Below are positions 1 to 64,000 of a stretch of DNA of 64,000 nucleotides, piece after piece (the first letter of the stretch is position 1; each line of letters starts with the position of its first letter). The stretch is taken from assembly GCF_003324165.1 (NCBI RefSeq), contig NW_025407828.1:714174-778173 (forward strand), read 5' to 3'. A program made the position numbers and the translations under genes. The notes below the pieces were generated by a model. It searched no databases, had not been told where the DNA came from, and saw only the letters and a list, made by a program, of their open reading frames with translations. Source of the stretch: Naegleria lovaniensis. Lineage: Eukaryota; Heterolobosea; Eutetramitea; Acrasida; Naegleriidae.

Positions 1-2
1 TA

Positions 3-896
3 AATGATGAGAAAAAGGGAACTTGGTGGAAGAGCGTTCTTGTGAAAGGACTTTTGAAGAGGAATGAGCAAACAGGAGAGTATTCTCTTTCAGTGAATGG
101 CAAGCCAATGGAAATTGTTGGCCAGCTCGTGGAAGGCAGTAGAGGAATGGAATTGTCTGAATTGAAAATGTTTAATGGAAAATTATATTCAGCAGATGAC
201 CGTACCGGAATTGTTTATCAATTAATGATTACTAACAGTGGTAATAATGGTGATGTTCAAGTGAAGGCCATTCCTCGTCACATTCTTCCCGATGGAAATG
301 GAGAAACCACAAGCAAGGGCTTCAAATGTGAATGGGCCACTGTGAAGGATTCCAAGTTATACATTGGAAGCATTGGAAAAGAGTGGACAACAGGAGATGG
401 AGTCATTCTTAATCATGATCCAATGTATGTCAAAACTATTGACGCTAATGGAAAAGTGGAGCATGTGGATTGGATTAAAAATTATAAGGCTCTTCTCAAA
501 GCTGTGGGAATTAAGGATAAAGGATACATGGTACATGAGGCTGCCGAATGGAGTGACTTCCATAAGAGATGGTTTTTCCTTCCTCGACGAGTATCTTTTG
601 AAACTTATGACGAAAAGAAGGACGAGCAACGTGGCTCAAATTATGTCATTTCAGCCTCTGAAGATTTTTCACATATTGAGTTTGCTCGTATTGGTGAGAT
701 TATTTCTCCAGCTAGAGGTTTTTCCAGTGTCAAATTTGTTCCAGGAAGACCTACTGAAATTGTAGCTGTCAAATCGGAGGAAACTGACGAAGCCATCCGA
801 AGTTACTTGATGGTATTTGACATTACGACAGGAAAAGTTTTGATGCCAGAAACTCTGATTATTGATGAAAAGATTGAAGGCATGGAGATTGCTTAA
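3..896 (+). CDS. apyrase / calcium-activated nucleotidase, CANT1 family (5' partial)
   Basis: The reading frame is open from the first bases of the window to the stop at 894-896, so the N-terminus lies outside. The visible 298 residues match the apyrase family (soluble calcium-activated nucleotidase), which hydrolyses nucleoside di- and triphosphates in the secretory pathway or outside the cell. Family-typical blocks are visible in order: GRGMELSEL, FNGKLYSADDRTG, KGFKCEW, GKEWTT, HEAAEWS, RWFFLPRR, GFSSVKFVPG and the C-terminal EGMEIA. These cover the five-bladed propeller that carries the calcium site and the active-site acidic residues. An in-frame GTG at 42 is not the start, because family-like sequence (GTWWKS) lies upstream of it. 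No frame breaks are seen. Family assignment is confident; substrate preference cannot be read from sequence. Confidence 0.93.
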   Translation, partial: NDEKKGTWWKSVLVKGLLKRNEQTGEYSLSVNGKPMEIVGQLVEGSRGMELSELKMFNGKLYSADDRTGIVYQLMITNSGNNGDVQVKAIPRHILPDGNGETTSKGFKCEWATVKDSKLYIGSIGKEWTTGDGVILNHDPMYVKTIDANGKVEHVDWIKNYKALLKAVGIKDKGYMVHEAAEWSDFHKRWFFLPRRVSFETYDEKKDEQRGSNYVISASEDFSHIEFARIGEIISPARGFSSVKFVPGRPTEIVAVKSEETDEAIRSYLMVFDITTGKVLMPETLIIDEKIEGMEIA

Positions 897-1137
897 ACAT
901 TTTGGAAATGTTGAACTGCATAGAGTTCAATCATTCGAACCTCACCTAGTCACTACTTATTTATTGTATATTTTTGGAATTATTCCTAGTAAGAACATTT
1001 CTATAATGTTCATATCCAATTTTGAAAAAAGTTCATCATGCATTCAACCTGTTAAATTGTGTATTGGGAACAATGCCGTGGTTGCAATCAAAAAAACCAC
1101 ACATTGTTCCATTGCAACCACGGCAATATATTAAAAA
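897..1137. other. intergenic stretch with an inverted repeat
   Basis: No gene is seen between the apyrase stop and the first plausible ATG (1138) of the TTC38-like gene. The region holds the 15-bp inverted repeat at 1074-1125, listed separately. A short ORF covering 862-1134 only reads through the repeat and has no protein character. Confidence 0.6.
1074..1125. repeat. 15-bp perfect inverted repeat (hairpin)
   Basis: TGCCGTGGTTGCAAT at 1074-1088 is the exact reverse complement of 1111-1125, separated by 22 nt. A second pair, GAACAAT at 1068-1074 and ATTGTTC at 1103-1109, is also inverted but lies outside the left arm and inside the right arm. The two pairings are therefore mutually exclusive rather than one longer stem. 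It lies in the spacer between two same-strand genes. Confidence 0.8.
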
Positions 1138-1341
1138 ATGTCTACACCACAAGTCAGCAATTATTATTTGGGAGACGGAGGAGCCTTTCTGTATCCATTG
1201 GTTAGAGATGTAGGTAGGAATTGATTAGTTGAAAGATATTGACTCATGTACTGCCTGTCATGGTGTGAAACAAAACACCTGTTGTGATGATGATTCATTC
1301 CACAAAATCTTGATGAATATTTTTATTAATTGAACACACAG

Positions 1342-2739
1342 TATCTTGGATGGAGAAATTCCATGGTTGATACACTCCAACAATGTCTCAAAGAACAACC
1401 AGAAAATTTAATGGCTCTCATTATTGATTTAGGAAGTAGCTTGCATCGTACCGATTTGGCATTGAATCACGAAACCTATACCAAGAAAATGCAAAATATT
1501 ATGACCATTTTCGAAAAGCAAACCACAGGACAAGACAACTCTCGAATGCTTCAATTACACATTCAAGCATTGCAAGCTTGGATGAACGGGCAATACAGAT
1601 ACGCGACTGAAATTTGGGAAGACTTGTTGAAAATGGACACGTTCGATGCCATTGCTTTAAAGTTTGCCTATGATGGTTACTTTTACTTGGGAGACAGTGA
1701 AAATATTTGCAAATCTGTTGAGAGACACGTTGAAAATTACAACGACGAACGATGTGTACCCATGGAAATTTATGGCTACATTTTGGGAATGTATGCATTT
1801 GGATTGGAAGAGACTTATCAATACAAAGAAGCAGAACAAGCTGCCATTAAGGCCATTGCCATTAATAAGGACGATGCTTGGGCCATGCACGCATGGGTCC
1901 ACGTTCGAGAAATGGAAGGTGATGTTTCACATGGAATTGAGTTTATGAAAACTGAAGAAAGTGTTTGGTCGACCTGCGCAGCTTTGTCCTGTCACATGTA
2001 TTGGCATTGGTGTTTGTTTTTATGGGATCAAGGAAAATTTGATGAAGTGTTAAAGATTTATGATGAAAAGATTTCTGTGCATATGGAATCGTTGGCTCCT
2101 CTCGATCTCGTTGATGCCAGTTCCTTATTGTATCGCTTGTATTTGGATGGAATTATAGACAAGAAGGATTCGAGATGGAAAAAAGTTCGTCAATGTTGGT
2201 CAACCATGCTTTGTAGTCATACCTTTGCATTCAATGATGCTCACATACTCATGGTTTATAATGATCGAAGTGATGAGAATGTGAGCAAGATGCTTGATGA
2301 ACAATGGCAATCACTCGAAAATTATCTTCTCTCATCATCCAATCAGGTAGAAAATGGTTCTAATGAAACCAAGGTGATTGAAAATGATTCCAAAAAAGTC
2401 TATCAACAAGTTGGAATTGCGACTTGTAAAGCCATTGATCTCTATAATTATGATCATTTCACAGAATCAGCAAAATTGTTGCAATTACTTGTCCCAACAG
2501 GAAAATTGAAGATGATTGGAGGTAGTCATGCACAACGAGATGTCTTTGAATTAATTTTCATTCATGCTGTATTTGAATGTTGCAGTATGGTACCACCACA
2601 AGGCTCAGATCAGTGGGACGTTGTTAAAAAATTGTTAGAAATGAGAAAATCAAGAAAACCAAACAGTGGAAAGGTGAAACGCTTGTATGACAAATTCTAT
2701 CAATTGTCAAACTTGAATTTTCACACCAATTCTTTGTAA
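1342..2739 (+). CDS. TTC38-like tetratricopeptide repeat protein (main exon)
   Basis: This exon encodes about 465 residues that match TTC38 over nearly the full family length. Shared blocks include FAYDGYFYLGD, YGYILGMYAFGLEET, DDAWAMHAWVHVREMEGD, CHMYWHWCLFL, LYDEKI-type helices, LVDASSLLYRL, FNDAHILM, GGSHAQRDVFELIFIHA and the C-terminal KPNSGKVKRLYDKF. TTC38 proteins are predicted TPR scaffolds of unknown biochemical role. There is no ATG at the left edge: the codon at 1330 is TTG with TAA immediately upstream, and ACACACAG|TAT at 1334-1342 looks like a 3' splice site. The family N-terminus therefore needs at least one upstream exon. A candidate starts at ATG 1138 and ends at a GTAGGT donor at 1208 (phase 0), but its residues do not clearly match TTC38, so the 5' structure is unresolved. 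Confidence 0.85.
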   Translation, partial: YLGWRNSMVDTLQQCLKEQPENLMALIIDLGSSLHRTDLALNHETYTKKMQNIMTIFEKQTTGQDNSRMLQLHIQALQAWMNGQYRYATEIWEDLLKMDTFDAIALKFAYDGYFYLGDSENICKSVERHVENYNDERCVPMEIYGYILGMYAFGLEETYQYKEAEQAAIKAIAINKDDAWAMHAWVHVREMEGDVSHGIEFMKTEESVWSTCAALSCHMYWHWCLFLWDQGKFDEVLKIYDEKISVHMESLAPLDLVDASSLLYRLYLDGIIDKKDSRWKKVRQCWSTMLCSHTFAFNDAHILMVYNDRSDENVSKMLDEQWQSLENYLLSSSNQVENGSNETKVIENDSKKVYQQVGIATCKAIDLYNYDHFTESAKLLQLLVPTGKLKMIGGSHAQRDVFELIFIHAVFECCSMVPPQGSDQWDVVKKLLEMRKSRKPNSGKVKRLYDKFYQLSNLNFHTNSL

Positions 2740-2839
2740 AGTGGAGATTAATAGAATTTAAAGATTTATATTGTTGTGACAATTATTACGTAACAATTAA
2801 ATTATTATTGCGTATTGGGGAAATACAAAAGCAAAAAAA

Positions 2840-3733
2840 ATGCAAGACAATGATGAGAATAACACACATCACGAATCGACCACGACGGACGAAAATTCAA
2901 AATCGGAAATGAATGAGGATTCTAAAAATCAACAATCAAGTGCACTGGATGAATTATTTTCATCATCATCCGAAGATGAAGAGAGCAAGCCTACCACTCT
3001 TGAAAATTCTTTTGGATCTAAAGATCAAGAAGATGACTATATGAATGATAAATTTTTACAATTAACATCGGAACAAGATGATTCCTCTACAAGTAGTAGC
3101 AATCAAAAACAACACACTAAACTTTCGTTCTATAATGCTCCTCCAGATTTGTTGAAACAATACAATATTGCAAAAAAGGAAAAGCAACACAAAAAAGCTC
3201 ATCATTTGAAAAAACAAATACGAGAATTTGGATTAAAAGAGAACATGTTGGAGAAGGCCAAAATATCTCTTTCTCAAAATTTAATTAAAAAGGAAGAAGA
3301 AAAGAGTGAATCTTCACAGTCGGTTGGATTAAAATTGTTGAAAAAGATGGGCTATGAAGCAGGACAAGGTCTTGGAAAGAATAATCAAGGCTTGATAAAT
3401 CCGCTCTCAATTGATCGACAATTGGATGATTTAATTCAATCAAGTGCATTGGGAAAGTCAAAGATTTTACCAAAGATTGGCTCCAACTACGAAGAATTAC
3501 AGAAAAAAGAACAAATTGAGCAATTCAAACAGGAAATGAAAGAAAAATCAGTAGCCCAGCAACATCAGTCATTAACACCTGAGGAGTTTCAAAGAAGAAT
3601 GAAAGAAATTCATGATGAACAAAAGAAGAAGAGAAAGTTGAGAATGGCATTGCAACCAAGTAATGATGTAGAAGAGAATCCTTTAAAGAAACAGAAAGAA
3701 GAGGAAAATTGGGACGAGTTTGATGATTTTTAA
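2840..3733 (+). CDS. G-patch domain protein
   Basis: This is a 297-residue single-exon gene starting at an ATG preceded by a run of A. A Ser/Glu/Asp-rich N-terminus (about residues 1-90) contains an LDELFSSSSEDEE patch, followed by a basic helical stretch (about 105-145). A G-patch follows at about residues 165-210, with the diagnostic GLKLLKKMGYEAGQGLGK and later GL(I)NPLSIDRQ. The C-terminal half is highly charged and helical (RRMKEIHDEQKKKRKLR) and ends in acidic EENWDEFDDF. G-patch proteins usually bind and stimulate DEAH-box RNA helicases in splicing or ribosome assembly. The helical flanks are reminiscent of GPATCH11, but I would not assign orthology. The gene is convergent with the membrane-protein gene that ends at 3876. 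Confidence 0.82.
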   Translation: MQDNDENNTHHESTTTDENSKSEMNEDSKNQQSSALDELFSSSSEDEESKPTTLENSFGSKDQEDDYMNDKFLQLTSEQDDSSTSSSNQKQHTKLSFYNAPPDLLKQYNIAKKEKQHKKAHHLKKQIREFGLKENMLEKAKISLSQNLIKKEEEKSESSQSVGLKLLKKMGYEAGQGLGKNNQGLINPLSIDRQLDDLIQSSALGKSKILPKIGSNYEELQKKEQIEQFKQEMKEKSVAQQHQSLTPEEFQRRMKEIHDEQKKKRKLRMALQPSNDVEENPLKKQKEEENWDEFDDF

Positions 3734-3875
3734 AAGTCATCTTGTTTTTGACACAGAAGAACATACATTTGAAACGTTAGAGAAACCAAGTTGAGAATTT
3801 TAATTGGAACGATGGATGTTATCACAACAGTCCAACGATACAGATTTATTTACAAAGATGAACTCTGTGGATGGC

Positions 3876-5062
3876 TTATTTACAAGTTTCATCCACCTGT
3901 TTAGGTTGTTGTTGGGTTATGACCACTTTTTTAAGCTCTTTAATGGCATCATCTGTTCTCATAATGGCTGGATAAAACAAACTCAAAATTGCAACAGCAA
4001 ATCCAAGGACTCCCAATGAATTCAACACGTGCCAAATCAATCCCAAAACTAAATTAACGGACGAGGTACTTCCTCCAGCACCTGCTGCCACTTCTAGAAC
4101 GACACACATGATCAAGGAAAACAACAAGCCAACTGTCATTTTGATTGGATTTTGAACTCGTTTTTGAAACTTGGAATGGTTATTGGATTTGGTACCCTCT
4201 TTTTCAACTACTTGAACGTTGACCTGCTCTTTTTGGACAACTGGCTAGGCTGGGAGCGTAGTATTGTTGTTATTATTATTACTGCGCTCCACTTTCTTTG
4301 TCGTTCGCCGAATAGTTCTCATGACTAGAATTCCAGAAATGAGAGCCATGATTGAATCGAAAATGAGCATGGCTGTAATGCATACAAAGCATCCAATCAA
4401 GATTCCAGTCACAGCGATACCGGATAGATATCCAAATAAGAAGAGCATATGGGAAGCAACAATACCAAACACGAAGAACGTGGCAATGATGATGAATGCA
4501 ACATTGACAATGTTCATCAGGATTTTGATGTATCCAAATGTCTTTGCAGAGATGGTTCTTGTTAAGTGAGCTGTTTTCCAACTGTCAGAAGTCAGTTGTC
4601 AAAGAAATACTTGGAACCAACAATAACAATTTAAACTTACAAAATCATTTGCACCACGTAAATAATGACAAAGAGTAACACCATATTGGTAAATCTAAAC
4701 AAGTATTTAAAAGCCAAAGCCACATGCAGTCCAATAAAGAAGTTCCAAGTCACCCTTCCATTATTCTCGAGTTTGGTTCTTGCAGTCATCGAGAGCACGT
4801 GATATATAATACTGACGACCATACACATGAACTGAATTGAGACGATGATGGCCACTAATGTGAGCAATATCTTATGATTTCGTTTGAATTCTTTCCTATT
4901 TCTCATTTTCAACAAAAAGACAAAGAAGAAAACAAAAAACACCACGAAGCTCACAAGGAATAACGCAGAAAAACCGATGGAACTTGATGTTGCCCATAAC
5001 GGTGGGAAGTATTGAACTGTAATGTCGAAGGTGTTACCATCGGATGACCAAGGACGTGACAT
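3876..5062 (-). CDS. orphan seven-membrane-segment protein, three exons
   Basis: Exons on the minus strand are 5062-4641, 4557-4283 and 4240-3876, totalling 1062 nt or 353 residues. The start ATG at 5062 follows an A run. Intron 1 (4558-4640, 83 nt) has a GTAAGT donor and a CAAG acceptor that restores frame. Intron 2 is proposed at 4241-4282 (42 nt, GTAATA...CCAG, phase 1). Without it an in-frame TAG at 4245-4247 would split one continuous frame. Hydropathy by eye gives seven hydrophobic segments, three in exon 1, two in exon 2 and two in exon 3, with a short extracellular-type N-terminus and a polar loop rich in Asn, Lys and Gln between segments 5 and 6. The protein ends with a polar tail. 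That topology fits a GPCR-like or small transporter fold, but no family motif is recognised. A tandem repeat with CRE-like cores lies about 100-220 bp upstream. Confidence 0.68.
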
Positions 5063-5162
5063 TTTTTAGTGAACTTGCTGGAACGCTTGTTATCTCAAAG
5101 AAAGCTTTTATTGTTTAGGAGATATCACAATAGTCAAGCATCTCTAGGTCAGAATACTCTTG

Positions 5163-5281
5163 TTATATATTTCCTCCAACGATTTGACGTCTGACATTGT
5201 GTTGGAGATATTAAATTTATGTCATATCTTTCCTCCAATCATTGACGTCTGATAGAGCGAGTTTGGAGATATTGAATTCAT
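5163..5281. repeat. two tandem ~60-bp units with TGACGTC cores
   Basis: Two adjacent units share TCCTCCAA (5172 and 5231), TTGACGTCTGA (5184 and 5242), TTGGAGATATT (5202 and 5263) and ATGTCATATCT (5219 and 5280), with offsets of 58-61 bp. Within each unit CTCCAA and TTGGAG form an inverted pair around the TGACGTC core. The units lie upstream of the minus-strand membrane-protein start at 5062, so they are placed to act as promoter elements. That role is inference. Confidence 0.75.
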
Positions 5282-5697
5282 GTCATATCTATCCAGTGAC
5301 TGGAGGATGGATATGGTAGGAAACTCTCCAGCTAGTGAACTTGCTGTCTTAACATCGAAGATGATCTTGCAGTGTAGTTGTCTTGGCGGATAAATCATGT
5401 CATAAAATTATGGCTTAACAAAATACACGCATACATGTTATTAAGGGTTAAAAATATATTTCAAGTACTGGATCAGATTTTTCTGTTAAGGAATTCGATG
5501 AAACAGCATTCAACAAAGAATCACTTATTCTTACGTTGCCTGACAAGCCTTCATTGTTTTTGGGAGGTTGGCAAAGTTACTAATTACAATTTTTTGAATT
5601 TCCCAAGTTCAGCCAAAACATTAGGGTACGGCTGAGAATGAAAAATATAAACGTCGAAATCCTACACTCATGTGGAATGATCATTCACAATACATGC
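5282..5697. other. intergenic, no gene seen
   Basis: The stretch between the tandem repeat and the 3' end of the minus-strand TPR gene is AT-rich. The one ORF in it (5378-5635, plus strand) has no start context or protein character that I can support. Confidence 0.6.
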
Positions 5698-8600
5698 TTA
5701 ACACACCCTCGTAATTCTATTCACAACTGTTCTTAATCGTTGACTTAAAACCAAACCCGCTGCATTGCTTGGCATGATGGTCAAAAACTTTTCAATGTCC
5801 TCCAATGCTTCAACAAATAATTGTGCCTTTTCAAAGAATAGGGATCGATTATAGAGTACCCATTCATCATTCGGGTTTTTAGAAAGTATTTTGGTCGCAT
5901 AATAAATAGCCTCCTTGTACAATTTCTTTTGATACATGCACAATGAGAGATTGTATAAAATATTTCGTTCCTCACTTTTCAGTTCTAGCACTAATTTGAG
6001 ATAATCTTTCGATGCTTCATCGTATTGATTTTTTCTCATGTAACAATATCCTCTGTTGGCAAGTGCTGTAATATTGTTGGGACCTAAGAAGAGAGCTTTG
6101 GAGAATAAATCAATGGCTTCGTCGTACTTGTTCATTTGCGAGTAGGTATATCCCAAGTTTGCAATTGGTAAATGATAAGTGGGTTTTAACCGTATGGCAA
6201 ACTTGTAGTAGAGAATGGCATTCTCATGTTCACTGTCATTGTAATATAATGCTCGATTGTTGTAGGTTAAATGGTTCGAAGGATCAATACGCAGACTTTC
6301 TTCATACTCTTCAACTGCTTCTTTATGCAAGGACATTCTCTTCAAACAAATTCCATTGTTATTGTGTGACATGGAATATCCTCGGTAATTCTCAATAACT
6401 TTACGATAGAGTGCACTCGATTCTTCGTACTTTTCTAACTTGTCAACAATGTAGGCTTTGGTAAAGACGGCAGTTGTGTTGAAAATGGAATGATTTTGCA
6501 TGAGACGTTGTTGAACGTTGAGCAAATCAAGGAAATTTCAGTATAGTAGAGAGCAGTGTCAAGTTTTTTAACCTCAGCCAACGCTTTGCCAAGGAAGGAA
6601 TAAGCAACATGAGAATAATAGGGAAGTTGAAAGTGTGGTGAAGTGTTGTCTCGGGGGATGTGCATGTCCACAACATCTGACGGTACGAAAGCCAAGCGAT
6701 CGCACAACAACTTTTCAATTTCTGTGACACGTTCTGTTACACGTTGAGAAATGTCCATAAATTTGTCAGTATGATTTTTCAATTGAAAGTCTTGCTCTTT
6801 CTGAGCATCTCTAATCGCTTGGAGAATGGTTAAAGCAGATTGATCTTCTTCGATTGGTGGATGCAACACGGAAGCAAGCAAATACTTGACACAATCATCA
6901 AGCTTTTTCACTCCATACAACGCAATTCCACTCAAAAAGGCACATAGCAAATCCTTTTCTGAATTCTCGTTAGTTTTGACGATATATTTGCTTCTTGCTC
7001 CTTGGTTAAATAGAGGTGCATACGATGGATTTTCAAACAATTTCAATAAATATTTGAGTGTGTAGTGCTCAAAGATTTTTCGATCCTCAGCAATACATGA
7101 GATAATATGAACTACTTCAATTCCGATTAGATTTTCTAAGGTAACCCTTGGAACCATGTACTTGTCCTGTTCAGAGTGTTCTTCGGATGGGTCATGTTGT
7201 GCTGGCTGCACTTCATCTCTGAATACAGTATTGATCCTCAACATGGACAGAAGAAATCTAATTAAATAAATGTTATGCCTATTGTGTTGAAGAATTAATT
7301 CACACACAACAGGTTCGTTGTATGGAGTCGAGATTACTCGATTCAAGAATAAGCCACCTCTTTTCATCAAAATGAGCTCCATGACAAATATTCCCATACA
7401 AAACAGAACGTCACTTTGACGCATGTGTAACTTGAGAATTGTTTCTTCAAAGGTATCCTTAATTTTCACATCAATGAATTGACTTAACCCAATATCGTCT
7501 CGTAAGAAATCAGCAGTTTCTGCATAGTTAGATCGATCAGGTTCCATAAATCTAGGAGAGATCATCAAGTTATTTAAAAAGAGTGTTTCAATGACGTTTC
7601 CATTCTCATTTCGTTGTCTATACAAATCAAAAAGATATTCATCTTGTTCGTTGTCTGGTATTTTTGGTAACTTTCCTTCTTGTTCAAGCACGAGTAGCTT
7701 TTCCGTAATAGCAAAAATAATTTGGAAAATCACAAATGATGGCAATTGGTGTTGATATTTGGTATTTTTGATCTTCTTCTTCTCACGGTTCATGCTCAAA
7801 CCGTAATACTTGTCTAAAATTTCTTCGATATCTACAAAACTCGTGTGCCAGGACTGGTCTCACTGCTACTGCTGCTACTTGCTATGTTAGAGCTGACATT
7901 CGTGTGGTGCTCATTCATCCCTACAGAAAACCACGTCGACTTGGACAATCGGTGAAAGTACAAAATATTTTCAATTTCCAATCGATCAGGGTGTTCGAAT
8001 GGTAAAAATTTTAAGCTTGAGAGAGTAATGATATTCAATTTTGAGCTATTTGGTACGGGTCGGTAATGGTACTCAATCTCCTCATTCAGAATATTATTAT
8101 TCTCGTTTTCTTCTTGTTCGCTGACATTATCTGACCCATAGGAGGACTCTTCAGACTGCAAGAAAGAGTCATCACTCGATTGATCATCGTCATATTCGGA
8201 TGATGATGCATTTTCTGATTCTACAAATGGAAACTCATATAATGTATTTTCAATGTCCTTAATAAATTCTTGTTGCCTTTGCATCTTTTCTACAAAAGTA
8301 GCGCCTTCGATATTGTTGTAAGAAAGTGCTGATGGAGCGTTGCATTATTCATACCGGCGCTATTTGAAGTGTTATTTACAGCCAAGTCGGAATCTACAAA
8401 CAATTTACAAAATTCTTCTAGAGTTACTTGTTGCGCAACGTCATCCATTACACAATTTTTCCTCTTCTTGTTTTGATTAAACTCTCCATGATGATTGCAA
8501 AGTTGATGCATTTCGTTTCCTTCGTCACTCATTCGATCGTTAATGTCTTGTTCATCATCATAATCGTCACCATTGAACCGATCGTAATGATTACTTTTCA

Positions 8601-8964
8601 GCGGTGAAGATGATGAGCGATTTGATGAAGTAGAGTCGTAAATGTTGTTGCCGTTGCTGTAACATGACCGAGTACTAGTTTTTCCGCTTTTCTGTTGTAA
8701 TGGATCATCATCATCCCGCAAATCCATACGATCATGATCGCCATCTTCTCCACCATGATTCATCCGAAAGCCGTTTACAACCTCCTCTCGGCTTGAAGAA
8801 GACACAACAACATGATCATCTTTAAAATAGTCAGCACTACTGCCTTTGTTATTATTGATGTTATCATTATTATTATTAGAAGAAGAAGAAGAAGGCGGAG
8901 CTTCAGAAGAGGACAAATTCAAGTCATCGGAAGACGATGCCACAGTTTGCCTAGCGATGATCAT
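5698..8964 (-). CDS. TPR protein with acidic/Ser-rich N-terminus (frame break near 6527)
   Basis: One minus-strand gene is split over several frames. Exon 1 (8964-8355) begins at an ATG preceded by A residues and encodes a Ser/Asn/Asp-rich region. Intron 1 (8290-8354, 65 nt, GTATGA...TTTTGTAG) fits phase 1 on both sides. Exon 2 starts at 8289 and encodes an acidic Ser-rich stretch. A second intron must end before the conserved part of the protein. Candidates are GTAGCA...TTTTGTAG ending at 7832-7833, or a longer one starting near GTAGGG with an acceptor about 20 nt upstream. The rest is helical, and its C-terminal third is a run of TPRs with canonical spacing (for example NNRALYYND, ANLGYTYSQMNKYDEAIDLF, ANRGYCYMRKNQYDEA). 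At about 6527-6528 the frame changes inside a TPR without a possible intron, and one added base restores it. TPR arrays mediate protein binding; the partner is unknown. Confidence 0.72.
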
Positions 8965-9168
8965 TTTTTTTTAAATTTAAATATGAACTATTATGTCCTT
9001 TTTAAGATTGAATCTATTCAGTCAAAGGGATTGTACAATATTAAGAGTTTTCCTCAGCAAATTGTCAAAGACCACCAACAAAAGGACCTACAGCTTTCAT
9101 TGAGGAAAAAAACCTTCTTGTGAAATTCCAAGTGTCTTGTTTGAGATGTCAAATTTCATTCAAAAAAA
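8965..9168. promoter_or_regulatory. divergent intergenic promoter region
   Basis: About 200 bp separate the divergent start codons at 8964 (minus) and 9169 (plus), so both promoters must lie here. Both starts are directly preceded by eight A residues on their own strand. No specific box is recognised. Confidence 0.5.
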
Positions 9169-12100
9169 ATGTTAGGCAAATTAACCAAGAAACTCCAACC
9201 CGTCAAATTTGTCTTCAATTTTTCAGTTGACTACCTCTTTGTGGAGACAATGGGTAACAACACCACCTGCGTGGATGAGAATATGTATTCGGTATGTATT
9301 TGTGTATTGGTTGTTCGTTCCATTCTTTTCGAATCATCATCGGAACACATGTGTTGTGGTTGAAACCATCATCATCGATATCTTTCATCATCACTGACCA
9401 TTTGTATCTCTCGTAAAATGTTGTCATCTCTATTATTTTCAATTTCATCAATGACTCTTTCTCATCATTGACAATCACTTTTTCATTATCCAATTTATTC
9501 TGAATGGTCGGTCAATTGTGTTTATATCTGATCCATTGGTCTCGAACTCGATTCTTATTACAACAAATGTTCAAACAACAATATCAGATTCAATGGAAAC
9601 GAGGTAGAAAACGAAAAGGTGAAACCGAATTTCTTCATCCTCCTGTTGGATCTCGACAAACGACCAAAGTTAAAGTCATTTTCAATCGAGCATTCCGATT
9701 CGGAGGAACTCTCTATAAAAACGAAAAGAAGAATGAATGGCAAAAGAAGGAATTATTAATTACATTGGAAGAAGTGGCCTCCAAAGATGTTCCATTGGCA
9801 AAACAATGGAATCAATATTTACAACAAGAAAAACAAGAAAAAGGTGAGTAGATGTGAGATCATGATTTGATGATCATATATTAATAATTATGACTTTATC
9901 TATGGACTCACAAATCATCATGTGACAAATCATTTCTCACAACTATTACAATGGATTGACAATGTCACACATCAGCTTCGAAAAAAAAGGAAGAAAAGAA
10001 ACCTAATTTCCAGACCACTACTTTGGCAAAACATGCTCTAGATTTAACAGAATTTGTGAATGAAACTCAAGAAACTACCACCACCAAGGAATTACTTCTG
10101 GCTCCTGAATCAAAAAAGAATTCAGGAGTGAAGATTCTTGTGAAACTTGTGATGAATTGTAAATGTTTGAAAGACATTTCACCGAGGTGAGTTTTTTGTG
10201 TCATTTGTGACATTTTTGAATCCAATGTAATATTTCATGTTGATTCTCAATGATTTGCTATTTTGAAATTACTTCTCACTGCATTCGTTTTTAAAACTAC
10301 TCTTCTCAATGTGTACACATCTCACTACATTCGAACAACAGTGATGAGGACTTTGAAAATGTCAGTACTTATTCAGGAACCTACAAGGAAGGACACCAAG
10401 AGGATGACGATGAAAAATCCGAAGATGAGGATGACATTGTAGAAGCTGAGCGTGACTTTGAAAGCACCTTAATCAAGAATAGTAGTTTGTATTCTTCCGT
10501 ATCAACAGCACAAACTCTAAAATCCAATGTTTCAAGTGAGAATCATGAAGAACCATTGTCACAACATGAAAAAACCAATGCCCCACTTGCATTGTCATCA
10601 ACCAGTCCTAGGGATGTACCTCCCGTTGTTGCAAGCGGAGCAGCTTCCTCATTCGATGCTCTTCGATTGAGAGAAATTGAAGAAAAATTTCATTATGTGC
10701 GGATGGAGAATGAACAGTTAAAGATTAATTTAGAAACAGCTCAGGAAGCTGCTCAACAAGCCGAATCTAAACTCTTTGAAATTCAGTTAAAGATGCAAAT
10801 GGTTCAATCTAAAGCAGATAAAGAAATCAAACAAGTGGAGGAAAAAATCAAAGAGACAGAGAAACAATACAACAACAAGGAACAAGAAATGTTACATCAA
10901 CATGAAACAGAAACAGAGCGGTTAAAGTCTGAACTGGAAAAAGTCAAAAATGAAATGACTAAGAAGAATAATGATTTGCAAAACGAGAAGGATAAATCAG
11001 AGAAGAATCTCAAAGCAGAGATTGATCGATTGACTCTTGAATTGAAGCAAACGAATGAAAGATTCAGTTCGAACATGTCATCTTCTCAGACATCGTTCCA
11101 ACAAGAAATTCAACAACTCAAGAATGAGATTTCTGAACTCAACAAAAAGAAGGAGGCACAGCAAATTGAGTTGCAAAAACAAATCAGTGAAATTAGCTCT
11201 CAAAAGAGTGTGATTGAAGCTAAAAGGTTAGAATTGGAAAAGAATTTGAGTGAGGTGACAAAGAAATTCCTTCAACTCGAAAATGACTACAAGGAACGAC
11301 AACAAGAAATTCATAACTTGTCTCAGAAGCTGGATAAGGAAATTAAAGAGAAGGAAAATATCACAAGTACCCTCAACAACGAGAAGAAGTTATTGAACAT
11401 TGAAATTGAAGAATTGAGAGTCAAATTTTCAGAGACTGAAAAGAAGGGCTCTCTTCAAAGCAATGAAAATTCCAAATTACTTGAAACTCTTAAAAACGAA
11501 AGAGAATCTCTTAATACCAAACTTACCACTCTTCAACAAGATTTACAGAAAACCGAGCTTGCCAAGTCGGATCTCACTTTTCAACTCAAAAAAGCATCTG
11601 AAACCCTTCAAGATAAAGAAGATGAAATTAAGAAACTCAAATCAGAGCTTGAAAAGACAAAGAATGAAGGATCAGAAGCCTTGAATCTTCCAAAACCAAA
11701 ATTAATCATCTCACAATTGATGTGGAAAATTTAAAGAAGCAAGAGGAACAACTTTCTCTTACCATTTCTCAACAAAATTCACAACTTGTTCAACTCAAGA
11801 ATGACGTCTCAGAAAAGGATCGTTTGATTCAAGAAATTAATCAGCGCTTACAAAATCAGGAGCATCAAATTTCACAACTCAACCAAGAAATTAGTGAATT
11901 GAATCAAACCATTCGAAATCTCGAAAATTCTGTTGCTGAAAAGGAGAATGCGTTGAGTCAAGAAATGGAAAAATCGAAAGAAACAAATTCCAAATTGACT
12001 TCTGCATTGATTTCTATCAAAAACTTGGAAAATGAAATTGAAGAAAAATGTGAACGCATTGAAGAATTAGAAAAGGAAATTAGTCAACTCAAAGAATCTT

Positions 12101-14457
12101 CAACAAGCACTGGCAAAGAGCTTCAAGGTCAACTCAGCGAAAAGGATGAAAAAATCCTCGAATTACAAAATGAAATTTCCAAATTCAAATCTCTCAAAAA
12201 GAAATCTGAAGAAAAGTTGAAGACTTTGGAACAAGAAAATCAAACGTTACAAGATGAGAATAATGAGCTCAATAATCTCATTGAACAATGTTCCAAACGT
12301 ATCGAAGACAAAGACAAGCAAATGAAAAAACTTGAAGAATCACACAAGAAAGCTCTCGAACATGCAGAAAGCAAAGTTTCACAAGAAAGAGTTACTGTTG
12401 AGAGAGAATTAGAAAAAACAAAAATCGAATTAATTGCCAATCAATACTCACAGTTAGAACATTTCATTCTTGATCGAACGGTACTCAATAGCCAGACCAA
12501 CGACTTTTTAGTTCTCGACAATTTATCCAAGATTTATTTCAAGAACATTGTCGTGAAGGAATTTTTGAGTGAGATTTATCCAACGCCTGCTAAAATTCTT
12601 CTCAAATGTATTCTTCAATGGAATCCAGAAGAAGTTAAAACTGCCACTCTCGATTCCAAAATTATTCTCGGAAAGACATTTGGAATTAATTTATTGATTT
12701 CTTTGAATTACTTGTTGGAACGTTTCAAAACCACACGAAACAAACCCAATAACTTTTCAGCAGGAGCCAATGAAAGTGGAGAGTTGGAAAATTCGACATG
12801 TTTAATCTTGTTCTGGATTCATACACTCTACCGATTGATTCATGATTTGGAATTGAAGAGAAAATCTAACTTGTCACCAATTTTCGAGCAGGTGACACAA
12901 AAACTCATCAAAATAGAACCAGCATTGTTATTGGGAGATGATGTTCCTACTTGTAAATTCGTTGCCATGCCCTATTTAGTCAATTATAACGATTGTGAGA
13001 AAGTGACGAATGAATCACTTTTAGTGACAAGTATTGACTCATTAGTAGTGAAACTTTCAGAAATTTTGGTACAAATGTATGCCGAATTCTTTAGACATGT
13101 CATTATTCGATTGAGACCGTATCTCATTAAGGCAATTTTCAACAGCAAGTTGACAACATCCAAATCTACCGATGGTGGACTCGACACTCGATTGTTGCAA
13201 CAATTTTTGAACCGAATTTTCGATACGTTCAAACAACTTCGAATGGAGCCACGAGTGACTCATCACTTTTTCTCCAATCTTGCAAAATTAAGCGATGCCG
13301 TAATTTTCAATCATTTTCTATTGAAAGAAACCATTGGAGCAAATATTGCCTTGACTGTGAAAATGGGACTCGTCTTTCTCGAAAATTGGTTCCAAGCCAA
13401 AAACTTTGCAGATATTGAACTCATTGAAGGAGGCACTCAACAACAATTAATCTCGTTCCATTATTCACGAGAATTGAGTGATGTTTGTATTCTAGGTCAG
13501 AAACAAGTATTGAGCGATGAGTCGTTACGAAGTGCAGTGTGTCCACACATTACCAAACCTCAATTGGTTTATATTTTCAATCACTTGTCATTGGATTCTG
13601 AATTCAAATCCACAACCGCCGCAAATGATACTTCCGTTCCAGAACGAAGTTTATCTCCAACCAGTAGTGGAAATAGTAATAACTCCAGCAGTCGGAGTCC
13701 AACTCCTAACAGCAGTAACAGCGGCAATTTAGGTCTTCAACACTCATCCAGTGCTGATAATTTGGAAAATTCCACTCAACCTCAAACACCCAAGAGAAAT
13801 CCATTACAAATTTCACTTTCTTCTTCACAAGTTTTGACAAGTGGCAGTTCACCTCGAAGAACCTCTTTTAAAGGTTCGCTCGGTGGTGGTGTTCTTGCAT
13901 CTTTGGATTTAGAAAAACGTTTTGAGGGAATTATTTTCGTTCCAGAAATTGAACTTTTCAAATATGCTGAACGAGAAAGTTACGGAGTCGATCCTTCTTC
14001 ATTTTATGGAGTTTTGGGTCCACTTGCCAACATGATGCTTCGTTCTTCATCTTCTAAAAGCAATCTCATCGATAAGGATTCTCCTCGTTACAAACTCAAC
14101 AAGGAATTGGAAAATGTTCAACAACAAAAGGAACACAATTTCACACTCGTTGAAAACAAATTTTTATTTTACTTTAGTGGAGTTGCAGAGACACAGGCAT
14201 CGACCAATTTCATTCTCGAAGAATGGCTATTTTCAGTCATTTCAAATTATGGAGGAAAACGAGAAGCTGGTGTTGAGGGAATTGTGAAAATTCCACGAGA
14301 ACGAATTTTCAGTCAGTGTGTCCATGTTTTTAATCCACCGACATTGGTTGTGGAACAAGGAACTCCAACCAGTGCTCGAACAAAGGGAAATTCTTCATCG
14401 ACACAAAAGAAGAAGACATTTAATTTTGAAGATGAATTGGCTTTTTTATTTGATTAA
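9169..14457 (+). CDS. NT-C2 / coiled-coil / dilute (DIL)-domain protein (frame break near 11683)
   Basis: Exons are 9169-9291, 9588-9843, 9976-10186 and 10342-14457. Introns have GTATGT...CAG, GTGAGT...CAG and GTGAGT...CAG borders and consistent phases (0, 1, 2). The first exons form an NT-C2 (EEIG1/EHBP1 type) domain: a beta strand around KFVFNFSV, then QWKRGRKRKGET, FNRAFRF, LLITLEE and ALDLTEFVN, ending with VKILVKLVMNC. A long coiled coil follows (about residues 280-850). The C-terminal part, about residues 880-1200, resembles the dilute domain of class V myosins (LLERFKTTR, ILFWIHTLYRLIHDL, FNHFLLKETIGANIALTVKMGLVFLENW). Near 11683 the coiled coil changes frame with no GT donor available, and one added base gives 1568 residues and an intact frame. 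NT-C2 domains bind membranes and dilute domains bind cargo, so a membrane-tethering or trafficking scaffold is likely. Confidence 0.82.
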
Positions 14458-14738
14458 GGTAGAGGAGAGAACACAAAAACAGGAGTGGCATTTAAATATT
14501 TATAAATGATTGAGGTAATGAGCTTAATAAAGTTACTGTATGGTTGTTGCTTGCTTAAACAATGATTTTACAATTAAATTTCACAATGGTTTCAACAATA
14601 TACATTCTAAAAACCAATTTACGTTTTAGATTTGTTTGAATAACAATGAAACCTACCTCTTTGTCAATACGTAGCCTTGGAGTAGACTGTGTTCGTTTCG
14701 AGAATTCCGAAAAGAAGTAGTTGGAACAAGGAACTTGC

Positions 14739-15956
14739 ATGACTTGCCATCACAACTTCGATGAACCTGTCAAGAGACATGTTGAACTAACAACAACAAA
14801 CAAAATGAAACCAAATCAAAGCTCTCTCCTTCCACACGCACAACAATTTTGCGAGTGGTTCTCTCAGCAACGACTCTCCCTCTCTAAATACATGTCCTCG
14901 AAAGAAGAACAACTGATGCATGCTCCTCAGTTTTGTATCGTTCATGTACCCATGACGTTTATTGAAGAATTTATTCAACAATTTCTACTTCCTCTCTTTA
15001 ATAACCAATATCAATATGAAACCTTAAAAACTCAATTTTGTAAAACTCTTCATGATGAATTGAAAATCAATATTGTTGAATCATCATCGGACTCTCAAAA
15101 GCCATTACAATTTAAACGTTTTGTCGTATTGAGTGATAGTCATTGTCAAGAACAAGCCCTCTATCCGAAAATTCCCAACGGAGATATCGTGCTGCATTGT
15201 GGAGACTTTACCGATCGCGGCTCATTCGAAGAAATTCAACAATTTAATTCCTTATTGGGAACCTTAAAGAAAAATGGAAAATGTAAATTAACGATTTGCA
15301 TTTCGGGAAATCATGACTTGATGATGGATCCAAAATTGAATACACAATTGAATGCGGAGCAAATTTTCAACAAGAAGGAACATCCTCTATTGCCCGACTG
15401 TGATTATTATTTGTGTAATAATTCACTCATATTGGACGGAGCCATCAAAATATATGGTTCTCCCATCACTCCATTCCAGGGATTCCATGCAGAAACGAAG
15501 GAAGCTTTTCAAATGTGGCAACGAATGGATTCCGATGCAGATATCGTCATGACTCATAATCCGCCCTATAATATTCTTGATTTGGCTTGGGTTTCACAAG
15601 GAACTAAGGGACGTTGTTCCACTTGTAATCGAGAACATCCAAAGGGATCTCATTGGGGTGATTTCTGGCTCAAGCACGCATTGATACATCGAGTGAAGCC
15701 AACTGTTGCATGTTTCGGGCATGTACATGATGAGCCTGGTTATGTGAGACATTCCATTGAGGAGTTAGTCCAACAAGAGGATCATCAAAAGCAGTTGTTT
15801 AACATTCCATCCACGAATCACTATGGCAATGGCGTCAGTTCGAAAACTACAAGTCACAACAATATTACATTTTTGAATGCTGCTTTGGATTTGACACACC
15901 GAGTGTACTTTTTTGATTATTTCTATGAACCTAATTCCAAAGTAGAATTTTTCTGA
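14739..15956 (+). CDS. metallophosphoesterase, MPPED1/MPPED2 type
   Basis: This is a calcineurin-like phosphoesterase domain with its metal ligands in the usual order: LSDSH (D-x-H), HCGDFTDRG (GD motif), ISGNHD, THNPPYNILD and FGHVHDEPG. The HNPP and GH-H spacing is that of the MPPED (239FB) branch, whose members are metal-dependent phosphodiesterases with poorly known physiological substrates. A CSTCNREHPKGSHWGDFWLK segment between the last two motifs matches the family. About 125 residues precede the domain and lack similarity that I recognise. The frame opens at a TTG (14721), so the start is the ATG at 14739 or the better-placed ATG at 14805, which follows an A-rich stretch. No signal peptide is seen, suggesting a cytosolic enzyme. 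The gene is convergent with the minus-strand gene ending at 16068. Confidence 0.88.
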   Translation: MTCHHNFDEPVKRHVELTTTNKMKPNQSSLLPHAQQFCEWFSQQRLSLSKYMSSKEEQLMHAPQFCIVHVPMTFIEEFIQQFLLPLFNNQYQYETLKTQFCKTLHDELKINIVESSSDSQKPLQFKRFVVLSDSHCQEQALYPKIPNGDIVLHCGDFTDRGSFEEIQQFNSLLGTLKKNGKCKLTICISGNHDLMMDPKLNTQLNAEQIFNKKEHPLLPDCDYYLCNNSLILDGAIKIYGSPITPFQGFHAETKEAFQMWQRMDSDADIVMTHNPPYNILDLAWVSQGTKGRCSTCNREHPKGSHWGDFWLKHALIHRVKPTVACFGHVHDEPGYVRHSIEELVQQEDHQKQLFNIPSTNHYGNGVSSKTTSHNNITFLNAALDLTHRVYFFDYFYEPNSKVEFF

Positions 15957-16067
15957 GTGATCAAAAAAGGTTAGACATGCTGATCTATTATTAAGGAAAT
16001 CATCTTGTCAATGAGAAAGCTACTTGTTCATAATAAATCACTACTTCGTGCAATCAGAATCTTGTCA

Positions 16068-18247
16068 TTATTTTTCATTGAGGGAACTGGTTGCTTGTAT
16101 GATCACCTCCCTCAATACTGAATCAGTATGATCCTGCAACAGTGCGTCGATATTTGCTAACTTTTTCAACTGTGGGAGTACAAAATGCTGTATCACTTCG
16201 TCATTTGTTTTGTGTACTCCAAATTCTTGAGCCGCAAATTCGTAAACAATCATTTCCGAGTCATATCCTAGCTCTTCAATACTGGATCCAAATATTTTCT
16301 TTAAATGAAAGTGTTGTTTTCGTTGTTGTGAGTATAAGAAGATTAATTGCAACCGTTTTTCCGTAATTTCTGTGACTATTTTGCGACCGTCAAACTTGAC
16401 ACAAAGGTTCTTCTTCTTTTGTATTAATTGCTCAAGAGATTCGCGTGTAATGTCAATAAAATCTGTCTGTCTATTAGCATATCGCAGAAAGTTATAGAAT
16501 GTCTGAATCGAGGCCACAACTATCTCTGGGTGAGCACGTTGAATGGATTTAGAGACATCACGCAACACGGGGCCATATTTCACTAATTCCAACAGGGCAT
16601 TCTTGTCTTCTAATAACTGTGTACATGCATGGATAGATAAAAACGCATCACGTTTCAACATGGCACATACAACATCCAAATCATTTCGCCATGGATAAGA
16701 CAAGATATCACATGTTAAGGTGTCCCAGTGTGTCTGGTTAACAAAATCATATTGCTGGATGACAGAAATTGCCATTTCCTTGTCGAACGAAATGAGTGAA
16801 GGAATATTGCTCAGCCGTGCACGACACAAAACACAACTAAATCCTTATCAATAGTAATAATATTTTCATACTCTGTGGATGATAAATATTTCAAAATGTT
16901 TCCATTTTGTTTTAACATCGTAAGTAATTTGTCCTTATCATGTCTCAGTGATTCATGTAGATATTTGAAGGCAGAATTGGAATATTTCAAGAATGGAATT
17001 AATGCCTCATTATTTGTGAAATGGGAAGGGGCAACTTTTAGCAAATACTTCATAGCATCATTGTGAGCTCTCAGCGTGGCTACAAAAAAGGAAAAATCTT
17101 CAAAACATCGATCGTCCATAATTGTGGGAATGTCACAATATTCGTCACCACTGTATAAACTAGAGGTTCCAGTTGTTATTCCGTAATTAACTTCCCATGG
17201 AAGCTGCTTAATTTCTCCTGAATTCCAGTTGTAGTCGATATAATTACGTCTAGTCAATTTTGTACCTTCTATTTCAAGGATTTCCATTAAATTCATGGCA
17301 TTGCAATAACTGTCAAATATATTCCACAAACTCAAGATGTGGCTCAATTGGCGTCCAAAAATTCCTTTGTCATAATTGTTAAAACTCATCCAATAATCGG
17401 TCCTTCTATAAACACACTTCTCAAGATCAGGATAATAAAAACCTCCAAAAAAATTAGCCTCAACATCCCTCTTACCACTTTTCCTGATATTGACAATATT
17501 ACCTCCGTCATTGTCAAAAATTGTAAAGAATCCATCTTTCCATTTCAATTTGTACAGAATGGAATAGTTTGTAAAAATTATTTCCAAGTTACATCCACGA
17601 GAATTTGATGGTCCCTGTTTCGAAATCCACTCCTCTTCCTCTTCGTCATCCTCTTCGTCATATTCGTCATCTTCGTCATCTTCATCTTCTATTTCGTACT
17701 GATCTTCATTTTCCGATTTGTGATCTTTATACTCTTCACCAAACGCTTCATTAACGTACACAAACTCTCCTTTCCTTCCAAATGGATGCGCACCGAAAAA
17801 CAATTTCAACCATCTCAATGCATATTTCAGTAATGAAATTTCACAACATGTTTCATCCTTCAACTTGGTTAAAAATACTGGCACTAATTCATTCGCAGTA
17901 TCATCGGCCTGGTGTGATGGACTCAAATCCCGAATCAAATGGTTCCATCTTTCCAAAAGCCATTCTTTCAAAAATCCTTGAAAATGCTTCTTTTGAAAAT
18001 ACCATTCATTCCATTCCGAACAAACCATCATTAAAGAGTTGGTCATATCTACGGGATGACAATATGAAAATATTTTCTGTAATACAAAGGGATCATAATC
18101 TCTCAATTTTGCAAAGGCTGTCGAATGTTTTTTGTCCTTCTTGAATGGAGGTTCTATCGGATTGCTTGTAGGGATATCCAGAGAACTTTCTTCCTTCATG
18201 TAACATTGGAGGATTGAAGGCTGATCGGACGAGAGGGTTCTTTTCAT
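16068..18247 (-). CDS. F-box-like protein with DUF4116-like repeats (frame break near 16815)
   Basis: The frame starts at the ATG at 18247; an ORF extending to 18343 begins only at TTG. Around residues 50-80, DPFVLQKIFSYCHPVDMTN followed by VCSEWNEWYF has the shape of an F-box. A strongly acidic block lies near the middle (many consecutive Asp/Glu, 17640-17720). The C-terminal half consists of short helical repeats with the rhythm of DUF4116 units (for example LKQNGNILKYLS followed by DKDLVV, and SNIPSLISFDKEMA). The frame changes at about 16815, inside one such repeat. No intron fits, and one added base joins the parts into 726 residues. F-box proteins select substrates for SCF ubiquitin ligases, with the repeats as the likely recognition part. 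That role is inferred from architecture only. Confidence 0.65.
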
Positions 18248-18347
18248 TTTTTGTAAACGTTCATCAAGCTTGACACTTGAACCTTGTTCCAAGTTCTTTC
18301 CACAATAAAAAACAGAGAGTTCATTGTCGCAGTAAAACAACAAAAAA
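18248..18347. promoter_or_regulatory. short bidirectional promoter region
   Basis: Only 100 bp separate the start codons of the minus-strand F-box-like gene (18247) and the plus-strand oxygenase gene (18348). A compact shared promoter is implied. The plus-strand ATG is preceded by AACAACAAAAAA. No defined element is recognised. Confidence 0.5.
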
Positions 18348-19151
18348 ATGTTTCAATCATTGAAATGGCAATCCACAACATATCAACCTCTTCTCTCTCA
18401 ACAAGTGTTAGAGATGCCCATTGCTGATGGCTTTTCAGAATCGGACACTCTTTCAAATATTTCCATATCGGAACACTTGGAAAAGAATACCTCAAGAATT
18501 AATAATCAACAACAGACGAGCTCGTCTTCTTCGGATGATCATTGTCCTATTCAAGTAGAACATGTAACGGAATTGGAACTTCCTAAAAAACCAGTTCTGT
18601 TACTTCACAACGTTTTGTTGAAAGATGAATGTAAATTAATGATTGAATTGAGCGAGAAAATGGGTTATGAAGATGCTGATTCCTATTGTTTCGCCTACAA
18701 TGATCGTTACAATGACAGATTAATGGTCGATGATCAAAAACTGACCGATTTGATTTGGAATCGAGTGAAAGATCACTTACCACAAACCATTGATGGAATG
18801 TCATTGAAGGGATTAAATTCTAGATGGAGATTGTGTAAATATAAGGCAGGACACTATTTTGGAGTGCACACCGATGGCACCTATATGGACCGTAAAACGA
18901 ATAGTGTCAGTCGTTTGACATTTATGATTTATTTGAACTCGCAGCTTGAAGGAGCATACACTGGAGGTGCCACTATTTTCTATGATCGAAAGAGAGATGA
19001 AAAAGCACGAATTGTACAACCTTCTGGAACTACTATTGTATTTTTACAGGAAGATATGGACATGCTGCATTGTGGACAAAAGGTTAGCAGTGGTGTAAAA
19101 TATATTTTGAGAACGGACGTCATGTACAGCAAGGTTAAGGCACAAAACTAG
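18348..19151 (+). CDS. 2-oxoglutarate/Fe(II) oxygenase, prolyl 4-hydroxylase-like
   Basis: This is a 267-residue single-exon gene. After a variable Ser/Gln-rich N-terminus (about 75 residues), the catalytic jelly-roll contains the iron-binding HTD (in YFGVHTDGTY), the distal histidine in MDMLHCGQ and a basic 2OG-contacting residue in GVKYILRTD. Other family landmarks are LNSRWRLCKYKAGHYF, LTFMIYLN and GGATIFY. Members of this group hydroxylate proteins, using 2-oxoglutarate and oxygen and releasing succinate and CO2. The closest overall pattern is the group of cytoplasmic P4H-like oxygenases in plants and protists. There is no signal peptide, so an ER collagen-type role is unlikely. The substrate is unknown. 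Confidence 0.88.
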   Translation: MFQSLKWQSTTYQPLLSQQVLEMPIADGFSESDTLSNISISEHLEKNTSRINNQQQTSSSSSDDHCPIQVEHVTELELPKKPVLLLHNVLLKDECKLMIELSEKMGYEDADSYCFAYNDRYNDRLMVDDQKLTDLIWNRVKDHLPQTIDGMSLKGLNSRWRLCKYKAGHYFGVHTDGTYMDRKTNSVSRLTFMIYLNSQLEGAYTGGATIFYDRKRDEKARIVQPSGTTIVFLQEDMDMLHCGQKVSSGVKYILRTDVMYSKVKAQN

Positions 19152-19385
19152 AAATCAGGTCATCACAGACAACACTTTCTCATTTATGAAATTGTTGTGG
19201 ATCCACATGTTTTCTAATGATATTTATTGTAATTATTTCACATTTCTATAAATGAAAAATTGCCAGATTAGAGTTAATTTTTTGGTTGGAAAATCACCAT
19301 TGACTTGCACCCTCTTTCAGGCCCATGTTGTAAACACATCGAGAATAAAATAATTGAACATCGTGATTCATTGAACTCAACCAAA

Positions 19386-20195
19386 ATGAACAACCTCAGT
19401 TATCAAAGTACTTTTGCCACAGAACAACCCTTCTCCACAAAGATCAATCAAGATCTACAAAACCAGCAGCAACCAAATCTACAATCATTCAATGCAAAAC
19501 AAGACGAATTAGAAGAATCTGATTTTAGCAACCTGATCGAAGACGACAATGTCGGTGCTGGTGGATTAACCCAAACTTCGGGTACCAATCCTTTCATAAA
19601 ACGTGACGTGATTACATCCGACGTTCAAAATCCCAATGTTGTGTTCCCAACATCCTCGGGCCCCTCTTCATTAAGTAGTAGCGTGAATCCAACAACTGTT
19701 TTCCCAACCTCAAAAACACAATCCATAACATCTGGTGGGAATGTTTCATCCGACTTGGGCTCCATTCATAAAGCCTTCTCCAATGAAGGTGACTCAAGTA
19801 AGGAACAGGCAAAGAATTTGGTTCTCTCTGAAAGTGCAGCCAATGCAACCACAGTCAGTGGCAGCGGTGGTCCCTCCTCTTTGGCCACTTCTGCAGAAAC
19901 TGTATTCCCAACCAGCAGCACTACAAGTTCTGCCACTGGAATTCCAAGTAAAACTATTTCTACTGAACCTGCATTGGGAAGTGCAACGAGTGCTACTGGG
20001 AATATTAACACTGCTCTCGAGTCTGCAACCAAGGAATTGAAAAGGACTGGACAAGTGATTCAACAACAGGCACAATCGGTCTATGATCGTGTTAGAAATA
20101 GTGATGTGTTTAGATGGTCCAATCTTGGTGTCTTGGTAATCAATGTGGTTCTTATTGTGTTGATTGCAGTGTTGTTCTATTATGGAATTTATTAA
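19386..20195 (+). CDS. Ser/Thr-rich tail-anchored membrane protein with VFPTS repeats
   Basis: The frame is open from 19305, but the first ATG is at 19386, in an ACCAAAATG context, giving 269 residues. The protein is rich in Ser, Thr, Gly and Gln and contains three VFPTS motifs (in the contexts VVFPTSSG, TVFPTSK and TVFPTSST) spaced roughly 20-85 residues apart. A short amphipathic stretch (SATKELKRTGQVIQQQAQSV) precedes the only membrane segment, about 22 residues at the very C-terminus (LGVLVINVVLIVLIAVLFYY). No signal peptide is present, so post-translational tail anchoring with the N-terminus in the cytosol is expected. That amphipathic stretch next to a tail anchor resembles SNARE-like or ER adaptor proteins, but no heptad-perfect SNARE motif is visible. 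The family is not recognised. Three PUF-type sites lie in the 3' flank. Confidence 0.75.
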   Translation: MNNLSYQSTFATEQPFSTKINQDLQNQQQPNLQSFNAKQDELEESDFSNLIEDDNVGAGGLTQTSGTNPFIKRDVITSDVQNPNVVFPTSSGPSSLSSSVNPTTVFPTSKTQSITSGGNVSSDLGSIHKAFSNEGDSSKEQAKNLVLSESAANATTVSGSGGPSSLATSAETVFPTSSTTSSATGIPSKTISTEPALGSATSATGNINTALESATKELKRTGQVIQQQAQSVYDRVRNSDVFRWSNLGVLVINVVLIVLIAVLFYYGIY

Positions 20196-20209
20196 GCGTT
20201 TTTGTACTG

Positions 20210-20319
20210 TGTAAATATATTGTAGCAAATATTGCATTCCTTGTTGTTGAATATTAAGAATTTTAAAACATGATAAATGTACATACAGTTAGAATATTAA
20301 AACATGATAACTGTACATA
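20210..20319 (+). promoter_or_regulatory. three PUF (Pumilio)-type sites in the 3' flank
   Basis: TGTAAATA at 20210-20217 and TGTACATA at 20278-20285 and 20312-20319 all match the PUF consensus UGUANAUA on the plus strand. They lie 15-125 nt after the stop of the tail-anchored protein gene, so they are probably in its 3' UTR. The transcript end has not been seen. Confidence 0.5.
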
Positions 20320-20324
20320 CAGTT
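20263..20324 (+). repeat. 28-bp tandem direct repeat, period 34
   Basis: TTAAAACATGATAA followed by A/C and TGTACATACAGTT occurs at 20263-20290 and again at 20297-20324, with one mismatch. Each copy carries one TGTACATA element. It sits between two convergent genes. Confidence 0.85.
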
Positions 20325-20417
20325 GTTACAATAACATGTGTATTTATGGAATGTTCATTATTCAATACCATGTACACACAAAAAAACATCATCTCTTTAG
20401 GTTCTCCTTGTTGAAAA

Positions 20418-23138
20418 TTATTTGAAAATTTGCACACGATGATTGTGATAATCGACAACAACTATTTTGCCGTCACTGGTTAAGCCAACACCATTGGGTC
20501 CATCAAAAAGACCATCCTCACTGCCATAAGATCCAAATTGTTTAACCAAGATTCCCTCTCTAATATTCCAAATAGAAATACGATTGTTGTTATAGTCACA
20601 AATGGCAGCATAGTTAAGACCAATATTTCTCTTGAAGCAGCAAATTCCAGTTGGGTCACCGTCAGAATTTTGAGTTTCACTTTTCTTGACTGAAAATTTG
20701 CGAACAAACACACCATCTGTCGTAAAAACTTGTACACGTGAATTGTACCGATCTGTAATCACCAAATTGCCATCAATATCAATATCAACACTGTTTGGTC
20801 CGTAGAAATAGCCTCCCTCCATCTCTGGATTAGTTCCATTGGTACCAAATGATTTGATAAAGGACCCATACTTGTCAAAAATCTGAATACGATGGTTGTG
20901 ATGGTCACAAACAAAAATTTTACCAGGCACGTGCTGATCTTTTGGCTCCGAGACTATAATGCCTGTTGGATACGAAAACATGCCATAATCTGTGCCTTTG
21001 GATCCGAATTTTCCAACTTCCATTCCTGATCGATCAAATGCATAGACACAATGGTCGTCACTTGTAACAAGAATGGTTCCTTCCTTAGAATCAAACGTGA
21101 CTCCATAAGGTTTTGGCACAGAGAATTTTCTCAAGAATTTTCCGTCCTTTGAGAAAATTTGTACACGATTATTTTCATTGTCACAAACGATAATGTTATC
21201 GTTTGGATCAACAACCAGATCTGTTGGGCTTGAAAATTGGCCATCTTCAGAACCTTTGCCTCCAAATTTGCAAACAAACTTTCCTTCAATTTTACACTTC
21301 TCGATAGCAACTGGGGTATTCGGACTCTGAACCAATGAAGAGCTACTTCCCGTGGTAGGAGTAGAAGACGCCGAGGAAGGCAAAGAAGTGGACGAAGATA
21401 CATGATTGCTACTAATGTTGGGAGTAGAGGCATTGCTTGAAACCTTTGGCCCAATTACTCCGAATTTGGTGTTCAGTATTTCGCTAACTTCTTTCATGGA
21501 CTCAAATGAAACTCCAACGTTCAACGTATCAGAGAGATAGCTTCTATCAATTTTTCTTAGATTTTCCTGAAATTGTTGAATCACAACTTGTATCAATAAA
21601 CTCTTTCGTGTCTTGGATTGAATGAATTCAGAAATTTCCATCTTGCTCAGATTTTCTAAAAAGCCATCCGTTAAAAATTTGATTTGAGATAATTGTTGCA
21701 TTCCACTGGTCAGTATCTTTTCAGATATTTCTTCCTCACAACACACTCTCCACTTCTCTAGTACTTCTTTCCTCTTTTGTTCAATAATTTTTTCAAGTTT
21801 ATCAAAATTATCATTAATTTCTTTCACGCCTTCTTCATGAGTTTGAGCCATTAAATTTTTATCTCGAGCCAATTTTTCCATCTTTTCTGAAATATTTTGT
21901 TGCATTTGCACAATTTGATCTTTTAGTCCTTGTTTTTCTTTTTCAAATACTTCCTCTACCAAGTCATAGTCGTGACCTTTGTGTCTCGAAATGGCGCATA
22001 AGGCACAAACCAATTCATCACCACACGTGTGACACCATGTATTGAGGCGTTGATCTTTGTGGACCTCGCAAAAATCATTAATGGTAGGGACGTGTTGTTG
22101 GTGCGAAGAGTTGGCAGATTTAGGATGTGCATCTGAGGGTGTAGAATTTGCCGAAGGAGTGTGTGATGAAGACGAGCTAGAAAGTGAAGCAGATAATGTG
22201 GAAGTTATTGAGACAATTGAAGAAATTGCTGATCCGATAGAATTTGCCAATAGAGAGGTCTGAGAAGTTGCCGATGAGGACGAAGAAGTGGACACCTTTG
22301 CTGGTGTAAAAACAAAACTATTTCTCTTGGATTGAGGGGATCCTGGAGTGGCATGGACTGTATGTTGTGTTGGAGAAGAATCTTTTCTGACCTGTGTTTG
22401 TATTTGTATTGGTTTTGGAGATGTGGAGAGAGTTGATTGTTGTTGCTCCATTTGTGCCATAGCATTACCAATCATGACAGGAGAGGCCATACTGGTTCCT
22501 GGTGGAGTCATGGTGCTGCCACTGCTGTTGTTTGCTGTTGATTTCACCAAATTGATCGGTGTTAAATCCAAAATTCCATTCTCTTGATTCTTGAATGTAT
22601 GTATGGGCTTGTTGTTGCTTGGACTTCCCACTCCTGTTTGATGACTGACATCTTGGTTCATATCCAAAGAGTTCCTTGGTGGTACAGTTACTCCTACTGG
22701 AGATGATGTTGTTACTTTTGGAGTGCCCGTAGTTGTAGCAGCTCCATGATGAAGCACAGGTGGTGTTGTTGTCGTGGAAATTCGAGAAGGTGTTGATGGT
22801 GTTGAGCTCGCATTGTTATTGTTGCTCATTGAATGGTTGTTGTTTTCAACTGCTACTCTCTTCCTACCTTCATCAAGATATTCCTCACTTTCATCCACTT
22901 GTTGTACATTATCAATGACCACTTCTTCAAGAGGTGAATTTGGTTCCATCATGTTTTGTGTTGATCCGTGATGATGAGTCGTCGATGATGATGATGATGC
23001 TTGTTTAAAATCATCTTCTTCCTCAAAAGCAAATTGTCGTTGTTCAAATTCTTCCTCTATTAATCGTTCCTGTCCCACTATTTCTGATGAAGAATGGGAT
23101 GGTAAGTGTTGTTGGAAATCATCGGCTGGATCGGACAT
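20418..23138 (-). CDS. B-box / coiled-coil / NHL-repeat protein (TRIM-NHL-like without RING)
   Basis: This is a 906-residue single-exon gene. The first 350 residues are low-complexity, rich in Ser, Thr, Gln and Asn. A B-box zinc finger lies at about 353-397: CEVHKDQRLNTWCHTCG, then CALCAISRHKGHDYD. A coiled coil follows at about 397-500, then a Ser/Thr linker. Six NHL repeats (about 620-906) end the protein, with characteristic DNENNRVQIF, DHHNHRIQIF, DRYNSRVQVF, DYNNNRISIW and DYHNHRVQIF segments. The last repeat stops at its beta strand, as in a closed six-bladed propeller. This is the TRIM32/TRIM71 layout minus the RING finger, so ubiquitin-ligase activity is not expected. NHL propellers in this family bind RNA or protein. 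The function here is unknown. Confidence 0.87.
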   Translation of the reverse strand: MSDPADDFQQHLPSHSSSEIVGQERLIEEEFEQRQFAFEEEDDFKQASSSSSTTHHHGSTQNMMEPNSPLEEVVIDNVQQVDESEEYLDEGRKRVAVENNNHSMSNNNNASSTPSTPSRISTTTTPPVLHHGAATTTGTPKVTTSSPVGVTVPPRNSLDMNQDVSHQTGVGSPSNNKPIHTFKNQENGILDLTPINLVKSTANNSSGSTMTPPGTSMASPVMIGNAMAQMEQQQSTLSTSPKPIQIQTQVRKDSSPTQHTVHATPGSPQSKRNSFVFTPAKVSTSSSSSATSQTSLLANSIGSAISSIVSITSTLSASLSSSSSSHTPSANSTPSDAHPKSANSSHQQHVPTINDFCEVHKDQRLNTWCHTCGDELVCALCAISRHKGHDYDLVEEVFEKEKQGLKDQIVQMQQNISEKMEKLARDKNLMAQTHEEGVKEINDNFDKLEKIIEQKRKEVLEKWRVCCEEEISEKILTSGMQQLSQIKFLTDGFLENLSKMEISEFIQSKTRKSLLIQVVIQQFQENLRKIDRSYLSDTLNVGVSFESMKEVSEILNTKFGVIGPKVSSNASTPNISSNHVSSSTSLPSSASSTPTTGSSSSLVQSPNTPVAIEKCKIEGKFVCKFGGKGSEDGQFSSPTDLVVDPNDNIIVCDNENNRVQIFSKDGKFLRKFSVPKPYGVTFDSKEGTILVTSDDHCVYAFDRSGMEVGKFGSKGTDYGMFSYPTGIIVSEPKDQHVPGKIFVCDHHNHRIQIFDKYGSFIKSFGTNGTNPEMEGGYFYGPNSVDIDIDGNLVITDRYNSRVQVFTTDGVFVRKFSVKKSETQNSDGDPTGICCFKRNIGLNYAAICDYNNNRISIWNIREGILVKQFGSYGSEDGLFDGPNGVGLTSDGKIVVVDYHNHRVQIFK

Positions 23139-23559
23139 GAAAAAATTAAATTTTCAAATGATGATGAGAGCTATGCCAATCTAAATAATTATTTACAGCA
23201 GTGAATATGTTGTGGTTGATGATGGGAGGTTGTTTTTTCACCCTTGATCAAGTCGCGTGTTGTTGATGATCTTGTATGATGCTCTATTGAAATTCAATGA
23301 GAGTCTCTCAATAATGGTGGGAAAAAGAACAATGGAGATGATTTTTTTAAATTTTCCAAATTCGAATTATTCAAAGGGCATTCTTGGAATCAAAGTTTAA
23401 TGAAATCATAGAAATGTATTAGCCTTTGGCCACTTGTGGGTCCATCATCATGATGGTTGCACGTCCATCACCAAGAAAGTTGAGTATTGATCTAGATCCG
23501 GAAAGACATCTTTCAAAAAAATTATCACAACTATCTTCACACAAGAACCATCGCATCAA
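23139..23559. other. divergent intergenic region, no gene seen
   Basis: This 420-bp spacer lies between the divergent starts of the B-box/NHL gene (23138, minus) and the CAP gene (23560, plus). It is AT-rich with a CCATCATCATGATGG palindrome near 23441-23455. It presumably carries both promoters. No ORF or RNA gene is supported. Confidence 0.5.
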
Positions 23560-24418
23560 ATGAGTCACAACCGCAAGCCAGTAACCGCATCTCTCATTCT
23601 CTCATTCTCATTGTTCCTCTTGTCGTTGATGTTCATTAACTTATTCTCATCACACGCCTCTTGTCAATCCATTAATGCATTCTCATCTTCAGAGAAGACA
23701 AGTATTGTGAATGCTCATAATACCGCTCGTTTCGATTCGACCTTGTCTCCTCCAGCAGCAAATATGCAAAGCATGGTGTGGGATGATGCCTTAGCAACCA
23801 CAGCAGCAAATTATGTCAATCAATGTGTGTTTGCTCACAACGCAAATAGAGGTTCCAATGTGGGTGAAAATATTTACATGGGTTATTCACAAACGATAGG
23901 AACAGCTGCTGTGAATAGTTGGGCATCTGAGAAACAATATTATAATTATTATTCAGGATGTCAAAATGTAAGGAATTTGTGTTGTCATTTCAATCTAACC
24001 CATTGCGAAAATAATCTCACACGAACGCACTTCTCATCACCCTTACCAAATTTACCATTTGTACACACTCATACACCCAATGAAGGGACAAGTCTGTGGT
24101 CACTACACACAAATTATTTGGGCTTCCTCAGTAAAAGTAGGATGTGCTCGCAAAACTTGCTCCACAATTACTGGTTATCCAAATTTCAATGGAGCTACCA
24201 TTGTTGTTTGTAATTATTCACCTGCTGGCAATTACAATGGTCAAAAGCCATATGTGGCTGGAACTGCAGCTCCAAGTACCAATAAGCCAAATAATGGCAC
24301 CAATACCAAAACTAATGAGGCGGTGACAAGTGTGGTTGGACATTATCAGTATGTCGTGATGTTGTTGAGTGCCATGTTCGTTCTCATCGTGACAGGCTGT
24401 ACATCTTCTTGGTATTAA
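23560..24418 (+). CDS. secreted CAP/SCP (PR-1-like) protein, two exons
   Basis: Exons are 23560-23967 and 24086-24418, joined across a 118-nt intron (GTAAGG...GAAG) in phase 0, giving 246 residues. An N-terminal signal peptide of about 35 residues (hydrophobic LILSFSLFLLSLMFINLF) precedes the CAP domain. CAP signatures are HNTAR, MVWDDALATTAANYVNQCVFAHN, NVGENIYMG, VNSWASEKQYY and, right across the splice junction, a motif ending in QVCGHYTQIIWASSVKVGCA, then VVCNYSPAGNY. The canonical CAP histidines and glutamates are in place. A Thr/Asn-rich linker leads to a hydrophobic C-terminus (YVVMLLSAMFVLIVTGC), fitting a GPI anchor signal or single membrane pass. CAP proteins are extracellular and bind sterols or modulate host or prey interactions. 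The exact role is unknown. Confidence 0.88.
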
Positions 24419-24562
24419 AAAAGAACAATTCTCAAGGAAGTCGTAGTAATTGTGTCCGATTGAAAATTCAATATTGATTTCCACAACATAATCCCTCAAT
24501 ATGGAAGGACTATAATTTCTCGATTGAAAGCTTGATGTTGTAGTCTGTAGTTGTCGGTACCC

Positions 24563-25769
24563 TCATGAATAGTCGTATTCATCGAATGGTTCTCGCACAT
24601 CATCCGATGGGCTTTCAAATTGCAAATTTCGAATCAATCGATAACTAATGGGAACATTTTCAATTTTGTGTTGACGTTGTACAATGAGCTTGTCTATATT
24701 GTTCAGCATGGTCATTGAAAAAAATTAGAGATCATTACCACCTTAATAATGGTAAAAAAACTTACGTAAAAAAGTCTCTGGATGAAACATCGCTTTCGTG
24801 TCATCCTTGATTTTCTCAATTTCAAAAAATAATTGTGACATGGAATCCATCACCTTGACAGAACCAAATGACACTTGATCATTCACACCTCCCCAATTAT
24901 AAATTAATGGTGTGTACAGAGTATTTTCATCGACCTTAAAATTCAACAAATCTACTCTATTTTCAAAAAAGACATCCGAGCGCAACCGTACCACAATATC
25001 ATAATAATCTCGATTCAATTGCAACTTTTCCTTCATTATATCATTATGTTTTTTCATGTCCTCAAATGAATCTCGAATGAGTGAGATGGAATAAACCCAA
25101 TTAGTGCACTTCTCTATCGTAAATAAATGGGTGCACTCTCTTCCTGTGAATGGAAAATGTGAATACACTTTTTTAGCTTTTTCTTTTAGTTGATCAACAT
25201 TGGCTTTTTCCACTCTTTCCACACGACATTCTTCAACATGCTCGAAATAGCATCATAACTCAATTTCTCACTCTCCTCACGATACACCATTGAAATAAAC
25301 AAATCAGGCCAATCATTCAATCCAAAAAATTCATTTTGTAAAAAGTAGAACACTTGGCCAAAGGTTCGGATCGAGCCAGTCAATAAGATGGCAATTTTGT
25401 TGGTTCTTGTATTTTTGTATTTGAATTTTGCATGTCAGAAATGCTCTTATCATAATTATTATGTTGTATTCGTGTTGTTCGGGAATGGCCGTATTTTCGT
25501 TTGTTCTCAGAAGGAATGAAGGTCGAAATTGTATGATTTTTGTTGTTGTTGTTTCGAGTGGATTTGACTCTGGAATTGCACTCTTTGGCTCTGAATTTGA
25601 AAAAAGATGACGCATCCTGAGAGATTGGCTTGTTTCTAAGTGGAATGAATAGGAGAGTGGAGAGCACCAGGAAGAAAATCAAAAGAAGGGCCACATTGCG
25701 GAAGGAGAGTTTGAACATTTTTTTCAAAACAGGAAGTATTGACATTTGGCATTGACCTTGCATTATCAT
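24563..25769 (-). CDS. type II membrane glycosyltransferase-like protein (two frame breaks)
   Basis: Exons on the minus strand are 25769-24766 and 24693-24563, with a 72-nt intron (GTAAGT...ATAG, phase 1). A hydrophobic anchor (VALLLIFFLVLSTLLFIPL) near residue 30 gives type II topology, followed by a basic Asn/Ser-rich stem. The luminal part has the layout of a GT-A-like domain: IAILLTGSIRTF, YDIVVRLRSDVFF (R-x-D) and NWGGVNDQVSFGS. The frame changes near 25385 (inside an AAAA run) and near 25225, and no GT donor is available at the first site. One added base at each site gives 378 residues with all motifs in one frame. A Golgi sugar transferase is likely; donor and acceptor are unknown. The C-terminal exon is short and polar and ends in DEYDYS. 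Confidence 0.68.
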
Positions 25770-26007
25770 CGCAGACCGTTTTATATTTCAAATGACATGA
25801 CTTGGTTTATTCTTGTGAAACCACCTATTCATAAATTGAGGAAAATATGAAAAACAATGAGTGTCACATCCAATTTGAAAAAGAACGAAGGTTTTTTTCT
25901 CAAATTGAAGGTTTCTCTTCCATGGCACGTATTTAAGGAGCAAGGGGCGAAAAGTGAAATCAAAAACAAGAGAAAAAAAATCCATCAAACAAAAAACCTT
26001 CATCATC

Positions 26008-28378
26008 ATGTCCTATTACTTGAAAGAGCTAGGAGAAGATGATGATGAATATTCATATTCTTCAGAAGAATATGGAGAAGAAGATGAATACGAGCAAGAA
26101 TATGATGATGATGAACAAGTAGGAGAACCTGAGGAACAAGAACCAAAACCCGGCTCGGCCATTCAAATCGTTTCTCTCTCCGATAAGAAGACTCAACAAA
26201 AGAAAAAGTCCAACAACAAGGTTCAACACGTTCTAACGAACAAAAAGAAGGAGGAAAATGTCGTGATGGAAATCACTCAAGAAGAGCTCGATTATTATCA
26301 ACAATTGAAACTGTACGGTATTCATGGAACTGATAACAAAAAGAAGAAGAATGATACGGATGGCTTGAGTGAACAAGTTTCATTCAAATTAGATGTGTTA
26401 CAGTCATCAAAAATGTTTTTTGAATCGATCAAGCCTTCAGAAGTCATCATTTATTCAGGAAACCCAAAATATGAAGAACAAAAGAAATACATTTTGCGGC
26501 ATCAACATGAAATTTCAGTTCAAAAACCAAACGCATATCGAAATACGGACGAAATGATTGCAGGTGAAACTGTAGCTCCACCATTGCAAACTCAAGAAAC
26601 TACTCACAAGTTTAAAGCTGCTCTTGTATCTTTATACCTTTACCAGTAATGCGAAACAATTCGACGTGGTACAAATCGAAAAACCAAAGCAACAGAAAAA
26701 TCTTGTTGTTTGGCCTTCTGCAAGATATGGCCACTCTAGTTGCCTTGTCTCAAATTTAATGTTTATTTTCGGAGGGCGCAACCAAAAGAACGACTTTTTG
26801 AACGACTTGTACATGTACGATACGACATCCAAAATTTGGACAGAAATTGTGTGTGACTCAATGCTGCCACCACAACTTTTTAAACATCAGACCTTTGCTG
26901 TCAACAACCAATCGTTTTATGTTTATGGAGGTGAACTCAAGGACGATAGTGAACGTTCAGATGCGCTCTATCGATTTGATATTGGTGACAAGAAATGGAA
27001 TTTAATTGAAATTATCTCAGAGCAAGCTCTTGACGAAGAGAGCAATAAGGCACTTCCTTGTGCTGGACATTCATGTTTTGTCATACAAGGAAAATTATTA
27101 AGAATTGGTGGTATCGCTAAAAAGGGAGATTCTTGTGTTAGAATTTTGAACATGGCTGATCCAGGAAGACCTATTCCTTTGTGCTCGTATTTGGAGAACA
27201 AGAGAGATGAAGGCTTTTTGTGTGATGTTGTGTTTCGGTTGCGTGACCATGAGCAAAACGCGCAACACGAGCAAGGAATCGATACCTTGAGTTATGTGTT
27301 GGCACATAAGGCCATCATTAAGGCCAGATGCTCATCATTGCATGCCAAGATTTTACAAAGCACTGAAACAATGAGTACTCATCGACTAAGTGGTACCTTC
27401 CATGAGAATTGTGAAGAAATCACCCTGGTAGACATTACCGATTGCACTACTCACATTTTTGAACAATATCTCAATTTCCTCTACACTGGTTCTATCCATT
27501 TGAACAATTTGGACGATGTTAAGGCGTTCATGGCCTATGTTAAGCAAACATCGGAAACTCATCATTATCCGTTCGTTTCTAGAATTTGTTCACTGGATGA
27601 GAGAAAGGATCTAGGAATGACAAAGCAAATTCTTGCTCAACTTCACCAAGATTTTTCGTCACTCATTAACGATCATACCTATAGTGATCTTGTTGTCGTA
27701 TTGGATGGAGATCAAGGAGGATCAACTGTGTCACAACAAGCTCACAATCCTCCAGGGGAGGAGATTTTCGAAGAAGAACCATTTGAAATTCCAGAAACTA
27801 GTTTTGATATTGCTCCAACCATGGAAAATGGCAATAACCATGACGAAAATGATACTGCTGCTGTGGAAATCATGTCACCTCTTCCAAAAGCCTCATCTTC
27901 ATCATCAAATACTACAACCAATGGAATTGCGGTTCATCGATTGATTATGGCAAGAAGTCCATTCTTTTCTCGCATGTTTGTCACTTCTGGAATGTTGGAA
28001 GCAAAAGAAAAAGTTGTTCACTTGAGTGATTATTCCACCGAAGTTATGCTCCAAGTTTTAAATTATTTGTACACGGACACCATTGTTCTCACTCCAAGAA
28101 ATTGTTTGGGAATTTTAGTGTATTGCATCATGCTTGATTTGGTTGACATGGCCAGTTGCTGTCGTCGAATGGTTGTTTCACTATTGGATAATTCTATTGT
28201 TTGGTCCGTATTTGAAATTGCCACACTTTACAATGACAAATCATTGGAGAGTGAATGTGAACGTTACGTTCTAGCAAGATACGAAGATTTGTGTAATTCC
28301 ATTGGATTTTTACAATTGCCCGAAATGACTCGTATCAAAATCAAACAAGCTTTTGAAAAGAGAAAGAAGCATAAATAA
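26008..28378 (+). CDS. kelch-BTB-BTB protein (LZTR1-like layout; break or 46-nt intron near 26600)
   Basis: The start is ATG 26008; the frame to the left begins only at GTG. The N-terminus is strongly acidic and then basic (about residues 1-200). Kelch units follow (SARYGHSSCL, MFIFGGR, LNDLYMYDTTSKIW, FYVYGGE, LYRFDIGDKKW, GHSCFVIQGKLLRIGG). A first BTB domain (GFLCDVVFRL, LAHKAIIKARC, FEQYLNFLYTG) comes next, then a second BTB (YSDLVVVLDG, VHRLIMARSPFFSRMFVTSG, MLQVLNYLYTD) and a BACK-like helical tail. The reading frame shifts just before the kelch part. Either a 46-nt intron (GTAGCT...AAAG, phase 0) is removed, or one base is in excess near 26625-26640. Kelch plus two BTB domains is the layout of LZTR1, a CUL3 substrate adaptor. 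A CUL3 adaptor role is inferred, not shown. Confidence 0.78.
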
Positions 28379-28648
28379 ATGTTAACCAACTTATCATTGA
28401 GAGACTTATTCATTGAAAACATTCGAGTCAATCAACAAACTTGACCCTATCAAAATGATGATTCAATTTTCTCCGAATGTTAATTTAAATTGAACTCAAG
28501 AAATTCAATCAAAAAAAACACTCGAGACCTTCATCAACAACAAACGAAGTGGAGCTACTTCTTGACACACCATAGCCCACCGAATATTGCATTGTTCTTT
28601 TCTCAAAAAAGAGTCTCTCCATCCACCAACAACTGTTGTTCGCTCCGA

Positions 28649-29563
28649 ATGCATGCAGAGAATATTCTAAATAAGGAAATGGTGCAACAAGAAGCACAAC
28701 ACCATCATGAGGAAGAAGAGGAAGACCATGCTCATTCCTGTGGAGTCTCTTCCTCCTCTTCAACGACCACCTCAACCAATTGCAGCAGTACCTCTATGAC
28801 CATTGAACAACATCCCAATTCAGCCAACGAGAGAACCACCATTCCATGTAAATATTTCATGAATGGATTTTGTAAGAATGGCGATCAATGTAGTTTCTAT
28901 CATCCTCAATCGCCCAATTCTTTTATGTTTTTTTATCAACAAATGCTTTTGAATGCACCGCCTTGTCATGAATCTCCTCAACAACAACAACAACAACAAC
29001 AACGAATGATGTATATCATGACACCAATTCCTCAACCAATTGCATGGATGTCATCCACTTACGATCATCATTCTTCAAATATGTTTCATTCTTCGTCTTC
29101 TAATTTATATTATAATCCTCATTTGACAACACAACCTTACTTTTTTAATTCCTATCCTTCAACGATTACAACAAATCCACAACAACAATCTCATCCTCAC
29201 AACAGACATTTTGCTCAAAGAAGAAGTATTCAATCATCACCCTCTCACAGTCATCCTCATCATGCAAAAAGTAATACGAATTCTGCAGCCACCAATATTT
29301 CCATGTATAGCGAAATTTTTGAAGATGGAGAAGATGAACCTTCGTTTTATCAACCCAAAGTGTGTACGTTTTATGTGAGTGGAAAAGGTTGTAAATATGG
29401 ATATCATTGCAAATTCTTTCATCCCTCGACGAGTAAATGTGTGAGTACGAATGAAACAAGTTCCAGTCAGCGCTTGAATACTTTTAACGCAAGTGGAAGA
29501 ACGCATTCAGAACATGGTTATCATTATTCAAATACGAATCGTTCATCATCATTGCATGCTTGA
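28649..29563 (+). CDS. CCCH zinc-finger protein with two fingers
   Basis: The first in-frame ATG is at 28649 (304 residues); the frame is open to 28490 but starts only with TTG there. Two CCCH fingers are visible: CKYFMNGFCKNGDQCSFYH (about residue 68) and CTFYVSGKGCKYGYHCKFFH (about residue 238). They have the spacing C-x7/8-C-x5-C-x3-H of single-stranded RNA-binding fingers. They are unusually far apart (about 170 residues) rather than tandem as in TTP. The linker is rich in Gln, His and Ser with a polyGln run coded by CAA at 28979-29001. An RNA-binding regulator of mRNA stability, translation or processing is likely; the target is unknown. It is convergent with the gene ending at 29580, 16 bp away. 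Confidence 0.8.
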   Translation: MHAENILNKEMVQQEAQHHHEEEEEDHAHSCGVSSSSSTTTSTNCSSTSMTIEQHPNSANERTTIPCKYFMNGFCKNGDQCSFYHPQSPNSFMFFYQQMLLNAPPCHESPQQQQQQQQRMMYIMTPIPQPIAWMSSTYDHHSSNMFHSSSSNLYYNPHLTTQPYFFNSYPSTITTNPQQQSHPHNRHFAQRRSIQSSPSHSHPHHAKSNTNSAATNISMYSEIFEDGEDEPSFYQPKVCTFYVSGKGCKYGYHCKFFHPSTSKCVSTNETSSSQRLNTFNASGRTHSEHGYHYSNTNRSSSLHA

Positions 29564-29579
29564 ACTCGATTGGCATTGT

Positions 29580-30278
29580 TTATTGATTTTTGTAATAAAA
29601 ATGAAAATCATAGACTTGTTTCTCACACATAGAGACAATGGAAATGTCTGAAAACGATGCCATGTGATCATTTCTCAATTCCGAACAATAGCTCAATAAT
29701 TTGTTTTTCATGACAAACGCTTGTTTTAAAGCATATGGTTTCATTGACTTTTCAATTATTTCTTGATTGATCCATTCGAAACGATTCGTCTCATAATAAT
29801 CAGTTGAATATGCATGTGTCAAGATTTTGTGAAAATACCAAGTGTTTGTTTTGACCCGTTGAATCATGCTTGCTTTTCGCTTCACGACAAGTAATGACAA
29901 GGAGAAACTGGAATAGAATTTTTCAGGTAAAAACTCGAAAAGTTCAGGATATTCCTTCAGCAAAACTTGAAGAAAATGTTTCGAAGTGATATTCATCTTG
30001 GGAAGGAAATCCTGTTGAATGAATTGCACTTGTTTCGGGTCATTACTCTTCATATAATTGTCCACAAGTTGAAACACAAAATGACACATGTCTCTATCGA
30101 GTTTTAATCGTTTTGACATGAAATGAAAAGCATTGAGATGATTCAATAGAGCTGCCTTGACAATTTCTGGATCATCTCTAAGATAGTCAGAAATGTTTTG
30201 GAGCTGAGAACCATTCTGAGAAATCCACACCAGTGCCGATGTGGTATCGGAAAATCGAATTGTAGTTTTTGGTGACAT
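29580..30278 (-). CDS. DUF4116-like helical protein
   Basis: This is a 232-residue single-exon gene with an ATG start. The N-terminal half has the DUF4116-like rhythm: LRDDPEIVKAALLNHLNAFHFMSKRLKLDRDM, recognisable by D-x-E-I-V followed by a helix and a second Asp-rich turn. The rest is helical with conserved-looking aromatic residues (WYFHKIL, FEWINQEIIEKS). No signal peptide or membrane segment is present. It is related in style to the C-terminal half of the gene at 16068-18247, but I see no F-box. DUF4116 units are expanded in some protists and have no known function. The similarity is by eye and moderate. Confidence 0.6.
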   Translation of the reverse strand: MSPKTTIRFSDTTSALVWISQNGSQLQNISDYLRDDPEIVKAALLNHLNAFHFMSKRLKLDRDMCHFVFQLVDNYMKSNDPKQVQFIQQDFLPKMNITSKHFLQVLLKEYPELFEFLPEKFYSSFSLSLLVVKRKASMIQRVKTNTWYFHKILTHAYSTDYYETNRFEWINQEIIEKSMKPYALKQAFVMKNKLLSYCSELRNDHMASFSDISIVSMCEKQVYDFHFYYKNQ

Positions 30279-30843
30279 TTTCGTTGGCGAAGAAGAGAGA
30301 ACATTTTAAGAGAGGATCTCATTTGGGAAGAGAGGGAGCGATTGGAAATAGGTAAAATTGTTGTTGTCGTTCATGTTGAAGTGTCAACAGTGAAGAGATG
30401 GAAGCAAGATTGGGTGATTTATAATTCTGACATTTTTTTTTGGAGATTTGAAAAAGAGTAATGTTAGTCGTTGTGTTTGAGGGAATGGAATTTGGTAAAG
30501 ATTGAAATTGAAGGCCAGGCAACTGTTTTACAACTCCAATACAACCACAAGCTGTAACAGTTGGCTTTCTTGTTCGTTAACCATGAAGACTTTGGAATGT
30601 GGATAACATTTAATATTGAAACATTTGTTTTTGGTCATGGTGTTTATGTACATTCCAGGACGCTTGACAATAATGGAAAAAAATTTTCGTTAAACCGCAA
30701 CGGCTGATTCCACATCAAAAAAATCCTCAAACGCGATTAAGGGCGAGTGCCACTAAGGAGGCTCCTCATTAACGACCACCACCAATAACCGACTGAATAT
30801 TCCTTTTTACACGCTTCCTTCGAAACAAACCATTCGATCATCC
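30279..30843. other. intergenic, no gene seen
   Basis: This spacer between divergent genes is about 560 bp. It contains an imperfect inverted pair, AACTGTT near 30521 and AACAGTT near 30556, and short ORFs with no protein character. Nothing else is recognised. Confidence 0.5.
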
Positions 30844-32577
30844 ATGCAAACAACACACGCCGTGTCCGATTTAAAACACAAGGCTCCATTGAAATTTCTA
30901 CTGCTGACCTTATTCCTCTATTTTCTATTATGGAGTGGTTTCCGTACAGACAAAGTTTTTGCTCTGACATGTCCCAATGGTTGTACCGATGCTACACGAG
31001 GTACATGTGATACCAATACTGGTGTTTGCCAGTGTAATGACTTGTGGACTGGATCCGATTGTTCTCTCTCCATGTGTGGTTGGTCCAAACAAGAAATCAA
31101 TGGAATTTCCTTTGGAACTGTGATGGGAGCTCCCACTCCTCTCATCAGCTCGACCATTGTAGATTCGAGCAGTATCCAATTTACCATGACTGTGCAAAAG
31201 CATCCCTTCATTACCTTTTCTCATGATTTGTTTGTTGGTAGCACCATGTTTAACGCATCCTCATGTGCCTTGTATGGAAATAACGAGAGGGTATCATTGA
31301 CGCTGGTAAATTCAACAACAATTTCGGGAGGTAGCAATGACTCGTGTTCTATCATGTACGATAGTCAAGTGTTCACTATTGATATGCTGATTAATAGCAA
31401 TTTGACGACGAAAGAATTGTTGGGAGATGTCATCAAACTGACCATTCCCTTGTCCATGGTCATTGGTAACCTCAATGGAACTGGCAATAACGGATTTTGT
31501 GAAGCCATCACGTACTCCACATCACAAGTGATCTATTTCCAAATTAATCCCATTGTGATTTACTCTTCGTCGTCGTTCAATTCGACCTATAATCCCTATG
31601 GGTATGAAGTCAAGTTGTATCCTCAAAATATTGGTACCTCAAACGGTTTAATGACCTTCGATGCCGTTTTGGAGAGTACCAACACAAGTTTAATTTCCTT
31701 CACGTATTTCAACAATTCGAATTCAGCTTACTCTCTCACCGTGACCAAAACCACACAGGCCTCCATTGTTGGTTCCAAGATTTACTATCTCATCACCACC
31801 CTGTCTTCTGTGGCCATTTCTGATTATCGTGGTGTGATCTATTTCAAAGTCGAGTTGAAATATCTCGATTCGAATCTCATTGTCACACAATTCATTCCAT
31901 TCAAGATTGACTATACGATTGTGGTTCCACCCTCAGACAAGAACATTACATTGCAAGTATCCATGACCACAACAGATAACATGTGGCGAACGAAACAGGT
32001 CTTTTCCACAGAAGAGAGCGTCTACTCGTTGGTGCAGTCACCTGGCTCTGGATTCAACGCCTATCAACTCACCGTTCAAGATGCTTACATGTGTTGTTTC
32101 AAAACATTTGTTTCAGCTCCAACCTATTCACCATCCAGCGGTCAATTAGGATGCACTGCGTATGACAATTCTACAATGGACTCGTGGAAACGTATCATTT
32201 CTAATTATGCAGGTACAGAGCCAACGACCATCACAATTCCTCTCTCTTCAAATCTGTACGGTTTTGCATTCAAGTTGAGCTCTGCCATGTTTGACTCTAA
32301 GGAACCAAGAGTTTGTTATTTACAGGCCAATACACGTCTCGTGGCTCGATCGAGAAGTGTTTCGTTGTTTGGACGGGCGGCTGTCGTTCCAAATTTACCT
32401 CCGTTCGCTATGACCTTGTTAACGGTAGAAGTTAAGACGTCGAATTTGCAAAATTATAATGAGACCTCTAGTGCTTCATCGATACTGGTGGGTTCCAAAC
32501 AATCGTGGTCTGTATGGACCTCAATCATGATGTTACTGCTTAGTGCTGCAGCCTTGTATTTTATCACGACGAATTAG
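30844..32577 (+). CDS. secreted or GPI-anchored surface glycoprotein with one EGF-like module
   Basis: This is a 577-residue single-exon gene. An N-terminal hydrophobic segment (FLLLTLFLYFLLWSGF, residues about 18-35) acts as signal peptide or anchor. A single EGF/tenascin-type module follows, with CPNGCTDATRGTCDTNTGVCQC and a GSDCS end. The remainder is beta-rich by eye with many N-x-S/T sites (over ten) and scattered cysteines. A hydrophobic C-terminus (SIMMLLLSAAALYFI) ends a few residues before the stop, which fits a GPI-anchor signal better than a cytoplasmic tail. The module type is the same as in the 27-module receptor at 47203-55125, but the rest is unrelated. The role may be adhesion or surface recognition; the family is not identified. 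Confidence 0.75.
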   Translation: MQTTHAVSDLKHKAPLKFLLLTLFLYFLLWSGFRTDKVFALTCPNGCTDATRGTCDTNTGVCQCNDLWTGSDCSLSMCGWSKQEINGISFGTVMGAPTPLISSTIVDSSSIQFTMTVQKHPFITFSHDLFVGSTMFNASSCALYGNNERVSLTLVNSTTISGGSNDSCSIMYDSQVFTIDMLINSNLTTKELLGDVIKLTIPLSMVIGNLNGTGNNGFCEAITYSTSQVIYFQINPIVIYSSSSFNSTYNPYGYEVKLYPQNIGTSNGLMTFDAVLESTNTSLISFTYFNNSNSAYSLTVTKTTQASIVGSKIYYLITTLSSVAISDYRGVIYFKVELKYLDSNLIVTQFIPFKIDYTIVVPPSDKNITLQVSMTTTDNMWRTKQVFSTEESVYSLVQSPGSGFNAYQLTVQDAYMCCFKTFVSAPTYSPSSGQLGCTAYDNSTMDSWKRIISNYAGTEPTTITIPLSSNLYGFAFKLSSAMFDSKEPRVCYLQANTRLVARSRSVSLFGRAAVVPNLPPFAMTLLTVEVKTSNLQNYNETSSASSILVGSKQSWSVWTSIMMLLLSAAALYFITTN

Positions 32578-32700
32578 AATAAATAACTCTAGATAACCTT
32601 TCAATTGAAGAGTTGATAATGCACACTTCACAAAACACAATCTATCCAAGTAACATAAAAGTAGCTCTTCATTGTGTGCAACATTGCAATAACGAACGGA

Positions 32701-35113
32701 TTATATTGTGAATTTTCTCACATCCATTTTCGCAAATAATGGACTCGATTCAATCATGGCCTTGACAAATGGTGCATTGATGGTAATTTCGATCATGTGC
32801 TGGCTATTATTACGTTCTCCGTCATTTGATGTTGTTGGAATAATTTGATAGCTATCTTTCAGGCCAATCTTGTTGAATTCTCTCTCGATCGTAGCTCTAT
32901 CTGATTTCACAAGGTCAGGAATAATGAAGGAGAGTTCTTCCAGACACTTGTCGATAATGCCAATGAGTCTACGAGCACCAAGATTTTGTACACTAGAGTT
33001 ACAATTTGCTGAAAATGCAGCAATTTCTTTGATTGCTTCATCTGTGATGTTCATTCTCACTCCCTCTGTCTCAAATAGCGACACATGTTGGCGTATTAAA
33101 TTGAATTCTGGAATTGTCAATACTTGATACAGCTCTTCTTTTGTATTGAGAGAATTGAGGGTGACTCTCACTGGTAATCTTCCTTGTAATTCTGACATGA
33201 GATCTGAAGGTTTTTTATCATGAAATGCTCCGCTAGCGATGAATAGTACATGATCGGTTTTGAAGGCTCCATATTTGGTTTGAATTTCACAACCTTCAAG
33301 AAGGGGCAGCAAATCCTGTCGCATTGCCATATTCGATCATAGTAGCATTAAATGATTTACGGTGATTTTGTTTACAACAATAAGTAATCATATTTCTTAC
33401 CTTTTGAACTCCTTCACCAGATGCATCAGCTGAGCTTCTCTTTTGGTTGGGATCTCTGTTCGCAAAGAAGTGTAAGAGTTATAATCAAATGCATGTCCAT
33501 AACCACAAACTACTACATACCCACAAATTTTGTCAATTTCATCAATGAAAACAATACCCTCTCTTTCTGCAATCCTTTTCGCTTCCTCAATGAACAATGG
33601 GCCGTTTACCAATTTTTCTAACTCTAGCTCTGCAAGCTTTAACTTGGCCTCTTTGACTGTCATTTTCACCTTTTTAAAACTGGTGGGTGCCTGCGACTCC
33701 TGTAACATGGTTTCAAATGGTGTCTGATGATTACTCAATTCTGCAATATCTGGTATTTTAAACTTGGAGTTTTCTGGTGTAAAATTGTTCTTGACCGAAT
33801 CAAAAATGTTCCCCAGGACAGACATTCCAGGTGCGCTTTTAGACGCAACTGGAACCTCAATTTCAACATGGCGATCATCTAACTCTCCATTTCTTAACAT
33901 GTTTAAATAGTCTCTCAGTGTAGCTTCTCGTATATTTCCAATGCTTTCGGAACCAAACATGATATGAATTAATCTATTTTCTATTAATTGTTGTAAGTAG
34001 GAATGAAACAGTACTGTGCCAGGATCTGCCTCCTCATCCGGTAATGGAGTGTTTAAAAAGCTTTTGAACAGTTCAGAGAGGCTATTTTTCAGCATGTTGA
34101 TGGAAACGTCAATTAAATCTCGAGCAATGGTATCCACATCTCTACCATGATAACCAAGCTCAGTATATTTGGTGGCTTCCACTTTTAAAAAAGGAGCTGA
34201 AACAAGTTTGGAAATTCGGCGTGCAATTTCTGTTTTTCCACAACTATTGTAGTACATTCATTGAAATGCCATAGCGAGGTGATTCATTAAATTCGAGTGA
34301 TGAAAATTAATAAATTCGTTAAATTCGAGAAATTCAATAGTGTCAGATTCATGAAATGGCAATGCAAAATTCACACACATACCCTGTTGGGCCAATCATT
34401 AAAATATTCTTTGGAATAATTTCACTGGGGTCCAAAGTTGTTTTTTGCCCACTCTTGTCCTTGTACCATTCAATCAATGTCTTTCTTCTAAATCTATTTC
34501 TTAGAGCAATTGCCACTGCTCTCTTGGCATCTTTTTGCCCTACTATGTGTTTATCTAAACATTTCACAATTTGCTCTGGTGTCAATTGTGATTCAAAGCT
34601 ATTTCGATGCAATTTATAAGCCTCAAAAACAACTCTATTAAAACTCTCTATTAATTTTTCTTCGTCCTCAAGAAATGTATTTAAAGGTTTTGATTGTTCC
34701 TCTTTTTGCTTGGATGATGAGCTGGATTTTAATGCATTTGAGCTCTCGGATGATGGCATGGATGTGCCAGGCTTGAGCATGAAATCCATCATACTTTCCA
34801 AATGTTTTTTTACTTCGGGAGAGCCTTGACCCAAAAATCCTAGCTTCTTCAATTTATCAAATATATCTTCACCATCATCATCGCTGTCATCATTACCTCC
34901 CTTCTTTCCTGATGATTTTTTACGAGTCGTATTCATCATGGTTGAAAAGCATCGGAATGATATTTGCTGATATGGCCCAACATGATGAGTTGTGGAAAAT
35001 GTATTAATGACTTGAAATGTTACTTGTTGAACGTTGGATGAAGAATAATTGGACTGGATTTTTGTTGCTGCTGCTGTTTTTACATTCAAGGACCGTTTCA
35101 ACAATGACTTCAT
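32701..35113 (-). CDS. hslU: mitochondrial HslU (ClpY) ATPase, four exons
   Basis: Exons on the minus strand are 35113-34383, 34243-33521, 33455-33401 and 33315-32701, totalling 2124 nt or 707 residues. Introns are GTATGT...TAG (139 nt), GTATGT...CAG (65 nt) and GTAAGA...CAG (85 nt). HslU is the AAA+ unfoldase of the HslUV protease. Diagnostic blocks are [22 protein letters not shown], the P-loop GPTGCGKT (split by intron 1), [17 protein letters not shown], Walker [10 protein letters not shown], a [17 protein letters not shown] block (tiny exon 3, 55 nt), [27 protein letters not shown] and [10 protein letters not shown]. The last residues, DVRKFTI, resemble the HslV-docking tail. A basic, Ser-rich N-terminal extension of about 160 residues fits mitochondrial import. 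The pore loop reads GYHG instead of the usual GYVG. HslV itself is not in this window. Confidence 0.93.
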
Positions 35114-35242
35114 TTTTTAATTTTTAATATCATCCAGAAATGAACAAGAAATGAGGAAGAACAAAGAGTTGCTGAGCGCATCGGGTGACACGTCCACAGT
35201 TGATGAATGTAACACTCCCTTGTCAGCACCAACTCCAAAAAA
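35114..35242. promoter_or_regulatory. divergent promoter region
   Basis: This is 129 bp between the hslU start (35113, minus) and the start at 35243 (plus). Both ATGs are preceded by A runs on their strand. No specific element is recognised. Confidence 0.45.
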
Positions 35243-36319
35243 ATGTCTTCCCGAAATATCAGTCGAAAAGCTTCGGACATCAACAAGCGTAAAAGCACTC
35301 CAGTACCATCCTCTAATAAAACACCATCCTCTCCCTCAGGAATCAATTGGAATCGTCATTCGGTGGTTCTGTCAAATGCCACATCCGTTGAACAATACGG
35401 ATCTTCATCGGATGATGATTTTGAAAGTCTTCATGATGAAAGAAAAGATGACAGTCATACTGTAAATGATAATATTCATTCCTCAACAACTACACAAGCT
35501 ATTTCGAGTGGCGCCACTGTGAAAACCAAAGTTGATGTTGAAAATTTATCAAATCATAATTATGTTACAAATGAAATGCCACCTGTCATTACCACACCAC
35601 AACCACCTGTCACTTCATCAAAATCACCCTCTGCCTCCTCTCCACTGCCTTCGTCACCATCATCCGCAGGAAACACGAGAAATGTTTCTGTTAAAAATTC
35701 TTCTTCACCATCCTCCTCTTCCACGACGAACCGAATGTCTTCCAACAACAAACACGAAAACAATCAAAACTTTTCAAGAAGAAATAAGGAAGAGGACCAA
35801 ATACTTCTCAATCGACTAATGAATGAATTTGAATCCGATGATTCCGAAGAAGATGATTATAATCAAGTGATGAAATCTAAAAAGAAGAACAATGAAACAA
35901 ATGCTAGGAATGCAGAAATTAAGGACGATCTTCATGGATATTCTTCTGAAGATTCGCTTCATGAAAATGATGAAGTTGCTCCATTTATTTCACCACAAGT
36001 ACGTCATGAACAGTCTTCGTTTAAGGATCCTAGATCTCTTTCGAATAGGGAAATATTTGAATCGATTCAACAACGAAATTTGAGTTCAAACAATTGGAAT
36101 ACTTCGACTCAAGAAGGATCTATTTCATCACAACAAGCAATTGTGACAACCAATGAAGCAGATGAAGACGATGATGATGTGTTGAATTATGACACTTACA
36201 GAAAAGTGAATTGGAAAAATGCATTGTTGTCACATTTTTGTTTTAGATGTGGAACCTTCTTTTTGAGTGGAGCTTTGATTGGATTAACCATTTTCTTGAC
36301 TCTTTGGTTTGCTATTTAA
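35243..36319 (+). CDS. low-complexity acidic protein with C-terminal membrane anchor
   Basis: This is a 358-residue single-exon gene; its ATG follows CCAAAAAA. The N-terminal 300 residues are Ser/Pro/Asn-rich and largely disordered, with acidic patches (SSSDDDFESL, ESDDSEEDDY, EADEDDDDVL) that look like casein-kinase-2-type sites. A short conserved-looking segment (LNYDTYRKVNWKNALLSHFCFRCGTFF) leads into a single hydrophobic segment at the very end (FLSGALIGLTIFLTLWFAI). No signal peptide is visible, so tail anchoring with a cytosolic N-terminus is expected. The pre-anchor segment is the part most likely to define a family. I do not recognise one. Confidence 0.7.
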   Translation: MSSRNISRKASDINKRKSTPVPSSNKTPSSPSGINWNRHSVVLSNATSVEQYGSSSDDDFESLHDERKDDSHTVNDNIHSSTTTQAISSGATVKTKVDVENLSNHNYVTNEMPPVITTPQPPVTSSKSPSASSPLPSSPSSAGNTRNVSVKNSSSPSSSSTTNRMSSNNKHENNQNFSRRNKEEDQILLNRLMNEFESDDSEEDDYNQVMKSKKKNNETNARNAEIKDDLHGYSSEDSLHENDEVAPFISPQVRHEQSSFKDPRSLSNREIFESIQQRNLSSNNWNTSTQEGSISSQQAIVTTNEADEDDDDVLNYDTYRKVNWKNALLSHFCFRCGTFFLSGALIGLTIFLTLWFAI

Positions 36320-36548
36320 CCTCATCTCTAATACATTTTGCTTGTGTTTACAACTCTCAAAGATTACTTTCGATTATTGTAATGTTTCAAATTAAAAATT
36401 ATTGAACCAGATATCAATCTCCCAACTTTAACTTGATTATCATACTCACGCTTCCATTGTCAACCGTCGCTGATACATCCTCGCTCGTCATTATAATGTG
36501 AAAAACCAAAATATTCTCAACTCTCAAAATAAACATCACACAAAAAAA

Positions 36549-37763
36549 ATGCAAAAATCATCCATCATTCTTGCCTCGGCTTTGTGTCTTCTCTTTGTGG
36601 GAGTGACACTTGTCTGTGCAGCATGGACCAACGAAGAACTAGGTGATCTCTTCGACATGGCCACTCTCGCCGATTACAGACGTTACGGAGGTGGTGCTCG
36701 TGGAGGAGGTGCCAGACGAAGTGGAGGAGGTGGCCGAAGAAGCGGAGGAGGTGCCAGAAGAAGTAGCGGTGGTAGAAGAAGCAGTGGAGGAGGTAGAAGA
36801 AGTGGAGGTGGCCGAAGAGGAGGAAATTCTGCAGGACGAAGAAGTGGAGGTGGACGAAGAGGAGGCAAGCAAGGAGGTAAGGCTGGAAAGAGAGGAGGCA
36901 AACAAGGAGGAAAAGCAGGAAAGAGAGGTGGTAAAGCCGGAAAGGGAGGAAAGGGAAAGAAGGGTGGAAAAGGTAAGAAGGATGGAAAGAAGGGTAAGAA
37001 GGATAAGAAGGGAAAGAAAGATAAGAAAGACAAGAAGGGAAAGAAGGATAAGAAAGACAAGAAGGATAAGAAGGGAAAGAATGATCAAGGCCCAGCAGGT
37101 GGAGATCAAGGACCAGCTGGAGGTGATCAAGGCCCAGCAGGTGGTGATGATCAAGGACCAGCAGGAGGTGATCAACAACAACCTGAAATGCCAGCTCAAG
37201 AACAACCACAAGAACAACCACAACAACCTGAGCAACCAGCTGAACAACCTCAACAACAACCTGAGCAACCACAAGATGGAGCTCAACAACAACCAGCTGA
37301 ACAACCATCTGCTCAACCTGAACAACCAGCTCAACAACAACCAAGTGAGCAACCAGGTCAACAACCAGCTGAACAACCTCAACAACAACCAGTTGGTCAA
37401 CAACCTGGCGGACCTGTTCAACAACAACCACAACAACCAGTCGATCAACCAGCTCAACAACCAATTGGTCAACCTGAACAACCATCTACTCAACAACCAT
37501 CAAATCCAACCAATGGTCCACAAGAACAAACTAGTTCTGTAACTTCTCCAACTGAAACCACCATTATTGAAGACAAGAAGAGAGGTGTCATTACAACTCA
37601 AAGTAGAACTCAAACTCGAGACACTGTCAAGAATGCTCAAGGACAAACTATTGAGGAAAGACTTTCTGTCACACTTCAAGTTATCAAGAAGTATTTGAAG
37701 CCAAACGGTGGTCGTGTTGCTCGTCCTGCTGTCATTCCTAACAATGAACAAGTTGTTGGATAA
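36549..37763 (+). CDS. secreted polycationic and PQ-rich repeat protein
   Basis: The start is ATG 36549 after an A run (an upstream in-frame codon at 36498 is GTG), giving 404 residues. A clean signal peptide (SSIILASALCLLFVGVTLVCA) is followed by a short unique segment. A Gly/Arg/Ser block (GGGARR, GGRRSSGGG; to about residue 105) comes next, then a Gly/Lys block (GGKQGGKAGKRGG, then GKKDKKGKKDKKDKK; to about 180). Four QGPAGGD repeats follow, then a long Gln/Pro/Glu region built from EQPAEQPQQ-like units (to about 320). The C-terminal 75 residues are non-repetitive (VITTQSRTQTRDTV, LSVTLQVIKKYLKPNG). Charge alternation and secretion suggest a matrix, cyst-wall, mucin-like or nucleic-acid/polyanion-binding protein. 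That is inference. Compositional bias keeps several other frames open, and they are shadows. Confidence 0.78.
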   Translation: MQKSSIILASALCLLFVGVTLVCAAWTNEELGDLFDMATLADYRRYGGGARGGGARRSGGGGRRSGGGARRSSGGRRSSGGGRRSGGGRRGGNSAGRRSGGGRRGGKQGGKAGKRGGKQGGKAGKRGGKAGKGGKGKKGGKGKKDGKKGKKDKKGKKDKKDKKGKKDKKDKKDKKGKNDQGPAGGDQGPAGGDQGPAGGDDQGPAGGDQQQPEMPAQEQPQEQPQQPEQPAEQPQQQPEQPQDGAQQQPAEQPSAQPEQPAQQQPSEQPGQQPAEQPQQQPVGQQPGGPVQQQPQQPVDQPAQQPIGQPEQPSTQQPSNPTNGPQEQTSSVTSPTETTIIEDKKRGVITTQSRTQTRDTVKNAQGQTIEERLSVTLQVIKKYLKPNGGRVARPAVIPNNEQVVG

Positions 37764-37953
37764 ATTTGTGTATTGAATATGTGTTGAGGAATTGACACAC
37801 AATAAAACAACGGATCTCGATATCAACACAATTTATTTTCCTTTTTTCTCTATGTTTTGGCGTGCTGTTTGATTCGTATTTCTGTGAAGAACTATATTAC
37901 TTTGAACGCCATCTCTCTGCCAGCTGTCAACGTGTCGCCATCAACCAAAAAAA

Positions 37954-40900
37954 ATGGCCTCACTCGAAGATTTGACGCTCACTTTCAAACCTATCCAAAT
38001 CTCGGAATTAAATAAGGAAGAAAAATATAAACCTTCATGTAACATTGGCTCTCCATCGAATGGCTCATCTGTGTCATCATTGAAATTTGAAAATTTCGAT
38101 TGGTCAAAAACACATTTACCTCCTCCGTTATCTGGCCACGCTTGTTGTGCAATTGCACTGGATGAGAAAAATCGAGAGGATAACATGGAAAATAATAACG
38201 AATTAATAATCATGGGAGGAATTAGCATTGGATTTAAAAGTGAGTTATTGATGAAATTATGATTATTTTAAAAAAACAATTTTCAACATTTGAAATTGTC
38301 ACTCTAGGAGTAAATACTGCATGGATACTCTCTCCGAGTAGGTAATACTAATCATTGTATGACATATGAACCCCCCATGATCTAACACGTGATGGCCAAT
38401 AGAAACACTTCAAATTAGAAAGTATGAATATCCTGATCCAATTCAAATTATGGAATTTTCACAAGTGGACGACAAGTCTAACAACAATTCTCCAAACATG
38501 AACAATAGCAAGAAACACTATCTCACTCTGTTTCATTCATATTTAACAAATTTAATTAACAATATTTCATCAGAGGACTTGTCACAACAACCATCGAATG
38601 ACAGCAATCACACTTCATCTCTTAAATTTTTTCCAAATTTAAAGAAAAAGAAATCTTCGTCATTATTTGCAAGACCAACAGAATTTCTAGATGTTGACAG
38701 TGGTAGTTTAACAACGATGAGCTTTGAAAATTCGCGCACTGAATCATTATCCCCACTTGATATTCATTACAAAATTTACCAAAGCAAATTATTGGAGTAT
38801 TTGAGGAAAATTGCTTCCAATACATTTGACGAAATGCAAAATTTGAGCAAGATGAAAATTTCATCCACCTCATTCACATCTCTCTTGTCACAACAATATG
38901 TTTCAAGATCTGTCGTTTATAATTTTCCAATTCCACGAGAAAGACACTGCATGTGTGTTGTTCCAAAAAAACAAGCATCAGATTCTCGACTACTAGTCAT
39001 CATGGGAGGAATTGCTGATAAGAAGATTCGTCTTAACGATGTCTGGTTTCTAAATATCGATACCATGATGTGGCATGAAGGTAGATTAAATGGTTACAGT
39101 GTCGAAGTTCCTCCTGAAAATGCTACCGAATATTCATGCATCAAAAAGGCTCACACATCAACTTGGATTTCCCCATTCGACACCACAAACTCACAGCATG
39201 TTTCAACAAAAGATGGATGTACCATTCATTTAGGGATTAAAATTCCTACTCCAAGATATTATCATTCTTTGGTTGCCGTGAATGATTCTACATTAATACT
39301 CTTTGGAGGATACGATGGCGCGTTTCAATGTGATTTATGGCTGTTGAAATTATTGGATCGAAAGAATGTGATTTTTGAATGGAAGAAAATTGAGCTTTCA
39401 AAACAGGAAGCTGTCATTCACAAATTTCCATGGCCTTCTCCTCGATACAATCATTGGTGTGGTATGTTAAAAGACAAAATGCTACTTGTTGGAGGCGTTC
39501 TCGATAAGAATGTTCAAACGAACGATGTGTGGTATTTTGACATTGATTCTTATCGTTGGAGATGTTTATTGGTTGACAGAGATCATGCTGCAAGTTCTGA
39601 GGACTATCCAGAACGGAGGAGTGATCACAGATGTGCCATTCTGGGAAAATATTTATTGCTCACTGGAGGAGTTCACAAAAAGACCTATTTACATGATACC
39701 TATGTGTTGGATTTAGAAAAGTTTACATGGAGAAAATATTCAAATGCAACGGTCAATGATGATACTACCAAATTTATGCCAGGAAGAATTAGTTTTTCTA
39801 TTCAGGTAGGATCACGACTTTTGAAAATATCATTCACTTGACTCTTGACGTTATTACATAACTTTATAATTTGTTTGGTTCTGTTATGAATTTTTGATAT
39901 TGCAGGCCCTAAATCCTACATCAGCAATCGTTTTTGGAGGAATTGTCGATAAGGATAAGTTAGTGGCAAGAGCGAACGATATTTGGATGATTGAAACCAA
40001 TCTCCAATTGAAATCAGATCCCAATCTCTCAAAGATTGGATTCATCAATGAAAAGAGAATTGGTTCTAATTATTTGATTGAAAGAATATTAGGAGCTGGC
40101 GGCCAAGGACAAGTTTTTCTCGTGAAGGACGAATCTGTGACATCCGAAAACAAGTATTATGCGTTGAAACGAATGACCATCAATTTCTCAGATGACGTCG
40201 GAAGAAACAAAGCCGTGGCAAGTGACATGGTCTTTAATGAAATTTTCATTGTTCAACAATTGAAGCATGAAAATGTGTTGCCCACCTATTCCTTCTTTTT
40301 GGAAAAGAAAATGGAAGAAAACTCAAAATCTAATGACTTCACACTGAACCTTAATATTTTAATGCCCTATTGTGAAGCTGGTGATTTTAGTGCCTTTTTT
40401 GCCCGAAGAAGTTATCAATGGCAAAAAATTGGCATGTTTTGGGACGAATGTGAAGTGATTTCATGGTTACTTCAAATTGCAAGGGGCCTTGAGTATATTC
40501 ACTCGAGAAATATTATTCACAGAGACTTGAAACCAAGTAATATTTTTGTAACATTTGACAAGAACAGTAGTAACCTTAAGGGTGGCAATGGAGATGATAC
40601 CAGCTCGAGTGAAACTCCTCAAAGACAGACTATTGTTTTCAAAATTTCAGATTTTGGACTAGCTAAGAACGTCTCCAATTCTCTAGCAAAAACTACATGT
40701 GGAACAATGCTCTACCTAGCCCCTGAAATTTATACAGAAGAGGTCTATTCAGAAAAAGTGGATATTTGGTCCTTTGGGTGTATTATTGCATTTTGCTTAT
40801 TTCAATCAAAATTGAGAATTGATTTGAAATTGCCATCACAAAAGAAACAATTAATTGAGCTATTCCATCCAAAGACAAGCAAATCGACCAGTGTTGACAA

Positions 40901-41750
40901 TTCTTACATGGACAAATTGGTAGGAAAAGATGAATGGTTGCAATTAACATTGGATTGTGTCGAACAAGAGCCTGACAAGCGACCATCTGCTTCTGAAATT
41001 GTCAAGCGCTTGGAGTTGTTGTTGGAAAGAGTGAAAAAAGCCAATGAAGAACGGTTACAGAAAATTAGGGAGCAAGCACAAGAAACGTCATGCAATGTTT
41101 CAACAACAGATTCGTCTGTGGAGGTTTCTTCAAGTAAGACGATAAGTGATTCACCATCATTGACGAGCTCTACTGCTGAAGAATTGGTAACATTTCCTTT
41201 AACAACATCAACAGCACAAAATCAACAACACAATGAACAAGAAAATAATCCACAGTTCATACAGCAGCATGACAAAGACCAAGCAAGTGTGAATGAATTG
41301 CAAGAAGATCATGATGAACCACACAACATTTCATCGGAGTCTGATACTAAATTGTTTCAAGTTCTGGAACCACTGATTTTAAATAGCGACTTGTCACAGT
41401 CTTTCCAATCTAATTCTTCAACTGGAGCTATTCAAAACCTTTTGCTTGCCAACAATGATCCGACCAAAGACCGCGATGAAGAAGAGTTATGGATTGAATT
41501 ACAAGCATGGATCTTTCAATTTGAAGAGAAACAACTCTTAGATGAAAAAGAAGTCGATTTGTTATGCATTGCAATCGATCACCAGAATTCAACATTGAAA
41601 CGATTTTACAAGGCTCTTAAAAAGATTTCGAACAGTTCCAACTGTGATGATGGCTTTGGAGAGGAATCTCAAATCATGAACCAAGAATTGAATAATTCAA
41701 TGTTGCTCAAGCAATTGAAACGATTTTTAAAGTTGAATGTCCAAGAGTGA
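37954..41750 (+). CDS. kelch-propeller / protein kinase fusion, four exons
   Basis: Exons are 37954-38239, 38308-38341, 38419-39805 and 39906-41750 (1183 residues). Introns are GTGAGT...TAG (68 nt), GTAATA...TAG (77 nt) and GTAGGA...CAG (100 nt). Exon 2 is only 34 nt. Residues about 50-640 hold kelch units: SGHACCAIAL, LLVIMGGIADKKIRLNDVWFL, PRYYHSLVAVNDSTLILFGG, PRYNHWCGMLKDKMLLVGG, RRSDHRCAILGKYLLLTGG and AIVFGGIVD, with intervening low-complexity inserts. The kinase domain (about 625-950) is complete: glycine loop GAGGQGQVFLV, lysine in YYALKRM, HRDLKPSN, DFG in ISDFGLA, TTCGTMLYLAPE, and DIWSFGCI. A coiled, Gln/Glu-rich C-terminal region of about 230 residues follows. The kinase looks like an active Ser/Thr kinase; the subfamily is not assigned. 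The propeller probably recruits substrate. Confidence 0.88.
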
Positions 41751-42743
41751 AATGCCCAAACCATTCTAAGGCTGACAAATTGACGGAGAGTATTTGCTTG
41801 GCTTTTTAGATCATACCGATGAAATTGAGCAAGTGCGAAATGGATAACTCTTTTGGTTGAAAATGTCTTGGAAAAGATCAGCTGTAACTTTATATACAAC
41901 GTGTAGATTTCATGAAAGATCAAGGAGTTTACTAAGAGAGATCCCAGCAAAATGAACCAACAATTATTCACTTCTCATCGTACTTTGGAAGAGACCTTTT
42001 TTTCTCCACTTTCCAAACACAATATTTTAGTCTCACTTTTAACTCCTGCCTCTTCGCTGCTAAAACTCACACTCCTTGACTATTGTACTCATCCTTTCCA
42101 CAAAATGAAATTTATTTTACAAAATCTCACTTCCACATGCAAGGCTTACTAATGAAAATCCCGTGTCCTACACCATTCCTGTGACATCACGCTTTGCAAA
42201 AATTCCGTTTTTTGAATCGTTGGTTGCGGAATCATGATCGGCCAGGTATGATGGTTACGGAGCTTGCATTTCCTGTTGATCATCACCGTCGATTTATTCA
42301 CACACAAAAAAAATTTGTGAAAGGTTTGTTTTTCGCTCGCACTCTCTCTTGTTCTCATGACAAGCTCATTACATTTTGATCATGCACACGTGTGATTATG
42401 TGAATAATCATCAACGCACGAACACATTGTTTGCCTTGATTGTGAAACGGTAAACTCTCGCATCAACATTCAGTTTTTTGAAGAGAAAAAAAACTTGCAA
42501 CTTACCAACAGCACACACTTTTTCGTTCTGTTCTTCTCAACAGCTTGTCGAAGGCACCAAGCTTATAAAAAACAGCTTACCCACAACCAGATTTGACAAC
42601 AACCATCGGATCTTCTTTCGACGTTCTATTCACGCGTGTTTTCTCGTAGATTATCAACTCGAATTTTCTCTCAGCTCGGAACAGCCATTTTCATTATATC
42701 TTGCTCGTATCACACCACATAACACCAGACCATCATCACAATA
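41751..42743. other. intergenic and 5' region of the HMG-box gene, no gene seen
   Basis: This stretch is about 990 bp. Short plus-strand ORFs (41952-42152, 42194-42379 and 42478-42744) have no recognisable protein features. The last 250 bp are C/A-rich and look like 5' UTR of the gene starting at 42744. No RNA gene is recognised. Confidence 0.5.
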
Positions 42744-45071
42744 ATGAACAACACTCTTGTACCATCAACAACACCATCATTCCAATCCAATTTCAGTAAT
42801 AGTTATCATGGCCGTAACAACAATCATCACCTTTTGCCACTATCTCAGCCTCAGGAACAACAACCATTCGTTATGAATGAAGGCGGCTCTTCTTCATGCG
42901 CCAACCAACCTTGTGTGATGGATCCGAACTCTCGTGATGAAACAATCAACACTCCTAACAAGTCTGTATTGGCAATGCAAAACAACCACAACCAACAACA
43001 GCAACTTGGCTTACCAACATTTGATGAGCATTTACGTTTACTGAACCAAGTCCAACAAATCATGATGATGAATCAACAAAAACAACAAATGCAAAAGCTC
43101 GTGAATGGTTCCAGTACTGCTCTTGCTAATCCAGGAGGCATGATGCTGGGTAATTATCATCACCAATTAAGCGATCCATTATTAATGAATAATAACACTC
43201 TCGGAGCTACTACCACACACGATTCTACTAACATGAATGCAATATTGGCTTCTCAATACTCTCTGTTAAATCAACCATTGATTCTCCAGAAGCAACAACT
43301 CACAACTCCAACTTCATTCACTAACCAACATGTCATCCCTTCCAAGCCACAACTGCAACAACAACAGATCATTACTTATCATAGTGTGGAGGGATGCATT
43401 GTGGATGAAAACAAGATTTTTGGCAATATAAATGTATTGAATGCAGATGAAACCAAGCAAACCAAGATTGTAGTCATGCCAACCAGTGTCTTTCAGAGAT
43501 TCTTACAACCAGTTCTGGAACATATTAAACAGGCACTCTTTGCTCCATTGCAACAATTGCCTCTCATTCCACATGCATTTCAACAACAATCAACCATGTC
43601 ACCACAATTGTCATTTATTGATCCATTTCAACAAGTACAACCTCCATCCGAATTGAATTTGAAATTGGTAGTGAATTCTGAAGACTTGGAACCATTCATG
43701 CAACAGCAAGAATTCCAACAACATCATGATCATGCATCAAATAATGATATTTTAACGAGCACTGGTGTTTCTCTCAATCAAGATGAGGCTTTAAACCAGT
43801 TGCTCTTCGAGGGTTCTTCCACTCAGCATCGATTCGATGTTAACGAGCAATCATCATTGTTAACTTGCAATAATGAGGTCATACAAGCCAAGCCATCCTC
43901 TGATCAAGCTGCTGTGAATGATGACGCGAACGATGAAGGTTCAATTATTTTCGAAGACAATGAAAACCAAGACATGGCTTCGACTTGTACATTGCAAGCA
44001 GCAGAGCTTGGTCATGCAGTGGATGAGTGCTCCAAAGACAACACACAACAAGGTAATAATTACAAAAAAACAAACAATAAGAAGGGAATTAAGAAGAAGA
44101 GAAAGTACATTAAGAGTGGACTGTTCCGTAAGGACCCCAAATCTGGTCAATTTTTATTTTCGTCCAGAGATCGAGCAAGATTAGCTACATTAATAACTCC
44201 AAATGAAAGTACCACCGGATCATGTAGTGTCAATATTGCAGATGAAGCGACAACCCATGAAGAAAATGCTAACAGCCAAAATAGCCAAACCGAAAGCATT
44301 GCATTGTTTGGTAGTGGTAATAGCACAGATCAACACAGCAATTCTTCGTCACCTCATGTCAGCTCTTTGAGCCCAGAATACCATGGCATGGATGAGCATG
44401 ATCGGTTGGCATTTGAACTCTATTGTCGTGAAACTGTTCCAATTCACAAAGATGCAGCTTCAAACATGATCTTATTGAGGGAGCAATGGAGACTGCTTCC
44501 GCAAGAAGAGCGAGAACGTTACAAGAGATCCGTAGTTGTTTTGGGTACTATTGACAATTCCAATGCTTGTGATGGCGTTGCAATGACAAATGTTGATGGC
44601 ATGGAGGAATTATCAGAAAAAGATGGCAACAATACTGTCGTTGGAAAGTATTCTCGTGTGAAACGTCCACTGAATGCCTATAACATCTTTTGCAAAATTC
44701 ACTTTCCAGAATTTCAGCAAAGGTACCCAAATTATACAATCAACCAAATTTCCAAACATATTGGAGAGAAGTGGAAATCTCTCTCTAACGAAGAAAGACA
44801 ACCTTATATTGAGCAGTCAAAAAAGAATTCGCAACCTGTTGTGAAGAAACCTTTGTCTGCATACAACATTTTCTGCAAGAGTCAGTTTGAAATTTTCAAA
44901 AAGAAATATCCAGATCTCAGTATTCACTTGCTGTCTCGAAAGGTTGCTGATTCATGGAAGAGCTTGAGCGAGGATGAAAAGCGTGTCTATTACGAGGGTG
45001 CTCAGAAACAACGTCAAGAAAATCTTCTTCAAGTTCACAATATGATTCCAACCTGTATCAAACAGCAATAG
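42744..45071 (+). CDS. HMG-box protein with two clear and one degenerate box
   Basis: This is a 775-residue single-exon gene with an ATG start. The N-terminal 450 residues are Gln/Asn-rich with Met and His (activation-domain-like). A basic stretch (KKTNNKKGIKKKRKYIKSG) around residue 450 could be a nuclear localisation signal. The C-terminus has HMG boxes at about 638-692 (KRPLNAYNIFCKIHFPEF, HIGEKWKSLSNEERQPYIE) and about 697-755 (KKPLSAYNIFCKSQFEIF, KVADSWKSLSEDEKRVYYE). A more diverged box-like segment lies at about 548-600 (DRLAFELYCRETV, LREQWRLLPQEERERYK). The two clear boxes are adjacent and alike, suggesting internal duplication. HMG boxes bend DNA; a transcription or chromatin factor is likely. 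Confidence 0.85.
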   Translation: MNNTLVPSTTPSFQSNFSNSYHGRNNNHHLLPLSQPQEQQPFVMNEGGSSSCANQPCVMDPNSRDETINTPNKSVLAMQNNHNQQQQLGLPTFDEHLRLLNQVQQIMMMNQQKQQMQKLVNGSSTALANPGGMMLGNYHHQLSDPLLMNNNTLGATTTHDSTNMNAILASQYSLLNQPLILQKQQLTTPTSFTNQHVIPSKPQLQQQQIITYHSVEGCIVDENKIFGNINVLNADETKQTKIVVMPTSVFQRFLQPVLEHIKQALFAPLQQLPLIPHAFQQQSTMSPQLSFIDPFQQVQPPSELNLKLVVNSEDLEPFMQQQEFQQHHDHASNNDILTSTGVSLNQDEALNQLLFEGSSTQHRFDVNEQSSLLTCNNEVIQAKPSSDQAAVNDDANDEGSIIFEDNENQDMASTCTLQAAELGHAVDECSKDNTQQGNNYKKTNNKKGIKKKRKYIKSGLFRKDPKSGQFLFSSRDRARLATLITPNESTTGSCSVNIADEATTHEENANSQNSQTESIALFGSGNSTDQHSNSSSPHVSSLSPEYHGMDEHDRLAFELYCRETVPIHKDAASNMILLREQWRLLPQEERERYKRSVVVLGTIDNSNACDGVAMTNVDGMEELSEKDGNNTVVGKYSRVKRPLNAYNIFCKIHFPEFQQRYPNYTINQISKHIGEKWKSLSNEERQPYIEQSKKNSQPVVKKPLSAYNIFCKSQFEIFKKKYPDLSIHLLSRKVADSWKSLSEDEKRVYYEGAQKQRQENLLQVHNMIPTCIKQQ

Positions 45072-45679
45072 ATTGTTGTACTCTTGTGACATATCGTGTC
45101 AAAACCTCAAGATCATACCGTCGAAATAAAAGATTTTTGACAGGAAATTTAAAGGCATATTGGGTTTGTTGTATATTGTAGTCCAACACAACGATCGAGA
45201 TTCTAATTGCTTGTTCGTCTTTGCAGTTGTTGTCCTTTCATGATTTCCCTTTTTGTCATCAAGGTCCAGTTCTCTGTGAGAACTAGATTATTGACTTTCC
45301 CACGTGTTCAACACCACCGAAGACAACACTATGAAGAAGAAAAAGGTTGCTGATTTTCATCACCCAATAGTTCACCACTACCCACCTTCATAATTAGGAA
45401 GTGAATTCACGTCATGATTCTTTGCACAAGAAATTCCAGAGTGAATGTGAGAAAGTGTTCATAAAAAACTTCAAAAAAAAAAAACAATTCACCTTCCTCA
45501 CGATCGAATCACCTTTGGTTTCGATTATTATTATTAATAACGTCCGTTCTTCCGAAATATTTGCGCACGACAATCCTTGAATCTCATCCAACAACAATAA
45601 TCTTGATTGCTATCTCTTTCAAGACCAATCACGACGTGAGCCGCAGCCTAACAAAATATTTGAACAACTAACAAAACGA
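45072..45679. other. intergenic, no gene seen
   Basis: This spacer is about 600 bp between same-strand genes. It includes a CTTCAAAAAAAAAAACAATTC poly-A stretch near 45470 and nothing recognised as gene or RNA. Confidence 0.5.
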
Positions 45680-46186
45680 ATGGGTCAACTCATCTCGCAT
45701 TATAAACGGAAAAAGCACAACAACCACCATGACGATGACGAAGTTCTCTCTTCCTTTGATGATTTGGATGATTTTGTGAGAGCAAGTCATTCAACAGCAA
45801 CCTCTCGTCGTGCTCATAAGGATGATAGTGAACAATTAATGTCCCTCGACCACAAGAATGAAAAACAACAACATCACCGAAAACATCGAAAACAAGCCAC
45901 TTCTTCTTCACCCGATTATTCTCCTCTAGATATGTCCTATGATGCAAGTGAATATATGGACCCAGAAACATACTATGCAAAGATCTCTCAACACAAATTG
46001 ACTGGATTGCAACGTGAAGATTCGTCCTCTCCTTCCTCATCACCGTCATCACGGAAGAAGAAGGCAAGTTATTCTGCAGACGGACATAATGTGAGCAAAC
46101 AACAATATCGAGCTTCTCATAGATTTACTGCTCTGTTTTCGTCGGATAAGACACACTATGGAGGTGGAGGATACATGTACTTTTAA
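45680..46186 (+). CDS. small basic/His-rich protein with possible N-myristoylation signal
   Basis: This is a 168-residue ORF with ATG in an AACGAATG context. It begins MGQLISHYKRKK, which has Gly at position 2 and Ser at position 6 followed by basic residues, as in myristoylated membrane-associated proteins. The remainder is His/Lys/Asp/Ser-rich and likely disordered, ending in GGGGYMYF. No domain is recognised. Support is the length, the start context and the plausible lipidation signal, so it is moderate. Confidence 0.55.
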   Translation: MGQLISHYKRKKHNNHHDDDEVLSSFDDLDDFVRASHSTATSRRAHKDDSEQLMSLDHKNEKQQHHRKHRKQATSSSPDYSPLDMSYDASEYMDPETYYAKISQHKLTGLQREDSSSPSSSPSSRKKKASYSADGHNVSKQQYRASHRFTALFSSDKTHYGGGGYMYF

Positions 46187-46550
46187 ACCTTGTTGGTTGA
46201 CCATAATGTTACTTGGTTGACCATGCTGTTGATGAAAGTATTCAATCCCTCATCATCTCATGACCATCCAACGCTCCATCATCGCTACTACTATCACTTC
46301 CATGAAAATTCACATACTTGATTTGGTTGGTCTCTCATCGGAACTGGGAACTAACAGTTTTTTTGCGGCATTTGTACATACAACAATTTTGCACATTTTT
46401 AGAAAGAGTCCTCAATATTATTTTCTCCCTAACAAGACCTTACTTTAAAACTAACTTATTTGTGGTGTTGAATAAATTTCTATTGGTTGTACTCACCACA
46501 GTCCACTTTTCAAAATTTACTGAGCTCTGTGATGGTTTTTGGAAAGTGGC
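46187..46550. other. intergenic (convergent 3' ends), no gene seen
   Basis: This is 364 bp between convergent genes. Near its left end TTGGTTGACCAT is repeated (46192 and 46213) as a short direct repeat. Nothing else is recognised. Confidence 0.5.
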
Positions 46551-46910
46551 TCAAGGAAGCAAGTAGCTTGGAATTGGCAGAAACAAGCCAATCACAAATA
46601 AAGTGGCCAAAATGATGCTGGACAACCTATTCCTTGGGATTTGTTGTTGAGAAGGGAAGAACATACGAGCAACACCACCGAATAAACAAAACCATCCAAT
46701 AACTGTAATCAACGTAGGCCAAGAGTTGATCCATACATTATGAATCCGAACAATGACAAGTCCTCCAGAGAACAAAATCAAGCCATTGAGGTAAACGACT
46801 GTAGGACACACCTCCTTCCAAATGTTATAATTCATATATTCGGATGATGATAACGCGATCAATATGGGGCCTACAATGCTAGCTAGGAGCAGGGAATTAT
46901 CGTTCGACAT
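46551..46910 (-). CDS. small four-segment membrane protein
   Basis: This 119-residue ORF has an ATG preceded by AACAAAAACAAAA on its strand. Four hydrophobic segments are visible: SLLLASIVGPILIALS, VVYLNGLILFSGGLVIV, LITVIGWFCLFGGVARMFF and IILATLFVIGLFLP, joined by short loops. The WPTLITVIGWFCLFGGVARMFF segment resembles small inner-membrane proteins of unknown function in bacteria, so a bacterial origin is possible but not shown. Its partners and function are unknown. It is divergent from the large receptor gene. Confidence 0.66.
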   Translation of the reverse strand: MSNDNSLLLASIVGPILIALSSSEYMNYNIWKEVCPTVVYLNGLILFSGGLVIVRIHNVWINSWPTLITVIGWFCLFGGVARMFFPSQQQIPRNRLSSIILATLFVIGLFLPIPSYLLP

Positions 46911-47202
46911 TTTTGTTTTTGTTAGCTTGGTTCAGAACGAATGTAAAGAATATTCGTAAGGCAATATGAACAGTTTCCAAATCTCCTTAACGCACGGTGG
47001 TTTTGGTTGCTTGGTTGGATGAACCACCCACCGTATTCGACCAAAACATTTGGCCACACTTGCCAAGGATATCGGTCACACATTCATATTCGGATTGCAT
47101 GACGAAAGTGATGGTTGACACTTTCTTTTTCAAATGCAGCGAATCTGCAACAGACAAAAAAACACATCCACCACGTGAGATTAATTGTTCGTTCCGCACA
47201 AG
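46911..47202. promoter_or_regulatory. divergent promoter region of the large receptor gene
   Basis: This is 292 bp between the start at 46910 (minus) and the receptor start at 47203 (plus). Both promoters must lie here. No specific element is recognised. Confidence 0.45.
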
Positions 47203-50200
47203 ATGAACTCTGCTTTCTCACTAATCGATTGTGAACACCAGACCTTGGCATGTCATCCAAACGATTGTATCAGTAGTGGAAAGCGGCCGGCTTCCAACAA
47301 CAACACGAAACGACGCTCGATACTCCGAGGTCTAAATCTAACTGGAAAAGGACAAGTAAAATTTGTCTATTTTCAAATGATCCTGGCCATCATTATCATC
47401 ATTCTACCTTTAATATTTAACAAACAATTTCAACATGTGCTCTATGGCAACAACAACAATACATGTAATGATGAGAGCACGAAGTCATCGGCCAATGTAT
47501 CATCCTCTACTTTTCGTAATGACGGATTACTAATGTTTGTCAATGGAGAGACTCTTAACACGACCACTGTCTATAATTGTTTCGGACTCCTTTCCAATGA
47601 TTCCAATGTTTGCAATGGACGAGGATCGTGTATCGGAGAAAACAATTGTTCATGTCTTGTTGGATATTTTGGAGAGGATTGTCAAAATTTTACCTGTGGT
47701 GGCATCTCATCAAATTTAACCGGAGTGGTTTGTTCTGGACATGGAATTTGTGTGGATTTCAACACTTGTCAATGTGATCTCAATTGGCATGGATCGAATT
47801 GCAATGTGACGGAGTGTTTTTCAATATTACAAAATGATACTTTACGAGTGTGTAATGGACATGGAATTTGTGTTCAGACCGATCTTTGTCAATGTACTAC
47901 ATCGTTAAATTATACTGGAGTAGAATGTGAAATTCCAAAATGTTTTGGAATTGCTGCAAATGTGAGTAGCGTCTGCTCTTCACATGGTACTTGTTCATCG
48001 CCCAATAATTGTACCTGTGATGCAGGCTATGTTGGATCGCAATGTCAATATGCGCAATGTTTTGGAGGAAATTCATCAGTTCCTAGCTCGGTGTGTACTG
48101 GTGGAAAGGGAATTTGTGTGGCACCTGACACTTGTCAATGTACGAGTGGTTATGTTGGAGATCAATGCCAGGTAAGGCATTCTTGTGAAATCAATGGATT
48201 CGATAACTTGTTGAACAATGACACTCATTTGATATTCTATTAATTGATGCTTAATGTTATAGTATCCCGTATGTTATGGATTTCCTTCCAACGATACTGC
48301 AAACTCATGTTCTGGCTCTGTAAGAGGAAGTTGCATTTCCAACAATACTTGTTCGTGCAATTCTGGCTATACTGGCAATGAATGTCAATATAATATTTGT
48401 TATGGCATTTCTTCTGCTAGTTCCAGTGTGTGTTGGAATCAACATGGTGATTGCATTGCACCCAACAATTGTAATTGCACAGTCCCAAATTTTACTGGAT
48501 ATGATTGCTCTTTTGAATTATGTTCAGCTGGATTTCAATGTAATCGACGACATGGTTATTGTTTGGTAAGTAGAATTTACAGAATTCTCAATTCATTGAA
48601 TTAATTATTTTTTTCAATATTCAACAATTATTTTTTAAAATTCAATTCCTAGTTACCCTTATATTGTCAATGTAACACGGATTGGACGGGCCTTGATTGC
48701 AGCACTCCAATTTGTTTTGGATTTCCAGCCAATGACTCCACTAATGTTTGTTCAGGTCGAGGTACCTGCACCTACGCCAATCAGTGCGCTTGTCCCACTG
48801 GATGGAGAGGAAATTCCAATTGTAGCATGTACAGTTGTGATGGAAAGAATTACTGCAGTGGACATGGAGTTTGTGTTGGTCCCAATAATTGCAGTTGTAA
48901 GTAATCAAAATATTGAAAGTTATGTTCTTTTTATAATGTCACGTTCAAAAAGGCGATGATGGATGGAAAGGAAACACTCAATGTAGTGAAGTGAGTTGTG
49001 AATTGCTTGGAAATTGTAATTCCAAAGGATCATGTACTGGTGCGAATGTTTGTACCTGTAACACTGGATGGAAAGGAAATGCCAATTGTACCGCATTCAG
49101 TTGTGATGGAAGAAATTATTGTAGTGGTCATGGAGAGTGTGTTGGAGCTAATACTTGTAATTGTAAGTGTGGAGCGTATATTCCAATTGTTGTGTTGTAG
49201 TACTAACTTCAATCATAAACTCTTGTCAAATTAACCAAATTAGGTGATGCTGGATATAAGGGAAATGACTATTGCAATGTATTTAGTTGTGAGCTAGCTG
49301 AAAATTGCAACTCTCACGGATCATGTAGTGGTCCTAACGTATGCAGTTGCAGCACTGGATGGAAAGGAAACTCAAATTGCAGCACATTTACATGTGACGG
49401 ACGAAATTATTGCAATGGACATGGTCTATGTATTGGAGCTAACACCTGTCAATGTGATTCAGGTTGGCAAGGAAATCTTAATTGCTCTGCCTTCACATGT
49501 GATGCATTGGGAAATTGTGGAGGAGCAACAAAGGGAACCTGTGTCTCAAATAATACATGTTCCTGTAAAACTGGATATAAGGGATCCAATGATTGCTCCG
49601 TGTTCACATGTGACGGAAGAAATAACTGTACAGGTGATCATGGTACTTGTATTGGCCCAAATTTATGTTTGTGTAATGCTGGATGGACCTCATCGAGTGA
49701 TTGCTCTGTTTTTTCATGCTCTATTTATGGAAATTGCTCAAATCATGGAGTGTGTATTGCTAACAATACATGTTCCTGTCAATTTGGATGGGAAGGCCTC
49801 GACTGCAACACATTCAATTGCTTGGGTCGAAACGAATGCTCAGGACATGGTCTCTGTGTTGCCAATAACACATGTTCCTGTCTCTCAGGTTGGAAAGGAA
49901 ATGCTAATTGTTCCGTGGTTTCATGTGATGGTCTCAGTCATTGCGGTGGAGAGTTACAAGGACTTTGCATTTCGAATAATACTTGTTCATGCTTATCTGG
50001 CTGGAAAGGTTCAGCAGATTGTACTCTATTTTCATGTGATGGTGTCAATCAATGTAGTGGAAAAGGTCTTTGCATTGGAAATAACACTTGTCAATGTGTG
50101 AGTGGATGGGGAGGAGCAGATTGCAGTATTTTCAATTGTAATGGTGTGAATGAATGTGGTGGCCCTATGCATGGTCAATGTGTGGCCAATAACACATGTC

Positions 50201-53200
50201 AATGTCAATCCGGTTGGAAAGGTGCGTTAGATTGTGGATCTTATTCATGCGATGGAGTAAATGAGTGTTCCCTCCATGGATTATGCATTGGAAATAACAC
50301 TTGCTTGTGTGCTGCTGGTTATCAGGGCAATAAGAATTGTTCTGCATTTTCATGTGAATTGGTCGCTTCATGCAGTTCTCATGGAAATTGTACTGGACCC
50401 AATGCTTGTACCTGTTTGGATGGTTATGGAGGACCTAAATGTGATATTTTCAATTGTTATGGAAAATTGGCAATTGATCCAGATGTTTGCAGTAGAAATG
50501 GTTCCTGTGTAGGTCCTCATCATTGTGAATGTTTGTCAGGTTTTTCAAATACTGGAATTTGTAATCAACCAATATGTTTTAACAGAACTGCCAATGATAC
50601 CTCTGTTTGTAATGGATATGGCGTTTGCATTGCTCCTGATGTTTGCTATTGTACTTCACCCTATTATTATGGACCTAATTGCACTCACTATGATTGTTAT
50701 GGTTTATTCTATCAAAACCCATTAGTTTGTTCTGGAAGAGGTTTATGCTCTTCTCATGACAATTGTGCATGTGAAATGGGTTACATTGGATCGAATTGTC
50801 AATTTATTCAATGTTACGAATTTGACACTTCGTCAACAAGTGTTTGTTCAGGAAGAGGAATTTGCCAGTCTCCAAATAATTGTTTGTGTACAGATCCCGA
50901 TTTTTCTGGCCTGAATTGTAACATTACGTTGAGAGAATTACCATTGGAAATTAAGAGTAATCGATATAGCGTTGGCCTCAATGCTATGGATGTGTTCAAC
51001 AACATTTCAGTGCTCAACATTGAAACCATGTTCACGCAATCAATATATCCATATTTGGAAAGTTCAGTCATTTATCAATGGAATTGCTCAAATTGTGGAG
51101 AGAATGCAACACAGATCGAATCAAATATTTTCTTAAATGGTAATTCATCAGCTACACTTTCCCTCAATATCAACAATTTACCATTTGGAACATTTGTTTT
51201 CACATTACAAGCCTATGTAGAATTTTCTGAGAACAATGTAGTATATCGAAGAAGTGCTCCAGTACTCTCTGTTGTGGTGAGATTATTCATGGTTCCTGAG
51301 GTTTACAATATTGCGATTACTGGAATTCCATCTGCAATTGTAATTTCAGACAAGATTGCTGATTTTACGTCCTCTACTCCTTTGGCCTCAATGAATGAGA
51401 GCATTATTTACAAATTCCTTGGATGTCATACAGTGGAGGTCAATCAATCTGTATCGGAAAATGTCACGTTAACAAGTTTTGAGACTGTTTGTGAACCCAA
51501 GGTTGTGTCATATAGAAGTATTTTGACGTTTAGAAATTCGACAGCTTTCATTGAACTTGCTACCTATGAGTTGAATGTGACAGCGACAGCTAATAGCAAA
51601 AAGACCAGTATTATTTTTACACCAATGCCTTCATTCACATACGACTTGCGAACCAACCTTCAAGTTTGGAATCAATCTTTAAGTATTGACTCTTCAGAAA
51701 TTCAATATTTGGAGTTTGTTGTTATTTTTGAAAATCCTCTGACTGGAAAGAATTTCACAACAACTTCCATGATACCAATAGTTCTTCCTGCTTCACCTCC
51801 CACACCAGAAATTGGAAACTTTACTACACCTCTCATCGATGTTTATCCAAAGAATGGTGTTGCCTTATTGGATAGATTTATCATGTCCATTGAAGAATGG
51901 TCAGCTCCCATTACATTACAACCTCTTCAATATGCTGTTGGCTTTTATGATTCATTGCTGAAAGCACCTGTGAGATTGTCACAATTCTCAACGAACACCA
52001 GCATTGCAACCTATTTACCGTTTATTGCTGCTTCAGCCTCCTCAAGACTCACAACTCGTCACATTGCTGCTCAGGAGAGAACTGTTCAGTTGGTGGTGTT
52101 TGTAATGGATAAATTTGGAAATGTTGATTGGAGACTCACTGAACAAGTATCTGTGGCACCTTATAATGGAACATCGACAGAGTTATTACAAAACTTTGTG
52201 ACATTTTCCTCTCAAGATTTGTTAATTCTTTCCTATGACAAGTCATTGCAATCAATCAATAGTACAAACACAGAGTTACAACTTAAATTATTGGAAAAGA
52301 TTGAATTTGACATGAAAAATCCTTCAATTGCATTGAATTCGTTGATTTCATTAACTCAAGAGTCTGACTCATTGAGCACTGAAGTAGTGAAAGCTGTCAA
52401 TGCAAAGTTGAATTCCTTTATGAATAACGTATCTGCCATTTATCAAGAAGAAAAAGCTCAGTATTCCTATGTCAAGACTAAAATTTTGACTGATTCTGAT
52501 ACTGTTTCCACTGTGTCATTGCTCTCCAATTTATTGAACTCTGGATTGAATATGGATGCAACTGATGACAATGTTGTAAACTTGGCTTCAATTACCACCA
52601 TGGCTGAATTGCCATCAACACTTGGTGCTAACGCGTCATTGCCCGTGTTACTTTTCAATTCTGGATCTATTAACATGACACTCTCTGTTTTCACCGTTAA
52701 CACAAATGTTCCACCCAACCAAAATCAAACGCTTTCGAATGGAAGAAATACCATGCAAATGGATTTGCATTCAATTTCTAATTACGTTTCATCGGGTGAC
52801 ACGATCCAGTCGTTGAGTATATCATTTATTTCAATGTCAAGAAATACTCGATCAGATTCAATGACTAGAAGGTATCCAGTTCTGGCACCTGTGAGTCATT
52901 TCACAGTTAGAAAAGATGATGTAGAAGTGGCATTGAACGATATGAATGAACCCATCTTGTTGAGTTTTGGAATGGATTCAAGAATTTTAACGGCAATTGT
53001 CAATGCAACAAATATTACCTTATCATGCAATTATTGGAATGTCACTCAACAAACATGGCTCCACAATGGATGTTTCTTGTATAGTTTTGACAATTATACT
53101 CTCACTTGCGCATGTAATCACACCACTCTATTTGCGACTTTTATGCAATACAACATTTCACAATTGAAGGGGCAAACGGACTTTATCAAACTTACACTTG

Positions 53201-55125
53201 CAGATTATTATATTGCATCGATTGTGTTTGGTATCATTTATGGTGCTTTGGCGTTGGCAGTATTAACATTGTTAATTATATTCAGAGAAAAGCAACCTAT
53301 TAAGAGTAGAATTTGTACACCATATCTTGGAATTGTTGCACTCTTAGTGGAATGTGTGCTCATTTTAATTATTCAACAAGCCATTTTAGTGAGTGAAATC
53401 AAATCCAATAGTCTTAAGAGCTCATCCTATGATAAGGACATCACTAATGTTGTGAATTGGTTTGGTGGAATTGCAACGATTGTAGTGAATACTCTTAATT
53501 TAACCGCCATTCTTTCATTCTTATTGCAAGTGACTCGATTCCAACTCATGAAAAATTTATACAATTTAATGACACGTGTAAAACCCAGTGCGGATGTGAG
53601 TACTCAGGATCGATTGAAAAGTTATGAACAAAAAATTAGAATTCTCAAGGCCTTGACTTCTCGAACTGCCAATAACATCATTCTGGTAGCATTTGCCTTC
53701 TTGAATGTGCTATATTGGTTGATATTCTTCATTTTGAAATTTATGGGAGCTATTTCAGCTTTTGCCTACACCTCCGTGGTATCCATTACCTATATGGTCA
53801 TCATTTTAACTTTTGGAGTGTTGATTACTTTGGTGTTCATTGTAGATATTGTGCTGACTCGAAAATTCGATAACGAACGTATTGATGTATCTATTTCTCA
53901 GAGTTTGACAAATCAAGTTCCTAAAGAATTGGAATCTGTCCATGAGGGAAAAACTCCAATCAATCATCAAAATTCTTCATTTGGTGCATTTAAGGACAAT
54001 CAAACCATTCAAATTTCCACCCTCATTCGACAAGCTTGGAGATGGTTCCTTCGAAGGGATAGACCACTCTATTTCCGATTGGAAATGGTATTCTTTGTGG
54101 CGTTCTTTATTTTCCTCATCATTTCACAAGCTACTGGAATTTCTACTTTGGAAAGTCGTTTCGCAAGTGAAGAACAATTTAAGATTGGACTCTATGCAGA
54201 CACTGCTCGATTTGCTTTCGAAGTTGTCTATATTGTTTTCTATATCTTAGCATTTGGTGGTTTTGCAGCCATTGTGTCTGTTGTGAATTATGTGAAACAC
54301 TTAATTCGACAAATTCAAAGAAACAAACAAAGACGAATGTTTACACGAACAGCTTCCAAATCTGCCTTGTCCATGCAAAATAATGAACCCTTGGATGAGA
54401 GCGAGGACTATAATGAAGAATTTTATCAATTGATTCATGACAATGAAGGATTCATAGTGTTTGAAGAATATTGCAAGAAAGAATGGAGTATTGAAAATTT
54501 ATATATTTATCTCGATCTAATGTCATTTGAAAGAAAACTCACCGACATGATGGAAGACTCTGAAAAATTCCTCCAACAGCTCTATGTGTTTTGTGTTTCC
54601 ATTTTTGAAGTCTATGTCAAGGAAGGAGCTACTTTGGAAGTGAATATCCCTTCACGAACGAGAAAGAGTTTCTTTATTTTATTCAAGATGGTAATGGAAG
54701 CAGCTGTCAATAGACCATTTTGTGACAACAAGTACAAGGAAGTCATTCATCAAGAATTGAATAAGAAAGCACTACATGCTATTCAAACGACCAGTTCTAA
54801 ATCTCTCATTAAGCAAGATTCTGTGAATGTCATTGCATTGGATGAAAATAAGCAACCTGCATCGATTCAGCATTTAGACTCTATTAGTACCATCACTTCT
54901 TCCTCATTGGCAAACACGACCACTGTGGCAACCTCTCAATATTTAGTGATGTGGAAAGATTATGAACTCACTGTGAGAGAATGTGTGGAATCATTGCATC
55001 ATCAAGTAGTAATGAATTTGAATGACACATTTTCGAGATTTGTTTTCACCGATGAATATAAGGCATTTAGTTATGCCCTGGAGGTGAAATCAAGAATTTT
55101 AAAGGATGCTCGATTTTCCTTGTAA
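47203..55125 (+). CDS. EGF-repeat / GPS / seven-TM / RGS receptor, five exons
   Basis: Exons are 47203-48171, 48263-48565, 48653-48896, 48953-49162 and 49244-55125 (2535 residues). All introns are GT-AG, 56-91 nt, with matching phases. A cytoplasmic N-terminus of about 50 residues leads to a signal anchor (FQMILAIIIIILPLIF). About 27 EGF/tenascin-like modules follow (residues about 125-1140), with the pattern C-x-G-x-G-x-C...C-x-C...G-x-x-G. A long N-glycosylated region (about 1140-1835) resembles REJ-type modules. The GPS motif (about 1838-1877) reads CNYWNVTQQTWLHNGC, then CACNHTTLFA. Seven hydrophobic segments follow (about 1897-2268). The cytoplasmic tail contains an RGS domain (about 2300-2535; FEEYCKKEWSIENLYIYLDL, LNDTFSRFVFTDEYKAF) with an insertion of about 80 residues before its last helices. 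It is a predicted adhesion receptor that both senses ligands and speeds GTP hydrolysis on G-alpha. Confidence 0.9.
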
Positions 55126-55419
55126 CACGGCATTAAGAATACATTTGCAATCTCAAAATGGTGATCGGTATTGTGAGTGTATTGTTGCTGCCAAGTTTAT
55201 GGATCATGTTCATCATAATCACGTTCTCAAAATATCTCTTTTAGGTTTTCAAATACGAAAAATATTCTCGAAATAACACAAATTATCTTTCAAATATGGT
55301 TTAATTCCACATTTGGTACAATGAAAAAGGACAAAACATGAACATGGAAAAGGGGCGTCGTTCTTGATTTTGTTAAAAGACATACGAATTTCTGTGATTA
55401 TTACGATAAAAACAACAAG

Positions 55420-56358
55420 ATGGTCATGTCTCCAATCACTACCACGGTCGCCATGACTGTGGAGCAGCCAGAACATCAGAACCAAAAGAACAGCTTTTTC
55501 ATGCCATGGATGCATACTTCTGAAAAGAAATCTAAACCTCCATCTCGTTCCTCTCAAAAAGCAATGGTTCTCAAGCTTATTTTGTTTTTGGGAACAGTGA
55601 GCCCAAATTATAAGGACACTTCAATTGCTACAATGAGTTGGTTTCAATTTTTGCCATTCGACACAGTTCAACAGTTGACAGAATACGATATTCAGACTCA
55701 TATTTTGGCTGACAATCTGTACAAGTTTTGGATGCATTTAAATCCTGAAGATCCATCTGACACAACTGTAGAAGTTCATTCCACAACTATTACTGAAGAT
55801 AAACCAACAACAGAACAACAAAAAACCAACACAGTTCTACCAGTGGCTAAAAACGTTTTTGCTCTTGCAGAAAAGCTTTCATCAAACCTTGGTCACAATG
55901 AAGTTTTTGATTCATGGTTGAAATTTATATCAATAGATACTTCATTAGGGAAAAAAATTGATGAAAACAGAGAAGTAGTGACAAGTGTTTTGGATTCTTT
56001 TCAAAATGTATACTCGCAATTAGAAATAACTGTAAAACTTTTTTCCGAGCTATTTGTCCTAAATGATAGATATACGATTGAAAATTATGACCATAATCCT
56101 CCGAAAAGGCAAGAAAAGGTATCAAGAGGCAAGGGACCAGTGGTTCGATTAGTGACTCGTGTCGATTTCTTTTCAAACTTTCCAAATGTTAATATCGATG
56201 TATTGAAAAGCCATATAGAAGGAATTAGACATGAATTGGATATAAAACAAAGGAATAAGGTCATGTGGGTTAGTTTATTACCTCCTGTCATTCAAGGATT
56301 TATTGCACTTGTGAGCATGATCATTGGTTTTGTGTTGGGAGCTTTCGCTAAAAAGTGA
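55420..56358 (+). CDS. unknown protein with C-terminal membrane anchor
   Basis: This is a 312-residue single-exon ORF starting at ATG 55420 after AACAACAAG. No signal peptide is seen. Most of the chain is soluble and helical (FQFLPFDTVQQLTEYDIQTH, FALAEKLSSNLG, VTSVLDSFQNVYSQLEITVK). Near the C-terminus a helix rich in charge (DVLKSHIEGIRHELDIKQRN) leads into one hydrophobic segment (VIQGFIALVSMIIGFVLGAF) and a short basic end. Tail anchoring with a cytosolic body is expected. No family is recognised. Confidence 0.65.
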   Translation: MVMSPITTTVAMTVEQPEHQNQKNSFFMPWMHTSEKKSKPPSRSSQKAMVLKLILFLGTVSPNYKDTSIATMSWFQFLPFDTVQQLTEYDIQTHILADNLYKFWMHLNPEDPSDTTVEVHSTTITEDKPTTEQQKTNTVLPVAKNVFALAEKLSSNLGHNEVFDSWLKFISIDTSLGKKIDENREVVTSVLDSFQNVYSQLEITVKLFSELFVLNDRYTIENYDHNPPKRQEKVSRGKGPVVRLVTRVDFFSNFPNVNIDVLKSHIEGIRHELDIKQRNKVMWVSLLPPVIQGFIALVSMIIGFVLGAFAKK

Positions 56359-57371
56359 AAGAAATACGAGGGCCCTAGCTGTAGCTGGTCAAATTTTTGA
56401 CCTGGAAAGTCCAGGTTCAGGAAGGATAAAAATTTTGACCGGGAATATATTTGGTCAAATGTATACATATGGACGGCAAGGGCCCAAATCGATTTTCCTT
56501 AATGGTATGATGTGCCTTAATCAACGTGCCTTCGCAAAAAACAGCGGCAAACAGTGTTCAATTGAAAAAAACTTCATCATCAACAGTAAATTATTTTCGC
56601 TTCATCTTTGGATTATGGATCATCGGCAACTCATCAGCAATGCTGTCTGATTGGAACTGTAACCTCCATCTTTATTGCACTAAAATTCCTCAATTCTTCG
56701 CTGAGTTTTTGGGAAGCTTTCAAACCAAGAAATTTCTCCATTAACAGTAACCCGATCTAGTCCGAACTCGATGCATACTAGAGAACCATATTGCAAGCTG
56801 TGCTGTTGGGATGGGCTCTTTGAAAGTTCCTTATCATGGTTTCGGTCGCGTTGATCTTCTTCTTATTGGGATGGAGCGGTTTGGATTGAAATTTGTTCTT
56901 GGCTGCTCCGAATATGAAGGAAACAGGATCGAAATCTGAAAATGCTTCCATACGTGCTCATCAACCTCGGTAATGTGTGCACCAAATTTCGTGGTGTGAT
57001 TCTAAGGAAAAGTCCATCATCGTTGTTACTCTTTAGTATCATGTATTTTTCCTAAGCCAATTAAGGCCACGTAAAATCTTGGCTCGTACTTCACAGACTC
57101 TGCTACAACTTGATATAATTGTTGTCCTTATAATATCAACATCATTATCATTGAGTAATCTCATCTATTCATTCCGGTATTTCGACGGAGAGAGATGGGT
57201 AACAAGGGTCATCATATTCGTGGTATTTTCTATAACCACAACACATTTATCAAAATATTGATATAAATTTCAAACTTCTTATGCTGTGGCGGTGTATTGG
57301 TTGTAGACGATAAGATACAATTATGTTACATCATCGAGATCCAATTGATTAGTGGCCACTCTTCCGAAATC
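56359..57371. other. intergenic with GGTCAAA hairpins
   Basis: This 1-kb spacer begins with the hairpin pair listed separately. Short ORFs (56324-56650 and others) lack protein character. No RNA gene is recognised. Confidence 0.5.
56387..56416. repeat. two overlapping hairpins
   Basis: GGTCAAA/TTTGACC (56387-56393 and 56396-56402, 2-nt loop) overlaps ACCTGGA/TCCAGGT (56400-56406 and 56410-56416, 3-nt loop). They sit 28 bp after the stop codon at 56356-56358. Two further GGTCAAA copies, one in each orientation, follow near 56434 and 56453. Confidence 0.75.
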
Positions 57372-57866
57372 ATGAATACTCTGACACAATCCTTTTCGGA
57401 AAACAAGATCTCATCAATGGACAGTGGAGATGGTCAAAGCACCAACCTCGTCGCACAGCCACCCGCCTCTCATTATATAGATGGGTATAAGGTATTGAAC
57501 ACCAGATACACACAAACTACGAACCGTACAGAGTATTACTCTCCAAAAGGTTTGCAGTCATCGAAGAATCGTAAAAGTGGAATTTGCAAAACCTCCAAAA
57601 CAATTCACAAAAGAAAGAAGAGTTTTCACAAGAATGATTGTTCAGTAACAACCATTTCCACTACAGACCCGTTTAAATCCATGCAATTCACTTTTCCATC
57701 ATGGACCTTTCACCTTGTCAACACATCCGATGAAGTATCAAGCGATTCATCATCTTGCATAACCTCCCCTCAACCACATCTCAATTTATCCTCTTCTCCA
57801 TCTACCAGCCGGCTGAAAGTGAAATTTAAAACTCAAAAGATATCAACCCCCTGTCATACTTTATAG
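57372..57866 (+). CDS. hypothetical Ser/Lys-rich protein
   Basis: The ORF is open from 57297, where it begins with TTG; the first ATG is at 57372, giving 164 residues. It has a basic centre (KNRKSGICKTSKTIHKRKKS) and a Ser/Thr-rich C-terminus. No domain, signal peptide or membrane segment is recognised. The amino-acid mix looks like a natural disordered protein, but there is no independent support, so it may be non-coding. It is convergent with the gene ending at 57915. Confidence 0.4.
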   Translation: MNTLTQSFSENKISSMDSGDGQSTNLVAQPPASHYIDGYKVLNTRYTQTTNRTEYYSPKGLQSSKNRKSGICKTSKTIHKRKKSFHKNDCSVTTISTTDPFKSMQFTFPSWTFHLVNTSDEVSSDSSSCITSPQPHLNLSSSPSTSRLKVKFKTQKISTPCHTL

Positions 57867-57914
57867 TTCTTCACAGAGAGTCAATGACAATTTATTTCGT
57901 AACAAACTTTCTAT

Positions 57915-58913
57915 CTAAACATTATTATCTTCCATTGCCACATGTTTTATTTCACAAACCAACAGTTCACTTCTCTTGGAAAAGAAATCGAGACATGAAA
58001 TTAAAATACTACCATCTATGTTGTTTAAACAAACACCAGTAATATACAAATTAACTGGATACTCCCTTAAAATGAGAATCTTTTCACGCACTGGATCAAT
58101 TTCGAATAAACAACAGTTGAACTTTCTTGATTTCATTTCCTCAATAGGGGCTGGAACAATGTTACCGGAGATCAATAGTCCAAATTCTTTCTTGTTTTGA
58201 GTCCAAATGATCAAGTCCACAACTGAATGATTACACTCTAGTCTTAAGCTGCCAATCTCTCTCTGGAAACGTGAGGCCCTGATACAGATGCAAACTTCAG
58301 TTTCGCTCGAAAAAAAGTGTGCTATCTTTTCTATCCGACAACAATGTTCATAATTTAGCGATTTGAGGTTCAGATATTCTTGAACTTCTGTGTAAAAGGG
58401 ATTAATCACAAGTGACCGTGGTTTTCCCAAAGTGTTTATGTCAAGCGGTGTAATTATTTTTCCATCTGTCACATCCAAAACAATGAATTCTCCCATTACA
58501 CCTCTGGGCTTGGAACAGTAAAACGAAACCATTCGGGTGTTTGGATTCCCTATCAATTCCAAATCACAACAGTCAAAGTCACGACGCCATTGACTTGGAA
58601 TAGTTGCTGAACTTGAAACAATATCATCCAATCTGTATTTGACAACAACAAATCTGGATATATGTGTTTCATTGATGTTGTTCCAATCAATAAATGAAGG
58701 TAATTCTTGAAACACCATTATCAAGGCATCTCCTTTTTTTTCCTCTACAAGACAGACCTTTTTAATAAAGCAGGAACCAATAGAACTCTTCACTAACAGC
58801 CTTGCATGGCTGCTCAAAACGAACAAACTCACTTCGTGAGACGTTTCATTGTGGCATGAAACAATGACAAGACGGTGATTAAAGGAAGCCAGAACACGTG
58901 GGTTTGGCTCCAC
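57915..58913 (-). CDS. beta-propeller-like protein of unknown function (start blocked by TAG)
   Basis: This is a 332-codon open frame on the minus strand with a soluble, beta-rich pattern (RLVIVSC, EFIVLDVTDGKIITPL, LLISGNIVPAP, ITGVCLNNIDGSILISC). That pattern fits WD/NHL-like blades, but no repeat signature is certain. The frame begins at GTG. The nearest ATG (58934-58932) is in frame but is separated by a TAG at 58916-58914 after six codons. Either the sequence is in error at the A run next to it, a small intron is involved, or the true start lies further inside. It is the last gene before the gene-poor telomere-proximal region. Confidence 0.55.
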   Translation of the reverse strand: MEPNPRVLASFNHRLVIVSCHNETSHEVSLFVLSSHARLLVKSSIGSCFIKKVCLVEEKKGDALIMVFQELPSFIDWNNINETHISRFVVVKYRLDDIVSSSATIPSQWRRDFDCCDLELIGNPNTRMVSFYCSKPRGVMGEFIVLDVTDGKIITPLDINTLGKPRSLVINPFYTEVQEYLNLKSLNYEHCCRIEKIAHFFSSETEVCICIRASRFQREIGSLRLECNHSVVDLIIWTQNKKEFGLLISGNIVPAPIEEMKSRKFNCCLFEIDPVREKILILREYPVNLYITGVCLNNIDGSILISCLDFFSKRSELLVCEIKHVAMEDNNV

Positions 58914-58934
58914 CTACTCTTTTTTTTGAGCCAT

Positions 58935-60390
58935 TTTAACGACTTTACTATCAAAAAAAAATTTTGTTTTCAATAAGTCCTGTCCACGGTCCGAAGTTAA
59001 CTGGTGAGGACGAGATATACTCAAATCCTAGGCTAATTTTCATTTGCTTTCTAATGGTGTTGAAATTTCTAAGAGATGTGAAGTGGTTGTTGAGTTATTT
59101 CACTCTGAATTTTGAAGGTAAATTGGCCCAAAAAAAAATTTAATGTTGTAAATGAAGAGAGGATGATTATTTATTATCGGACTGGTGTTTCAAACTGTAA
59201 AACCAGAGAGAAGCAAGGACATTGGAACACAAGGTTTTTGGGTACTTGGAAATTTTTTTTAAAAATGTTTTGGACTCAAAAATTCCAAGTTCAAAATGAT
59301 GGAGAGGTCTAGCGAAAATATGAAATATAGCTCTTTTTCTATAAATACTGATCAGCTGTATCTCAAATTGATATATGAAGTGTTACTCACCATGTAGAAC
59401 ACTAATATTATGGTTGTGTGCTGATGACTGACTCCTGACGCCGAAATGTGGTACTCCTAACCGCTGAATGTGTCCGTGAGGGTGATGTTGCTTGACATGA
59501 TATTCTCCTGATAATTAAACGTAGATTGTAGTGTGTATGAGAGCTTTGTAGAGTATTTGTATTGTTTGTGACATGAACAGTGATGTACCTGTTGAATGAA
59601 TCAGCTCCTATGTTGGAGAGTCGGTTTTTCGCTGGTGGTGGAATATTTTTAAAAAATTTCAAAGTTCAAACCGATAGAAAAGTCAAGCCGAAACTTGAAG
59701 TGAGGCTCTATTTCGATAAATACTGATTGATATCATCTCTTATTTGAATATGTTGTATAACTAACTGTGTGGAATATTGTTATTAGATTTAAATTGAAGA
59801 AACTGACTTGTGAGGAAGTGCACGTTTCTCTCCAGAGGCTTTTTTCATGATGATCTTTGATTTCTAGGTTACATACTATATATCAACAATTAGGTATTGA
59901 TGTTATCTAGATGTACGTTTTGAAAATTTTAATATTTGTGAAGTAGTTGTTGAGATATTAAGGATCAAAATGAGCTTTCCCGGTCAGATCACGTCAAATG
60001 TCCCTCTTGACCAAAATATATAAAATAACGATTCCATTTCTTGGACAGATATTAGGTTTTAATCCATAGAATATTGAGAGAGTTGAATTTTTGGTAGCTA
60101 CTAAGTAGTTATTGAATTACACTTTAATACTTCTCACCAGTCCGAAAGTTGTTATAACAAAGTAACCATTACGATTTAAGGATTACTTTTTTCACGTATT
60201 GATAGGGTCTGACCTTTAGAACGTAATCCACATCTCTGTTGAGGAAACTATGAAGTAAGTTTTTATCATGGTCGAGTTAAATCAGGACAGACGATTTTGA
60301 GGGCTAAAATTTCTTCAATTCAAAAAAATAAAAAAATGCTCAAAACAAACCAGAGAAAATAATCCGATACGACTCTTCTGTTTCTTTGGA
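58935..60390. other. subtelomeric AT-rich region with diverged repeats
   Basis: No gene is supported. Diverged similar phrases recur. AAATACTGAT follows a 'CTCT-TTTC-ATA' context near 59335 and near 59720. GTGAAGTGGTTGTTGAG near 59077 resembles GTGAAGTAGTTGTTGAG near 59938. These look like old tandem or segmental copies that are decaying. Confidence 0.5.
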
Positions 60391-60720
60391 GATTGACTGA
60401 TTCAGTTTTTCGATAAACCAGTGATTTCTATGTTGTATAATACATTGTGTAGAGTATTTCTATGACAATTGATGATGGATGTGATCATTATTGGTGGAGT
60501 ATCATGATGAACGTTGTGGTAGTGTGATACCATGTCCTTCCGAGAGTGAGTTTGTCATGAACAATACACATCAACATGTTCATCATGATGAGTATTACAC
60601 ATCCATGTTGGTTGTACTCACTGAATCATCAATTTATGGAAGTGGTGTCTCACTCTTTCAATTCATTTTTCTTTTTCACGTGATATTACGATATTGAATA
60701 ATTTTAAGAATATCACAGTG
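60391..60720 (+). repeat. subtelomeric 330-bp direct repeat, copy 1
   Basis: This copy matches 61909-62238 over its full 330 bp at about 90% by eye, with no length difference. Long identical stretches include the region with ACACATCAACATGTTCATCA and GAATCATCAATTTATGGAAG. A 68-codon frame inside it is discussed under rejected items. Confidence 0.85.
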
Positions 60721-60736
60721 TGGGTTGGGTTTGGAT
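60721..60736 (+). repeat. interstitial telomere-like motif
   Basis: TGGGTTGGGTTTGGAT lies immediately after repeat copy 1. Its 14-mer GGTTGGGTTTGGAT (60723-60736) is identical to 63483-63496 at the inner edge of the terminal telomere array. Copy 2 of the repeat lacks it. Confidence 0.7.
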
Positions 60737-61494
60737 AGGTGACCGCCTTGACTTGTAATCTTAATTTTTCGACATGCTTAATGATGGGATTTTTAATTTT
60801 TATGAAATCGTCGGGGATGGAGGTATATCTATGTGTTGATATGACTTTCATCCATTAATTATGGGTAATTATTGAACTGTATTCGCTTAAAGTAGACCTC
60901 TCGTGCATGGTCGGGTTTTTCGTCATCTTTGATGTTGACCTTGATCCAAGTACATCATTCGATAGATTTTGAAGAGTAGTACATTCGTGCTAGCGACATC
61001 ATTGGATAGTGAGCTAAGTTGGTTGAGTCGTTCAACAAATGGTGACAGGTTTCAAATTTTTGATAGAATTTAAGCGACACCATTTTTGTAGATCTCACGA
61101 AAATAATGGGGGTCATGATAGAGCATTCGATCAGGTTTAGGGTAGTTTTCGAGAAAATCAAGTTTGAAGGAGTTTCAACGAGGTCAAAAATGACATGAAA
61201 ATTTTTCAAAAAAAAATTAAAAAAAAATGAAGCCAAACTTCCCTGCATTTTTGAGGTGATCATCATCAACATCGGGTCATGTTTCCATTCATCATCATGT
61301 CATATTCATATTGATCACATCAAATGTGCACATCATGATCAACATTTATGAGGAATATTTTGTGTGTATGAATACACATGGAAATGATAATCATCAAATA
61401 GTAATGGTTGGAATTGTTGTGAATTGCTCCCGTTGGATGTGATGATCATGGAATGAATCTGATGATCGGAATGTTGTTACAGTGATCAGAAACC

Positions 61495-61689
61495 ATGGAA
61501 TTGATCGTTGATTCAGTTCAAAGTGATGGTCATTTCGTGAATGGTATTCAAGTGAAGTGTGCTGATGGCTCTATGGTAGAGCTGAAAAATACGATCGAGA
61601 CAAGCACTTCACAGAACTTCATGAAATTGATATGGATGGATGTTCTGATCATTCAAACAACAAATCATCAGTTTTATTCATTGACATGA
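61495..61689 (+). CDS. possible short subtelomeric ORF, 64 aa
   Basis: ATG 61495 opens a frame with a balanced, protein-like composition (SDGHFVNGIQVKCADGSMVE) to a TGA at 61687-61689. It could be a gene fragment or a chance ORF. No family is recognised and no flanking exon is seen. Confidence 0.2.
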   Translation: MELIVDSVQSDGHFVNGIQVKCADGSMVELKNTIETSTSQNFMKLIWMDVLIIQTTNHQFYSLT

Positions 61690-61908
61690 TTGTTTCATTG
61701 AATGGGAGCACTTCGCTTTTCTCGGAAAACATCATTTCTTGAGGCAGGGTACAGTTCTCCTCTCTTGTTCATGTCATTCATTCTATCATCATGACACGTT
61801 ATGATCATCATTGTAGAAGTGTTTCATGTGAGTGTGAGTGGTTGAATGTGATCATGATGAATTGTTGTTGGTATGTATTGTTGTATGATTGAATGATCAT
61901 TTTATAAC

Positions 61909-62238
61909 AATTGATTGATTAAGTTTTTCGATAAACCAATGATTGTAATGTTGTATAATACATTGTGGAGAGTATTTCTATGACTATTGATGATGGTTAT
62001 GATCATTATTGGTGGAGTATCATGATGAATGTTGTAGAGGTGTGATACCATATCCTTCCAAGAGCGATTGTGTCATGAACAATACACATCAACATGTTCA
62101 TCATGATGAGTATGACACATCCATGTTGATTGTACTCACTGAATCATCAATTTATGGAAGTGGTGTCTCACTCTTTCAATTCATTTTTCTTTTTCACATG
62201 ATATTACGATACTGAATAATTTCAAGAATATCACAGTG
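61909..62238 (+). repeat. subtelomeric 330-bp direct repeat, copy 2
   Basis: This is the second copy of the block at 60391-60720, offset 1518 bp. It is flanked on the right by unrelated AT-rich sequence rather than by telomere-like sequence. Confidence 0.85.
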
Positions 62239-63482
62239 ACTTTATATGATAGTATATAGTGTGATATTGTTATTTTGAAATTTGTGGAATTTATCTATAT
62301 GAATTGATTTTGTTATGAGGCACATGAGATGTGTGGAAAATGATTATTAATTAATTTTTGAAGAGTTGTCAGGAGAGTGATGCAGATAGTTTTTATGGTA
62401 GCTGAGATGGTGTACAACAAATTGACATTAATTCTTGAATTTGTTCATGTCTAGAATGTATTGTTGTTGAGCACCTGAGAAGATTTTGTCATGAAGTGCA
62501 TTACAATGTGACACATGGTTGTTTTCTTGAATAGTTGCAATCATCCATGTGTTGATCTTGTTCCATTGTGTTATTATTGATGTTGTGGATTGTTGTGAAG
62601 TATTGTGTGATGGAAGGATTCTGTCAGGTCATGTTTGACACTTTTTCATGGATAGCCTGTGTTGATTTATGAAGGCTGCATTGAAAATAAAGAATTAATT
62701 CATTGATTTTCATGATCAGTGCATGTGAAATGTATGGTGTATGTGGTTGATATGCGTCAATGTTCATGTCATCTTGATTTTGAATTTTGTCTGGATTTAC
62801 TAACCCTATACTTCCGCATTTAGAATTTTTCCAAAAAAATGTTGTTGTGATTGATCAGTGTTGTTTGATGTTGTGATGACGGAATCATGATTGAAATCAT
62901 TTGTAGTGATCGTAGATGTGTCCTTCAACAGTATTGGATTCGTCTACCATGTTCGTTGTTATCACCAAATGGATGAGTGTTCAAAGTTGTTCATGAAGAG
63001 TGATGAGATGAAACATAGTTGTTTGAATGTTCATTCAAGTTGATAAACATGCTTGTCATGATGGTGTGATCACGTGATAGTGATTGTGTTGATCTATTAG
63101 TTGTATTTGTTGAGTAATGCTTTAATCATTTGAAAAAAATTTGATGTCATGGTGGATGAGATGTTTGTAATGAATGTTAAATATTCTATCATTGTCATGT
63201 AGTAGTTATGTCATAGTGTGAGTCCTATCATTTAGAAGTGTTGTGTATTGTTGTGTGCTTGGTGTGATATGAAACGTAGAAAAAATTGTGACATTTTCTT
63301 TATATGTTGTGATGATGTTCACTACTCTTTATGTAATTGATATATCATGTTTATAATGTATATGACAACATGTCTATGAAATATTATTGAATGTATATTG
63401 ATACTTGCTGAGATAATTGATAAATGTTGATTTGGAGTGTTTGAAAAATTGTGGTCTTAGTCTCTTTACATGGGTTTGATAA
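62239..63482. other. subtelomeric AT-rich DNA, no gene seen
   Basis: This stretch is rich in TG, ATGAT and TGTTGTG words with no long ORF on either strand. No gene or RNA is recognised. Confidence 0.55.
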
Positions 63483-64000
63483 GGTTGGGTTTGGATTTGG
63501 TTAAGGCGGATTTGGGTTTGGGTTTGGGTTTGGTTTGGGTTTGGGTTTGGGTTTGGGTTTGGGTTTGGGTTTGGGTTTGGGTTTGGGTTTGGGTTTGGGT
63601 TTGGGTTTGGGTTTGGGTTTGGGTTTGGGTTTGGGTTTGGGTTTGGGTTTGGGTTTGGGTTTGGTTTGGGTTTGGGTTTGGGTTTGGGTTTGGGTTTGGG
63701 TTTGGGTTTGGGTTTGGGTTTGGGTTTGGGTTTGGGTTTGGGTTTGGGTTTGGGTTTGGGTTTGGGTTTGGGTTTGGGTTTGGGTTTGGGTTTGGGTTTG
63801 GGTTTGGGTTTGGGTTTGGGTTTGGGTTTGGGTTTGGGTTTGGGTTTGGGTTTGGGTTTGGGTTTGGGTTTGGGTTTGGGTTTGGGTTTGGGTTTGGGTT
63901 TGGGTTTGGGTTTGGGTTTGGGTTTGGGTTTGGGTTTGGGTTTGGGTTTGGGTTTGGGTTTGGGTTTGGGTTTGGGTTTGGGTTTGGGTTTGGGTTTGGT
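63483..64000 (+). repeat. telomere array (TTTGGG)n
   Basis: A degenerate lead-in at 63483-63510 (GGTTGGGTTTGGATTTGG) is followed from about 63511 to 64000 by about 80 TTTGGG hexamers. The G-rich strand runs 5' to 3' toward the window's right edge, as expected for a right chromosome end. A few units are short (TTTGG, near 63531, 63661 and the last bases). It reaches the end of the window, so its full length is unknown. Confidence 0.93.

Follow-up and report, generated by a model that had tools for sequence, protein, structure and literature searches.

Proteins in which seven membrane-spanning segments (7TM) are followed by a C-terminal RGS domain have been in print for Naegleria since 2022, when Bosch, Jeck and Siderovski (2022, PMC9283941) described 28 such proteins in N. 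fowleri; a number of these carry a GPS and several carry EGF repeats. As reported there, the RGS domains of 7TM RGS2, 3 and 4 act as GAPs towards one or more G-alpha subunits (RGS1 was not assayable), and G-alpha 5 and 7 self-activate; its authors leave open what the receptors do and how their GAP activity is controlled. The main text of that paper mentions lectin domains besides GPS and EGF, and the terms 'GAIN domain' and 'REJ' are absent from it; in the papers considered here, the ectodomains and 7TM regions of the Naegleria kind are described by domain labels alone. A 2025 eLife study of choanoflagellate GPCRs reports GAIN-7TM linkage only in holozoans, to which a complex ectodomain also appears limited (PMC12716839). 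The word Naegleria is absent from its main text.

Here we analyse one gene in a stretch of 64,000 nucleotides from Naegleria lovaniensis (the window). The encoded protein has seven hydrophobic segments and then a C-terminal RGS domain, a GPS before the 7TM region, and EGF-like repeats; it is of the Naegleria 7TM-RGS kind and is not unprecedented. A previous sequence-only reading had implied that GPS and RGS in one protein would be new, which does not hold given that 7TM-RGS proteins with GPS and EGF were already published for N. fowleri (PMC9283941). The gene is not a one-off: its family has at least 13 members in this genome. Our best reading, to which we assign a probability of about 0.5, is that the protein is a surface sensor working as a receptor-GAP, with an RGS brake that may be under the control of its tethered peptide.

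Gene structure

The predicted gene (47203-55125, + strand) has five exons and encodes 2535 residues with no internal stop in 2535 codons plus the stop, in agreement with the coordinates and length of the sequence-only reading. The four predicted introns are GT-AG, have lengths of 91, 87, 56 and 81 nt, and have a GC content of 0.18-0.32 compared to 0.38 in exons.

47203..48171 (+), exon 1: start codon, N-terminal stretch, hydrophobic anchor and first EGF-like modules; open frame, GT donor at 48172
48263..48565 (+), exon 2: EGF-like modules; open frame and splice fit
48653..48896 (+), exon 3: EGF-like modules; open frame and splice fit
48953..49162 (+), exon 4: EGF-like modules; open frame and splice fit
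49244..55125 (+), exon 5: part of the twelfth EGF-like module and the last 15, REJ-like region, GAIN-like/GPS part, 7TM, RGS and stop

Exon 5 lies in a single open frame that starts at 49219 and runs for 1968 codons, and the splice phase fits. All of the protein from residue 577 onward (the last 15 EGF-like modules, GPS, 7TM and RGS) is encoded in one uninterrupted exon. This bears out the claim that EGF, GPS, 7TM and RGS parts form one chain and makes separate EGF/GPS and 7TM/RGS transcripts unlikely. It also bears on the idea that separate genes were merged into one reading by an annotation artefact. We rejected such a fusion artefact, which is highly improbable and already largely refuted: GPS, 7TM and RGS lie within one exon here and in one open frame in several paralogues, and their order is the same in all 13 genes.

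Domain arrangement

The features of the protein are as follows.

47362..47427 (+): N-terminal hydrophobic segment, signal anchor or long signal peptide (residues 54-75); hydropathy peak of 2.78 at residues 54-72, preceded by basic residues
47578..50919 (+): 27 EGF-like modules (residues 126-1134, broken by introns); six-cysteine pattern, shuffle control, Pfam EGF_2 and EGF_TEN
51832..52140 (+): REJ-like region (residues 1439-1541, limits approximate); homology to paralogue L007, without a direct Pfam match
52195..53022 (+): presumed GAIN part preceding the GPS (residues 1560-1835, limits approximate); position, and a family profile including the GPS that extends into the GAIN regions of adhesion GPCRs
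53023..53136 (+): GPS motif C-YW-W-GC-C-C-HTT (residues 1836-1873); Pfam GPS above cut-off, columns invariant in 8 aligned members
53119..53127 (+): predicted cleavage triad H1868-T1869/T1870, followed by TLFATFM as candidate tethered agonist; H-X-S/T rule
53212..54285 (+): seven-transmembrane region (residues ~1899-2256); hydropathy, charge pattern, found at 13 places of the genome
54406..55092 (+): RGS domain (residues ~2297-2525); Pfam RGS, alignment A3, PDB profile matches to RGS10, RGS16 and RGS4, loop lengths

The hydrophobic segment at residues 54-72, absent from the sequence-only reading, is additional to the seven between GPS and RGS. The estimate of about 27 EGF-like modules was confirmed by the six-cysteine pattern, which has 27 matches; 1000 shuffles of residues 120-1165 gave a mean of 0.5 and a maximum of 4. 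In the last exon Pfam EGF_2 was found at an E-value of 2.9e-30.

The REJ-like region is the weak point of the domain assignment. Pfam scans of the protein and its pieces gave no REJ match, and a direct REJ assignment was rejected. What stands of the earlier REJ claim is homology: the region lies within a stretch 30% identical to paralogue L007 (E 2e-30), which has a Pfam REJ match, as do 3 of the 13 GPS-7TM-RGS genes in total when matches are assigned by coordinates. The full GAIN fold (helical subdomain A and beta subdomain B) is presumed. A profile of the pre-GPS part alone found no adhesion GPCR in the PDB, with two unrelated matches (best E 0.21), and a single-sequence AlphaFold model of the GAIN/GPS piece (pLDDT 35, pTM 0.24) places helices before strands, as expected, at a confidence too weak to count.

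The GPS itself scores 24.4 bits against Pfam PF01825 (cut-off 22.5) and 22.6 bits in a longer piece; it is unlisted when the whole 1959-aa piece is scanned with Pfam, and on its own it appears a modest match. A profile of eight family members covering GAIN/GPS/TM1 was compared to the PDB, and all 18 distinct sequences that it matched with E-values up to 0.1 belong to adhesion GPCRs. The motif elements that had been read from the letters (CNYW, W, GC, CxC and H-T-T) coincide with a Pfam GPS over its cut-off. As given in PMC13062082, the rule for GPS autocleavage is H-X-S/T; in the window GPS, H-X-T is kept and T-x-F follows. The natural prediction is a cut between T1869 and T1870, which had been put forward earlier as possible. 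H-T-T with T-x-F following is present in all 13 GPS-7TM-RGS genes, which suggests that cleavage competence may be maintained by selection across the family.

The C-terminal RGS domain was likewise upheld. It scores 28.7 bits against Pfam PF00615 (cut-off 23.9); when the 1959-aa piece is scanned the score is 23.2 bits, 0.7 bits short of that value. The blocks E2326-N2327, N2376 and D2503 to R2507 are invariant among the window protein and the four paralogues with RGS to its end; we take these blocks to contain the residues through which RGS4 contacts G-alpha. The loop between the second and third conserved block is longer than in relatives, and the DTFSRF/DSYSRF match was weakly seen (2 bits) in the PDB profile comparison.

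The family in this genome

The genome has 20 GPS matches, of which 13 correspond to GPS-7TM-RGS genes, all with H-T-T; EGF-like modules lie upstream in at least five of these. RGS exceeds the Pfam cut-off in 9 of the 13; in the other 4 (L001, L004, L007 and L053, with E-values of 1.8e-4, 0.014, 3.2e-4 and 0.0011) it is the top match but falls short of the cut-off, at least two of these four pieces being incomplete at the end of the sequence scanned. GPS without RGS was rejected for the four, since their frames show RGS-like tails with RGS as best Pfam match. Given their scores, some family copies may be degenerate. An NCBIfam scan returned no family, and viral contigs scanned with A1 gave 12 pattern matches, none of them a relative. 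G-alpha genes are present in the genome (101 exon-level matches). For the one match tested, the best PDB chain was Galpha7 (316 bits compared to 141 for the next), presumably the N. fowleri protein, judging from the like-named crystal structure in PMC9283941.

Three 7TM queries of the genome (22, 19 and 19 candidates scored) recovered the same 13 places, with one marginal extra match and no clear 7TM apart from GPS and RGS. This bears on an alternative in which the protein serves surface adhesion, the RGS domain being a membrane-tethered, unregulated GAP and GPS cleavage serving shedding or maturation only. A stalk of 27 EGF-like modules would suit adhesion, and 6 other GPS proteins in the genome have one membrane segment within the part examined, a setting in which 7TM agonism is impossible. 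However, the 7TM region is conserved among 13 paralogues and has no clear occurrence apart from GPS and RGS, a pattern suggestive of a joint function of the three. We regard the adhesion alternative as unlikely.

The seven-transmembrane region

Seven hydrophobic segments between GPS and RGS are evident from hydropathy, and their inside-positive charge pattern fits an outside N-side and an inside RGS. The claim that they form an adhesion-GPCR 7TM (7tm_2 class) was not supported. No Pfam 7TM family was found in 8 family members at E <= 1, and a PDB comparison of the 7TM profile up to an E-value of 10 gave two matches, with no GPCR among them. No 7tm_2 was found in the genome at E <= 1, in a search that control genomes, which gave none either, leave unvalidated. 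We therefore rejected the outright label of adhesion GPCR, although a distant fold relation to the adhesion class may exist. A single-sequence AlphaFold model of this region has seven long helices, as expected, at a confidence (pLDDT 54, pTM 0.32) too low to count.

In the picture of the sequence-only reading, the protein is a true adhesion-type GPCR in which the tethered peptide makes the 7TM a G-alpha exchange factor and the fused RGS domain supplies the protein's own shut-off. H-T-T and a tethered-agonist-like sequence in all 13 genes would fit this picture, as would basic ICL2 and ICL3 and the G-alpha genes. It is in conflict with the undetected adhesion/secretin 7TM signal and with the absence, in 8 of 8 aligned members, of a cysteine near the TM3 top or in ECL2. 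Moreover, an exchange factor is unneeded for at least two N. fowleri G-alpha, because both are self-activating (PMC9283941). We consider this picture rather doubtful. With a 7TM region lacking detected adhesion-GPCR similarity, tethered agonism cannot simply be transferred from adhesion GPCRs.

Discussion

In the receptor-GAP reading, the EGF-like stalk and the REJ/GAIN-like region would lie outside the cell. The GPS would most likely self-cleave after T1869 during maturation, and the two fragments would stay together. By comparison to adhesion GPCRs, binding to or pulling on the stalk may uncover the N-terminus created by cleavage (TLFATFM...) and let it act on the 7TM bundle, and the change could pass via the seventh helix to the cytosolic RGS domain and alter the rate of GTP hydrolysis by G-alpha. 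Self-activating G-alpha subunits have been measured in N. fowleri; with such subunits, the signal could be carried by control of the brake alone, a mode proposed for AtRGS1, and nucleotide-exchange activity would not be required.

We counted for this reading the one-exon architecture, H-T-T in 13 of 13 genes, the 18 of 18 adhesion-GPCR matches in the PDB, the kept RGS blocks, the inside-positive charge pattern, the G-alpha genes, and the GAP activity and self-activating G-alpha of N. fowleri. Counted against it were the 7TM region without adhesion-GPCR similarity, the modest GPS match, the unproven GAIN fold, the 4 of 13 sub-threshold RGS domains and the low-confidence 7TM model.

A bolder and quite tentative proposal is that, independently of animals, a GPS/GAIN-type self-cleaving module was fused to a 7TM-RGS core in Naegleria, so that pulling on the stalk would free a tethered peptide gating a G-protein brake and not an exchange factor, in a mechanosensing receptor-GAP. 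If true, GAIN-7TM linkage would have arisen a second time, outside holozoans, and its biochemical output would be the opposite one. The 13 GPS-7TM-RGS genes in one genome are a direct exception to the holozoan restriction as far as GPS plus 7TM is concerned, and the family could be used to ask whether a GAP can be regulated by tethered agonism.

Comparison with known systems

By description, the closest likeness is to the N. fowleri 7TM RGS proteins such as Nf 7TM RGS2-4, which share the 7TM and C-terminal RGS and, in a number and several of them respectively, the GPS and EGF-like repeats. Adhesion GPCRs (class B2; ADGRL3, ADGRF1, ADGRG6) share a multi-module ectodomain and a GPS with H-X-T and T-x-F directly before the 7TM, whereas the window 7TM is not detectably related to theirs, and we know of no adhesion GPCR with an RGS tail. 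Polycystin-1-like and REJ/GPS proteins share a REJ-like region followed by a GPS, and the window protein has 7TM-RGS where Polycystin-1-like proteins have an 11-TM region. Plant AtRGS1, to our knowledge without an EGF/GPS ectodomain, shares the 7TM followed by RGS and has been proposed to work through GAP control on a self-activating G-alpha.

Gene structure and ectodomain

The following features were predicted in the window.

47203-55125, + strand: predicted gene, an open frame rejoined over four GT-AG introns
11965-14457, + strand: DIL-domain protein (Pfam, E 1.5e-7)
20421-23138, - strand: open frame of 906 residues in which Pfam places a B-box zinc finger (E 7.9e-7) and NHL repeats (E 3.1e-29), a layout resembling animal TRIM-NHL proteins
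39987-41750, + strand: protein kinase (Pfam, E 2.1e-46)
42744-45071, + strand: protein of 775 residues, its C-terminal end carrying two HMG boxes (domain matches)

The frame opening at 47203 reaches a GT donor at 48172. The four predicted introns (91, 87, 56 and 81 nt), all with GC below that of the exons, interrupt the EGF-like array and keep the module register. The predicted five-exon splicing gives 2535 residues, the same chain length as in the sequence-only reading. From residue 577 to the stop the protein is encoded in a single exon, which holds the last 15 EGF-like modules, GPS, 7TM and RGS. Because of this shared exon, it is very unlikely, judging from the predicted gene, that modules 13-27, GPS, 7TM and RGS are separate genes; a split between EGF/GPS and 7TM/RGS parts, named earlier as grounds for refutation, is thus disfavored for these 15 modules.

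We counted 27 six-cysteine modules of 30-38 residues each at residues 126-1134, in agreement with the earlier estimate of about 27. In 1000 shuffles of residues 120-1165 the module count averaged 0.5 and never exceeded 4, and Pfam gave high-scoring matches to EGF_2 and to EGF families of the teneurin type. The genome search also returned a weak EGF_2 match (E 7.7e-4) at 30970-31062 (+), inside an open frame (30844-32577, +) that had no Pfam family at E <= 0.001 when scanned whole. The proposed REJ-like region had no direct Pfam REJ match in any of the scans covering it, but it lies within a stretch homologous to paralogue L007 (30% identity, E 2e-30). L007 is one of three family genes in which, compared by coordinates, a Pfam REJ match stands directly ahead of the GAIN-like part.

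GPS, membrane region and RGS domain

Both the GPS and the C-terminal RGS domain that had been read from the sequence exceeded their Pfam cut-offs when short pieces were scanned (24.4 bits vs 22.5 and 28.7 bits vs 23.9, respectively). These scores fall with longer pieces, to 22.6 and 24.4 bits in a 976-residue piece; in a 1959-residue piece the RGS scored 23.2 bits and the GPS was not listed. At E <= 0.1, a profile built from eight family members and running from ahead of the GPS to TM1 matched adhesion GPCRs exclusively, with 18 distinct sequences in PDB (best E 2.3e-8). In the four alignments shown the GPS was the strongest signal, and the ADGRG1 alignment also took in the strand preceding it. 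The pre-GPS part alone matched two unrelated proteins in PDB (best E 0.21), and a single-sequence AlphaFold model of the GAIN/GPS piece gave helices and then strands with a pLDDT of 35. For these reasons we consider the GPS to be established and a GAIN domain in the outer part to be likely.

Seven hydrophobic segments follow the GPS, as the sequence-only reading had it. With segment limits set by hand, the number of basic residues per 100 is 28.6, 23.3 and 15.9 in loops of the predicted inner side and 12.5, 0 and 11.1 in those of the outer side. This pattern, together with 65 N-glycosylation sequons in the long N-side part, predicts the EGF/GPS part outside and the RGS inside. A further hydrophobic segment at residues 54-72, with 8 basic residues among the preceding 53, resembles a signal anchor that stays uncleaved or else an extended signal peptide. 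The 7TM profile matched only keratin and ryanodine receptor in PDB at E <= 10, and no GPCR; Pfam at E <= 1 assigned a 7TM family to none of the eight members. 7tm_2 had no match in the genome, but control genomes were likewise without one, so this search is unvalidated. In the ECL1/TM3-top and ECL2 columns, the expected place of the usual GPCR disulfide, cysteine is absent from all eight aligned members. The structure model of this region was too weak to serve as a search query. A distant relation to the adhesion-GPCR 7TM is possible.

The RGS profile matched PDB structures of RGS10, RGS16 and RGS4. Aligning the window protein with the four paralogues whose RGS was read to its end gave three invariant blocks, S-x-E-N, E-V-N-I-P-S and D-T-F-S-R-F, which presumably hold the RGS4 residues contacting G-alpha. 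The second and third blocks are 127 residues apart in the window protein vs 82, 59, 74 and 41 in the paralogues, and this long loop may be why the Pfam match covers only positions 2-75 of 117.

Paralogues in the genome

The 30.7 Mb genome (97 contigs) has 20 GPS matches, including the one in the window, all read in frame. At 13 of these the GPS is followed by a multi-pass region and then RGS or RGS-like sequence, and all 13 have the triad H-T-T. Six show just one membrane segment within the stretch examined, with H-L-T or H-L-S in every case. In two of the six, L048 (E 2.4e-42) and L052 (E 8.3e-26) on contigs C2 and C16, a protein kinase domain comes next, giving a receptor-kinase-like layout of GPS, one membrane segment and kinase with H-L-T/S triads; the L048 kinase is in another frame than its GPS and membrane segment, presumably across an intron. 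The last locus, L008 on C11, has a multi-pass layout unlike that of the family, with no RGS visible by eye in the stretch examined.

A same-strand Pfam RGS match over cut-off lies just downstream in 9 of the 13 genes. For L001, L004, L007 and L053 the top Pfam match is to RGS, at 22.3, 16.2, 21.5 and 19.8 bits, below the cut-off of 23.9; the stretches of L004 and L053 stop within the domain. 7TM queries from the window protein, L003 and L050 each recovered the same 13 places, and there was one additional marginal match (C16:275000, E 0.005). Since the best 22, 19 and 19 candidates, respectively, were scored, the family may be larger than 13. At least five members (the window gene, L007, L045, L047, L053) have a same-strand EGF_2 match upstream, with 150 of 728 candidates scored. 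A tree built from the 7TM regions of all 13 puts L047 and L045 nearest to the window protein by path, with one ambiguous fork.

Several contig pairs (e.g. C38/C70, C32/C60, C17/C85, C51/C95) gave identical match scores, as if duplicated or allelic stretches had been kept apart in the assembly, so whole-genome RGS and G-alpha counts may be inflated. The GPS and 7TM genome searches gave no such twins among the 13 genes.

Relation to known systems

Bosch, Jeck and Siderovski 2022 (PMC9283941) describe 28 N. fowleri proteins in which a 7TM region is joined to a C-terminal RGS domain; a number of them have GPS motifs that recall those of adhesion GPCRs, and several have EGF-like repeats and lectin domains. 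The window protein is therefore a member of a kind already described, and the implied novelty of combining GPS and 7TM-RGS is not supported. Our literature search, with subscription journals mostly outside its scope, gave no further report of the combination among the matches listed. According to that paper, RGS domains of such proteins have GAP activity on N. fowleri G-alpha subunits, and whether the proteins are receptors is left undecided. A survey of choanoflagellate GPCRs (eLife 2025, PMC12716839) states that GAIN and 7TM domains occur linked only in holozoans. The present family departs from this rule, at least as regards GPS plus 7TM. As its 7TM shows no detected relation, an origin of the linkage separate from that of holozoans would be the simpler reading.

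Our preferred reading is that the window protein would act as a receptor-GAP, of which the anatomy alone is observed. The GPS would cleave during maturation and the new N-terminus would act on the 7TM as a tethered agonist; the EGF-like stalk could sense ligand or tension, and the seventh helix might hand the change on to the RGS brake. Each of these dynamic steps is drawn from adhesion GPCRs (the tethered agonist), plants and N. fowleri; in the latter two, self-activating G-alpha occurs together with 7TM-RGS proteins and provides the model.
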